From: Crotophaga sulcirostris
Taxonomy: Eukaryota; Chordata; Aves; Cuculiformes; Crotophagidae
Reading direction: 5' to 3'
DNA: 64,000 bases
Assembly: GCA_013397455.1 (NCBI GenBank)
Contig: VYZB01000030.1
Location: forward strand, 1,774,546-1,838,545
A program made the translations under genes and the position numbers. The notes beneath the pieces are model-generated. The model had not been told where the DNA came from. It did no database searches and saw only the letters and a list, made by a program, of their open reading frames with translations. Below, in pieces: positions 1-64,000 of the stretch. Numbering within the stretch: the first letter of the stretch is position 1; each line of letters starts with the position of its first letter.

Positions 1-3000
1 CGGCACCAGTTGGGAAGAGCTGCTGGGTGGATGTGGAGCTCCCACCCCCCTGCCTCGCAGGAAGGGTCGAGCAGGGGTGAATGAGCTCATCTTCACCAGA
101 AATCACCCTTTCATGTCCACCCGTTCCCCTGGGGTGAGGATCACATATGGCCTAAACGTGGAGCAAACCCTAAGATGCAACATGAGCAGGGAGTGAAATT
201 CCCTTGCTGCTTCCTTTTGGTAACGCTTTCATGCTGACCCCTCTTTGCAGTGGTGTTTCAGCAATGCCTCTTTTTATGGCTGGGGATGAGGAGGTAGTAA
301 ATCCAGGTTCCAGGCGAGTGTCTAGCACAGTGTGGAGCCAAAATGGCCTGGTGATGAAATGTCTCAGCACAAGCAACAACCTGACAAGATGCCATCTCTT
401 TTGAAAAAGGGTCCACAGCGAAGCAGCATAAGACCCAGTCTGACTCTAGGGAGGAGAGAAGGATGCAAGGAACCACATCGAGAGCAAAATGAGGCAGGTA
501 CCACAAACACAACAAGGTGGTGAAAGGGAAACCTCAAGCACTGAAGAATCCAGGAGGAACAACCCTCACCAACTGGAGCAAGGTACGAGGGGCCAAGAGA
601 GCCTCCTCCAAGTGCTCGTCCCCGCCCAACTGCTGAGCAAGATTATGTGATAAATGATTACATTAGTCCGGACAGCTTCTCATTTTCCTCCAGTCTGGCC
701 TGTCTGCCCTCTTAGCACGGGACTCCTGATAGCATTTCTCCCTTCACTGACTTCATTTTTCCTGTTAGGTTGTCAAGCTGTCAAGGGGAAGAAAGGAGAA
801 GCATGGACAAAGCTATTACTGTCTGTGCTTTGAGAACATCCTGTGCCTCTGCTGCCCCTGCCCTCCCTGGCCCGTCCTCAGCAGGTGCCTTCCCATCATC
901 TGCTCATCTTCCTCAGAGACCTCCTTGGCCATCACGTGTATCCCCACTTCAGCTCAGGACACAGTGGCTGCCTCTGCCTCTGAGCATGCCCAGGATGCTC
1001 TGGGGTTTTGTAGGAGTTAAGGTGAGAGGGGGTTCTGCAGACATTCTCTGGCTGAAATTGTTAACAGTTCTGCGGGAAAAGGCTCACGGCCGCTGTGTTG
1101 GGGTGCACAGACAATGCTTGTGAGCCCTTCTGGGTGAAGCAAATGCTCCTGTCCTTGTTGACTGTTGATGGAGGGAACCAAGCTGACAGTGGGAACCAAG
1201 CCAAGCTTGTTCTGGTACAGCTTTCTTCTTCTCTGTACAGCCTGCTTGACGTTTCTGCTGTGAAAACAAAACGAGGAGGTTGGGGGAAAATTAGTTTTCA
1301 ATAGAGTCTGCTGTGTAGTGTTCATCTTGGCACCCAGGCAGCCATCCCTCCTGGCACTGAGCAGCACTGTGCAGTGGAGATGGTGGCACCAACAATGGAG
1401 CTGTAGCTCCATGATCCTCTGGTCCAGACCAGGGACATGATCAGGGTGACACAGCCCAATCACCCAGCACATCTCCAGTTTCTCCTAAGGCTTATGGGAT
1501 GCTGCAGGAGAAGGTGGGTCAGATTGGCCTGATGCTGGGGAGAGACACGCAGCCAGAGCTGAGCACTTGGATCTCTCCCTGGTCCCTGAGGCTGAAAAGG
1601 TTCAGACAATATTTTAGATGCCCTCCTCCCACACATGGAGGTTTTGGAAAAACCTATATCTTGAACTCGACTTTCAGAGAGAACATTGTGCCTCTACAGC
1701 AACATACAGTCAACGTGTGCTTCCTGAACATGCATATCTTCAAGTCCAAGCATTCCCTAGGCAGAGAGCTCAACAGCAAAGAATAGGGCTCTTCACTCCT
1801 GTTCCCAACTCTGCCATAAATTTTCAACAGCTCTCCTGTGTTCTGCATCCTTGTTTCTCCATTTGCTAAAATGGCATGATAATGATATTTGCACCTTCCA
1901 CTCATGTCCAACAAGGGTGACATTCTGTGAAATCCTTGGGTGGAAAATGTCCCATAGCTGCAATCCTCTCACCTGAGTGAGAGCTGCACTGAGAGCAATG
2001 GTGCTGGTACCTGCAGCATTTCCACGATGTTTCCTTTCATCAAGGTGCTTTGCAAACATAGAATAACTCTCCCAGCCCCCTGCAAGGGAGCTGGGGAAGC
2101 CCAGTTATTCCTGGTAACAGAGCACCCATCATTTTCATTTAGCACAGAGCAAGGAGGCACTTTCATGTCTCCTTCCCCACCATCACCCCTAGACAGCATT
2201 CCTTCATGTTGATACAAGGTTTAACAGCCATTTGTAATTGCATTAGAGAGGTGGTTTAATTCCAAGGAGACCCATTCCCTGGACGCCCTCCTCTCTGCTG
2301 CATCGCAATGAGCAGATCAAACAGCACCAGTTCCGACCAGGAAATCGATCGGGTACAAGAGGAGCACATCCATGGGCTGGGAGCACAGTGGAGACCACGG
2401 CCGGCATCCTGCTCCACCAGTGGAAATCTTTGCAAACGTCGTTAAGGAAGGGCTGAATTAGGATATCGGGTACCAGGGAGCAGGGGAGGGCTGCAGGCAG
2501 GACCACGCAGCCGAGTGATGGGGGAGTCAGGTGAGCTGGGATGATATCCCTTCGCTGCTGCTCAGTGGAAAATGCCAAGCTCTGTAAGCACAGGGGATCT
2601 GGGCTTTTCAACACCAAGGAGAAAGCCACCTTCCCTGCATAGGGTGGGATCAGCTGCTGGGAAGGGCTGAGACAGGGTAACAACTCCACATAACCATATT
2701 TCGTGATTATTTAGGACCTAGGTAAGAAACCAGCATGTAGAAATTGGTAAAAAAATGCTGATTTTTTTTCTTTAAATACCTTCCCTGCACCCCCTCATTA
2801 GACAGCCTGTTTAGCTATTTAGCTGCTAGATGGGTCTTTTTATTGAACTTGTCAATATTTGCATTTGCACCCTTTGAAGCTGCTGAAGCTTGGATAAAGC
2901 AGCAGAAATCAGGCAGATCTGCAAAATTTCCACACACCTCATCTCTTCAGATTTGACAGATGAAAAATAATTCAAGAGGAGAAAAATCTTAGCTGGAGTG

Positions 3001-6000
3001 AGGGGTCAGCTCAGAAGGAAGATACGGAGGCATGGAAGATGTCTGTGAGATTAATTGCTAGACATGGACTTCCAGAGGAGCCGGTGCTTCAGCAAAGCCC
3101 TGGCAGGAGATGGAGAGGCAGTTCTGGGGTGCTCCACTCCTGATGCAAAGGGGTGGGACCCCCCGAGATGGATCTTATAAATCCTGATGCAACCACGAGA
3201 AGATGCAGCTCATCGAGAGGTTGCAAAGCCTCCCTGCTCCTCAATCAAATTTCTGCTCCTTAGCTCACCTGTCACCACCACCTTACCAGGACCATGCTGG
3301 TCCCTTGCTGCCCCTTTGGGGATTGCTTTTAGGAGTCTGGCTGGGTTTGGTGCCTACAGAAAGCATCAGGCTTGTGGCTGGGGAGGTTGGAGCACCATGA
3401 AGGGGTCCCCGAATTGCCCACCAAGGAGTCCCCACTCAAGCTTGATGCTGGGAGAGGAGAGGACTCTTCTGCAGAGACAAGGTTTCATAGTTCCTGGTGT
3501 ATGGTTATTTTCAGACAATTAATCTCTCAGAAGAAGGAGATATCAGTCACTTCAGGCACTGATGAGGTGTCAGTCTGCTGTTCGCTCACAGTAATTGCTT
3601 TTTCTCTCCCCCTTGCTGGAGGGAAACTGAGGCTCCCCCACTGCTGCCAGCCCTGCCCTAAACAGCCTTTTCTGCCTCTCTGGGGGCAGTGTGGCAGGGC
3701 CGGGAGCAGGCAGGACTCCCCAGCCTCCTTCTCTACCCCCTGGCAAAGACTGGGATGCCTTTCTGTGCAACGTTCTCCCTCTCCTTCCTGCTCAGCCCCT
3801 ACAGAGACGTGATCTTGGAAGGGACCTTGTGAGCCACGAAGATCAGTTCTGTTACTGAGGAACTTCATCTGCCCCTAATCCCTTTAAATGTCCTCTCATA
3901 ATTCTTTCAGGCACAAAAGCTACAGTGATTTTGCCAATTTTGTCTTCTTTTCTGGCTGAAGAGAGGCAGGGACAAAGTAGGGAAGTGACTCCAGGACTGG
4001 GGTCCATGGTCTGCAGGAGCTAAGATGGGTTGGAGGGACCAGCAGATGTAGTAAGGCAGCAACTAGTCCTCTGCAGCAATAATCTCTTCCCCAGAGCTTG
4101 CCAGCTCAAGGGCTGGTGATTCCCCTTGTCCATCCACATTGTTTCCATCCTCCTTCCAACCCTTTCTCCACCCTTGACATCTACAGGACTTGGCACCACT
4201 GAGACTTGCAGCCACCTGGACACATCTGAGCTCCTCGGTGGCTTCTGAGTCCATCCCAAAAGTTTTCTAACAGGGGTCCATCCCAGCCAAGCACCCAGGG
4301 AACCCACTTTATTTTGCACCATATGCCACAAGAGTCTCTCTGGGACACCATGGAATCTGAGTTTAAGGAGAGTGAACGTATCATTAAAAAAAAAAAGAAA
4401 TTTCCATTCATTCTATTTTAGTGCTTCTGTCTGGAAGGAGAGTTCAACTGTCCCATGGGGAACAGCTGATCTGCATTTTGACAGGGACATGGGGCTCAGT
4501 GGACCATGTAAGAATTAGTTTTCCAGAGTGGCAGATCATGTGTAATTATAGGCCATGCCAAGGTTTATGGCTGTGAAGAATCTCTCCAACTGACACTAAA
4601 ATGCTTATGAAGTTGTTTTGAACTTCTTCCAGGAGGAAGGGATCCAGTGTGCGTCACCCAGCCCTCCCAGCCCCTCTTTCTGCCCCTCCAAATACCAGAT
4701 CACCCCATGCTCAGGGCTAAGACCTGGGGGAAGAGTATCCAAGCAGTAAAGGGCTATAAATGCCAGAAAAGCAGTGTAGAACTTTTGCCTCCCTTCTCTG
4801 AAACAATGTGCAAAGAACAAGAGGTTTGGCTTAGACATTCAACAGCTCTAAGAGAAGACAGCAGCTTAGAGGTTGCTTTGGGATGGGACTTAAGTATCAA
4901 GCTCTGAATGTAAGCAGATGTGATAAAACATCTCCAGGGTCTTGGAGTGGATGGAGATGGACCCAAGGACTTCCTCTGTTATTTCTTCTATCTCCCTAGC
5001 ACCAATATTTAGCCAGATCCAGCTCAAAGAGCAACCAGACAAGTGCAAGCACGGGTCTGCTCCATGAGACACAGCAGAGAAGATGCAGGACCTTACACTG
5101 GTCGTTACTGGGAGACTTGACCTCGGATCCTCTGGTCTAAGCTGAGTCAACCTTCACCAGGCTTGCTGTAAGCAGCGTGCAGAAGGTCAGAACCTTCTCC
5201 AGGAACTCAAAGCCAGTCCAAGGCTGTGGCACCAAACCTGGCTGAATGGTCCCATCTTCAGGCAGGCACAGCTCCCTCCCCACAAAAGTCCTCATCTTTC
5301 ATAAAAAGAAATTCTCTGCAAATTACAAGGAACAAGCCACGTGAGACACCAGGCGGTCTCCTGAGAAATGTTTAGACTAAACCTAGGCTCTCCAGTGAGT
5401 CAGTAGCAAAGTGGGTGAGAAAAAAAAATGCTTTTAGGAAAAAAGTGAGACATTCTGAGAGAAGGGAAAAAAAACCCCTACAAGCAGACATTTAATAACA
5501 TGGTCATAAACCAGTGGAATTAAAAAAGGACATGAAATAACAAGATTGGTACAGTCTTTTCTAATTTCTGAATCACCACCTCTTCTGGGGCCCATAAGTG
5601 TGCACTAGGGGAGCCTACCTGAGCCCACCTCACCTGGTAACCAACGAGATACAATCATGCTGCTATATCCTACCCCAGACAAAACACCCCCCAGAACATC
5701 CCACCCACAAACAGTGGGACTTCTCCAAGACCAGGACACGTCAACAAGAGGACACTGGTGAGTGGTGAAGCAACAGTTTCAGATGGCTTGTTCATGTCAT
5801 TCCCAAATAGCTGCCTCCGTGTAGACAATCTTTGTGGGAGAAGAGAGATTTCCCTTCCAGAATAATTACTCCGCTTGGAAGCACACTAATTAGCCTGGAA
5901 CAAAGTGGCTCAAGTGTCCGCATGGGGAGCTATTGTGGAATAGCTTATTCTGTCAGAGCTATTCTGGGCAATTTCCTCTCACAAACAGGCCATGAGATTT

Positions 6001-6140
6001 AATTTTCCTTCTTTCTACAAACAGATGAAAGGTCTGTGCTTACCAACCCCAAATCTTCCCAGCCTTCCCTGCCAGGAGCAAGTGTTGGGTGCAAATTGTC
6101 CTGAATTCTCCTCTCTTTGGGACTCCCTAAATTCTTTTTC

Positions 6141-6162
6141 TTTTTTTTTTTTTTTTTTTTTT
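6141..6162. repeat. Oligo-T tract
   Basis: An uninterrupted run of 22 T on the plus strand, preceded by a shorter T run split by one C. It could be the tail of an old minus-strand retrocopy or a simple slippage tract. No retroelement body is recognisable beside it. Confidence 0.8.
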
Positions 6163-7929
6163 GCCGGCTGGGGGAGACATAAATCAGGAAGATTTACACC
6201 ACCAGTACTCTGGATCCTTTCCAAGGGGTGAGGTCTAACCCAGCATAAATTAACCCGAACAATGGCAAGCGAGGACAATGTTCTGAGCATCCCATGAACA
6301 CGCTGAGGGCTTACGCAATACATGTTTACCAGACAAAGTAAAAGACAGAGAGGAAAAAAAAAGACCAACACCAAGTGGCTCTGTAAACAGAAGTACCCTC
6401 TCTTAACTCAGACTGCAGTTTTTCAAGAAATGCATTATACATTTCATTAGCCTGTAATTAATTTCACCTTCCCCCATCATGCGAGATGGCAATGAAAAAG
6501 GGAAAGAAGATGCTGGGGCAGAAGCGAAGAAAAGTCCATGGTGCTCATGGCATTGGAGGGGTCTGGAAGGATGCAGGGTGGGAGGACATTGAGGGCTTTA
6601 ATATCCAGGTGCCTCAGTGATGGGTAAACTAGTGAACATCAAGACAGCATAAGTAGAGCCTTCTCACCTGGCTCTTTTGGCATCTTCTTGGGATGATTCA
6701 TTTTCTTCATCTCCTTCCACACACAGCAGGTCTCACAAATATGGAGGGGGAGAGTAGAATGGAAACACAAGAGCAGCTTCACAGCAAAGCAGAGAGATGG
6801 AGGAAGGACCAAGAGCAGGTGCTCTGGGAGACAAAGCAGGGGGTGTCTTCAGTTGGGGTTCTGAAAAGGCTCAATGGGAGCCTGGGGTGGCTGGCACACC
6901 TGGGACATGGGGCACTGTGGCACTGCAGGGACAGCAGGGGACAGCCAGGGAGACGAAAGGGTTTGGAGAGCAGAAAACAAACCACCCATGTTCCACTTGG
7001 TAAAAGCCACCACTTTGATTTCACTTGTACCTGATCTTCTCAACATCTATCCCACTTTATGACAGCTCCCTTATTTAAAAATAAATCCTTGCAAAGAAGA
7101 AGAAAAAAAAAAACAACTCTGTAATTTGTTCCTCCAAGCCAGGCTGCCTTTCTGGCCCTGATTTTATCAGAGTGGAGACAGCCTGTCCTTGCAGAATGAT
7201 TTTACCATCTTGAAAATGATTACAGAGCTGCACAATGCCTTCAGCTCACCATGTAACGATATTTTTATACGCTGTCTCGTTAGATCGCTGCCCGGGTTGA
7301 GGATGTTTTCAAACATTGTCTCTTCATGGTCGGCGCACCGCAGTACCAGGAATAGAGTGACGAATTGGAGCGAGTTCAGGGGGCAGCAGCAATAATCAGA
7401 AATCTGATTTACAAGGAAATGTTAAGAAAGTTGAATCCATTTTGCTTGGCTAGAGTGGAGGACTGAGCATCCATGCACAAAGATCTGGAGGGGCAAGAGG
7501 CAGGCACTAGGGAAGGAGGTACATGGCACGGAAGTAGAGGAAAAAGTAATAAAGAAAAAACACAGGTGCTTTCTCCATAATAGCAGGGTTTTTTTCAGCA
7601 GATCTGGTACGTATTCATGGAAGGAACACTGCAGGAGGGACAGGAAAACTCAACTGGAAACATTAGGAAAAAATTACTCCCTGGGGAATAGTTCTGCTTA
7701 CGCAGAGATGTAGATTACAAGACTTACCAAATCTGCTTCTTCTACGTCTTCCCTTCTCCCTGAACCATCACTGACTGGCAGCAACAGCCAGCCATTAGTG
7801 ACCCACCAGACCTGTGAGCCCATTGTCACCCCTCAGAGTCACCCCATCCCCTGTTCCCCAGCCCGGGGTAGCTTACATTGGGTGCCTGAATGAACTGACA
7901 TTATCCTTGCAAATAGAGTTCATGGCGTG

Positions 7930-8095
7930 TTGCACACTTGTTTTTTTCCCTTTATAAATACATGTGCTATAGCACGGCTGCACTCCGTGAACCGAGGGTG
8001 TGAGCAGCCTGTGATTAGAGGAGAACGAAACGCTGATTACGGGTTAATTAGCTAGGCTAATAAACTGCCTGTAGCTTCGTTTAGGAGAGAAACTA
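7930..8095. promoter_or_regulatory. Candidate conserved non-coding element
   Basis: This stretch is rich in TAAT and ATTA cores and near-palindromic AT motifs (for example TTAATTAGCTAGGCTAAT around 8,045-8,062), with no open frame. That composition is typical of vertebrate developmental enhancers bound by homeodomain proteins. Conservation cannot be measured from one sequence, so this is only a candidate. Confidence 0.25.
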
Positions 8096-8660
8096 TTTCA
8101 TCACACAGAAAACAGTGCAGAACATGGAAGGGAAGAGTGTTTTTCTTTGAAAGGTTGAAAATCAGCCCCTGGGAAGGAGGGAACGGGATGCTCTGCACAG
8201 GTGTGGAGGGACACAGGCGGATGATGGTGCCCTATAGCCAGGCTGGGGGAGCAAACTGGGGCTTCTGGAGGGGCTGGAGAAGCTGCAGGGGGAGAAAAGC
8301 CAAAACCACGCTTATGACAATCATTGTCTCCAGTCGTGGTCCCAAGCCCTGAAATCCTGTTTGTGACCAAGGGTGGGTCAGGACCTGTCAGGGATCACAA
8401 CTCAGTGAGATGGGGCTGGGGGCAGCCCCAGCAGGAGCCAAGGGAAGGGACAGGAGCTGGGGAGCAGAGCACTTCTGGAACTGCAGAAATGATAGGATTT
8501 CAGACAGACTGAGACAGGGAAGCAGTGTGTGTGTGTGAAACCACAGGAAAGGGACAATCCTGCCAGGGAGAAGGATTAAATGATCTACGGTGCTTACACA
8601 ACACATTTCATTCCATTGCTTCTCTCTCTGGATCACGTTAGAGGTTTATCTGAGCGACTT

Positions 8661-8767
8661 GCCTGTCTGTCTGCCTGTCTGTCTGTCTGTCTGTCTGTCT
8701 TCCTTCCTTCCTTCCTTCCTTCCTTCCTTCCTTCCTTCCTTCCTTCCTTCCTTCCTTCCTTCCTTCC
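8661..8767 (+). repeat. Compound microsatellite (CTGT)n-(TTCC)n
   Basis: About 40 bases of imperfect CTGT tetranucleotides run directly into about 67 bases of uninterrupted TTCC tetranucleotides, followed by an imperfect CT-rich tail to about 8,800. The plus strand is almost pure pyrimidine from 8,699 onward, a composition able to form triplex DNA. Open frames crossing it on both strands are translated tetranucleotide repeats and not genes. Confidence 0.95.
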
Positions 8768-11700
8768 CTCTCTTCTCTCCCTCCCTTCATTCCTTCCTCC
8801 CATGGAGGAGCTAGGAAACTTCAGCATCAGCCCTTGCCTGCAGTTTTCACTGCCTTCCTGGTGGCACTTCTCCCAGATCTCCCCAAAACAACCAACTGCC
8901 CTGGGAAAAGCTGAGCTGGCTCCACCAGGCTCTTCCCACAGACCTGGCTCCCAACCAGCCTGGCACTACATTAGGATCAGCCCCACAGGGGCTGGTTTTC
9001 TCCATTACAGCATCTCAGTCTACAGCCCAGCTGTGGGCAGTGCCCCTTTACCCTTCTACCCTGTCATGATGGGTGTGTACGTGCAAGGCTCCAGCATAAA
9101 AATAAATCCTGCCCCATCACATTCCAGTGTATTAATTATGACACTTAATAACTTCTTCTTAATAGCCTCCTTATTTGTGTGGGAATCTGTGACACATGGA
9201 GGACTGGACATGCTTTCTCAGCACACGCAGCGTGGTTGCCCCATATGTTGTGCAGCTTGCAAAAAAAAGGAGAAAGACAAGCAAATGGCACTCTGGGTAA
9301 AAAATAATGCAGTTTTTAATCGAGTTTCATGTTGCTGATAAAAATAGGGCTAACAGCTCTGGAGATGAGGGTCCTCTTGTTCTGCAGTGGGTGTAAGAAC
9401 CAGACGCTCATGGGTATGGTCAAATCCTGTCCTAGAGGGTTTGAGAGGACTTCTCTTAGCATACATTGCATCCTCATCCCTCAGGCACTGCAGGTACCAG
9501 CAATAGGCTGAGGTTACCTGAAGATGCTCAGTTCTCAAAGGCTGTGCTTTGGCCGTGCCCAAGCCACACCTGTAGTTTGTTCCACATATGAACAACAAAT
9601 CTAATCTTGAGGGCAGCCAAAGTACATCCCTGAAGGGACAGCCTAAACGTACCATGTGAGCCTAATGAGCCCATTAACAAGCTGGATGGCCACCAAATAA
9701 CATCCTGTGTTTAGGGTCACACAGAGGGGAGAGGAGTTTGGGGACAGCCCCAGAGGGGTTTCTCTCCACAACCACAGAAGACTTCAATGTCTCCCAAGGG
9801 GAGCACTCATGGGTTGCTGGGAAGGGATATCTCTGTCAAGTGCCCAAGCTGGATGGGGAAGGGGTCTCCTGCAAGGATTTCAGGTGGAGACGATGCAGGG
9901 CGAAACTGCTGGACAGATCCCTCCACGCTGTAAACTTGGGTTTCACCTCCTTGAGCTCTCCCCCATTTGCAGCCCTGCTTCTCTAGGCTGGATTTCCAGC
10001 ATGGGTTATATTTTTGGCTCTGCTCACCAAGCAATTAAAAACACTCGTTTAAAAAATAGCAAAACCAAACAAAGTGGAAATCAGACCTCATCAGTCAGGA
10101 CTGCTCTGAAGCAACCAGAAGCTACAACCACAGAAAAGCTTTGTTTCCCAGCCCATCATCTTGGGTTTAGCAAGAGGGAAAATCATCTTCCCCAGGTAGA
10201 AGAAGCTGCTATTAGAATTATTTACAGCCAAAAACCTTTTCTGGACAGAGCTGCATAAATCCAGAACAGCTTCCTTGTTGCAAGGAAGGAGACATACCCC
10301 AAGGTGACCCCTCCAGGGTCTGGAGGAAGGCCATGCCTCCAAACCACACTAACATTGCCCACCCAGCCCTAACAGTCCGGAGGAGAATTTTGTCACTCCA
10401 CGTATGGTGTTTCAACCACTTAAGTCTCCTTCCTGTACAATAAGTAGGTGAGGCTAGAAATAATGACAAGGGAAATGGCAGTGATGGGGAGAGAGGTTCA
10501 GACGTGGTGATTCAAAGGTCTTCCTACAAAATCTTCCTAATTGAGCATTTACCTAAGCTGCATTCCCTGCCACACAAAGCCATTGCTGAAAGCAGTGCAT
10601 ACAGCGAGGCAATCGCCTTTTTATTTTGCTGGTTATTATTCCTCACTGGAAAGGCGGAAAAAAAAAAAGCTATCACTCTGGATTTTTTATCAGGTTTCAG
10701 CCACTCTGCCTCATGTTCAATAAAAGAAAAGCTATCTCTGTTAGAGATGAGTAGCCCTTTACAGAACAGTCATTGCCTGCAAAGTAACCTTTAAGCACCT
10801 GTCTGTCTCTTAAGTTAATGCAGGTAGAGGATGGAGAGGAAGTTTCAGTCACTTCTGTATGTTTGAAAAATGCAGCAATTTCTCTTAAAATTCAGCAGCC
10901 AGCCACACACACTTTGATTGGTTTCGTTGATGTTGTTGTTTTCACTCTTCCTGAAATCACTATCCCTGCCCAGCTCAGCCACTCGAGCCCCAGCGCAGGC
11001 AAGGGGAAGGAAGCAGATTCAGACCACGCTTTGGGGACGAGCATTGCATCCCCTTCCCATCACTGATGCTTGGAGCAGGAAGACCCTAAACCTCCCCTTT
11101 TATCAGCTCCTTCAGGAGCTCATGCTGGGACATTCATGCACCTGATGTGCTCTCTCTGCACATCACTGATGGTGGCTGTGGCAGCCAGGAGTGGCCTCAG
11201 GGTGAAATGTCATCCCCTGGTGCGGTGCACGTCACTGGATGGGCAATCTGGTCACATACCTCTCCTGGGGCTTGCTATAAGCATAAGCTCTCCCACAACA
11301 ATCACCCCAGCAAGGAAAGTTTGCAGCCAGGCTGCTAACATGGACAGGGCTTGCAGAAGTCTTTATAGCAGAACCTTTGGAGACCTTTGGTGTGGCAACC
11401 TAAGATGCCCTCAACCGTGCATGAAAAAGCCCAGCCCTTTTGCAACGAAAATGGTCCCTGCAGCACCATCCTCCTTCAGGCACCACTATGAGGCTCAGGA
11501 AGGACAGTGCTTGGGATACGGGGCTGCAGGATGGCCAAGCAAGGACATAGGTGGGCCACCCATTGCCTCCTCCCACTTGTGTCTATACTCATACGCTCTG
11601 AGCCACATCAGCAGGGAAAGAAGCTTCAGCTTTTGTGGGTCTGCCTCTATGGGGAGGGGTGGCAGAGCCCGGCCACGCAAATACACGCACACCAAAGGAA

Positions 11701-12039
11701 ACCTGAGCCCTGCCCGAGTGACCCATGCCATGGCTGCATCCCCCATTAGGAGGTTCAGGATTTAGGGTACCCCTGGCACCTACTGCATAAGTGACAAGCA
11801 GCTGTCAGCAGCTTACGGGGGTCTCCGGCTGCCTGCAAATTTCCGCATTAAAGCTGTGAGCTCTCATGCCTCACTTGGGACCAATAAAACAGGATAGGGT
11901 AGAGGCTGTCATGATAAATGGGGCATAAATCACACCTCCCCCTCCTCCTTCCCTTTCCTTAGGGGGAGGTGGTTCTGCCAGAGCCTTCACAAGCCCTGCT
12001 TCAACATGCTCAGACAGGTCCTCTTCTGCCTGTGCAGTC

Positions 12040-12185
12040 AATTAGAACTTCATCAGAAATCAATCTGCGAGGCCCAGCTGAGATGTACCTATAGATCAGG
12101 CAATGCCAAGTGATTATTACACTAATGGAATATTCCATTGATTAATTGAATATTTAAGTCTTGAAATGTAAGCCCCACTGCCTTA
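12040..12185. promoter_or_regulatory. Candidate conserved non-coding element
   Basis: An AT-rich block with many TAAT/ATTA cores and the near-palindrome GGAATATTCC, flanked by ordinary GC-richer DNA. No frame is open across it. It resembles a developmental enhancer in composition only; there is no direct evidence of conservation. Confidence 0.28.
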
Positions 12186-15100
12186 TCCACGGCTTGTTAC
12201 GGAGCTGAGCAGCAGAGACATTGCACCAGCGTGAAGATCTAACCTTGAGTCTTGTTCTTTTGGGGCAAAAGGCAGAGAGTCTGGTCCTGGTCACATGGGG
12301 GATGCTTTTACCTGTTTGGTAGATTCCTCAACCACCCTGAGACACCCCTCATTTCTATGACAGAAAAAATAATGTCCTGCCTTTTCTAATAGGGTAGACT
12401 TGGACACTTGTCCTGACTTGGATGTTATGCAGAAACTGCATTTTGGGTGAGGGGGCAGGAGGTTCACACAAAATAACAAACACTTCAACACAAAGCATAT
12501 ACAATAGCTAACAAACTGGAGAAGATGCTGCCGGATTCACTGCCCGGTGTCCTTCCAAGGGCTTTCCAGCTGCCCTCTAGGCCTGGGCAGCACTCACTAC
12601 ACCCACCTCTTCCTCCCATGCAGGGCCCCAATAAGCTCAGCCTTTCTCTGCCCGTTCTGTAGCCCTCGCTCGGATGGCCCAGCCCCATCCCGGGGCCGGC
12701 ACTGCTCCGGTGATTTATTTCCTTTTATACATTACAAGGTGTCAGGACTGCATATCCTAACCAGCAGGTCAGAAGGGTCATCCGAGGGTTTTCCGAGCCT
12801 CTTTACCTAGAGCCTAAGAGCTTCTCCACACCACAAAAGCCCCAGGTGTCCAGAGGGCAAAGGTGGCCACATGCCTCCAGTGTCAGGCTTCCAAATTCTC
12901 CACGTGGAGAGGGCCAGGTTACTTGTTCTGTAGAACACCTGGTTAAGTGCTTTGTTGGATGAAGGCCATAATGACCAAGAGAGAGAAAAACAAGACAGAG
13001 ATGAGGGAGAAGTAAGAGATGGGAGCAGCGAGTGGAAAAGAGGTGGACTACAGCTGGAGTAATTATCACCAAAGGGCCCAGCAGTGGGTTCAGGAATATT
13101 ATCCTCAAATGGTATTAAATTATTAACTCAGCAGAGAGGCATTAACGAGATGAGCAAGAGAGAGAAAACTCCAGTCTCTGGAGTTCTCCTGCTCCCACAC
13201 CAGACAGTGAGGTCTCCTTCCCCAACTTCAGGAGCACCCGTTGACCATGTCCGAATCTTTTGGGTTGGCTGCCGGAGGAAGGAGCCATCTGACCCAGAAA
13301 GGTGACCTCCATGGCAGATGTCCAAAGGACTGGAGAGCTCCCACTGAAGAGAGCACATGGAGAACAAGCACCATGCCTTGCTTCTGGCTGGAGCAGGCAA
13401 GTGTCCACTCTGTACCTCAACTTCACCCCCATCTCTGCACTGCCCTGGTCATCACTGGGAACTCCTGATCTCCACTATTGCCCCCAAGGTGTAATGAGGT
13501 CTTTGACTTGAGCTCTGGTAGTAGAAGCTGCATAGCTGCTGTCATGGGAAGCAGCATTTTTTCCCCTCTTTATGTATGTTTTTTTGAACAGGAAAGTAAA
13601 AGTAAATGGAGAGGAAAAACAAGTATTGATGGAACAGCTAGAAGGGAGAACAGAGCTTTTTGTCTCACTGAGAGACCTGACCTTTCAGTGGTAGCCTCAA
13701 GAAACCTCAAGCAAATGTGCTTTGCTGGCATTTGCTGCAGGTGAATCTTTGGGGGGACAATGTCTAGATGTTTATTAACTTGCAGGCTCTGGGTGTCTTG
13801 GAGACCTGAGGAGCCTACAAACCTCCAGCTGGTGAGATCAGGCTCTTAAAAGACACCTGAAGTCATGGTCCTCAGTCTTTTCTCAAGCAGCAGATTCCTA
13901 TAAAACCCAGCATTTCTCCTGCTCAGCAGACCCTTTTGGCCTCATGCATGGTCCTGCCAACAAGGCTTCAGTGGGACGTGGTTCTGTAGTGGCCTCATGC
14001 ACTACTCGTGGTCTGCAAACCATACTTTAGTCACAAAACACAATGGACTCATAAAAGCAACACAGAAAGATGGGCCAGAAATGAAACACATTCCACTTCT
14101 GCAAAAGCTGGCGTAAAACCATACAGCCTCTCCTCTCCCATAGCAATGAGGAGCAAAGTGTCCAAGCTGCCTTCCTCGCAGGAGAGGTCTCAGACATCCT
14201 GCTGATGCCAAGGACCTAGGGAGGAACTGGAGACCGGGCAAACAACTGGGTTAGTGAGGCGCAGAATGATGGAGCACCTACCTTGCCCATCTGGCCTCGA
14301 GTTCTCCCAGTCTCTCCTTGGCCAGAGGGATGTGGCAAAGGTGTTACAGCAGCAGTGTCTGGACACAGGCTGGGGAAGGCATGTGATCCATCCAGCTGCT
14401 GGCCTCCACCTCCCACTGTGCATGGAGAAGGAATCTCTTTTGGCAGCCCTGAAACGTGGCCCATGGGGCAGAGAGCAGCAGAAGCAGCCTGGGAGACACC
14501 AGCACAGCAGGCTGGCTCGGGCAGGCTAACACTGCTGGTTCAAACAGTGTTTGCTGCTGTCGTGGTGAGAAGAGATAACATTGCTTGAGCAGGGCTTGTT
14601 GTCCCCCAGGCAGTGCACAGAGGTCGTTCTCTGTCCCCACGGCCCTGGCTACAGTCGCTGAGTGCCCATAAACACATGCATCACCTTTCTTACCTTCTGC
14701 AAAGAACACAAACACCATTGATTTTAGAAGAATCCGTAGGCTGCCCAACAGAGGTGTTTTGCACAAGGCAGAAAGCCTGGGGTAGTTTTTCCATCCTGGT
14801 AGCAGAGCAGCAGGCAGTTCTCCCTTCTCTGCCCTCCCCTGGCTGCTCAGCCTCCCCTAGGACTGATCCTCAAGCTGCAGGGAGCTGGCTCCCCTGGGGT
14901 CACAACAACCCCCTCCATCCCAGCCTTGCCAGGTGAGAGAAGGCAAGGGGAGAGGAGGCAGAGACACAGTCCTGCCCGATGTAGCCCCACAGCAGAGACC
15001 CTCCTCCTGCCCAAGGAACCTCAGCTTCAAACCTAGAAGATGGGGAGAAAAATGGAGGTATCAAAACTATGGCATGAATCACAGGGAGATTTCAAACTGA

Positions 15101-15264
15101 TAAATATTTCAGTCTGACGACTATTCCTGTCCTTGAAAGTTCATTCATCAAACTCTCAGCAAGGCTTCCACATCCCAGTATCATAAATACTAAGACCTAT
15201 TTTAACAGCTACTTGCAGTGTGGCCAATATGAGAAGTATGGAAACCTGTTACAGATCAGCCTAT

Positions 15265-15425
15265 ATCCTTGTGTATTGCAGTGTAATTTATTGCACCTAT
15301 AAAGGCTATATTCAAATATATTTCAGCTGTAATTACAGTCCCTGACTGTGCTGGATCCATTTGTGAGCTGATTGTACCTTGTTTAGATATGACTTCACAC
15401 AATGACAACGATTTAGAAACAATGG
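15265..15425. promoter_or_regulatory. Candidate conserved non-coding element
   Basis: An AT-rich stretch containing repeated TTTATTGCA/TGCAATAAA-like and TGTAATTACAG motifs. No open frame of note. Proposed from base composition and motif density alone. Confidence 0.22.
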
Positions 15426-18400
15426 CAGGCATTAGTATCACAGCGATGTACACAGCTTCAGTCCTACACACAGAGAGAGTTTTACTGCCTGTCTGTGGAG
15501 GGAAAATTTGATCCAAAATCAGGAAAACCTGCTTGCTGTCAGGAGAACAGAAACATCGAAAACTACCCCTCTGGGTACTGATGTAGCTTCTGAGTGATGC
15601 TACGCTGGCTCATCCCTGACCCCTGCAAACCCCAGCAGGCAGACACAGGTCCTGCCTCTATTTCTCTGCAAGCCTCAGACCCATGAAGGACTTGAGAAAC
15701 TGGTTATGGGGGAATACCTGGTACTTTAGCCCTGAATTTTTGGGTTGCTCAGATCGTCCCCACACTGCAGAGCAGAAGCCCCAGTTATGCACCAGGAGGC
15801 TCTTGCTAAACACCAGAGCAGGATGGAAGCACAGAGCCCTCCGTTGCACCACATTGCTGCTAGAGATGGCCCACGATGACCAAGGGGGAATGTTCTCTGC
15901 TCATTTCTGTCCTGTGAACGAATTTCATCCCCAGATCCTTACACCAGCCCCAGCATCCCAGTGCTAAAGAGCCACCAGGCTTCTCTGTCCCCACCTCCCA
16001 GCACCATCTTGGCTACAAGCTCTTTAGGCAAAGCCTTTGCCTACCAGGCACTCTTAAGCACATTTCATTCATGAATTAAAGTCCCTGACAGCCCATATCT
16101 CTATGATCAATATGTTTGTTTATTAGCAGCAGCTGCTGTGTTTTAGCAAAACTGGAGGGCTCCAGCAGGAGCACTGTGCTCTAACCACAGAGCAGGGCTT
16201 GGGATGGGGAGGAGAAGGACCTCCTGCTGGCAAATGGGAGCTGGGCTGGATAAGATTTCACGCTAATGACCCTTTAATTGAAATCACTGCTCAGGACAGA
16301 TTGCTCATCTCAGGGATATCTGCACTGATGGCTCCCAGTTTGGCCACTCCTGAGATGAGTCCATTAACTCAGCAGCGGTGAACAAAGGCAAGTGAGGGGG
16401 ACAGTGAGGGATCATCCATCCCCAGTAGAGTTGGTCTGCACATCCAAGGAACCCCAAGTCAGCAGATGCTGTAAATGGACACCTGCACAAAGGGAGGAGA
16501 GGGTGTGTGGCTTGATGGACCTCGTTCTTCACTGTGTTTGCCAACTAGGATGGATGTGGCCCCCACTGTCCCATTCTCTGGACACGATGCCCCCATGTGC
16601 TGGTCTTGTGTGCCCAGATAAGGGAATCAGAACACCTGAGTCTCATCCCTAGTTGATGGTGTGACCTTTGGAGTCTCTCCACCTTCCTCTCTCTGTCTCA
16701 CTGTGTGGATATGGCAAGGCAGTAATATCTGTCCACCTTAATACATGCTAGGCAGGAAGGCAGGCACAGCAGGGAAGAACAGGAGCACAGCAGAAAGAAA
16801 AATCCTGGTCTCCTCTCTTCTTGTGTAAGCGGAAAAGTAAATTTCTTCCCTGAGGCACCTTTTCACTTTGGTTTCCACTGCCATAGCAGCAAGGGCAGCA
16901 TCACACAGGAGCACAGGCACAGGCAGGGCTGGTCCTGGCTAGACTGGCAGCACAAACCAGCAGCTCGGGGTGAGCAAGATGTACCCACATTCACCCCATC
17001 CACCAGAGCAAGGCATGTGTGTATGTAAAACCAGAGAACCTTCCCCACTGGGCAGGGTCCAGGTGAGGGGAAAACACAGCTTTCCTCCCAGCAGATGTTG
17101 GGGATCTGCACTGAGAAACTCAGGGTTGACACAAAGTCCTCAATGGCTGCAGAGAAGCTCCAAGGTTTGATTCCTGCTCTGTGCATCCACCTCATTCCCA
17201 GTCAAAAGGAAAATTCCCCATTCCCCGGGGACCCTTTGTATCACAAAGTTTATTATGGGCCGGAGAGTGCTAATGAAACCTGGGCTTGTTAGACGTATGC
17301 AGCTCTTTTGGGTCTGTTTTGTAAGTGCAAATGTTGATGTGTGTCTCTTGCAATGCAAAGAGATGTCTGAGAGCACAGAAAGGAGGGTTACGAACCTGCT
17401 TTGAATGCATTTATTATTCCCATTAATTACTACGCCTGCTAAAGAGGACCAGCTGTTCTAGGAGGCTGTAGTACCAATTTATCAGGAGAAGATTCCAACA
17501 GAAGTCGCAGAGAGTTTTCCTCTGAACTTGGGAGGATGGAAGATGGAGGTTTTTTAATTAGAACTTGTTATTAATGGGAACGTAGCAAATTAAAAATAGT
17601 CTCCCTCCCCCTCTCCCTATTATATGAAGCTCTGATCTCAATTAGAAAGATCAGGGACTAACCATTGAATGGGAATTACTGAGATGAAAACTGATTGAAA
17701 GACAAAAAACCAAAGACAGAGGCATCTCAGGAAGAGAATGGAGATGGGGAGCGGCAGGACCAGGAAACAATGAGCAGAGGCTGGTGGAGGCTGTCTGCAG
17801 CTGCTGGGCATCAGACAGAGCTGGTGGCTTTCTGCTTTCCCCTGAGGCCAGGTCAGCCTCCCAGGGCTGCTTCTAGCAGAGATTGTCCCATCCATAGCCA
17901 TGGCAGATCATCTCTGTTTATGCTGGGGCTTGAGATGTGCTGCTGGGCATCATTTGTACCCCAGCTTTGCAGGATGAGCAGAGTGGGACTGTAGGGTCTG
18001 GTCTATATGGGCATTTCTATAGGAAAGGCAGGTCCCTGCTCTCAGGCTCTGGGTGTTTCTGTGCAAGCTCGCTGGTGGATGCAGGCTCCTCTCTTCTTAT
18101 CGTTGCACCTGCCACCTGCACAAGTGTCTCTTCTCATCTTGCCTCCTTTCCTCAATGCTACACCCATTGTACCCCACCATCATGGTATGGCCCCAGCCCA
18201 AGGGTCCTCACTCCAGGCTCTGCCCTCATTCAGGCTATGGACAAGGCTACATCACACCCTCAGCTCTCTGGTCTTGTCCTGTTGGTTCCCCAAATCCAGC
18301 AGCACTGGGGATGATCTGAAGCTGTTGAGTCCTCAGCAAGAAATGATCAAATTGGTGCTCAGGTGGTCCGTCATGGGAGCTGAAGCCCCACCACCCAGGC

Positions 18401-18779
18401 ATGGAGCAGAGGCTGCCTGCAGGATCACTCCCTCTGCATCTGGATGGGTAAGGAGGAGATAAAACACTCCAGTGTGGGTTGTTTTGTTTGGGTTTTGCCA
18501 GTCTGAGTCACGCCAGGTTGGGGAACAGGGGTTCAGGAGTCAAACGATGCAAAGGGACCGCTGGGTCTGACCAAGCCCATCTCCTGCATGCGTCGCACTG
18601 TTTGAAAACCTTGGTTAAAGACTTCTTAATGAGAATCTCATCTGCTCCTTTCTCTGGTCATTTGTGGATCAGAGCCCCATCTTCCTTCCAGCAGATAATC
18701 CATGCCATATTCTGGGGCAGGCAGAGACCTTAGGCTGAAATTACAGCCTTGCTTACTAATTGCTGCATGTTCTCTCTCC

Positions 18780-18930
18780 GTAGGTATATCATTGCCAGCA
18801 ATTAGCGCAAAATCCTTTCCCACTCTTGTTAAGTTCCTGTGCTGCAGTTAAATACTCCCAGATCCCATTTAAATGATTTCAAATGCAATTCATTCTGGCT
18901 CGTTAAATAATTCCACAGCAGTGTTTGTCG
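18780..18930. promoter_or_regulatory. Candidate conserved non-coding element
   Basis: The block contains AATTAGCGCAAAA, TTTAAATGATTT and TTAAATAATT motifs clustered in about 150 bases between GC-richer flanks. Possible homeodomain or POU sites. Candidate only. Confidence 0.22.
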
Positions 18931-21900
18931 TCTTCTCTCTCTGTTTTCCAACAGCCACTTTCTTCCAGAAAGAATACAATGACTGAAGAATGGAGAAGGA
19001 GGGGGAAAGGGAAATGATATGAAAATGGAGAAATTCAAGGTCCATCCTCTGCACCCTTATTTTCACTTCTTTTTTCCCCCCTTCTTCTCAGGCTGAGACT
19101 CCTCCTGGTAGCTGGACTTTGAGATCTTATGGCCCAAGGAGAACAGGTCATGCCAGGGCTCTGCCTATGGCCTGCTGCACCACGTAAATAACCACAGGGA
19201 GCTGCCTTGTGCTTCTCATGTTTTGCTGAGTCCAAAGCTGTGGATGAGCAGGGCTGAGGGTCAGTGAGACAGCAAGCAGCTGTTCAGGTCCAACTCAGGT
19301 TGCCCTGGGGACCACCCACTTGGTCCGTGTGTTTCTCCCACTTCTAAGCTTTATCTCTCCTTCCTCCATCTTCTCCTCTTTTCCTTCCTGCACCACACAG
19401 CTTCTGCCCACGCATCTGCGTGCTGCTGGTCCAGTGTCCCCATGGCACTGGCCCACCTCTCCCATGTTAGGTACTGTAGTAGTGGAGGAGGGAGGGCAGG
19501 ATGGGCTGAGCTCGATGCCTGTCTGTCATCACCATCTACACAGCACCTCACAGCATTCGCCTGTCTCAAGTCACACAACACGGTCACAGTCACAGAGTCC
19601 TGCCTTTGACAAGGGTTGCACATGCCCCCAGCCACAGACCTCATGTTTTCTCTCCCAACGCAGCCCTGTTACATCATCTTTTGGTTTCAGCTCCTGGTGG
19701 CACTGCCAAATGTCACGCGTACGCTGCACACTTCCCAATACTGGATATTCATTAAATCTCCATTTTCTGGAGACAAACGATTCAGTAAGACTCTCAGCTT
19801 TTGGTTTACACTGAGAAAAAAAAAAAAAGTTCTAGTTCTTGTGGCTGGGGAAAAAAAAATAAAAGAAAGCTGTGGGTGTTATTTGAGTGCAACCTACTGG
19901 TTCCAGAGCCAGAAGGCAAGTGGAAAGAAAACAGCATTTAATATCCTTGTTTGAATTTGGAGACCAGACTGATGAGCTCTGAATGTCTGGAGTCAGCAGT
20001 ACAGCATCTGTTGTGCCTCTGCACTGGAGAGGATGTGAAGGAGCCTGGCTTGTCTGCTTAGGCAGATCTTTGTAACTACACAGCCAGGGCTCTGCTCACC
20101 ACAAGGAGGGACATTGCAGGAGGGAAGAGCTCCTTGTCTCCATCAGGAATATCCAAACTCCCACTGCAATTTCCATAGCTTCTTATTCCCTCCTGTATCC
20201 ACATGAAATGCTGCCATTAGTCGGATTTGATGGCTAATGTGTTCCCACCCAGAGAAGTTATCTGAAGGAATCTCCATATGCAGCTTGGTAAGTCGGTGGC
20301 TTTCAGTCTGCAGCCCTTGAGGCCAGGGGGTTCAGCAACCACTATCAAGGAGCTGTGAAAAAGTTGCAAAGAAAAGTAGTTTCTTTTCTGCCATTCAACA
20401 GTCCATGGTTGTGCTACTGTCAGAAAATTTGTAGTGGTCCTTGAGATGACAAAGCTGAAAGCCACTGTGCTTAAATGCACTAAAGGTCCTCTGGGATGAA
20501 AACACGGATTAACAAGAGAGAGTGCTGTCAACAAGAGGGCAGCTGCTGGACTGCCTGTAGGGGAAGGAGGAGAAGGACACGCGGATGGAGGGATCCACAA
20601 CGTTCAAAACCTGACTTTATGTTCCTTCTTGTGTGTGGTTTTTTATACCAGGATGAGTTTTGAGTGAGGTGCATGGATGAATTCCTCAAGCCACTTTGTT
20701 TCCAGGGTGGGAGCAGGTGACATCGAGTCCTCACAGCTAATGGTCCTCCTGAAGGGCCTGGATGAGAAACATGAATTTTTGGTTGGAAGGGAATTAGCAC
20801 AGAAATGTCACAACGCTACTGAAAATCAACTTTGCTAGCCACAAACCTCAGACTAGGATGCCATTTTACTCCCAGGCAGCCATGGCATTGTAAGGATGGT
20901 CCTGAAAAATACCCTCTAAAATAAATGGGGCAACGTGAGGGAAATCTTTGCTTGAAAAATGTGTGTCCCCACCTGTTATTCAGGTGCTCCTGCATTTATG
21001 CTTCCTCCAGATTTATGCAGTGATGGCTTTCAAAGGCAGATTGTCTATGACAACAGATGGAGGGAACAATCCTCCCATCCAAGCTTTGCACCAGAAATGA
21101 AGAAGTTTGTAATCTGGTTCTTGTTTACAGCGCCAAGGCTTCAAATTAAGCTCCCTCTGGTCTGACTTGCTGGGTATCTCAGGGACCTGCTGCAGAGCTG
21201 AGATACTCCTGGTCTTACTTATTCTTTTCTACTGGTTTCCTGTCAAAGGCTATTTTGTGAATGCAACAATGGTGTCAGGGATGTTTTCTGCAATGGGCCC
21301 TCACTGGGGTCAGCATGGGCCAAACATAACGGGGCAGCAGAATCCAAATTTCCTTCTTCCCCCTACACACAGGAGAAATTTTTTTCAGGTATCTAAGTCT
21401 GCTTCCCAAGCTTCATGACCAACTGGTGAGAAAAGTCTCTCCACTATCCTAAAAGTCTCATCAGCACAAAATTTGCTGTAAAATGAGAAAAGTCAGTTCT
21501 TGGAAGCAAAATAATACTCAGTCGTATCGGCATCTTAGCTCCAATCTCTCTGTTTTCTGTATTCCCGTCAATGTTCAAAGGAAAACAATGTGATTGTTAA
21601 TTACAAACTGTTTTGAATGCATGAAAGAAACCATTTCATAGCCAGAGCCAGCCGGAGGCAGGAAAGCTGAGAATACGACGTGTGCCAAACTGCTTTAAAG
21701 GGCAGGAAGTCCCATTGTAATTAAGGTTGATGCAATCATTGTAACAGACACGAGGTGGAAACGTTACCTTGCTTAGCACCCCACTCGTCTCTCTTCAGCC
21801 TTTTGGGTTTTGCTTCGGACTAGGTGGAAAATGCTGAAATATCAAGGGAGTGCTTTGCATTTCAAAGAAGTTGATGCATAAGCGATACTGCGATTCATTA

Positions 21901-22163
21901 GTTGTCCATCTATGCATTGGTGTTCCAGGGTCCACAGATAAATCAGCAGTCCTTGTTGGAAACCAGTACTACCTTATGCCGAGTTTCTGCTGGCAAGTCA
22001 GATGCGCACAGGAAGGAAGAGACCAGCTGAAGTCTGGCAACTCAGCCTCAGTGGAAAATAAAACCAAGCTGGAGCTCGATCCAACAGTTAATGCACAAAA
22101 CAGTCGCTTTCCCCATTCTAGATGATCTTTTTAATCCCTTCAGGATCCATCCCACCATGGAGA

Positions 22164-22214
22164 AGGCAGTCACAACAACCTGATGATGTACCTGAGGCAG
22201 TCACAACAACCTGA
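22164..22214 (+). repeat. Two-copy short tandem repeat, 31-base period
   Basis: The 20-base word at 22,164-22,183 recurs exactly at 22,195-22,214. It is a small local duplication with no coding context. Confidence 0.8.
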
Positions 22215-23295
22215 GGATAAAAGAGAAGCACACAGCTGTAAACAGAGGAGTCTGGATGCAGTATATGTATAAGGTAAAACATAAACAGGCAAGGAGCAAG
22301 GCGTGCACAGCACCCCTGGGGATACTGGGCAAGGTGGGAACAGGCTCAAACACAAAACATGCGCTCCACTTTATGGAGACAGCAGGTTCCCAGAGGGGAT
22401 CCAGGCATGTGGGATGTGGGCAGCTGTGAAGCAGCAGCTCATAGAGGGTGTGCTCAGAAGGTCCCAAGACTGGGCTACAGGCATGGTGCATTCCTGTGTT
22501 GCACACCTCTAGTTCACTTTTTAGCAGAAGGTGCTGCTTGAGTAGGACCACCCTTCTCCTTGGTAGTTCACAACAGAACACCTGTGGGGCAGGAGAGGGG
22601 GGACAGTGGCTGGAGTATGTGTAAGAGAGCAGGGAGGAGACAAACAAAGGATGTAAAAGACAGGCTGGATTAGACACCCAAACTCAAGGAGATCTTTAGA
22701 CAGAACCAGGTGGATGGGCATTAGGAGGGTCCCAGGAGCCCAGGACAGCTTGCAGCACCAGCTCATAGCAATCTGCTCATCACCAGAGTGGGACAGCAGA
22801 GCATAGTGTGCTTGTACCTGCCCAGCCAAGGATAGTTGTGCTACTGCCACCTCTGACTCCTCTAGCCTCTTCTCTGCCAGCACCATTGCCAGAAACCACC
22901 AGCACCTGATGGCCAGAGCTTCTCACCTGCTGGCTTCTGCTTCCACCTGCCCCGAAAATCGGGCAGCAACTACTTTGCAGTTCAAAGGCCTTTGCTTAGC
23001 AGCTGGGCTGGACTAATTTGTAGGGAAGGAGACAGTGCAAGCAAGAGTCTGTGGTTACTCTGTTCTCTGCTCTGCTGCCCACAAGCTCCCCAGGACTCAA
23101 AGCTGCAGGTCGAAGGGGCCAACAGGCAGAGCTCCTCTCCCAGCTGAGTAGTTCCTCCACACTTCTAGGCCAAGGTGGCTGCTGTTGGGACCCCTCTTTA
23201 GGACAGCCATCCAGGCTATCTTGTCATTGTCACCTCTTGGAAATTACTCAAAGGGGAATGTCTCTCCTACCTGGAGTGCTTTGCTCTCCCCTCTC

Positions 23296-23850
23296 CAGTT
23301 ACAGTATCACAGTATTATAAGGTTGGAAAGGACCCTTGAGATCATCGACTCCAACCTATAACCCAACACTAACACCAACCCATCATCTAAACCATGGCAC
23401 TAAGTCCCTCATCCAGTCTCCTCTTAAACACCTCCAGGGTTGACGACTCCACCACCTCCCCGGTTTGCGCATTCCAATGGCCAATCACTCTTTCAGTGAA
23501 GAATTTTTTCCTAATATCAAGTGTAAACCTCCCCTGATGAAGCTTGAGACCATGTCTTCTTGTTCTGTCACTGGTCACCTGAGAGAAGAGACCAATCCCT
23601 GCCCGACTACAACCTCCTTTTAGGTAGTTGTAGAGAGCAATAAGGTCTCCCCTGAGCCTCCTCTTCTCCAGACTAAACAGCCCCAGCTCCCTCAGTTGCT
23701 CCTCGTAGGGCTTGTGCTCCAAACCCTTCACCATCTTCGTTGCTCTCCTCTGGACACACTCCAGTGTCTTGACATCTTTCTCAAACTGAGGGGCCCAGAA
23801 CTGCACACAGGACTCAAGGTGTGGCCTAACCAGTGCCGAGTATAAGGGGA
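23296..23850 (-). mobile_element. CR1 LINE fragment, 3' end of ORF2
   Basis: On the minus strand this reads as the C-terminal part of a CR1 reverse-transcriptase protein. It contains the family-typical segments [52 protein letters not shown] and [11 protein letters not shown], ending with the short CR1 3' untranslated region near 23,300. The 5' part, including the endonuclease and the reverse-transcriptase catalytic core, is missing, which is the usual 5' truncation of CR1 copies. The frame is still open over roughly 160 residues, suggesting a relatively young copy. It cannot be active by itself. Confidence 0.92.
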
Positions 23851-25939
23851 TGAGTATAAGTTCTCCTCCTCCATCTTTATCCACCTGCCCTCGTGCTCCT
23901 TTGCACCCAGCTCCTCCTCCCCAAAAAGGGATGCTTGGAAAAGTGGTGGTTCCACCCCAGGAAAATGCTCCTGTGTCTCTGCCCCTCTCTGGATCTAATC
24001 CCAGCAGCTCCATGTGTGGTCTAACCCCTTCTCTCCTGGGGGACTGCAACACTCCCAAATTTGATTTTTCTCCTCCGTAGGAGTCATGCCATCATCAGTG
24101 TCCCCCAGGAGTCCCCTCGGAGCCCCCAGCCAGGACTCTGCCTGACCCCAACCCAGCCACGCAATCATTCTGTGCCCCCCAGCTCCAACCACGAGGAGTG
24201 GGATGGTCAGCAATAACACCATGGCCCGAGCCAGTGGCTGTCCCTAGGGTGGTGGTCTCACTCCACGCTGTGGCTCTGCTCCTGCTCCTCTGCTCTCAAC
24301 CTTCCTCCTACGGGAACCAGTGACTAATGCTGATGGCACACACTCCTCTCCAGCATGCATCATCCCAGCGCGTGGGTGTGCGAGGGCGAGCGAGCGCGCA
24401 GAGGAGGGGAGGAGCGCGCTTGGGAGAGCATGAGATGGGCAGGGGGAGCCCGTGTGTGGTGGTGGCAGGGGGGGACAACCCAGGGACCATGAGCGCAGTC
24501 GGGGCCCTGCTCGGGCACAGTGAGAGCTCAGGATGGAAGGGATGTCCAGGTGGTGCTTTCTAGCAGGACGTTGCTCCCGGGCTCTTACTCATCATAGCAA
24601 GTGGTGGCACGGGCTTGAAGGAGCAGGAAGCACTGGCACGATGGGAAGATCAGGACTCCTGGGTTTCTTTTACATGAGAAACAGCAGGAGGCCAGGCAGA
24701 GACCCTTAGGGCATGCCCTAGCTCCCTGCCTCAGTTTCCCCCCTAGACAACATTTAGCCTTAGTAGTCTCCCAAGCTGCCATTCTCTCACCAACGTGGTG
24801 CAGCTCCAGCACTTGATAGGACACAGCTCAAGATGCATCAAGTCATCAGCAGTGGCATCAACAAGGTTGACGTGTGGGGATAAGGAGGCAACGAGGTGGC
24901 CCAGCATTGCCCAGTGTCCCTTTCACAGGCTGCTCCATCACCCACAGGGTGCCAGAACCCCAAGAAAAGGAGTTGCTCTGGGTCAGACACTGAGAGGACC
25001 CTTCCCTCCCTCAGCAGTCCCACCAGTCTCTATTTAGCCACACTGCCCACACAGAGCACTGGCTGGTGGCTCCTGGGGACACAGCGTGCTAAGGGATGCA
25101 GGATGCTGAGGGAGACAGCCCCAGGAAGCCAGATCCATGCAAACTCTCAGCCCAGTGACTGAAAAGTTCATTACATTGAGGTCTCTTCTCACCTGCAGTG
25201 TCCCAGCCAGCCTTGGGTGCCCAGAGGCAATTTATCTGCGCACGGGTGCACTCATGGAAGCTTTGGATATGGTTCCTAAGCACTGCAGGGCTCCAGCCAG
25301 GGCTGCCCTTGCTCTGTGAGAGGGCACAGGCTGAGATGCTGCTGTGATCTCAGGTTTTGGCTGCAGGATGATCCCCAGCATCCTGTCCATCAGGTGTGGT
25401 GAAACCCCACCTCCAAGGTCTGCTGTCCCCTCAGCCCAGTACGTTGTATCATTTCTGGCAGCCATGAACTGGTGATGGGGGCTCACACAACACCTGCCCA
25501 CCGGTGATAGCTCTGCCACCCACACGTGGCCAGGACAGCCCGGAGCCAGGCCCTCTGTCCCTGTCCCCTCTTGTCACCCTGGGTGCACCTCCTCGTCACC
25601 CCTGGCAGGGAGGCTGTCCCATAGGCTCTTAAACAAGACAGTTAACCATGCCCCTGGTTTCTAGGCACGCCGGTGTGTGATTTGTTTTCTTACAAGCCCA
25701 CTCAGGAGCAGAGGAAGGGGCAAGCTGCCGGCTGCCGTGCCGGCGTCCCAGCGGGCTCCGGCGCCCCGTGCTGCCAACCACAGCCCTGTGAGCCTGCTGT
25801 AATGGCCTAAAGAGCAGCGAGGGAAGCCAGAGCAGCCTGCTAATGTGAGCAGCACAGACAGCACCGCCCGCAGCCCCTCGGCCCCCTCCTCCCCGTCCTC
25901 CTGAGCCCTGCACAGATGGGGAGCCCAGGGAGTCTGGTG

Positions 25940-25960
25940 TTCTCTCTCTCTCTCTCTCTC
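25940..25960. repeat. (TC)n dinucleotide repeat
   Basis: About ten uninterrupted TC units. A simple microsatellite with no associated gene. Confidence 0.9.
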
Positions 25961-27824
25961 AAGGAGACTCCTCGCACTGAGACCCCTGGCAGGGATGGAC
26001 GGGGAGACAGGATGGGGCAGAGGCTGAGGGAAGCCTTCCATCCCACCCTGGGTCCCCCCAGGGGTTGCTTGGACGTGGCTGCTTGCTCCCCTGCTTGCTC
26101 CATCTGAGCCGTGCTGAGGGACACGATGTCCTGGAGCAGCGAGGAAGGCAGCAGAATCAAGTCTCCACAACCATCTTGGAGGTTGGGGGCCATCTCATTG
26201 ACTGAGGGTCTTATTAACCTGTGCACTTGATAGAACCCATAGGGAAAAGAGTGATGGGCAGGCAGCTGGACCGGCAGGTACAGAACAGGGAAGGTCATTG
26301 CTGAAGGTCTGGGTAGCAATATTATGGAGCAAGTGCCACTGACACTGCACCTAACAGTCATCTTTCTGTGTGCTGCAAGTCCACAGGCAGGTACGAGCCA
26401 TCAAATGGGACCCTTTTGCACATTTTCTTCTCCAAATATCCCCAGACAGACCCTACACAGAGCTGGAAATGTCACCTCATCTCAGCAGATATTCTGTCTT
26501 TGAAGACTGGATGGAGATGCTGGAAGGAGCAGCTCACTGATGAGCAACCCAGGCTGGAGAGGAGAAACCATTTTTGCTGGTTTGGAAGGAAATGGTGTTG
26601 CAGCCGGTGGTAGCTGAGGGCAGGTTGGACCAAGACCATGTTACGAGGCAGGAGATAGATTCAATGGTCGCAGTCTTGTCCCTCCTTTTTATCAGAAGAA
26701 TGTTGTCTTCAAAGGGGATGGGCTGGATTCAGAGCAGAGGGCAGAGATGGAGACGCCTCACCCAGGTTCTGCCCAGAACTCACCAAAAATGTGCTATGGG
26801 ATAACAAGGACAGCTTTAGGGATGCTGAAGGTGTTCAAGCCTCTGTTTGCAAAGTTTCAAGGCATCACAGTCAGCAAATGTCAAGGCAGCTGGTCAGCAA
26901 CAGCATCGACTTAGAGGATTTCTTGAGACCTACAGAATCCCCTCAAAATCCTCCAGACCTGAAACTCCATTGTAAACCCCATGACCACCAGCAGCAGGTT
27001 TCACTGCCCAGCAGCAGTGGTGATTTGTCACATGAACCCTGTCCATTAGCAGCAGGATGGAGCCCCAACCAGGAGGTTTCATGTCAGGACCTGAGCAGGT
27101 TTTGACACCTACTCTTTTGACCAGAAATGCAGTCTTCACAGGCACCTCCAACCATAAAAATGGACAGGAGAAGCAACAAGCACTCCCCAGTCTTTGCCAT
27201 AAAAGCACTCATGAAGGAGGGAGAAGAGCACCTCAGCCCAGGTAGCAAGAACAGAGCAACTGTCAGCCCAGCCCCAGGCCCCTGGAGTCCTCCAGTGCAT
27301 GTCCTCATGCCCCCAGGCTCACTGCAACCTATTCCCTTGGCGCATCCCATCCTCAGCTGCCCCACAACATCCATCCATCCCACCAGGGACATATTTCCCA
27401 GTCAGACCTCATCCGGAAGAACCTCAGGGCTTTTGGCAGCTGCTGCACCACAAAGTATTTCCCTGGCTTCTACGTGAACATCTCTGTTCCAGGAGAGCCC
27501 ATAAACACCCGGCAGGGTTTCGGCATGGGGGTAGGTGCAGGCTGGAAGGTGCTGCCTGCCAATTCAGCAGCGCTAGCTACGAACACCTCGGAGGGGTCTG
27601 TTGCAAGCAGAAAGCTGGCCAAATCCTGCTTATCAGATGGGATCTACCAATATCCCTGCTCACAGCAGTATGACTGCAGGGGTTTTTGTCAGCCAATGAT
27701 ATAAGGCTGAAATGAAGATAAATGAGAGCAGAAAAAAAGAGAAATCCCTCATCAAAACACATTTGAACTCAGGATAAAAAGGAACTCAGCGACAAGGGTT
27801 TCATTTTTTCTTCTTCCCAAACTT

Positions 27825-28080
27825 TGGGAACTCGGATGTGGGTGTGAATATCACTTTAAGGATTTATAAAATGACACATGGCCTCACCTGTCAGCATGCC
27901 AAAATCTGAATGTCGGTTTTAATTACACCGAATATTTTACTTTCTTATGCAGAGGCATAATCAATTATCTTATTTAAAGGCATTACGATAATGTGTGTGT
28001 AAAATGGAGCCATTCCCTGTATTGCATTAGATTCTCTAATTATAGGAGAATGTTTGGAGCTAAAATGTCAGCCTGTCATC
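27825..28080. promoter_or_regulatory. Candidate conserved non-coding element
   Basis: About 250 bases of AT-rich DNA with TTTTAATTACACC, TAATCAATTATCTTATTT and TCTCTAATTATAGG motifs and no open frame. This is the strongest enhancer-like block in the left half by motif density. It is proposed from composition only. Confidence 0.32.
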
Positions 28081-31000
28081 TGGCGGGTGTGTAATTCATG
28101 ATCTGCATTCGCCGGCGCGGATGGAGCTGACAAAAATTGCATTCATTCCCTTCCACTGCTTTAGCCTCAAATTCTCCTGGTCTGGAGGTGACAAATGCCA
28201 CCCCATCTCCCTTCCTGGAGCACAGCAAGTCCATCCCATCCTGCCTTGGGTGGATGGTGCTGTAGGGAGCTGAGTTTGACAAAGTGCTTTCTGTTGGTGG
28301 GTGTTTCTTAGTTAAACCTCAGTGTGCTCAGAGATGAAGTGTGAGGTTATGTATGAAGCTCTTGGGCAGCGTGGAGCTGTTAGGATGTGTTCACAGGCTC
28401 AGCAAATGGTTTCCTCGTGGTCCCACCTGGCAGGAGGAGACCTGGGCATGAGCACAGCCGGAGGCAGAAGACAAAACCCACGAGGGATTTATCAAAACAC
28501 CCTCATCTGAATTACGAATAATGAAAGCCCTCCAACTCTCAGTTATTAAAGCAGAGGGATTAGATAAAAATAGTGTGCTTGTTTCTTGGGAGCTTAGTCC
28601 TTTCTGTAAGCTTTACTCAAGTGAAAGCAGCTTGGATGGCTTGGCTGCCTGTATTGTGCAGGATGGTTCATGATTGCATCCACACTGTCACTTCTAGGTG
28701 GGCAATCACGCAGAGCAGGAGTAGGAGAGACATCCCTTTGACTTGGGGAGGGGGGAAGGAGAAGCTTTTGGAAGTTATGAAACTTTCTCAGTAAATGAGG
28801 AATGCTGGGGGGGGAATTGCAGTCACAGCAACGAAAGGCAGTTGTGATCCCACATGCTAAAGGGCAGCAAGAAGCTTCATCCTAGAGGTTCTGCTGGGAG
28901 CTGGGGCTTCCATTTCTCGGTTCCTCCGTGTCACTAAAGGGCACCTCAACAGCACCATGACAAAGGGGATGGTCCCAGTGATGAAAATGCAGCTGGTGAC
29001 TTTGCCATTGATCAAAGGGTCAAATCACATAGGAAAGCATCATTGCTTTGTCTAGCTCCAGGTGACGCTGCTCCCCAGGCAGTAACTACCCAGTCACCCT
29101 GAAAACAAGCACTGTATGACCAAACACACCACACTATGTAACACCACTGGTTATGAGCAGTGCAGTCTCCTGGCCCGTGTCTGTGTCCTGACTTTCAGAC
29201 CAAGCCACTTTCCTGATTTTCTGCAGCGACTTGAATCCATGCAGTGGAGCAGGACCTGGGTCTCCCTCTGTGCTTTCCACATCACCCCTGCCTTTCCAAA
29301 TCTCCTGTTCCCAGCACCACCTTCCCCACACACGGACATCCTAAAGCAGGCATCTTCCCAAAACTGCCAAGGATGCACACAATGCCATTAAGAGGCTTAT
29401 TAAAAAGTGACGCTCCAATTTAACACCTATTAGGCAGCACAGTGCCCTTCAGCAGCGCAGAGGAACCTGCAAATGGAAGCCCCGGCTCCCAGCAGAACCC
29501 TAAGAGGCTGAGTTTAACTTTATGGCTCCAATTAGAGGAACACTAAAGCAGCACTGGTGCTGTGGATTTATTAACACTCAACCCATCCCCAGACTGCTGC
29601 TGGCCAACTCTAGCAGCAGGCACAAGCAGATGCTTTGCTGGCCATGCCCATGCTCCATCCACCCTAAGGGGAGGTTTTGCAGAGGGATGGAATGGCATCA
29701 AACAAAGGGGTACTCGGGGGAGCAGAGGCTGAACCCATCCCTGGTGGCTGCTGCGATTTGAGTTTCCTCTTTTGGGAGGATGTAGCCAGCTGGTAGGATG
29801 CTAAGACAAAGCAGAGAAAAGTCTCCCTGGGTCTCAGTTCTTCCTTTGGTCTGGATGAGCAGGGTGAGGTGCGCTGCGAGAGCGGGAGGGAGAAAAGCCG
29901 CCTTCACGCACAATCTGGAGTTGTTTAAAAAGCCTGTTTGTTCCAGGAGGTTTATAGGCTGCCTTTGCCTAATAAAGTAATTTTTTTAGCATCTCGCATC
30001 AGCCTAATTACTTGTCACAATAATGAAGACAGCTCTCGTGTGCTGTGCTCCCTGGCCCAGCCTGGGGCAGGCGTGACCGGCAGAGGCAGCGGGATGCACA
30101 AGGCTGCAGGGGGGATGAAGACTTGGCGTCATGCATTCCCCCCCTTCAGTCCCAGCATCTGAGGTCATTTCCCTGTGCACCTGCTGTTTCCCATTTCTGC
30201 ATCGCAGTTCCCCAAAGCAACAGCCCAAACACCTTACGAGGGGCCCCTCTCACCCAGGGCGCGTTGCCGGTGGGACCCTCTTGGCAAACCATAGCTTTGC
30301 CAGCTGTGGGGATGGGAGCAACATTTTAGCACTGTGCTGCTGCTCCAGGACCACAAATGTCCCCTCTCTGGGACAGAGGGACATCTCCAGCCCCAAGCTG
30401 CTAACACCTGCTAAGGAGAGCCAGGGGTGAGACAGAACAACAAGACCAAGCAGGTCCTATTCTGGACCCTCCAGCAGGGCATCACCCCCCATGCAAACCA
30501 CCCATGGGGCTGTGGTCACCCCATGGCACTGCTACCCCAAAGGCTCAGTCCCCCAACAGCTCCCACATGCCCCATGGAGCAGCCACTGCCCACACTGGCA
30601 AGGCAGGCAGGGCAGCTCCCACCCTGCCATCTCTCCCACCCTTCTCAGGCTGCCCAGGAAGGATTTCATTGCTGCTTTTTCTCCCCGTCCTCACTGCTGG
30701 CTCATTACCTGGCATGCCCCCACCAGCACATGCTGTCATTTCCTCACTGTGAACAATGTCTAACAGCTCTTTTTCCCCTCTCTTCATTCAGACAAACAAA
30801 CAACCAAACCCTTCCAGGCCTTTGTAACCAGAAGAAAATTAGTAGCAGGTGAAAGCAGACCAAACTGTTCCTAACATAGCCAGGGAACAGTGTTTCTTTC
30901 CCCTCCCATTTGCTGCTCTGAGGTTTGAGTGGGAAAAAAGCAAATTAGTGTGGTGAACACTTCAGCTTTTCCTGAGCAAAGTACAGGTTTAACAGAGAGC

Positions 31001-31738
31001 CTGTCCCAGGCAACTGCGTCCCCACTTGCTCCCTGCATGGACACCCCATCATCCATCCTCTGCCTGTCCTATGTGGGCAAATCCAACCCTTATTCATGTG
31101 CAACGCTCCGCAAAGTGGGAAATTTTCAGGCTAGAAAACAAAAAAACATCATTCCAGTTTGACATGTAATGTTTCATTTCATTCTCACATTACACAACTT
31201 GGTTTCTTTAAGCTTTGAAGGAAGATCAATGGCAAACCCCAAAACCCCAACATTTGGAAACAAGAAGTCCCAAGTTTTGGTTCTGGAGAGGCTAATGAAC
31301 TGTGGTCACATGCTCCTCAAGAAATGCCACATCTTTGAGCCAAACCATGGTGTTTGACTTGAATTCATTAGTACCTTTTGTTCCTCCTGCCACTATTTTC
31401 TCTGCATTTGTTTACGTGAAGAAAATCCCCCCCTTCACATTCCCCAGCTCTCCTCACATATTAGAGGAACATTATGGGATATTTATAGCTCAGCTGAGCT
31501 TGCTAAATGCCTTCTTCTAGGAAAATAGTTCATCAAACTGTCTATTTTGACTCTTTCTTTAATCTCTTTTGCCCATCTGTTCCCACTGCCGTTGCTGGAA
31601 GCCTGGCACCACCTGAATCAGGACGGGCACAGGTGCACAGCTCAGCTTGGGGACATCACCTCAGTTATTGGGGAGCAGCAAATGTGAGCTGGCTGCAAAC
31701 CCCAGCCCTACTGCTGGCTTTGTGGGCATCCTTTCAGT

Positions 31739-31803
31739 GCCACTGCACAGCAAAATCTCCACTGCCACTGCACAGCAAAACAGCTTTGGTGCCACTGCAC
31801 ACC
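31739..31803 (+). repeat. Short tandem repeat, about 25-base period
   Basis: The word GCCACTGCACAGCAAAA occurs at 31,739-31,755 and 31,764-31,780, and a shortened version begins at 31,791. A small minisatellite-like array of about three units, with no coding function evident. Confidence 0.8.
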
Positions 31804-34269
31804 TGCAGCCAGACTGGACACAGCAGGGAGCTAAACCAGCCTTAGCCAAGCCGGGGCTGGCTGAGCTGAGCACCCTACTCATGGAGCAACTGGGGCTTTG
31901 CATGTCTGTGGGACACCTCAGATGGGAATAAAGCAACTTGCAGAGAGGTTTGCCTCACTCCAAGGGAAATCCCAGCCACTTGGTGCAGTTCTGGCTGGAT
32001 GACAGGTGATCCTGTGGGAAGGGCGGCAACTTTTTAGGTGGCTGCGCTCATCACACGCTGGGCGATGCAGAAATGGAATCCCCAGAGCACAACGTTGCCT
32101 ACCACTGGCTGCCCAGCCAGGACAGAACATATCCCAGCACAGGGTGCTTCACTGCATGGCTCTGCTTTCATTCAAAGTCTGGTAAACTTGACAAACTCTG
32201 AAGAAAAATCCTTGTGCTCACAGACTGCCAGAGGAAGCTGTAACATTTGCAAAGTGGGCTGCCAACCGCTTCCCTGTCCCCTTGTTGAACCCCACATCTC
32301 CACTAGCCCATCTGGCTGGTGCTCCTCAGAGAAAAAGCTTTGCTCACCACCTGAGGACACAGCTCCAAGGCATCCTGCTAATCTCCCTGCACCCACACCT
32401 ACAACTGCGTGGCCAAAAGCTCCTCCACTCCCCTTTCTCTTAATACATGGGAGGAAAGCATCTGAGATCACCGCAGTTTTTACTGTCAGATTTGGCAGCC
32501 TTTTCATATTTGCTTGGATTGAGATATAAATTGAATTTGGTTTTCTCCCACTGACTCAGTTATTTGTTATAGGAATAAGCATGTGGTAATGGATTAGACA
32601 GGGGAAAGAGATTTCTCTTTCAGGCAGATGCACGAGGTGGGATTTGCCATGCCCTGTCCCATGTTTTCCTGGTGTGGCTTTGCATCACTGATGACTTTGC
32701 AAGCCTCTTCCCCTTGCTGACATGGGATTTTTTTTCGTGGCAGACTTGTGCTTTTTTTCCCCCCCAAACTCCGCAATGCTCTAGCATGAAGGAAATTAAA
32801 CCAACGGTGAAATCATTTTCTAAATCTGCTCCCCACCCATATTCTTCCCCCTCCCTCAGTCCCCATCAGTCAATTTGTTGGAAACAGCGAAAAGCATTTC
32901 TGGGGCTCTTCAGCCTTGTCTGCAGCAATCTTCCTGCCTAAGGAGCTGTCAAGCTCCCTTGCCCTTCCATCTTCTTTTTGTGCAGATGAGGAGCAGTACC
33001 TGATGCTCTCCACATCCCAGCCACACCCCTCCTACCTGCCTGCTCACAGTAGAACCACGCTGCCCCACCAGCCACCCGGCAGGGACTGTGGACAGAAAGG
33101 GCAGCAGCATGTGCAGATTTAATCCCTGGATCTGCCCACCAGCTCTGGCATTTCCACACTCCCAGTCGCAGCAATGCAGCTCCAGCCAGGGCCTCTGAGC
33201 AGCACCCCTGAGCCTTGTCCAGTGGCCCCAGCCCATCTGATGGCAAACAGAGCCCCAAAAAAACCTCAGGCACACTGCAGGCACTGGAGCCCAGCTCCTT
33301 GGCACCTGCAGGGACTTTCCATGGAAAACCCATAGAACTCCCCTGCCCTCAGCACTTGACAGGGCTGCAGGTCCTCGCAGCATCCCTGAAGCCACAGCAC
33401 ACTCTGCAGGCACTCGTACTGCAGCACCGACCCCAAACCCTGCACAGGGTCCCTCCCCACCAGTGGCACAGCCACCCACAGGCCTGTGGCACCAGGCTGC
33501 AGCAAGGTCCATGCCCACAGCCCTGCTCAGTGGGCACTGAAGCCACATCCCCCAGATGCCAGCAGAGAAGTAAAGGTGTGAAATAGAGGCCAGTGCTATG
33601 CCCTCCCTCCTGCCTACCCCCCTGGCTCTGCAGCCCCACCACGCTGCCCCTGGCAAACTGCTGGGTGGTTGCTGCCTGTGGCTCCCCCACATCAGGGTTT
33701 GGCAGCTGCAGCAGGGCTTTGCCCCTCCTGATGCTCACTCCAGCTGCAGGGCTCCAGTACAGCACAGCAACGGCTCCACTAATTGTATCAGCATAAACAT
33801 GGTTTATAGCACTGCCACTGCTGTGTGTCAGCTTTTCTAAATCACCCTGTGCAGTGGTCTCCATCCCTTGCCAAAGCACCAGCTCCTTTCAAAATGCTTC
33901 AGTGAGATTAGAGATGCCAGGAGATTCCCCCCTTAGCAGCAAACATTAAAGGAAAGTTTGCAAATGGCTGTCTGGCAAGGATGGGGCAGACAGAAGGATC
34001 CACAAACAGCCTCCAGCAAGGAAATCTCCACATCAGTTAGAGATCAGGTCAAACCCTCCACATCCCTGGTGCGAGGGAGTACTAAGAGCACACTCTGCAG
34101 GTTATATAGAAAGGGGGAGAAACTACCAAAAGCCCTAAGAAAAAAAAACAAAAACAAAAACCAAAGGAATAGAGACATAGCTCCATCAGCAGAAGAAATA
34201 AAACAGGACACACCACAAACCTCCTTTCAATACAGCTGCTTTCTCCTCAGTTTTTTTTGTTGTGTTGTG

Positions 34270-34290
34270 TTTTTTTTTTTTTTTTTTTTT
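34270..34290. repeat. Oligo-T tract
   Basis: An uninterrupted run of 21 T following a T- and G-rich stretch. No retroelement body is recognised next to it. Confidence 0.8.
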
Positions 34291-36599
34291 CTATCCTGCC
34301 TAGCCCTCCCAGGACATGCTCAGTATCTGCTTCCAGCCCATTAGGGCAAATGCCCCCTTTAACAAGCCCACATCAAGCTGGATATGGAGCAGCTGTGGCT
34401 CCTGAACCCCTCCCCAGACCCCAAAAGCCATTCCATCAGTGGTCTCACCTGCAGAAAACACCTGGCCCCAGCTTCTTGGCACCTCCCTATCCCAGAGCCA
34501 CATACCCTAGTACAGGGAAGGAGGCCAGAGCTTGCCAGAAAACAACAGCAATTCTGAGCAGAGCTCTTGCAAAATCCCCATCCTTTCCCGCACACTGCGG
34601 AGCAGAAGCAGCTGCAGTGATCCCACCTCAGAAGAAAGGAGCCACGAGGCAGACAGAGCCTCTCAGCAGTGAAGAGCTGTGGTGCAGGCTGCCAGGAGCT
34701 GGCTGGGATGCTCCTAAAGAGCATCCAGAAAGCCTCAATTCGCTGCTCAAGTCCCATGCAGTGGCAAAGCTCTTGGCTTCTTTTACTGAGGAGGCTGATG
34801 TGGGGTATCCCAGGACTGGACTAGTCCCATTAATGGTTGCTGTTGGGTGAACTCCGAGGAGGACCCCCTAAAAGTGTGCAGGTGGTCCCCGGAGACAAGA
34901 AGTATGATGTGGGCTCTGAGGACCTGGACACTGGGGAAATCTGGCTCCAGCAAGTCCACACACAGCCTGGGGGAGTGCATGGGGTGCCAGCTCACTGCCT
35001 GCAATGCCTGAGCCTTCAAAAATGCATGTGTGGGGCTTAGAATGTGCTGCTCGGTTTGAGCTTGCTGTTGGAAGTGGTGGGGTCCCCTGGGCTGCTGTAT
35101 CCCCCACAGTGCTGGAGGGTGAGATCAGCATCCCTCCTCAGGGGTACCCCCCGCGCTTCGCAACCTGCATCACCCAGAGCCTGACAGCTTCAGGGCGCTG
35201 TGCCCAAAGTTGTTCCCAGAGTTGGAAAACTAAACAGCTACAGAAGCACATTTCAGCCCCTTAGGGGTTTTGTTGCTAAAGCTTCTGGGCTGCAGTGGGG
35301 CCTCTCAGCTGGCCCTGTCCACCACTTGTGTCTCAGCTGGGCTGAGCCTCCATTCAAGCACGTGTGCCTCTCACAGGTATGTAAAAATAGAAATAACAAC
35401 CTCTTCTCTCTTTCCTGCCTGGTTGGAGAAATAGCTTAATTAGTTAATAAGGGGTTTAATTTGTTGTGTAGCTGTGTGAAGAACTTGCAGAGGGCAAGCT
35501 AAGTCAATAAGTCAAAGCAATGAGCCTTAGTGGTAGGCTGGGAAGGGAGGAGGGGTGTCCCCACCACAACTGGCCATGCCCTGCAGGGACACCTGGCTCC
35601 ATCTCCAGCCTCAGCAAAGATTTCCAGGCCAGGCCCGACGAGCTCCTCCTGGGTGATGAAATGATTGTGTCCTGGCAGAAAAGTTGGGGCAGATCAGTGT
35701 TTTTTTGATCTGCTGAACAATTTTAGCCCACTCTAGCAAGTCTTGAGCAAGATACAGGGGTTTCCCCTTCTCCACACTAAGATGTGGGGATCCCAATATT
35801 CCCCTCAGCACTGGGGAAAGACAGGGAAGTGACCAGAGGATGGTTCTTTATTCCCATATGCTCAAACCCAGTGGCAATGAAAATGCTGAATCTTGAACAC
35901 GGATTTCAAAGTCTTTTTCTCCAAGTGCACTGGGCTTGTACACATGGGGAAACTGATGGTAGCGCCCACTGCCCATATCCCCTGTGCCCGGTCTTGTAGT
36001 GGCAAGATTTATCCCCTGTAGCTGTAGCAGCAGGACCTGGTCCCTCAATACCCAGTTACTTTGGCCAGCAGAGATGTCCTTGCACCCCTGGTTTCTGCCT
36101 GGCCCTTGCACCAGCAGTTTGTCACTCCTTCCTCCCCTCCTCTTCCCCACCAGGCACTGTTGTGCAGCCCTGCTGATGGCTCTGGACTGGATTGCATAGC
36201 ACCACTCAATTTAACTCATGGCTCTATCAAGACCGTGGTGTCCAGGCTGGGCTTCCCAGATGTTCCTCCTTGACCCTGCTGAGCACCAGCGAGGGGAAGT
36301 GTCACTGCTGGGTTGCTGATGGAGCTGGAGCCAGGGTGCATCTGTTGGGGTCCACAGAGTCATGCTGGGAGATGCCAGAAGAACCAAACCCTTCTTCCCA
36401 GCAAGCCCAGGCAAAGCCATGGCAAACTTGTCTTTCTTCCCACATGGCAGCTCTCTGTGTCCCGTTTGGGTGTCATTATAGGTAATTCCCTGCTTGATGT
36501 TCTGTCTGAGGTGGGGGAGGGAGGCACCATTTCAAGAATAGACAAAACGGCTCTTCCTTCATCAGCATTAACCTCAGGCAGCTCTCAAGAAAAATTCTG

Positions 36600-36880
36600 G
36601 GCAATTAGTGGAGCATAAGAAGATTTATAATTGAAATCTAGTTTGTAGCACTACAGGCGGCTCCCTCGAAAGACATTTCTCAGACACACAAAAAAAAGGG
36701 GGGGAGAAAAGAATAGAGAGACTCAGAGGGGGAGAGGGAACTAGTTAAAGAGTTTTAAAATCTTGCCGAAAACTCCATTTAATTTAACATTGCATGATAG
36801 CTTTCATAATTCAGAACAAAGTGTAAAGCTCTTTAATGAGGCCATTAATGACCCTTTAATTTACTCCATCAGGGAGTAAT
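36600..36880. promoter_or_regulatory. Candidate conserved non-coding element
   Basis: AT-rich block with TTTAATTTAACATTGCATG, TTTCATAATTC, CTCTTTAATGAGG and CCTTTAATTTACTCC motifs and no open frame. It sits just outside the telomere-like tract at 37,071. Candidate enhancer by composition only. Confidence 0.3.
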
Positions 36881-37070
36881 CTGTGGCCACTGATATCTGT
36901 GGCCTGTTAGAATCTTCTCCTGGCAGCCCTTTCACAGCTTCCAACCAAGTTTTGCTGGGGTACAGTGCTATGGGTCTGTAGCGTTCTCTGCAGGGCCCGG
37001 CCCTGAAAATGCAAAATTGCAAACGTCCATGGATTGCTCCCACAGGGAAGGTGCCAGCACTGAAAGCTCA

Positions 37071-37100
37071 TTAGGGTTAGGGGCTAGGGGTAGGGTCAGG
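37071..37100 (+). repeat. Telomere-like tract, TTAGGG on plus strand
   Basis: Two perfect TTAGGG units at 37,071-37,082 followed by degenerate CTAGGGG and TAGGG units, about 30 bases in all. It marks the outer edge of the left copy of a 1.4 kb inverted repeat whose other copy ends in a longer CCCTAA tract at 47,543-47,661. Vertebrate telomeres are TTAGGG; short interstitial tracts of this kind are usually scars of double-strand-break repair or former chromosome ends. Confidence 0.75.
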
Positions 37101-38476
37101 TATAATGGGGAGAGACAACTAGGAATGTGTAATTGCTTCTATTGGCTGAGACACCTTTAAAAAAAAAAGAAAATAAAAATTTCCTGCTTTATTCCAAAGA
37201 CCTCACCGTCATTTCTTCAGAAAATGTCAGTTTCTAAGCATCTTCAGATCAAAAGAGCCATTCCTGATTGCAACAGGGTTCACAGCTTCTCAAGTTTGCT
37301 TTTACCAGCCTTCCTGTCTGCTTTCCCATGCTCAGGGCTGTTAAGCACTTCTGGTCTGCTTCTGTCTTTGACCCAAAGAGGGTTTCTTGCACCAGCAGAT
37401 GCAATATTCAAGGCAAACGCAGGAGGACAGAGGTGCAGCCCACAAAAATCAATCCTCCCAAAGCCTCTGCAGAAAGCGGCAGGGAAGAAGCTCTCAGGCT
37501 ATTGGTAGGGGAAAATGTTGGAGCCCATAGGAAAGCACGTCAAGAGTCGATGTTTCTGACATGGACCTATAAAGGACAGGAACAGCCCAAGCTTGAAGGT
37601 CTGCAGAGCTGGGTCTCCCTGCAGCATGTGTTTGGTAAGGAGTGGGGACACAGTCTCAGAGAGACTTTTGTTTTCCATCTCTCTTGGCCTCTCCCCCTCA
37701 GATTCTGGTTGGGTTGTCATTCTCATTTCCTTCTTCACCCCTGATTTTGCTGACGCAGGTTAGAGACCTGATGGACCATCGAGGTACTGACACCACTTGC
37801 GCCTGTGAGGTTCGTGAGTCACCCTCATTTCACAGCTTAAAGGACTGCTGACGCTGATGCCCTCAGAAAGGGCACTTCGGGAGGAACATCAATACATTTG
37901 AAACCGTGTCGGCACTCAGCAGCAGCAGCAGGCTTTGTGCACGCTGGTTTGTTATTGTAGGGTCTCCTGCGTGCACCAGGTTTGTGGTTGTAGGGTCATT
38001 TTTTACTTTAGGGGAAGGAATCGGAGTGGAAGATTGCTTGACCTACCTGGTTCACTCATGCAGAACTGCTTTGCAGCACAGGGTCAAATTAAATTTGTCA
38101 GAACACTTTCATCACAAAAAGAAATTATGGCCAAAAGACATTTTAAATATGGACAAGAAAAAAAGTACAACAAAACCCCACAGATATACAGTCCAATGGA
38201 GAGAAAAAAATTGACATTATTGTTTTAAAATTCCAAGGGCTTTTGGACTCTCACACTGAAAAGTGATCTAAGCACTAAAAGCAGTAGGACCTTGGCAGGA
38301 TAAATGGACTTGAACTTGGACCAGTTATCCTAAAGTGCCCGGTGTCAGCAATGCAAATGGTGGTGTAGGAGATCAGGAAGGGGAGGGAACCTGCAGGCAA
38401 GGAGAGGAGGCAAAGTGGAAGTGGCTGCCCCAAGGACCAGCACACCCAGTAGACGAAGGTTGCCCACTCATAGAGT
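37101..38476 (+). repeat. Inverted repeat A, left copy (partner 46,175-47,542)
   Basis: The sequence is repeated in reverse complement at 46,175-47,542 with very few differences. The frame at 37,906-38,214 (102 codons) translates identically in the other copy. Homology starts just inside the telomere-like tract and stops abruptly near 38,476. The open frames in it resemble no family I know and their content does not suggest a conserved protein; near-identity reflects recent duplication. On the minus strand an AATAAA-containing segment near the telomere-like edge is followed by A/T-rich sequence, so a retroelement origin is possible but unproven. Confidence 0.9.
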
Positions 38477-39663
38477 GATGCTCTCCATCCCAGTGCAAAG
38501 GTGGGATGTGCCTAGGTGGATGCATCTAGCCTTTGTGCACCACAGGGGCAGGAGAAGCCAAATTGTCTTAGCAAAATCACACCCAAAGGAAAAACGGAGG
38601 AGCAGGAGATATGAGAGCAGCAGCACTAAGGGGACCCTATGGATGGAGCTGGCTGCCCAGGAATGGGGTCATTCCTGGGATGCTGTCCTGAGCGGTGCCG
38701 GTTGACTAACGGAGAGCAGGGAAATGAGCCAGATCTGAGCAGCACAGGAATTTCCCACTGTCACACAGAATTGCCTGCAGACCCACATGCTCTGGGGGCT
38801 CTCACTCCCTTTGGTTCTGGTAGCAAACAGCTCTGGGCAGCTCTAGGATTAAGTTCCCTTAGCTTCATTGTTATTTGATTTCCAGAAATATCAGTGCAGG
38901 GATCCCATCCAGACTGGACCCTGGCTTGTTTACTGAGCACAGGCTGCCATTTAGTTAGAAACACATGGGCTCTTATTACTACATTTCCCTGGAAAGAAGC
39001 AATGGTTTAAATTAAAGAAGAAAATATTTAGTAAAAATCAAAACTTGCATCACACACATAGAGGCTCTGACATTTCATCGCCAGTCCATTCCCCACCTCT
39101 CCATTCCATTTCCTGCTCAGCACATCCCTGCTAACAAAGACCATCTCTAGGGAAGCCAACAGCCAAGGGCTTCGGTGCTGGCTGTGTGGCCAGCTACACA
39201 GGGTCAAGACTTGCAGCCTATGAAGTACAAACAGCCTCTTGAAGCTGCCTGCTTTTGCACCGGTTTCTTAATGTTCCCAGGTAGCTAACGCATCCTCAGG
39301 GCTCCAAGAGGTGAGACTTTGCAGCTACTGCCCTTGAGGGCATGCAGTACTTGAAGCCAACAGACACCACCACCACGAGAATCTTTTTGTAGTTTAGCTA
39401 AAACCAGAAATGCACAGTTCCAGCCACACTGAAAGACACCTACACGTATACCCATGAGTGACCCAAGCTCCTCTGAGCTGTCAAAGATCTCTCTCAACCA
39501 CTGTAATAGAGTGCACAGACACCTGAGGGTCCTCATGCATCCACTCTCCTTCTGCTGCTTTAAATCCCCCAGGAGAGGGCAGCTGAAACGTTTAAAGCCT
39601 CGATTTAGTCACTTGGATGGGTGATCAAAATCCTCCCCCTTGTGGGCCAATGCTCACGGGTGT
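38477..39663. other. Unique non-coding spacer inside the inverted-repeat segment
   Basis: No partner was noticed elsewhere in the window and no gene is recognised. It separates repeat A from duplicated block X1. Confidence 0.5.
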
Positions 39664-39868
39664 CTGTCCTACTGATGATGTTGACACCATCTGTAAATCA
39701 AGGTGGTTTTCCAGCCAGACCATGAGCTACAAACAGGGGAGGATCAGCAGGCCAGTGGGAATGCCTTGTTTTCCTCAGGACAGCTGCTGGATCTTATAAT
39801 CAGGACTATCTGATGCACTGATGTCATGCTAGTAATGGTATAACTGTATCAAACTAACGGCACAATGG
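39664..39868 (+). repeat. Duplicated block X1 (inverted partner 57,227-57,420)
   Basis: About 200 bases matching the reverse complement of 57,227-57,420 with scattered substitutions. In the partner arm this block is joined directly to the equivalent of 44,741 on one side and to the CR1 sequence equivalent to 49,430 on the other. Short matching bases (ACAAT; CTG) lie at the two junctions. Confidence 0.85.
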
Positions 39869-42800
39869 GTTTACAAAAGGAGCAGTATATGCAGAAATAT
39901 ACATCCATGCTTGCTAATCCCTCATAAGCCTGTAATCCTGATTCTTTCTTTTTGAAATAGTAAGTGCAGATGTATTAAGACCCTATCACTAGCTGCATGC
40001 AAAATTCCCCTCTTCCTGCCTGGAATCTGCTGTGTAACCTACACATGGTGGGACAGGGGGGACGTGTCATCCCCCTCGCCCTCAGCCCCCTGTAATGATG
40101 ACTGTGATGGTGCACGTTTGAAAATCCCACCCTGGGATTTTTCCCTCACCTGTACCAGGGGGAGCACCTGGAAGCAGCCACAGCTTCACTACTTACTTCT
40201 CTCTGGCAGGTCTGAGGATGACTTCTAGAGGGTATTTCTGCATGAAAATGAAACAAATTTAGTTACAGGCATGCAAGTAAGCAAGGGGATGCCTGCTGGT
40301 GTTTGACAGCCTCCTCCAGCTAGCCCTGGCAGAGTTTTTCACCTCCTTTTTTCTGTCTGTGTCCCAGTGGTGCTAAATCCCCACCTCCACCAGTGCCCCC
40401 AGCCACAGACAGCTGCTTCCAGTGAGACTTGGTATCAAACAATATTTCATAACCATTCTCCAGCCACTGCACACATACAACATGGAAATAACCCTTCCAT
40501 GAGTGACAAAGTAATAGTCACTAATTACACAATTAATTTATTCTTTGACACTAATAAAAAATGAATTTGTGTTACAAAGGAGAAGAAAAAAAATCTAAGG
40601 ATTTGTTTAATTAAAACTACAATGTACTGAAAATTCAAGTAATTTTAATGATACAGACAATGCTGCGATTGTATATTTAGTAATTAGATACCTACAGAAA
40701 TGACACTTTTCTTTCTTTAAAGCTATTATTTATTTCTCTTCTTGTTTATTTTTCTTTCTTGACAGTCTTAAGGGCACACAATCATGGGAGAAAATTGCAG
40801 CGTGGTGCATCAGCTACTGACCTGCCTCCATGTGTGATTCCTTACCTGTGAGCAGAGGTGTCACATCCTCACCTCGTGCATCCCGATCCCCACTGAGGCG
40901 CAACCGCAGATTTCACTTCCCAGCCTCTCTCTGCCCATAAGAGCTGCTCTCTGTAGCAAGAGCCCAGCAAAGGTAGGCAGCAGTTTAAGTTGTGACTCCA
41001 GCCACAAAAAGTCACTGGGACAGAGTTGATAGGCAGAACAGCTTCAGCTTCTTGTTGAGGGAGTCAAGGAACAGACCGTTAGCCCAGTGCTATATATATA
41101 TTATGCTTATATATCCTTATTTTAACCAATGTTATATATATATATTAAGTATTCATGTATTCATAGCTATAAAGGCCTTTTCTCTACTTGAGCTAAATTG
41201 TATAACCGTGACCTATTGTCCCAGAAGGGTTTTTATTTGTGTTAAATGGGTACTGAGATTACAGCACTCCTTGGTAGTAGGTGCAGAAGCTTTCTGGAGG
41301 AGACAGGAGAAGATGGATAGTCCTGTTGAGGCTCAGCAAAGAAACCAAAAACATGAGAACCAAGCAGCTCGGCAGCACGGCTGGCTTCACATCTGAAAAA
41401 TCAGATACAGGGGCTGGCTCACTCTTGGGAGGACAGGGTGTCACCCAACCTTGTCATTCCCCAGGGAGATGCTAACTATACCCATGGAGTGGAGACACCA
41501 GCACCCAGCATGCAGCTCTCACACACTCACATGGCCCAGTTCTGGTGGCTTCAGCTTCCCATGGTGGTCCCCAACTGCTTGCCAGTTCCATCTGTTCCCT
41601 GACCTGTAATCCAAGGAGACTGAGCCAGGTTGGCCTCCGTGGTGCTGCTGCTGGCAATGCTTCACAAGCACTCCATGCTGCATCTCTGACATGCTTTTCC
41701 ACCCTGCCCTGCTCCTCGAGGGCAGCGTTCCCATTTGTGTTGCCCCCAGCAAACAGTGCTATTTGTTGCTGGCTCCTTGGTACCCAGGGGAGCTGCCAGC
41801 CTCATCCCAGACCCCCGTTGCACCCTGGCAGCTCTGCATCAGCATTCTGCAAGGAGCCCCTGCACCCTTGTACCTCCTTGCCCAGCCAGGAGATCACTGG
41901 AAATCACGTTAGTGAGACTGGCAGGTCCCCTGCTCAGAACTTAACCCAAGGCCTGGAGATCCCTCTGACTGCTGGCTTTGAGACTCATGATCACACAGAC
42001 ACAAGCAATGAGATTTTCCTAGCCCATCTGTTCATTCCCAGTGCACAAAAAGGAGATTCCCCCAGTTCCTCAGAGATGTGTAACCTCCACGGTGTCTCGA
42101 GAGGAAATCAGCACAAGGCTGGCCTGGGTGCTGGTGCCAGGATGCACAGTGGTGGCCAGGTATGCTGGTGTCCCCTCGCTGGCTCTGATGCTCCAGTCAC
42201 TCCAAAGCAATCAGGGTAGAAGCGGCAGCGAGCTGGCTGCTGGCTGTTACACTGGTGCCAGATGGTGGATGAGATTAAAAGAATTTGATTTTCAAATAAT
42301 CCATAAACCTGGCTGAGCTAATGTCATTTCATATGCATTATCTTGTAATCCCAGGGAAGAGAATGTTTTAGAGCAAAGAGCCTTATTCTCCCTCCCTGCA
42401 AGGACTCTAACAAGCTATAGATAATCCCCTTTTTGTTGGAAGGTGTTTAAGGGGGACCTACAACGCCCAGAGTGAGGCACAGGGGCTGCAGCTCTGCGCC
42501 GGTGCCTGGGAAGAGGACAACCAGGCCCCCAGCACCACAAGGGCCATCTTGCCTTTAGTTTCATAGGGGTGAGAGCAGCACACAGCAGGGCCCAAGGATG
42601 CCTTGAACACTTCTAGTCAATACAGGAGGATAAAGGAGGGATTTTGCCACTCCTGTCCTCTAACACTGCATGGGAACCCACGCTGCATCAGTGGGGTAGG
42701 GGGATAGATACACCCCCTTTCCTAGGTAAACACATTTTTATGCCCACTTTTGGGGATAAACTCCCAAAGCTCAGCCTAAGTAAGTCAAGGGCACGCTGTG

Positions 42801-44740
42801 CCACCCTGGGGACAGGATCAGGCCCTTCCTGGTGGCTGAGCCCCACAGCAAGGGTCCAGCAGCCACACTCTCTCCCTCCAAGGTGAGGGACAGCATGCAG
42901 CTGAAACCTGGGCACTGATGAAAAATACCTTCACTGCCCTCTTCCGAAGCAACTGCTGCACAACCAGGCCATAGGAAGTTCATCCTCAGGGATTTCTTGC
43001 CTTCTTACCTGTGCCAAACAGCTACAATCATTTTTTTACACTAGCCCTACCCCATATGGATGGACCCTTTCCACACCTTTATTCCTGCACAGCACTCTGA
43101 GCAGCCCCCAGCACCCACCCACCATCCATCCTCCATCCTTAAATTCTGCCTGCCTGCTCCCTGCCTCTTTTCTCTGCCCTAGCGACTCCTTTGAGCCTCT
43201 GATTGCTTGTCAAGCCTCCATGGAGCAAAGATAGACCCTCTGCCAACTTCAGGGATCCTTCAGCACTCAAGGCACCAAGCTTGGGCACAGCAGTTAAAAT
43301 TGGTGATCCTTACTCCATGTTCCAGGCTGCCACGCTGGAGTGTATATAAGCTAGAGCAGGAGGTGATCTTAAGGGGAAAGGGAAGGAAAGCTCCACGGGT
43401 GGGATTTCCCAGTCACTGCCTGCCATCTAGTGCCTAGCACCAAGCTGTATCATGGGCAACAAGCAACATCTGCCTCCATCCTCAGGGGAATTTAGCTCTT
43501 AAATTAGAGCCAGTGCGAATTGTGCATCGGGCTCTCAGCATTGAGGAGTTTCCCACCGTGCTCCTTTCTCTGGGCCAGGACCAGAAAGGGGGTTTTGGAG
43601 TCAAAGAGCCCAAATCTTGGTGGAACCTGTCAGGGAAAACAGCTCAGGAGGGAAAGGAGGTGATGTTTTGTGCCTGCTCAGGTTGCAAATGCAATGCCTA
43701 GCTACAGCAAGCTAACTAAATACAACACATCTTGCTTTGCTGCACGCTGTTACCTTCAAGGTCATGTCTTCGTCGTCAGCAGCTCTGATCAAAGTAGTGC
43801 ACACAGGCATTGTGTGAAGAATGCCACAGACAGCCTAAAAATAAAGAGGCAAATGGAAGCGTGAAGGAAAGGAGCAAAGAGTGAGGCTTGTCAGCTGCGC
43901 AGGAGACTGAAAACCTACAGAAAATCAGGAAATAAACAAAAAATAAGCAAGAACCACTGACTTTGTGACTCATATTCCAGTGCTTGGAGACACTACTGGA
44001 ATTTCCCACACAGTTCAATCCATGGTCATCCATTGCAGCAGCAACACAGCCTCTACAAGCCACTTTTAGCCTTTGGGTCAGCACCAACAGCAGGTGATTT
44101 TGAGTGTTTTAAAGGTCTTCAGGTCATTGAAAGGGCTGATACTGCCCCTCCCCTCCCTTCAGTGGGGCCGTACCTGAGCTCACCTTTGGGACTGGTCGCC
44201 TGGCAGGTTCTTGACCCTCTGAAAGAGCTCTGATACATACCTACCTACCTACTCATAAAGGTAGGAGAGAGCAGGAAAGACAGCTACAGCTCACCACAGT
44301 CTTGTCTGCAGGGAGGGGAAATTAAGAGACCTGAAATCCAGAAGGGTCTGTGATAGGCAACGTCTGCCATGCTCACCATCTCCAGCCCCTGCTAGGTCAG
44401 AAGCCTCTAGCATTTTGCTGGAAGGGTCCCCTCTGCTCTACCACATCCCCTGCTTCTGCACAGGGGACAAGACTTGATGTTGAACTGTGAGTGCTGGTGG
44501 ACCAGAAGAAAACTGGGTCCCTACCTCTAGCAGTCATCTGTTCTGCACCCTGAAACAGGGAACTCACTGCCCCTCCACAGGGCACTGCAGGTATCATACA
44601 CCCCAAATTCTCAGCCTCCCTCCTCACCAATGCCCTTATCACTTGGCTGCCCAGTCCCCATCACATCCTGCTACTTTCCTCAAGCTCATCCAACATTTGC
44701 AGCCCGTGCCATTTGCAAGTACCACAGCTCATGAAACAAT
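39869..44740. other. 4.9 kb non-coding segment present only in the left arm
   Basis: The flanking blocks X1 and X2 are contiguous in the right arm, so this segment was either inserted here or deleted there. It contains an AT microsatellite at 41,091-41,147 and no recognisable gene; the longest frame (41,545-42,219) resembles no family. No terminal repeats or target-site duplications that would mark it as a single transposon were found. Confidence 0.7.
41091..41147. repeat. (TA)n-rich microsatellite with palindromic halves
   Basis: Two TATATATATA tracts about 35 bases apart, both able to form hairpins. AT-rich palindromes are breakage-prone in vertebrates. No gene is associated. Confidence 0.85.
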
Positions 44741-46117
44741 TGCTGTTCTGCAGAGGGGAGCGCTGGGTCTGACACAAATGGGCTGCACTGGTCATTTGGA
44801 AAAGGCAGGGAGGGCAGGGCAGCAGCTTACAAATACGCAGAACCAGATTTACTGATTAGCACATGGCTCCGATTTCCTCCAGTGCTTCCAGAAAAGCAAT
44901 AGGCAATATTAACAAAAGGATTACTCAGAATTCAAAAGCAAATGGGATTTGTGACCCATTATATTAACCGGGGACTGGGGAAAGCTCTACAGAGAGAGAA
45001 CGCTGCCAGCAGGTCACCAAACCAATTATTAAGAGCTCACAGATCACCAAGCTAGATATATACACACATCAAGATAAATTTCCATTTGCCTGCAGAAGCA
45101 GGATGCTGGCTGAGCCACCCTCCCAACCCACTGTGCTTTTTTTAAGGTGCCCATTAAACCGGGATTATATCCAGTTCCTTTCCCCAGTAATTCACTTCCC
45201 CCACACGTTTAATACTGTGGAATAACGTTTGGGAGGGCAAAACCTGAAAGGAGAAATGTATATAGACATAATTGCTTTGAGAGAGGAGAGAGAGCAGAGA
45301 GCAGGCAGGCAGCACGTGGTGGGAGCAGGCCAGCAGTGCACCCTCACCCCTCACACTGCTCATTGCCCTCCTTGCAGCAGCGCTGGCCCACCCTGACTAA
45401 CCCTTCCTATTTCAGTGGAGCAACAACCCTGGGTCTCTGAGCACTGCCTATCAAGTCCTGCCAGAGGACTTTATACCCCTCCAAGACCTGTTAGGGAAAA
45501 GCAGCCTTGACAGCAAAGCTGTGTCTGGAACCACCTGAAGGAGCTTCCTGCTGGCAGCATTTTGTACTCAACTCACAAATTCCTGGCTTTGCTCCTTCAG
45601 GGTTTGGTGTTAAGAATTGGGTGTTCTCAGCACAGCTCCTGGAGCAATTTTACCCTGAGCCCAACTTTCCCTGTAACCCCCCTTCTCTTATATCTCTTCT
45701 TACCTTTGCAGAGATTCACTCTAGTGTTGCCTTCCACCTGCCCCATTCTGCTTCCTTCCAAGATGCTGCTTATGTCAAAATACAGGGCTGATGACACAAG
45801 GGAGGAAAACGTGTCCTCAAAAGACAAGGATGAGTTCTGATCCACTCCTACCTCTGCTGACCTCAGCGTGATTTTCCACATCATTTTCTGCTGTGTCCCT
45901 GTGCTGCTGTGAGCAGAACACCCCACACCACATCCCCTGCAGGCAGCTGAGCACAGCAGGAATGGGCAGCACTTGCAGAAACCCCAGGCACTGCCAGAAA
46001 AATCCCAGAAAAATAAGACAATGTCTTCCATCACAAGCACAGGAACATGAACAGAACAAAGGCAAGCGATTGACACTGCATTTCTTCTCCTACAGGTTTT
46101 CAGAGAGCAGGAAGCAG
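44741..46117 (+). repeat. Duplicated block X2 (inverted partner 55,653-57,226)
   Basis: The reverse complement of 55,653-57,226 matches this block closely; one 69-codon frame (45,154-45,363 minus versus 56,601-56,810 plus) differs at a single residue. The right copy carries about 190 extra bases at 55,693-55,883. No protein or RNA function is recognised. Confidence 0.9.
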
Positions 46118-46174
46118 TGAAGTCCATGGCTCCAGCAGCCTCCCCGGCTCTACATGTATTTATCTTGAGTGCTA

Positions 46175-47542
46175 CTCTAGGAGTGGGCAACCTTCACCTA
46201 CTGGGTGTGCTGGTCCCTGGGGCAGCCACTTCCACTTTGCCTCCTCTCCTTGCCTGCAGGTTCCCTCCCCTTCCTGATCTCCTACACCACCATTTGCGTT
46301 GCTGACACCGGGCACTTTAGGATAACTGGTCCAAGTTCAAGTCCATTTATCCTGCCAAGGTCCTACTGCTTTTAGTGCTTAGATCACTTTTCAGTGTGAG
46401 AGTCCAAAAGCCCTTGGAATTTTAAAACAATAATGTCAATTTTTTTCTCTCCATTGGACTGTATATCTGTGGGGTTTTGTTGTACTTTTTTTCTTGTCCA
46501 TATTTAAAATGTCTTTTGGCCATAATTTCTTTTTGTGATGAAAGTGTTCTGACAAATTTAATTTGACCCTGTGCTGCAAAGCAGTTCTGCATGAGTGAAC
46601 CAGGTAGGTCAAGCAATCTTCCACTCCGATTCCTTCCCCTAAAGTAAAAAATGACCCTACAACCACAAACCTGGTGCACGCAGGAGACCCTACAATAACA
46701 AACCAGCGTGCACAAAGCCTGCTGCTGCTGCTGAGTGCCGACACGGTTTCAAATGTATTGATGTTCCTCCCGAAGTGCCCTTTCTGAGGGCATCAGCGTC
46801 AGCAGTCCTTTAAGCTGTGAAATGAGGGTGACTCACGAACCTCACAGGTGCAAGTGGTGTCAGTACCTCGATGGTCCATCAGGTCTCTAACCTGCGTCAG
46901 CAAAATCAGGGGTGAAGAAGGAAATGAGAATGACAACCCAACCAGAATCTGAGGGGGAGAGGCCAAGAGAGATGGAAAACAAAAGTCTCTCTGAGACTGT
47001 GTCCCCACTCCTTACCAAACACATGCTGCAGGGAGACCCAGCTCTGCAGACCTTCAAGCTTGGGCTGTTCCTGTCCTTTATAGGTCCATGTCAGAAACAT
47101 CGACTCTTGACGTGCTTTCCTATGGGCTCCAACATTTTCCTCTACCAATAGCCTGAGAGATTCTTCCCTGCCGCTTTCTGCAGAGGCTTTGGGAGGATTG
47201 ATTTTTGTGGGCTGCACCTCTGTCCTCCTGCGTTTGCCTTGAATATTGCATCTGCTGGTGCAAGAAACCCTCTTTGGGTCAAAGACAGAAGCAGACCAGA
47301 AGTGCCTAACAGCCCTGAGCCTGGGAAAGCAGACAGGAAGGCTGGTAAAAGCAAACTTGAGAAGCTGTGAACCCTGTTGCAATCAGGAATGGCTCTTTTG
47401 ATCTGGAGATGCTTAGAAACTGACATTTTCTGAAGAAACGACAGTGAGGTCTTTGGAATAAAGCAGGAATTTATTTTTTTTTTTAAAAAAAGGTGTCTCA
47501 GCCAATACAAGCAATTACACATTCCTAGTTGTCGCTCCCCGC
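46175..47542 (-). repeat. Inverted repeat A, right copy
   Basis: Reverse complement of 37,101-38,476, nearly identical. The homology ends at 46,175 next to about 58 bases not seen elsewhere, then block X2. At its other end it passes into the CCCTAA tract. It lies exactly between duplicated block X2 and the duplicated promoter block, so it looks like DNA copied into a break junction from the locus 9 kb upstream. Confidence 0.9.
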
Positions 47543-47661
47543 TATCCCTAACCCTATCTCTGCCACTAAAAGTAACCCGACCCTAACATTAAATCCTAAT
47601 CGTACCGTGAACAACGGTAACACAAACCCTAACGCTAACCCTAAGCACTAAACCCTGAACT
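47543..47661 (-). repeat. Degenerate telomere-like tract, CCCTAA on plus strand
   Basis: About 120 bases of imperfect CCCTAA units: ATCCCTAACCCTATC, CGACCCTAACATTAAATCC, AACCCTAACGCTAACCC, AAACCCTGAAC. It begins where repeat A ends and stops within about ten bases of the position corresponding to the intron 1/exon 2 boundary of MRPS11 in the inverted promoter copy. It is clearly longer than the matching tract at 37,071. Confidence 0.85.
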
Positions 47662-47809
47662 ACACAAGAAAGAAACAGGAGCGCGCGGTGAAAGACGCCG
47701 GGGTGGCCGCAACGCTCTGCCCGGAGCGCGGGGATCCCGCCCCGGTCCCTCCCACCGCCTCCGCTCACGCCCAGGCCGCCGCGAGCAGCCGTTGCCAAGC
47801 GACCGCCAT
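47662..47809 (-). pseudogene. Relic of MRPS11 exon 1 and intron 1, antisense upstream of MRPL46
   Basis: On the minus strand this reads a start codon in the CCATGG palindrome at 47,806-47,811, then [14 protein letters not shown], then a conserved GTGAGC splice donor. The true MRPS11 exon 1 at 58,952 reads [13 protein letters not shown] with the same donor. Intron-1 sequence continues, with several substitutions and a gap, to a TTTCTTGTGTAG acceptor-like end, after which MRPS11 exon 2 is replaced by the telomere-like tract. It therefore cannot make uS11m. It is the MRPS11 side of a duplicated bidirectional promoter and may still drive an antisense transcript. Confidence 0.85.
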
Positions 47810-47888
47810 GGCGGCTCCTCTTTTCCCGCCCTCTCGCCGCGAGGCACGCTGGGATGGCGGTGGAAAGATGGCGGCGCGGGGCAGCTTC
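47796..47888. promoter_or_regulatory. Bidirectional promoter copy serving MRPL46
   Basis: GC-rich, CpG-rich sequence with an E2F-like TTTTCCCGCC at 47,821-47,830 and a YY1-like AAGATGGCGGC at 47,865-47,875. YY1-type ATGGCGGC sites near the first codon are common in vertebrate mitochondrial and ribosomal protein promoters. A near-homologous block stands upstream of MRPS11 (58,790-58,951) in the opposite orientation. No TATA box is visible. The transcription start is not determinable from sequence. Confidence 0.6.
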
Positions 47889-50800
47889 ATGGCGGCTCCC
47901 GCGAGGTGGGGCCGCTGGTTTTGTACCGCCGCACCTCGGCCCTGGCGGCTTTTCGGGGCCGTGTGCTTGCTGAGGCTGCCCCGCATCACGCAGCCCCTCG
48001 AGAAGGAGGAGGAAGAGATGGCGGCTCTCATGGAGCAGGTAGAGAGGGGACGGGAAAAACGGATGGCTGGGGGGGGGGGGGGAGCGTCCGGTGGGGCTGC
48101 CAGTCCAGGGGAGACCTTGTAGAGACCTCCCAGTACTGAAGGGGCTTCAGGGAAGCTGGGGAGGGGCTTTCTACAAGGGCATGGAGTGACAGGACGAGGG
48201 GAATGGCTTTGAACTGGAAGGGGGCAGATTTAGATTAGACATGAGGAAGAAATTCTGCAGGATGGGGCTGGTGAGGCCCTGGCACAGGTTGCCCAGGGGA
48301 GCTGTGGGTGCCTCCTCCCTGGAGGTGTTCAAGGCCAGGTTGGATGGGGCCTGGAACAGCCTGGGCTGGTGGGAGGGGTCCCTGCCCATGGCAGGGGGGT
48401 GGGACTGGGTGGGCTCTGAGGTCCCTGACACTGAAAATGCCAGCAAATAAACTCGTAAGACTTGTTTTGTACCAGCCTTTATTTCAGCGCAGGGCACAGG
48501 AGGGAAAGCTTCCCATTTGTTGTGTGCAACGAGACGAGAGCTGGAGACAGAATTTATATCCAGCTGACATGCTGGTATCAGTTCTCCCAGCAATCTCATG
48601 CACATTCTACTACTTTCCAAGGACTGATCTTAACCTTATGTTGAACTTCACAACAGCCAAGTCTCTGCTCCTTAGAGCTTTGAAGCCAGTTCTCTGTCCA
48701 GCCTTGCATTCTTAGACAAGGGAAGAAGTATTGTCTGGGAACAGTGCTAGTTAAAAAACAGATTGTCAGAGGAACAAGCTGTGTCTGCATAACTTTCAAA
48801 AATACTGCCACTTAGATATCGCTGAATTAAGTTAGAAAACCAGTTCTACAGAAAACCAACTCTACTTAAGCCAAAGCTTTCCACTCTCTGCAATAAGAAC
48901 CACTTCTTGTATCATCCCTTCCAACTCAAACCATTCTGTGATCAAGGGTCTTGGTAGCGCTCCTGTGGGCCATGAAGCAATGCTGGGGGCTCTGTGTACA
49001 CCTTTCTGTCTGCACCAGGTATCCTGTGTCGTGGTAGCGCTCCTGCGGTCTTCCCTGATGTTGCCAGAGCTCCAGATACAGACTCCTGCTAGGAGCAGGG
49101 AAGTCCTGCTTGAGCTCAGAGAAATTTTGTTGCCCAGGGCTCAGTGCTGGGTCTGGTTCTGTTCAAGGTCTTTATGAATGATCTGGATGAAGGGATTGAG
49201 TGCACACTCAGTAAGTTTGCAAATGACACTAAGCTGGGTGGACGTGTGGATCTGCTTGAGGGTAGGGAGGCTCTGCAGAGGGATCTGGACAGGCTGGATC
49301 CATCAGCCAATGCCATCTGTGTGAGGTTCAACAAGACCAAGTGCTGGGTCCTGCACTTGGGACACAACAACCCCAGGCAGTGTTACAGACTGGGGAAGGG
49401 TGGCTGGAGAGCTGCCTGGCAGAGGACCTGGGGATGGATCTTGGATGAGAGCAGCTGAATATGAGCCAGCAGTGCCCCAGGTGGCCAAGAAGGCCAATGG
49501 CATTCTGGCTAGTGTGGCCAGAAGGAGCAGGGAAGTGATTGTGCCCCTGTATTTGGCATTGGTGAGGCCACACCTCGAATCCTGTGTTCAGTTCTGGGCC
49601 CCTCTCTGCAAGAGGACATTGAGAGGCTGGATCGCATCCAGAGATAAACAACGAAGCTGGTGAAGGGGCTGGAGAACAAGTGTTGTGATGAGTGGCTGAA
49701 GGAACTCGGGTTGTTTATTTTGGAGAAGAGAAGGCTGAGAGGGAGACCTTCTGGAAGGGAGTTGTAGCAAGGTGAGTGTTGTCTCTTCTCCCAAGTGACA
49801 GGTGATAGGATGAGAGGAAATGGCCTCAAGTTGCACCAGGGGAGGTTCAGACTAGACGTCAGGAAAAATTTCTTCCCTGAAAGGGTTCTCAGACACTGGC
49901 AGAGGCTGCTCAGGGAGGTGCTTGAGTCACCGTCCCTGGAGGTGCTTAAAAGACAAGTAGATCAGATGCTCAGAGATATAGTTTAGTAGTAGGTACTGTT
50001 GGACTCAATGATCTCAAAGGTCTTTTCTAACTAAACGATTTTATGGCTCTGTGAGATTCCCATCATTTTGTATTCACTGAGTTAGAAGTTATTTCATTCT
50101 GCTTGCCAAGTCCACCCCACAGTGCTGGCGCCTTAACAATTCTCTGTGTTGCCCTTCTAGATAGAGCTGGAGAAAAGCCACTATTCAGATCATGAACTCC
50201 GCAAGATGCAGGAGGAGGAGCAGCTCAGGAGGAGGAAGGAAAGCGCCTACGATGATGAGGATGAAGCACCTGGCAAAACGGTCATCATGGCTCAAGATCT
50301 GGAGGACAAGTGGGAACAGAAGTTCCTGCAGTTTGAATCTGCTCCACGGATAACAGGTACAGGCTGAAATTCATGGTGGGTATGAACACCTCAGTCATGT
50401 GCCAGACACAGCTGAGTGCAATTCAGTGGAGGGGAGGCATTTGCTGACTCTTTTTTGTTGTAATGAGGGTCTTGACTCTGGTAGCACATTATTGCATGAG
50501 GGATTAACTGGCTGTCATGGGAACCTATGTTGCTATGCTATGAAGTATGTGTTGACATGACCTTATTGGAGCAAAGTGGTGAAAATGGGTGTTGTTTCCA
50601 GACAAGAAGAACCTCAAGTCACTTGGTTCCCAAGCTCCCCTGGGGCTCTTGTTGATTTTTGACAAGCTGGAGATCCAGGCTGCTTCCTGTAAATTCCCTT
50701 TGGAAATTAAACGGGTAGGGTGCAGTCTAGCAGTGGGTTCCAGCTGAATCCTGCATCGGCTTCCAGAACAGCTAAGAGCATTTCCCTCTAGATTTTTGTC

Positions 50801-52050
50801 TTGTTCCACATATCCATGTTTGTGCATTATTGGTGGAAGGGTGTGAGACAAAGAGGGGTGATGAATCATGGGGATCAGACCAGTGCTGCTAGGAGGCTTT
50901 GTTTCCAGCATGCATTGGTTTTGGTTTTGTTTTTTTCCAGATGCTGATAAAAACAACAATCGAACGTCGTTGAACAGGAAGCTGGACAGTAACCTGATGC
51001 TTCTGGTGAAACAGAAAATTGGTAACCAGGAGCTGTGGCTCCTACCTCAAATGGAATGGCAGCCTGGAGAGACACTGCGAAGCACCGCTGAGCGAGCCAT
51101 GACTACGTTTTTGGGTGTGTAGTTTGCTGTGTGCCTGGCTCTCCCACCTCTTAGTCCCATTTTTTTTTATTTCCCTGCCTAAGGGATATTTACTTTCTGT
51201 TGTAGTGAAATTGCCTCCTGTCTTTTGGGAAAAGACAGTGGGATGGAGCTCAGTGGGGTGGGCTTTCAGGTAAGAGCCACGATGCTGGGTCATTGGCTCT
51301 GTAACTGTGCACCATCGCAGAATGACTGCAGCGTGCGGGGGCTGACTGAGCTGGCAGACTGTGTGTTGGGATCTCTGGCTGCCAGCAGCTGCAGTGCCAG
51401 GTTTGGCCCTCACAGTCTGACGTTGGAGCATTACTGGATGCCCCCTGAATGGTCTGGGCTTGTTCCAGGTGTATGGCCTCTCTTTCTCTCTGTCGCCCTG
51501 TGACAGCTTTTGTGACAGGTGGGTGATGGTAAATCCACGTGTCTTTGCTTTTCGCTGTGGGTTGGCAAAGCTCAATCCTCTCTCACTCGAGGACTTGCTG
51601 GACTCTAGGACAAGTTCTTTTTTCATGAGAAAAGGCTTACAATAGGCAGTACTTCTGCTAAGAAGAGTGAATAGTCAGTCTGAACCACAAAGAGCAGCTT
51701 ATGCTGCCATTTTGTTACTACAGGAGAGAAGTTACTGTTTCTCTGTGTTCTTATGTCTTGTTTCTTTTTTCTTTCTCTTGCATTGCGGGCATCTTGCAGG
51801 AGATCACATTCAAGCCAAAGTCCTGGGGAATGCACCATATGGGATTTACAAGTATAAATTCCCCCGGGCCATCAGGACTGAGGATAATGTGGGAGCCAAA
51901 GTATTCTTCTTCAAAGCCTTCCTTCAAAGCAATGATTTGTCCCAGGCAGAGCTGAATGGAGATTACCTGTGGGTCACAAAGGACGAGCTGGGAGATTACT
52001 TGAAGTCTGAATACCTGAAAAAAGTCAATCGATTCCTTCTGGACTTATAA
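47889..52050 (+). CDS. MRPL46: Mitochondrial large ribosomal subunit protein mL46
   Basis: Four coding exons: 47,889-48,038, 50,161-50,356, 50,941-51,114 and 51,800-52,050, all with GT-AG introns and consistent phases, giving 256 residues (human protein about 279). The product is mL46, a structural protein of the large subunit of the mitochondrial ribosome. It has a Nudix-like fold without known catalysis; [12 protein letters not shown] is the degenerate Nudix-helix region. Family-typical segments are [73 protein letters not shown] and [17 protein letters not shown] [17 protein letters not shown] near the C-terminus. The arginine-rich start ([12 protein letters not shown]) fits a mitochondrial targeting peptide and aligns with the mammalian MAAP start; in-frame ATGs at 47,868 and 47,808 would add 7 or 27 residues. 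Intron 1 contains CR1 and an LTR. Unlike in human, the gene points the same way as MRPS11. Confidence 0.95.
48070..48082. repeat. Oligo-G run in MRPL46 intron 1
   Basis: About 13 consecutive G just inside intron 1, a potential G-quadruplex or sequencing-difficult site near the promoter. The exact length may be unreliable. Confidence 0.7.
48125..48425 (+). mobile_element. CR1 LINE 3' fragment, interrupted by an LTR
   Basis: Plus-strand CR1 3' end: GGCACAGGTTGCCCAGGGGA, CTGGAGGTGTTCAAGGCCAG and CATGGCAGGGGGGTGGGACT are standard CR1 tail words. The element is cut at 48,425 by a solo LTR and resumes at 48,915 with TCCCTTCCAACTCAAACC and the final ATTCTGTG. It lies in MRPL46 intron 1 in the sense orientation. 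Confidence 0.9.
48426..48914 (-). mobile_element. Solo LTR of an endogenous retrovirus, 489 bases
   Basis: It begins TG and ends CA on either strand and is flanked by a four-base duplication, TCCC, at 48,422-48,425 and 48,915-48,918. This splits a CR1 tail cleanly. Read on the minus strand it has a TATA-like TATAAAT near 48,553-48,559 and an AATAAA signal at 48,478-48,483 about 80 bases downstream, the expected LTR order. A four-base duplication is typical of gammaretrovirus-type integration. No internal viral genes are present, so it is a recombination remnant. Antisense to MRPL46. Confidence 0.88.
48915..48938 (+). mobile_element. CR1 3' tail after the LTR insertion
   Basis: Resumption of the CR1 tail, ending with ATTCTGTG, the CR1 terminal eight-base motif. 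Together with 48,125-48,425 it is one element split by the LTR. Confidence 0.85.
49134..50056 (+). mobile_element. 5'-truncated CR1 LINE in MRPL46 intron 1
   Basis: Reads as the C-terminal half of a CR1 reverse transcriptase: [20 protein letters not shown], then FANDTKLGG, then later [19 protein letters not shown] and [17 protein letters not shown], with frameshifts and stops after about 49,458. It ends in the CR1 tail near 50,056. The catalytic motif normally FADDTKLGG has Asn for the second catalytic Asp, so this copy is inactive apart from its truncation. The first 300 bases are duplicated in inverse orientation at 57,420-57,720. Confidence 0.93.
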
Positions 52051-52214
52051 TTGATAGGCTGTGCTCCAGCAGACAGGGAAGACGTGGGACATGGCTCCAG
52101 GGAGGAGCACAGCTGCTGTTTTTTATCGTTTGTGTGTATGAAATGTTCACTTGGGCTTTGGAGGATAATTTGCCTTTGCCTTATTTACCCGTTCTCGTCA
52201 CTGGGCCTGTACTA

Positions 52215-52220
52215 AATAAA
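52215..52220 (+). terminator. MRPL46 polyadenylation signal
   Basis: A canonical AATAAA about 165 bases after the MRPL46 stop codon, in an AT-rich context. It gives a short 3' untranslated region, as usual for this gene family. Confidence 0.75.
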
Positions 52221-52229
52221 TATTAAAAC

Positions 52230-55200
52230 TTATACTAGGAAGTGGAGCTCTCCTCCAGGAGTTCTTTGTTCTTGTTGAATCCTTCTCCACCTCTTCTAAG
52301 AGGAAGTGCATGTTGTGATCTTTTCGTCTCCCAGGTGTTCAGTTCCCGGAGGCTATGGTAGCTGGAAGGCTTGCTCTCCTCACCAGACTCCTATCATAGT
52401 CTAAAGCTCAAATGGTTTCTTCTAAGCAATGGCTAATGCTTGGTTTTGGCACCTGCTCTTTAATAAGAGCAGCACTGGAGGGTTACCTGTGTGTCTACGT
52501 GGGAACAGACTCCCTTGGACAAAGGCTCAGTCAGGTGGGCTTCTGGGGAGCTGGAAGCTGGGAGATTCATAGTTTGTTTACATTTAATCTGTGTTGGAGC
52601 TGCCTCTGGCCTAGACTCTGTGATACATGGTGCCATACGGATGGAGGACATGGATGTGTGAGGAATAGGCAGCAGCTCGCTCTGTAGGTGAGTGCTGCTT
52701 TCCCACCTGTGCTGCCCTCATCTTGAGCCTCAGGCTGCAGCAACAGATGCTGAAGGAGGGGGTAACGCCTGAGCAGCAGCTCTCTGTCTGGGTTGAGGCT
52801 AATTTTTTGCTGAAGGGGGAAGGCTGCTCTAGCATTCCTGCCTCTTGGGAGCAGTCTCAAAGGTGGCTCTGGGGAGTTCTCAGCTCCCATTCCCAGTGTG
52901 TTAGGCCAGCACTGCCAACTGAGCCTGACTGGGTCCACCTCAGGTAGCCTCACCCTATTAACCCCATTTCTTTGTTAGAAGATGTATCCTGTGTTTATAT
53001 GGTCCCATCTCACCTCTCTGAGGCTCATACTATTTCTTGGAGGTTTTTTTCTGGTTGTAAATGTTGCTGTTTGGTAGTCAGAGTGTGGGCCCTGTGCTGG
53101 CTAAACCCTGCAGAGAATCACCCTTCTTCAGCGGCAGGGAGAGAGGGAGGAAATAGCTGTCGTTAATCACTAGGAGAGAGTTCAGCCTCCAGAGCTGGAA
53201 CTGGAGATTGCTGTGTATATTTTATCAATCCTTTGGGAGCTGTTGAGCTGCAGGCCTCAAATTAAAGCTATCCTTAATCACTCCACAAGCCATTGGGATG
53301 GGAGGGTAGCACAGGAGCCTTCTATTTTCTAACGCTGGGCAGTTTGGGAGCTGCAGACTTGTCATAAATTACCAACAAAACAAAACTTGGTTTTCTGAAG
53401 CACCCTCACAGGCCTGGCAAGGAGACTGTGTCTGCAACAGAGCAAAGAGGAAATAAATGCGGAGCAGAATATGTGCCTGAAAAACTGCAGATTTTTTGGC
53501 TGCTGTCTGAGGTCAGCACGGCTGAAGGGGACACAGTTGACTTCTCCAGGACTGAAAGCTCCTGCAGAGGGGAGAGGCGAGTCCTTCCACTCAGGCTGTA
53601 CCCCACCAGCTGGGGGGCAGGGGTGCAGCCAGCTCAGGCTTTTCTGTGCCACTTAGTTTCAGGCTCTCGCTGGCTCCATAGCACAGAGCACCTGAGCATA
53701 GCTTTGTGGGCACAGGCTTAGGGCACGCTTTTTGCCAAGGTTGGTGCCCCACTTCCAATGCCAAAGGCAGGTTGTGTGTTGCTGGAACAAAACTTTTAAA
53801 GCATATAAAATGCTGTTTAATTGGTGCTTATTTGTTCTCAAAATTGCTCTACTGAGAGCTTGCTGATCTTCAAACCCAGGCAGTTCTTATTCTCTGGTTT
53901 ACTCAAACTACAAGTCTTTGGGCATTGTCTGTGCTGAGAGGGGTGTAGCTCCCTCCAGCAGTGGAAAGGTCAGAATTAACATTTATTTCCTTGGGCTTAG
54001 GCCTTTGTTCTTACAGGTAGCAGTTGTGTGAGAAGGTGGGTCTTTTCTGGAAGCCGAAACTGTTGTTTTCTCATCACCTGAAACACAAACTCCTGCTTGC
54101 CGCCTGCATAGGAACCGCAGGGGTTTTTTCCCCCCCTGCAGTTGATTTTATTTAAAAACTCTCAGCCAGTTGCTGCAAACAATCCCAGATCCTGAAACTC
54201 GAGTGCTTTTGCTCAGTTCTTCTGTGTGGCCTGGTCCCCCCTCTCTGGCCTAGAAGGCAGAAGAACATCATGCAGGTTTCCTAGTGGGAGAGGATAGTTT
54301 GTATCTTCTGGGAATAGAGAGGAAATGAGAAGTCCCGCAATAGATCACTGAGGCTTTTCCTTTGAGAACTTGGTAGCTGCGGGCTGTCTTTCCACTCAGT
54401 GCAAACATATATCCGTACTCTTTGCAGAGTTGCAGAAGTCTGATCAGGCAGGCTGGTGGGATATATTTTGCCAGTATCTACTGAAAGGACAGCACAAAGC
54501 CTGGAAACCTTTTCTGAGAGAGCTCTTCTCTCTCTTAAAACAGAAGAAATCTGTCGAGTTGTAGCTGAGAGAGAGCTGCCACAGCCGTGGTGTGCAGCAC
54601 AAGAGCAGGGGAGCATTGCTCTTGTGGTGAGCATGAAACACAAAACTCCTTGCAAAAGTGACTGTGACCTGCATGAGTGTTCGCTTGGATAATGGGGGAG
54701 TCTGGAATTCATTTGCACCCAAAACCTGGAGTGTTTTTCTCACCTTGGCAAAGGTCTGCTCACACGAGACATCTCTACCAGAACCTGAAGGCGCAGCAAG
54801 TAACCTGTGAAGGCACAGTGTTTGCTGGGGCTCTTTGGAGAAAGGCACTGTTGGATCAATCAAAAAGCTCTCCTGTGAAGTGGAGAGAGGCGTTTTGGAA
54901 AGGAAGTGTGTGACTCCTTGCTTTGAGAGCAGCAATGTGGGGCTCATCTAAGAAGTCCAACATAAGATCAGAGCTGCAGCTGCTGGGGACAGCATCTGAG
55001 CACTATCTTCCCCCAGCTGCACACCTCGGGGAGGAAGCTGGAGAGCAGTCAGACTGCAGACAATTTCTGCTCCTCAAGGCCATTTCTTAACATAGGACAC
55101 TTCCATTCATGAGGGTGATACACAAAAGCCAGATCCTTCCCTCCTCCAAGGGGGAAGGAGGCATATCAAGTTGACCTTTCCCTGGTGTCATGCAGTCCAG

Positions 55201-55652
55201 CAGCTACTACTAAAAGCCTCCAGGAGCAGAAACAAATGGAAGGATCAGTTGCAGACCAAAACACCAGCATCTAAGCTGTTTCTTAAGCCATGATGTTAGA
55301 AGAGAGAGATGAAGGCTTTCTTTTTAACAAATTGATGCTAGCACTGCCCTCCAGCAAAGGAGAGATAACAAGACCCCTTTTCAGCTTCACAAATATGGCT
55401 TTCCTCTACATCCCCTACAAAACTGATATCCTTCCCTGTCTGCAGGAGTTTGGGGGATTGGTGCTCTCTAAGCAGAGCCCTGCTAGCATATTTTGTAATG
55501 CAGTGTGAACTGCTCAGAACCACATGCTTTCTCACATAATAGGAAGCTGCTGTTTGTTGCTCCCCCTGGCTGGCTCCAAACAACCAAAGGCTTCAATATT
55601 TGGAAGATAAATACATGCAGAGCCAGGAGAGGATGCTGGAGTGATGGGCTAC
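52230..55652. other. Non-coding DNA downstream of MRPL46, single-copy in the window
   Basis: No gene, RNA or mobile element is recognised. Under the inversion model this belongs to the flipped segment and was originally located on the far side of MRPL46, away from MRPS11. The sequence continues into block X2' at 55,653 without a visible junction scar, as expected if that boundary is ancestral. Confidence 0.5.
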
Positions 55653-57226
55653 ACCGCTTCCTGCTCTCTGAAAACCTGTAGGAGAAGAGATGCCATTACC
55701 CCCAAATACAGCTGTGAGCCTGTTAGGGCTGGGAGAGTTGCTCTGGTACAGGGAACACCCTGTGGGATTCCTCCCTGCTGGGGCAAGAGATGGGCTGGCT
55801 CAGGGAGGGTAAGAGTTAGGCTATCTCAGCTGTGACAGCCCATGGACTCACCCATTGTCCCAGAGGATAAGATGGTCCAGTAGCATCGGTCGCTTGCCTT
55901 TGTTTTGTTCATGTTCCCGTGCTTGTGTTGGAAGACATTGTCTTATTTTTCTGGGATTTTTCTGGCAGTGCCTGGAGTTTCTGCAAGTGCTGCCAGTTCC
56001 TTCTGTACTCAGCTGCCTGCAGGGGATGTGGTGTGGGGTGCTCTGCTCACAGCAGCACAGAGACACAGCAGAAAATGGTGTGGAAAATCACGTTGAGGTC
56101 AGCAGAGATAGGAGTGGATCAGGACTCATCCTTGTCTTTTGAGGACACCTTTTCCTCCCCTTTCCTGTGACATCAGCCCTGTATTTTGATATAACCAGTA
56201 TCTTGGAAGGAAGCAGAATGGGGCAGGTGGGAAGGCAACACTAGAGTGAATCTCTGCAAAGGTAAGAAGAGATATAAGAGAAGGGGGTTACAGGGAAAGT
56301 TGAGCTCAGGGTAAAATTGCTCCGGGAGCTGTGCTGAGAACACCCAATTCTTAACACCAAATCCTGAAGGAGCAAAGCCAGGAATTTGTGAGTTGAGTAC
56401 AAAATGCTGCCAGCAGGAAGTTCCTTCAGGTGGTTCCAGACACAGCTTTGCTGTCAAGGCTGCTTTTCCCTAACAGGTCTTGGAGGGGTATAAAGTCCTC
56501 TGGCAGGACTTGATAGGCAGTGCTCAGAGACCCAGGGTTGTTGCTCCACTGAAATAGGAAGGGTTAGTCAGGGTGGGCCAGCGCTGCTGCAAGGAGGACA
56601 ATGAGCAGTGTGAGGGGTGAGGGTGCACTGCTGGCCTGCTCCCACCACGTGCTGCCTGCCTGCTCTCTGCTCTCTCTCCTCTCTCAAAGCAATTATGTCT
56701 ATATACATTTCTCCTTTCAGGTTTTGCCCTCCCAAATGTTATTCCACAGTATTAAACGTGTGGGGGAAGTGAATTACTGGGGAAAGGAACTGGATATAAT
56801 CCCGGTTTAATGGGCACCTTAAAAAAAGCACAGTGGGTTGGGAGGGTGGCTCAGCCAGCATCCTGCTTCTGCAGGCAAATGGAAATTTATCTTGATGTGT
56901 GTATATATCTAGCTTGGTGATCTGTGAGCTCTTAATAATTGGTTTGGTGACCTGCTGGCAACGTTCTCTCTCTGTAGAGCTTTCCCCAGTCCCCAGTTAA
57001 TATAATGGGTCACAAATCCCATTTGCTTTTGAATTCTGAGTAACCCTTTTGTTAATATTGCCTATTGCTTTTCTGGAAGCACTGGAGGAAATCGGAGCCA
57101 TGTGCTAATCAGTAAATCTGGTTCTGCGTATTTGTAAGCTGCTGCCCTGCCCTCCCTGCCTTTTCCAAATGACCAGTGCAGCCCATTTGTGTCAGACCCA
57201 GCGCTCCCCTCTGCAGAACAGCAGCT
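55653..57226 (-). repeat. Duplicated block X2', inverted copy of 44,741-46,117
   Basis: Close match to the reverse complement of the left block, interrupted only by about 190 extra bases at 55,693-55,883. The AT-rich and gene-free character is the same. It is part of the right arm of a complex inverted repeat. Confidence 0.9.
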
Positions 57227-57420
57227 CCATTGTGCCGTTAGTCTGATACAGTTTTACCATTACTAGCATGACATTAGTGTATCAGATAGTCTTGATTGTA
57301 AGATCCAGCAGCTGATCCAGGGCTTTCCGACTGGCCTGCTGATCCTCTCCTGTTTGTAGCTTGTAGTTTGGCTAGAAAGCCACCTTGATTTACAGACAGC
57401 GTCAACACCATCAGTAGGAC
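57227..57420 (-). repeat. Duplicated block X1', inverted copy of 39,664-39,868
   Basis: Here the block is directly contiguous with X2' at one side and with CR1 sequence at the other. At the CR1 side the shared bases CTG sit on the junction, which is otherwise free of filler. Confidence 0.85.
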
Positions 57421-57744
57421 AGGTCCTCTGCCAGGCAGCTCTCCAGCCACTCTTCCCCAGTCTGTAACACTGCCTAGGGTTGTTGTGTCCCAAGTGCAGG
57501 ACCCAGCACTTGGTCTTGTTGAACCTCACACAGATGGCATTGGCTGATGGATCCAGCCTGTCCAGATCCCTCTGCAGAGCCTCCCTACCCTCAAGCAGAT
57601 CCACACGTCCACCCAGCTTAGTGTCATTTGCAAACTTACTGAGTGTGCACTCAATCCCTTCATCCAGATCATTCATAAAGACCTTGAACAGAACCAGACC
57701 CAGCACTGAGCCCTGGGCAACAAAATTTCTCTGAGCTCAAGCAG
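57420..57744 (-). mobile_element. CR1 LINE fragment, inverted copy of 49,106-49,430
   Basis: Minus-strand CR1 reverse-transcriptase fragment with the same FANDTKLGG variant as the copy in MRPL46 intron 1. An 84-codon frame antisense to it is identical in both copies. It ends abruptly at 57,420 where block X1' begins. The copy is a relic of MRPL46 intron 1 left beside MRPS11. Confidence 0.92.
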
Positions 57745-57935
57745 GACTTCCCTGCTCCCAGCAGGAGTCTGTATCTGGAGCTCTGGCAACATCAGGGAAG
57801 ACCGCAGGAGCGCTACCACGACACAGGATACCTGGTGCAGACAGAAAGGTGTACACAGAGCCCCCAGCATTGCTTCATGGCCCACAGGAGCGCTACCAAG
57901 ACCCTTGATCATAGAGTGGCTTGGGTCACAAGGGC
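57745..57935 (-). repeat. Inverted copy of MRPL46 intron 1 segment 48,915-49,105
   Basis: Continues the duplicated block from the CR1 fragment to the CR1 tail equivalent of 48,915. The words TAGCGCTCCTG and GGTATCCTGTGTCGTGGTAG occur in both copies. No function is recognised. Confidence 0.85.
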
Positions 57936-58725
57936 TGATACCGAAAATGCCAGCAAATACACTCTCTTAAGGCTCCTTTAGAGTTTCAAAAAGCGTAATA
58001 CATAAATAAAAGTTTTGCTTCAGCCAGATCGTAATAGTTGAAATAAGTAGGTGGTTAGAAAGAATGTAAGTTTTCCAGTACCCAGTTAAGGGGAGAGGAG
58101 ACCGGAATTAGACAACCTTATGGAGAATGGGATTTAGCAAGGTGTGAATTGAGACAGGGAGTCACTGTGTCTAGGATGGAATTCAGCAAAGCTGTATATT
58201 AGAACTAACTGTCTAGATAATGCTCTCCTAACAAATGTAAATTAATTACGGGAACTCAGTTGAACATGTATAAGTGCCCCAAATAAATGTACATGTGCTG
58301 GACCAAACAGTGTGCATAGGGGAGGGTCCATCCCCTTATGCACCTAGCACTGTGAATGTATTTCTTTGCTTCTAAGACATTGTCCTCTCTACAATTATAC
58401 CCATGAGCTGGATTTTCCCACAGAAAATTATGTCTGTGAGCTGCCTTTTCTCCCAGAAAGCAGCAGCCTTTATTTCAGTGCTGGGCACAGGAGGGAACGA
58501 TTCCCATTTGTTGTGTGCAACGAGACGGGGGGACAGAATATATATCCAGCTTACATGCTGATATCAATTCTCCCCGCAATCTCATGCACATTCTACTACT
58601 TTGCAAGGACTGATCTTAACCTTATTTTGAACTTCACAACAGCCAAGACGCTGCTCGTTAGAGCTTTGAGGCAAGTTCTCTGTCTGGCCTTGCATTCTTA
58701 GATAAGGGAAGAAGCACTTTCTGGG
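57936..58725 (-). mobile_element. LTR related to the 48,426 solo LTR, truncated and enlarged
   Basis: The first 30 bases and the region from about 58,463 to 58,725 match the left LTR, in the same window orientation. On the minus strand the AATAAA signal lies at 58,469-58,474 and a TATA-like stretch at 58,537-58,546. About 495 bases at 57,967-58,462 are absent from the left copy. The far end (the start of U3) is missing: homology stops at 58,725 inside the relic of MRPL46 exon 1. No viral coding sequence is seen. Confidence 0.82.
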
Positions 58726-58729
58726 CTGG

Positions 58730-58953
58730 CAGACGCGGCCGGGGTCCCGGGAGCCCCAAAATGCCGCCAGGGCTGAGGCGCTGCGGTACAAAACCACCAT
58801 AACTCTCTCCCCTGCCGCCATCTTGGCGCCGGCATGCCTCACGGCGCGAGGGCGGGAAAAGAGGCACCGCCGTGCGTCTCCCCTCGCCGCCATCTTTCCG
58901 CCGCCATCCCAGCGTGCCTCGCGGCACGAGGGCGGAAAAAGAGGAGCCGCCAT
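58730..58953 (-). pseudogene. Relic of MRPL46 exon 1, antisense upstream of MRPS11
   Basis: Minus-strand reading from the CCATGG at 58,950 begins [20 protein letters not shown], matching the upstream frame of the true MRPL46 exon 1 at 47,808 ([20 protein letters not shown]). The match continues through a TTTTGTACCGC segment and CCCTGGCGGC to near 58,760. It is then lost, and LTR sequence follows, so the exon 1 splice donor and the rest of MRPL46 are absent. There is also an extra or diverged stretch with a second YY1-like site. It cannot encode mL46; it is the MRPL46 side of the promoter copy that stayed with MRPS11. Confidence 0.85.
58790..58951. promoter_or_regulatory. Bidirectional promoter copy serving MRPS11
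   Basis: CpG-rich sequence with YY1-like GCCGCCATCTT at 58,814-58,824 and 58,886-58,896 and E2F-like GGCGGGAAAA at 58,851-58,860, all inverted relative to the copy at 47,796-47,888. No TATA box. It abuts the MRPS11 start codon, so the 5' untranslated region must be very short or within this block. Confidence 0.6.
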
Positions 58954-61900
58954 GGCGGTCGCTTGGCAACGGCTGCTCGGGACGGCCTGGGGGTGAGCGG
59001 AGGCGGCGGGAGGGAGCGGGGTGGCTCCCTTCGCCCCAAGCTGATCGCACGGGACACCCCGGCGTCCTTCACCGCTGTTTGTTTTTCCCGCAGGGGCCGA
59101 GCTGCCGCGCTGTGGTGCCGCGGCCTGCGGAGCGGCCTCCAGAGGCCGCAGGAGGTGGCGGAGGGCGCCAAGAAGGCTGAGAGCGAGAGCGCGGGCGACC
59201 TGAGGTGAGCCGGCCCCCTCGCTGTGCGGCTGTCGTAGGATCAGGGGAGCGTTTGGTTGGGAAGGACTCCTGAGGAGTTTTTTTTTTAATCTTTTCTCCA
59301 GCTCTATCTAGAAGGGCAACGCACTTTTAAGGCGCCAGCACTGTGCGGTGGGCTTAGCAAGCAGAATTAAGTAATTTTTAACTCGGTGAATGCAAAATGA
59401 TGGGAGCTTCACAGAATCAGAGAAGGGTTTGATTGGAAAGGAGTTTTGAGATTATTGAGTCCAGCCATTCCTGTCCACTGCTAAACCAGATCCCTGGGCA
59501 TCTCGCCTACCCGTCTTTTAAACACCTCCAGGGATGTTGACTCCACCACTGCCCCAGCCAGCCTCTTTCAATGCCTGACCACCCTTTCAGGGAAGAAATT
59601 TTCCTGATACCTAATCTGAACCTCCCCTGACACCATTTCCTCTCATCCTATCACCTGTCACTTGGGAGAAGAGACCAACACTCACCTCACTACAACCTCT
59701 TTTCAGGGAGTTGTATCCAGTCATAAGGTCTCCCTTCAGCCTCCTCTTCCCCAGGCTAAACAACCCCAGCTCCCTCAGCTGCTCCTCATAAGCCTTGTTC
59801 TCCAGCCCCTTCACCAGCTTCATTGTCCTTTATCACTTGCAGCAGCTTTTCAGCCAAGGAGGGAAAGCAAGTGACTTGACTCAATCGCAGACATAGCTTG
59901 TGTCTTTTGGAGACTTGATCCTTTATTTCTTTCCCCATGTGAAATAAAGCTTTGCAAAATTTAAAGTGTGTGACCCTGTTAACTGTTGTTTTGCTCCTCA
60001 GCCCTTTAATACTGCAGAGGAGCTCCATGAGATGGGATGGAAAGATCTACGAGGAGATCCCAATAGCTCACATCAAAGCTACGTACAACAAGTAAGCAAA
60101 CAAGCTGCTCCATTCCTGCTGTCACGCAAAGCAAAAGCTTATAACACACCCAAGCTTTGGCCAGTCAGCATTTTGGTCAAAAGGAAAGAAGTCAGAGGAG
60201 TGGTTTTCATGGCTGGGAAGATAATAATACTGGCTCCAACTCTCAGTGCCATCCAGGAAACATATGTGTCCTTACAGTGCCTTTAATGGCAATAAGGTTG
60301 CTGTTATGTTTTGCCTGCATTCTGATATGAATAATTAGATGCTGATGGCTTTAATGGCAGGTTACTTCCAGCCCTCTGCTCTAGTGCTACTCCTATGCAG
60401 CTGCTGAAAAAATTGTGATATTCTCCATGAGAGATCTTGTGTTTCATTAGTGATCCCTGGTGTCATATTTTACTGTTTCTTAAATGGTTTGTGCAATTTT
60501 TTCTAGAAATGGTTTGTGCAATTTTTAATAAACAGTAAAAGCTGTAAATGCCCACAGCAAGAGGTGGGCCTGGAAGGGCTAAGCAGTATCCGAGGTATAG
60601 CTGATGAAGGATACCTTATCCAGAAAGGTCTTGCCACCACCCTCAGATTCTCTAGGGTGACCCAGAAGGTCACAGCTGGGTTTGTGTAAGTGGGATTCCT
60701 CGAAAGAGAGTGCTCAGTTAAGGTGGCACAGGGAAGGGAGACAGGATTCCTGTCACAAACTCTGCCAGTGAGCTGAGCGAGAAAAAACTGGAGAGTAAAG
60801 CTTTGTTCTTGCTCGCTGCTTTCTTTAGCCTCTCTCTTTCCATAGCACCCACGTCCAAGTGGTCAGCTTTGACAACAGGCAATTTGCCCACACGTCCTGC
60901 GGCACAGAAGGCTTCCAGAATGCCAAGAAGGGAACTGCCATCGCGGCGCAGACCGCAGCCATGGCAGCTGCAGTGGTGAGTGAGTCCGTGCTGCTGATTC
61001 CCACCCTCCCAGCAGCCCAGAGCTCTGTTCCTTTCTGCTCGAGCAGCGCACCTGTGTGCTGACAGTTTCCCTCACTTCATCTGACGCAGTGCCCCTCTTC
61101 ACACTGACAAGGTGTGTTCAAAGCAGCCGTTAGAAATGCCCAGATGGGGAGCTTCGCTGTGCATGTTGTGATTGGGAAATGCAACTTGGAGCCTAGCCTT
61201 TCCTAGCTCCTGTTTGCATAGCTCCGTTTTTTTGGTTTTTTTTAAGGGAACATCTCTGTCAGTTTGGAAATACAGCCCCTGAATCAGCAGCAGTTCAATT
61301 TTTGCACTGTAGGGGACTGAGAAGCAGCTGTAATTACTGGCTGAATGTTTTACATTTGCTCTCTGCCACAGGAGAACTGAGCTGCTGCCAGCAGTTCCAG
61401 TCAGAGAAGGCGATGTCCTTGCAGGTGTACTTTCCAGCTGCATAGAGTTTACTGTAATTGTTCCTAAAAAAACACGTGGGTGTCCTGGTGGCAGGAGAAG
61501 ATGAGGCTGGCTGTGTTGTAGTCCTCATCACAGCAGAATGAGGCAAGTTTAAACTGAAAATCCTCATCCTAAATTAGACGGATATATATAACTCCAGCCT
61601 TTCATGTCAGAGTAGTGTTTGGTGCCACTGCTGGCTAACAGCTCTTTGTGTTTGATTTAGAGGAATATAAGAACATCTTCACTATTAATCTGTGTTCATT
61701 GGAGCCTCATAATAGCTGCATAACTGTGCTTGGCCAGGTTCATTCTGTCACGGTTAAAAGTTGTTAGTACATTAATTGCACCAGAACGTGGAAACCCAGA
61801 GGCCCAGAGGAGTTCCATCCACTTGGTGGCAGCACGCCTATGCTTTACAGCAGGTGGTTTTCACTTTCAATTTGCAGGCCCCTAGAATTTTTGCACTGAA

Positions 61901-62949
61901 GGTGTGGACTCCTGCACAGCAAATAAAAAGCTTGCCTGCTTTTCTGATTTACCTTCTAGAAGGAATCCACTGATGACAGGAGAGAAGTGGCTGTATTAGA
62001 GAAAGGAAAACAGCTTTGAGTTAGTGCTTGTTAGTCCCCTGCCAGTTCAGTCATGTATCCATGGATGTGTTATTTTCTGCCCTGGCTCTGGGTCACAGAT
62101 AGTTTGATCTTGAAGCTTTCTCTGTATGCAGAGCTGACAGCATGGCACAGAAGTTCTCTTGAAGTGCCATGGCTGGATCCCAGCCTCCTTTTCTCCTAGA
62201 GCCTTTGTGCAATAATCCCTGTACTCATCTTCTGGATCCATTACTACCTGCTCTTTAATTTTATTTAAAGAGTACTGTGATAGTGTGTCAAAAGGGAACA
62301 AAAGACTCCAGGGGAGCCAGAGCAGCAGCAGTTATATCGAAGAGAACACTAACCAGTTATTCTTTTTGCAGAAAGCACGTGGGAAAGGTGTGTTACATGT
62401 ACGAGTCATGGTGAAAGGGCTGGGTCCAGGACGCAAGGTAGGTGTCAAGAGTTTGTTTTCATATTTCTTTTTCTCGGGCATCATCCAGGTTTTTTAAATT
62501 CAACTTGGTCTCATGACTATACCTGATAACTTGGTTTTTTTGAAGGTGATGTAAAGAATTCATCACTCAAGTGCCTAGTAATGAAATTGTAGAATCATTA
62601 GATTTTTAGAGTAATATCACTTTGGAGGCAGAGTAAAAGCCGTGTTTGGGACTTCTTCCAACTATAGTAGGAAAATCAATTGTAGTGCTGATGAAAGGAC
62701 TGGAGCAGATAATTACAAAGTAAAATCATTGGAACAAGTTGTTTCTTGGACAGGGGAGCAAACTATTTTGCCCTGAGTTTTTCCCATCTTGCTGTTCAGT
62801 GTCTTGATAACAGCATGTCTTCTGCTGTCTTGTGCTTCCAGGCTGCCATCAAGGGTTTGACTATGGGAGGTTTGGAGGTCATCTCCATCACGGACAACAC
62901 CCCAGTTCCACACAATGGCTGCCGCCCACGGAAAGCCAGGCGAATGTGA
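58952..62949 (+). CDS. MRPS11: Mitochondrial small ribosomal subunit protein uS11m
   Basis: Six coding exons: 58,952-58,992, 59,094-59,204, 60,002-60,091, 60,846-60,975, 62,372-62,437 and 62,842-62,949, all with GT-AG introns and matching phases, 181 residues in total (human about 194). uS11m is a universal ribosomal protein on the platform of the small mitochondrial subunit, where it binds 12S rRNA. The arginine-rich, acid-free start [20 protein letters not shown] fits a mitochondrial targeting peptide. The uS11 domain starts near [22 protein letters not shown], continues with [20 protein letters not shown] and [15 protein letters not shown], and ends with [19 protein letters not shown] and RPRKARRM, the conserved basic tail. 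Exon 1 encodes only 13 full codons. Intron 2 holds a CR1 fragment. Human MRPL46 diverges from this gene; here it does not. Confidence 0.96.
59405..59830 (-). mobile_element. CR1 LINE 3' fragment in MRPS11 intron 2
   Basis: Minus-strand CR1 tail beginning near CACAGAATCAGAGAAGG and including the reverse-transcriptase C-terminal words [29 protein letters not shown] and [15 protein letters not shown]. Truncated at both coding ends and interrupted by stops. Antisense to MRPS11. Confidence 0.92.
60482..60526 (+). repeat. Two-copy tandem repeat in MRPS11 intron 3
   Basis: The word AAATGGTTTGTGCAATTTTT occurs at 60,482-60,501 and 60,507-60,526, a 25-base period. Intronic slippage duplication. Confidence 0.85.
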
Positions 62950-63087
62950 GAGGGCAGTGAAAGAGACACACAGCTTTCAGCATCAGTTTGTGCAACAGAA
63001 ACTGGGTTGAATGTTGCCCCTGTGACAGATTCTGGAAAGCCGCCCACCCAGGAAATACTTGTTGAGGGAAGCTTGAAGAAGAGAGAT

Positions 63088-63184
63088 GATTAAAAGCCCA
63101 GTTTGTAGAAGCTGGTGGTAAAAGCAGGAATATGTGTACTCCCTTAGTGAACAAGCCTCTTGTGTACAGAGTTTGTTGATTAAA
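63088..63184 (+). terminator. Candidate MRPS11 polyadenylation signals
   Basis: ATTAAA occurs at 63,088-63,093 and 63,179-63,184, about 140 and 230 bases after the stop codon; no canonical AATAAA is found nearby. ATTAAA is the commonest natural variant. The second is followed by a T- and G-rich stretch, which favours it. Confidence 0.55.
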
Positions 63185-63189
63185 ATGTT

Positions 63190-64000
63190 GGTCTTCTTAC
63201 AGCCACTCCTGCTGTGTTGGCAGAAGTATTTTGGATTATTACTGCCTCTCGACTGCTCTCTTCCTCTCACCGTCGTATGTGGCTCTTATCTCGCCCTTCG
63301 TGCTGCTCTTGCCCTTGTTAGGTGGAAGGGGAGCTTGAGGTCTGTGCCAAAACAGATCTCCTTCCCGTCATCTGTAGTAAACATCTGCACGGGATCACAT
63401 CATCTTCCTTCCCTTTTTCTCTTACTGCACACATGTGGAAACATGGCATGGCATAATTCTTTTCCCCTGGCTTGCAGAGCTCAGTGTGCTATGCAAGAGG
63501 CAACTCTCCCTGTTCACACAGCACGGGGCACTGTAGTCTGGATCCATTCTTGGCAAAGATCTGTTGCGGTGCTTTGTTTTGCCCAAGCTGCAGCTCACCT
63601 GCCAGTACTCTCGGCAGATGGAAAATGCCAGGCCTTCTAAAGGGGCTGGGATCTTGCCAGTCTTGATGCTTGCAGTCTCTCTGGTCCCACCTTGTGCCCC
63701 GGGAACTGGATTTTCTGAGGTCCTGGGTAAAGTGAGCAGGGGGTAGTCTCCCCGAGGAACAATTAAAGGAGATTTAAAATGCTTAAGTCTTGAACTGTAC
63801 CTCTGTATCCACAGGCAGCATGAACTTGTCATGGCTACTGTGATGTATTGTTGCTGTCCCTGCTCCATCCAGAGAGAATTTCTGCCAAGCAAATATGTCT
63901 GAGGCTCTCCGGAGCATTAACTGGGGAAGGTAACAGCAGTAACTGACTACAGGATAGATTTCCTGGATGGCAGATGCACACTGCCCAGGAAAGGGCAGCA
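63190..64000. other. Unassigned sequence downstream of MRPS11
   Basis: A 156-codon minus-strand frame at 63,422-63,892 overlaps a 168-codon plus-strand frame; neither resembles a family I know. In human the next gene, DET1, converges on MRPS11, so minus-strand 3' untranslated sequence of that gene could be here. Nothing in the sequence proves it. Confidence 0.35.

Follow-up and report, generated by a model that had tools for sequence, protein, structure and literature searches.

Two intact mitoribosomal protein genes, MRPL46 and MRPS11, lie on the plus strand of the 64 kb of DNA analysed here (the window), which is one sequence from one assembly of the ani Crotophaga sulcirostris (GCA_013397455.1, contig VYZB01000030.1) and contains zero Ns. 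MRPL46 (mL46) encodes 256 amino acids plus stop; its best PDB match is 3j7y_e, mL46 (E 3.4e-94), and its protein is identical to Crotophaga sulcirostris RM46 over the 244 amino acids compared. MRPS11 (uS11m) encodes 181 amino acids plus stop and has 5aj3_K, MRPS11, as best PDB match (E 4.8e-64). An earlier note on this DNA had placed both genes on the plus strand, at 47,889-52,050 and 58,952-62,949; these ends are exact, and the exons, splice sites and PDB matches agree with that placement. Rfam at gathering thresholds gave 0 matches to known RNA genes in the whole 64 kb window. Self-BLAST of the window gave the segment order A-P'-MRPL46-A'-P-MRPS11, in which both ends of the MRPL46 block are duplicated. 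The features are as follows.

47889..52050, plus strand: MRPL46, four coding exons (47889-48038, 50161-50356, 50941-51114, 51800-52050), introns GT...AG
58952..62949, plus strand: MRPS11, six coding exons (58952-58992, 59094-59204, 60002-60091, 60846-60975, 62372-62437, 62842-62949)
47685..47959, no strand: P', the shared promoter's left-hand copy (self-BLAST, alignment, divergence, spacing)
58753..59075, no strand: P, the shared promoter's right-hand copy (self-BLAST, alignment)
44741..46166, plus strand: A, left-hand copy of the moved block's other end (self-BLAST)
55604..57223, minus strand: A', inverted copy of A past the 3' side of MRPL46 (self-BLAST)
37077..38476, plus strand: B, with TTAGGG-like repeats at its head (about 37071-37105)
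46174..47569, minus strand: B', inverted copy of B between A and P' (97.8%, self-BLAST)
47541..47660, minus strand: telomere-like stretch of degenerate CCCTAA repeats, lying between B' and P'
39664..39868, plus strand: c (self-BLAST)
57227..57422, minus strand: c', inverted copy of c, joined to A' with 4.87 kb skipped
48909..49430, plus strand: E, within MRPL46 intron 1 (self-BLAST)
57420..57941, minus strand: E', inverted copy of E, CR1-like by eye
48425..48907, plus strand: LTR-like insert in MRPL46 intron 1 (TGACAC...GTATCA with TCCC on both sides, by eye)
57937..58731, plus strand: related LTR-like piece adjoining E' and cut short at the MRPL46 exon 1 remnant (ends read by eye)
59291..59837, minus strand: MRPL46 fossil, antisense, inside MRPS11 intron 2

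The telomere-like stretch has 10 near-matches to the hexamer (at most one mismatch) in the 120 bases from 47541, the maximum of the window, where the median is 1. The fossil is the end of MRPL46 intron 1 with the first 17 bases of exon 2; it matches 49640-50177 at 77% (E 1e-115), and all 16 bases compared with MRPL46 exon 2 are identical. The two LTR-like copies match directly, which is opposite to the orientation expected of a plain inverted copy. The duplication of A, its near-identical cores, and B' with the telomere-like repeats and the fossil are additions to what the earlier note described.

Two copies of the shared promoter

Duplication of the MRPL46/MRPS11 promoter is well supported by the sequence. 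Homology between P and P' spans MRPS11 intron 1, MRPS11 exon 1, the core and MRPL46 exon 1, and self-BLAST recovers it as two arms, 47685-47895 against 59075-58867 (85.3%, E 3e-54) and 47807-47959 against 58874-58753 (66%, E 3e-11). Because of these E values chance similarity was rejected; A, B and E were reported at 0.0. P' is made up of a piece of antisense MRPS11 intron 1, antisense MRPS11 exon 1 (47769-47809), a 79-base core and the start of MRPL46 exon 1. The antisense MRPS11 exon 1 with splice donor that the earlier note had seen upstream of MRPL46 is present, with 14 readable protein letters followed by a GTGAGC donor. So is the antisense MRPL46 exon 1 that it had seen upstream of MRPS11: P holds this as a remnant at 58753-58821, which spells WFCTAAPQPWRHFGA and has lost its frame relative to its own ATG, and which is short (47 aligned bases, 85%). 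P and P' each hold both first exons in less than 1 kb, back to back as in a head-to-head pair, and each exon is decayed in one of the two copies. The start codons are 79 and 130 bases apart in the two copies, and by eye the core of P shows a local tandem repeat of some 75 bases.

A CpG-island cut-off of 400 bases, GC>0.6 and o/e>0.7 was passed in the 64 kb window solely at the sites of P and P', and the starts of MRPL46 and MRPS11 each sit within their own island, the left (P') and the right (P), respectively. The motif AARATGGCGGC, which we take to be a YY1-type site, is restricted within the window to the promoter copies, with one occurrence on the left and two on the right. In CpG island, close start codons and YY1-type sites, P and P' resemble the bidirectional promoters of nuclear genes for mitochondrial proteins. 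Human MRPS11 and MRPL46 are presumably divergent over a bidirectional shared promoter; unlike that arrangement, the ani promoter is present twice, with one intact gene per copy. We infer that each copy now mainly drives one gene.

Differences between P and P' are fewer in the core and MRPS11 exon 1 (8/112) than in the adjacent MRPS11 intron 1 (17/83; Fisher p 0.009), and this holds at non-CpG sites (3/76 vs 10/56, p 0.015). The gap was not significant when the core (5/71) was compared with the MRPL46 exon 1 remnant (7/47, p 0.22) or with c (22/196, p 0.37). Selection on both promoter copies is therefore weakly favoured, against the intron 1 yardstick and not against the remnant or c.

Inverted repeats flanking MRPL46

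A and A' flank MRPL46 at a separation of 10.6 kb. Their core of 959 bases is 99.1% identical (9/959 sites differ), with a longest exact run of 223 bases, and the edges are 94.6% and 89.9% identical (20/369 and 9/89 sites differ). At non-CpG sites the core differs at 6/937 and the edges at 25/446 (p 3e-8). The segment has two features expected of an NAHR segment, namely long near-identical inverted repeats around it and signs of exchange between them, conversion being a reading of the core and edge divergence. Near-identical cores with diverged edges suggest recent exchange or gene conversion between A and A'. Inversions in the Atlantic herring have inverted duplicates that are 85-99% identical, with a core of 95-99%, and flipping by ectopic recombination has been proposed for them (PMC11499932). 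The near-identical core of A/A' is similar to these duplicates, but the herring inversions are Mb-sized and their polymorphism was shown by long reads (PMC11499932), whereas the ani segment is about 10.6 kb and comes from one sequence.

Crossing-over between A and A' would return MRPL46 to the divergent orientation, and in the flipped isomer the start codons of MRPL46 and MRPS11 would be 4.8 kb apart. Because near-identical inverted cores flank MRPL46, its present orientation could reflect a later flip, a polymorphism or a choice of the assembly. The two genes appear co-directional on the basis of one assembly of a flip-prone segment. It is conceivable, though we think it rather unlikely, that MRPL46 lies in a 10.6 kb flip cassette toggled by gene-converting A/A', and that the co-directional order occurs in anis alongside a divergent one, the latter with 4.8 kb and two promoters between the start codons. 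If that were true, both orders could be compared within one species, each gene having a full copy of the old promoter.

Routes to the present gene order

An ancestral head-to-head MRPL46(-)/MRPS11(+) pair, with about 79 bases between its start codons, was probably uncoupled in the ani lineage when a rearrangement duplicated the entire promoter together with both first exons, P' staying with MRPL46 and P with MRPS11. The MRPL46 block lies between A and A', inverted copies of what would once have been the DNA flanking the 3' side of MRPL46. This could have come about by a staggered-break inversion, or by template-switched copying in the divergent state and then an A x A' crossover, and recent gene conversion between the inverted copies may have followed. 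A break between start codons that lie only 79 bases from each other would hardly leave both genes whole, which makes copying the likely route of separation. A common view of head-to-head pairs is that they persist because separation destroys a promoter required by both genes. The ani pair would have parted without loss because its promoter was copied beforehand or simultaneously, leaving two copies free to specialise. Comparison of the copies, in firing direction, retained sites and MRPL46/MRPS11 co-expression, would test the role of a shared promoter in coordinating two mitoribosome genes. The ani locus is a good natural experiment in this respect.

The earlier note had proposed that an inversion duplicated the promoter. 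Its head-to-head ancestry stands, with both first exons back to back in both copies, as do a control region doubled in inverted orientation and the survival of MRPL46 and MRPS11 as intact genes. Such an inversion does not on its own account for B', a 1.4 kb inverted copy that adjoins P' together with telomere-like repeats, for the 4.87 kb skipped where A' meets c', or for the MRPL46 fossil in MRPS11 intron 2. Promoter duplication in the divergent state with a later flip fits this one sequence as well, the sole difference between the two histories being the A/A' flip.

For these joints template-switched copying is no worse an explanation than a single inversion, and as part of the uncoupling history it is a serious possibility that falls somewhat short of an even chance. 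A broken end at the border of MRPS11 intron 1 and exon 2 would have been extended by copying telomere-like DNA and B, before switching strands to copy A, moving on to c and finally running from MRPL46 intron 1 onward through the promoter. The outcome would be a tandem promoter duplication with an insert, in which a later A x A' crossover flipped MRPL46. One pass covers B', the telomere-like stretch, the skip from A' to c' and the c'/E' joint. The similarity of P' runs by BLAST to 47685, and by eye to an acceptor-like TGTAG near 47661, and then gives way to the telomere-like repeats. The length and similarity of the A core, including its exact run, suffice for recombination, and the fossil suggests an earlier copying event here in the same orientation. 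There is a 3-base overlap (CAG) at the c'/E' joint, but this is weak evidence because the joints are decayed, and the present orientation of MRPL46 demands a second step.

A staggered-break inversion alone, in which both ends were cut with long overhangs that were filled in, and to which B', the repeats and the loss of 4.87 kb were added as later events, is possible but somewhat doubtful. The order A-P'-A'-P, with inverted duplications at both ends of the block, is what it predicts. In Drosophila subobscura, inverted duplications at the breakpoints are the signature of staggered double-strand breaks, and O4, O8 and other inversions have them together with truncated gene copies (PMC5080602). 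The ani locus is similar in its inverted duplicated pieces at the ends of the moved block and its truncated gene copies (PMC5080602). However, most of the inversions in that study have a duplicated fragment from one breakpoint only (PMC5080602), whereas the ani block is duplicated at both ends and has extra copied segments and telomere-like repeats at a joint. Further differences are the host, a bird, the block size of about 10 kb, and the content of the duplicated piece, which is a two-way promoter with two first exons. A staggered break would need overhangs of kb size, and B', the telomere-like repeats next to P' and the skip from A' to c' would all call for separate later events. Copies of a single age with nothing else copied in were not what we found, as B' and telomere-like repeats lie at a joint and the divergence between copies varies.

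It is unlikely that, the promoter duplication being real, MRPL46 is truly divergent and the A-A' block was inverted by the assembler. Short reads alone cannot orient a segment between cores of about 1 kb that are 99% identical and 10.6 kb apart, but there is no N in the 64 kb, and the differences between A and A' in core and edges should let mate pairs, or reads longer than about 1.5 kb, settle the orientation. Despite identity of about 99% in the cores of A, B and E, it is very improbable that a haplotype or chimeric-read artefact made the arms: differences of 5-22%, along with indels and loss of a reading frame, separate the P, c, A edge, LTR-like and fossil pairs, more than an artefact would show. 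The divergence of 7-22% in the promoter, c and fossil intron pairs led to the rejection of false haplotype duplication. Retroposition was also rejected, since the copies contain intron sequence and the promoter.

Divergence of the copies and lineage

At non-CpG sites the copy pairs diverge by as little as 0.6% and as much as 26%. B and B' are 98.7% identical in the body and 96.0% and 93.0% in two end stretches, and E and E' are 99.2% identical in the core and 74% in a 27-base tail. Over all sites the pieces of P and P' differ by 7-20% and the A, B and E cores by about 1%, so that a single event requires later gene conversion, and gene conversion could mask a single age of the duplications. c and c' are 84.9% identical with gaps (22/196 ungapped differences), with a non-CpG distance of 0.113. 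At an avian rate of 2-3e-9 per site per year the c/c' pair would be very roughly 20-30 million years old, a dating on which we do not rely. The promoter duplication probably arose on the cuckoo side, judging from the MRPS11 N-terminus, which does not tell which of the cuckoos carry the rearrangement. This N-terminus is MAVAWQRLL in both ani copies and in Cuculus canorus, while the seven other birds read have a different start, the same or nearly so in all of them.

MRPL46, MRPS11 and the copied promoter

MRPL46 and MRPS11 are both complete and on the plus strand in one assembly, which agrees with the co-directional order proposed in the earlier note. The MRPL46 protein matches the RM46 record of Crotophaga sulcirostris (244 residues) at 100% over 95% of the query. 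The promoter formerly shared by the two genes is present as a left copy (P', beside MRPL46) and a right copy (P, beside MRPS11), and in the whole window the CpG-island cut-off is passed only at these copies. Self-comparison of the window gave two inverted matches between them.

47685-47895 / 59075-58867, P'/P, 85.3%, E 3e-54
47807-47959 / 58874-58753, P'/P, 66%, E 3e-11

The minus strand of P' carries MRPS11 exon 1 and a GTGAGC donor, so that the antisense exon and splice donor claimed upstream of MRPL46 are indeed there. Homology to MRPS11 intron 1 follows, reaching 47685 by BLAST and, by eye, an acceptor-like end near 47661. The antisense MRPL46 exon 1 claimed upstream of MRPS11 is present on the minus strand of P but has lost its frame: its ATG and the surviving WFCTAAPQPWRHFGA are in different frames, so it no longer works as an exon. 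The start codons are 79 bases apart in P' and 130 in P, and about 75 bases (length by eye) are tandemly repeated in the core of P. The sequence of the two promoter copies indicates that the ancestral order of the genes is head-to-head, and the human arrangement is not needed as support.

Small N-terminal changes on both promoter sides are shared by the ani with another cuckoo. MRPS11 (gene start 58952) begins with MAVAWQRLL in the ani and Cuculus (protein P0125), and differently in the 7 other birds read. MRPL46 (gene start 47889) begins with MAAPARWGR in the ani and Phaenicophaeus (protein P0009); in the 7 other full-length birds read, this start is longer by a few residues.

Duplicated block ends and the origin of the rearrangement

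Along the chromosome, the segments follow one another as B, c, A, B', telomere-like repeats, P', MRPL46, A', c', E', LTR-like piece, P and MRPS11, where a prime marks an inverted copy. Self-comparison gave the following segments.

44741-46166, A, recurring inverted at 55604-57223 (A')
39664-39868, c, recurring inverted at 57227-57422 (c'), beyond A'
37077-38476, B, with an inverted copy (B', 97.8%) between A and P'
59291-59837, antisense in MRPS11 intron 2, a 547-base match to MRPL46 intron 1 plus exon 2 bases 1-17 (the fossil; 77%, E 1e-115, also aligned)

From A' to c', 4.87 kb is skipped relative to A and c. Since A/A', c/c' and P'/P stand in this order, the MRPL46 block has an inverted duplication at each of its two ends. 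In PMC5080602, inverted duplications at breakpoints likewise mark staggered-break inversions of Drosophila subobscura, although there mostly one breakpoint is duplicated and here both ends are.

B' is followed by degenerate telomere-like repeats over about 115 bases, up to the start of the MRPS11 intron 1 similarity, and repeats of like kind head B at 37071. The c'/E' joint has a three-base overlap. We read the fossil as a trace of earlier tandem copying, when the genes were still divergent; the degree of its sequence divergence suggests that it may predate the other duplications here.

Template-switched copying in the divergent state, followed by inversion of the MRPL46 block through crossing-over between A and A', may have produced this arrangement, and accounts in fewer steps for B', the telomere-like repeats, the c'/E' joint and the fossil. 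A staggered-break inversion may also have done so, with fewer steps to the present gene order, and one sequence cannot separate the two. The single promoter-duplicating inversion of the earlier note fits the inverted duplications at both block ends but gives no account of B', the telomere-like repeats, the c'/E' joint or the fossil.

The TTAGGG-type repeats at the head of both B copies occupy 37071-37105 and 47541-47660; at the P' joint they adjoin the MRPS11 intron 1 end, with the polarity expected from telomere addition to a broken end. Two LTR-like pieces (48425-48907 and 57937-58731) start with TGA[C/T]AC, and a GTATCA end is seen in the left one. Relative to a CR1-like tail, the two pieces occupy the same position in the two copies but have opposite orientations, which is not expected from plain inverted copying. 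In chicken, chromosome 10 presumably carries both genes. According to PMC7822047, the karyotype of Crotophaga ani is strongly rearranged and includes a fusion of chicken chromosomes 10 and 25.

Promoter function

The promoter core with MRPS11 exon 1 differs between P and P' at 8/112 sites, against 17/83 in MRPS11 intron 1 (p 0.009); at non-CpG sites only, the counts are 3/76 and 10/56 (p 0.015). Compared with the MRPL46 exon 1 remnant (p 0.22) or c (p 0.37), the core shows no significantly higher similarity, so there is only a hint of selection on both copies. Because both genes are intact, we infer that P' still serves MRPL46 and P still serves MRPS11. A search of 47600-48060 and 58720-59240 gave no ETS, NRF1 or CCAAT consensus; sites that we take to be YY1-type by their motif are kept in both P and P' (window motif search).

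Divergence and probable exchange between copies

Differences between copies, at non-CpG sites
A core, 6/937
A edges, 18/361 and 7/85
c/c', 20/190
B body, 13/1294
E core, 4/484
E tail, 7/27
LTR-like pair, 16/234
Fossil, CR1 part, 77/385
Fossil, unique intron part, 12/96
Fossil, exon 2 bases, 0/16
Promoter core, P vs P', 1/47
MRPS11 exon 1, P vs P', 2/29
MRPS11 intron 1, P vs P', 10/56
MRPL46 exon 1, P vs P', 2/33

The A copies diverge less in their core than in their edges (p 3e-8), and the E copies less in their core than in their tail (p 1e-7). Gene conversion would yield near-identical cores within diverged homologous edges, as in A and E. A/A' resembles herring inversions in this respect, for which PMC11499932 describes high-identity cores within less similar inverted duplicates. 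Crossing-over between A and A' could flip the intervening 10.6 kb, which would place MRPL46 divergent from MRPS11 with start codons 4.8 kb apart.
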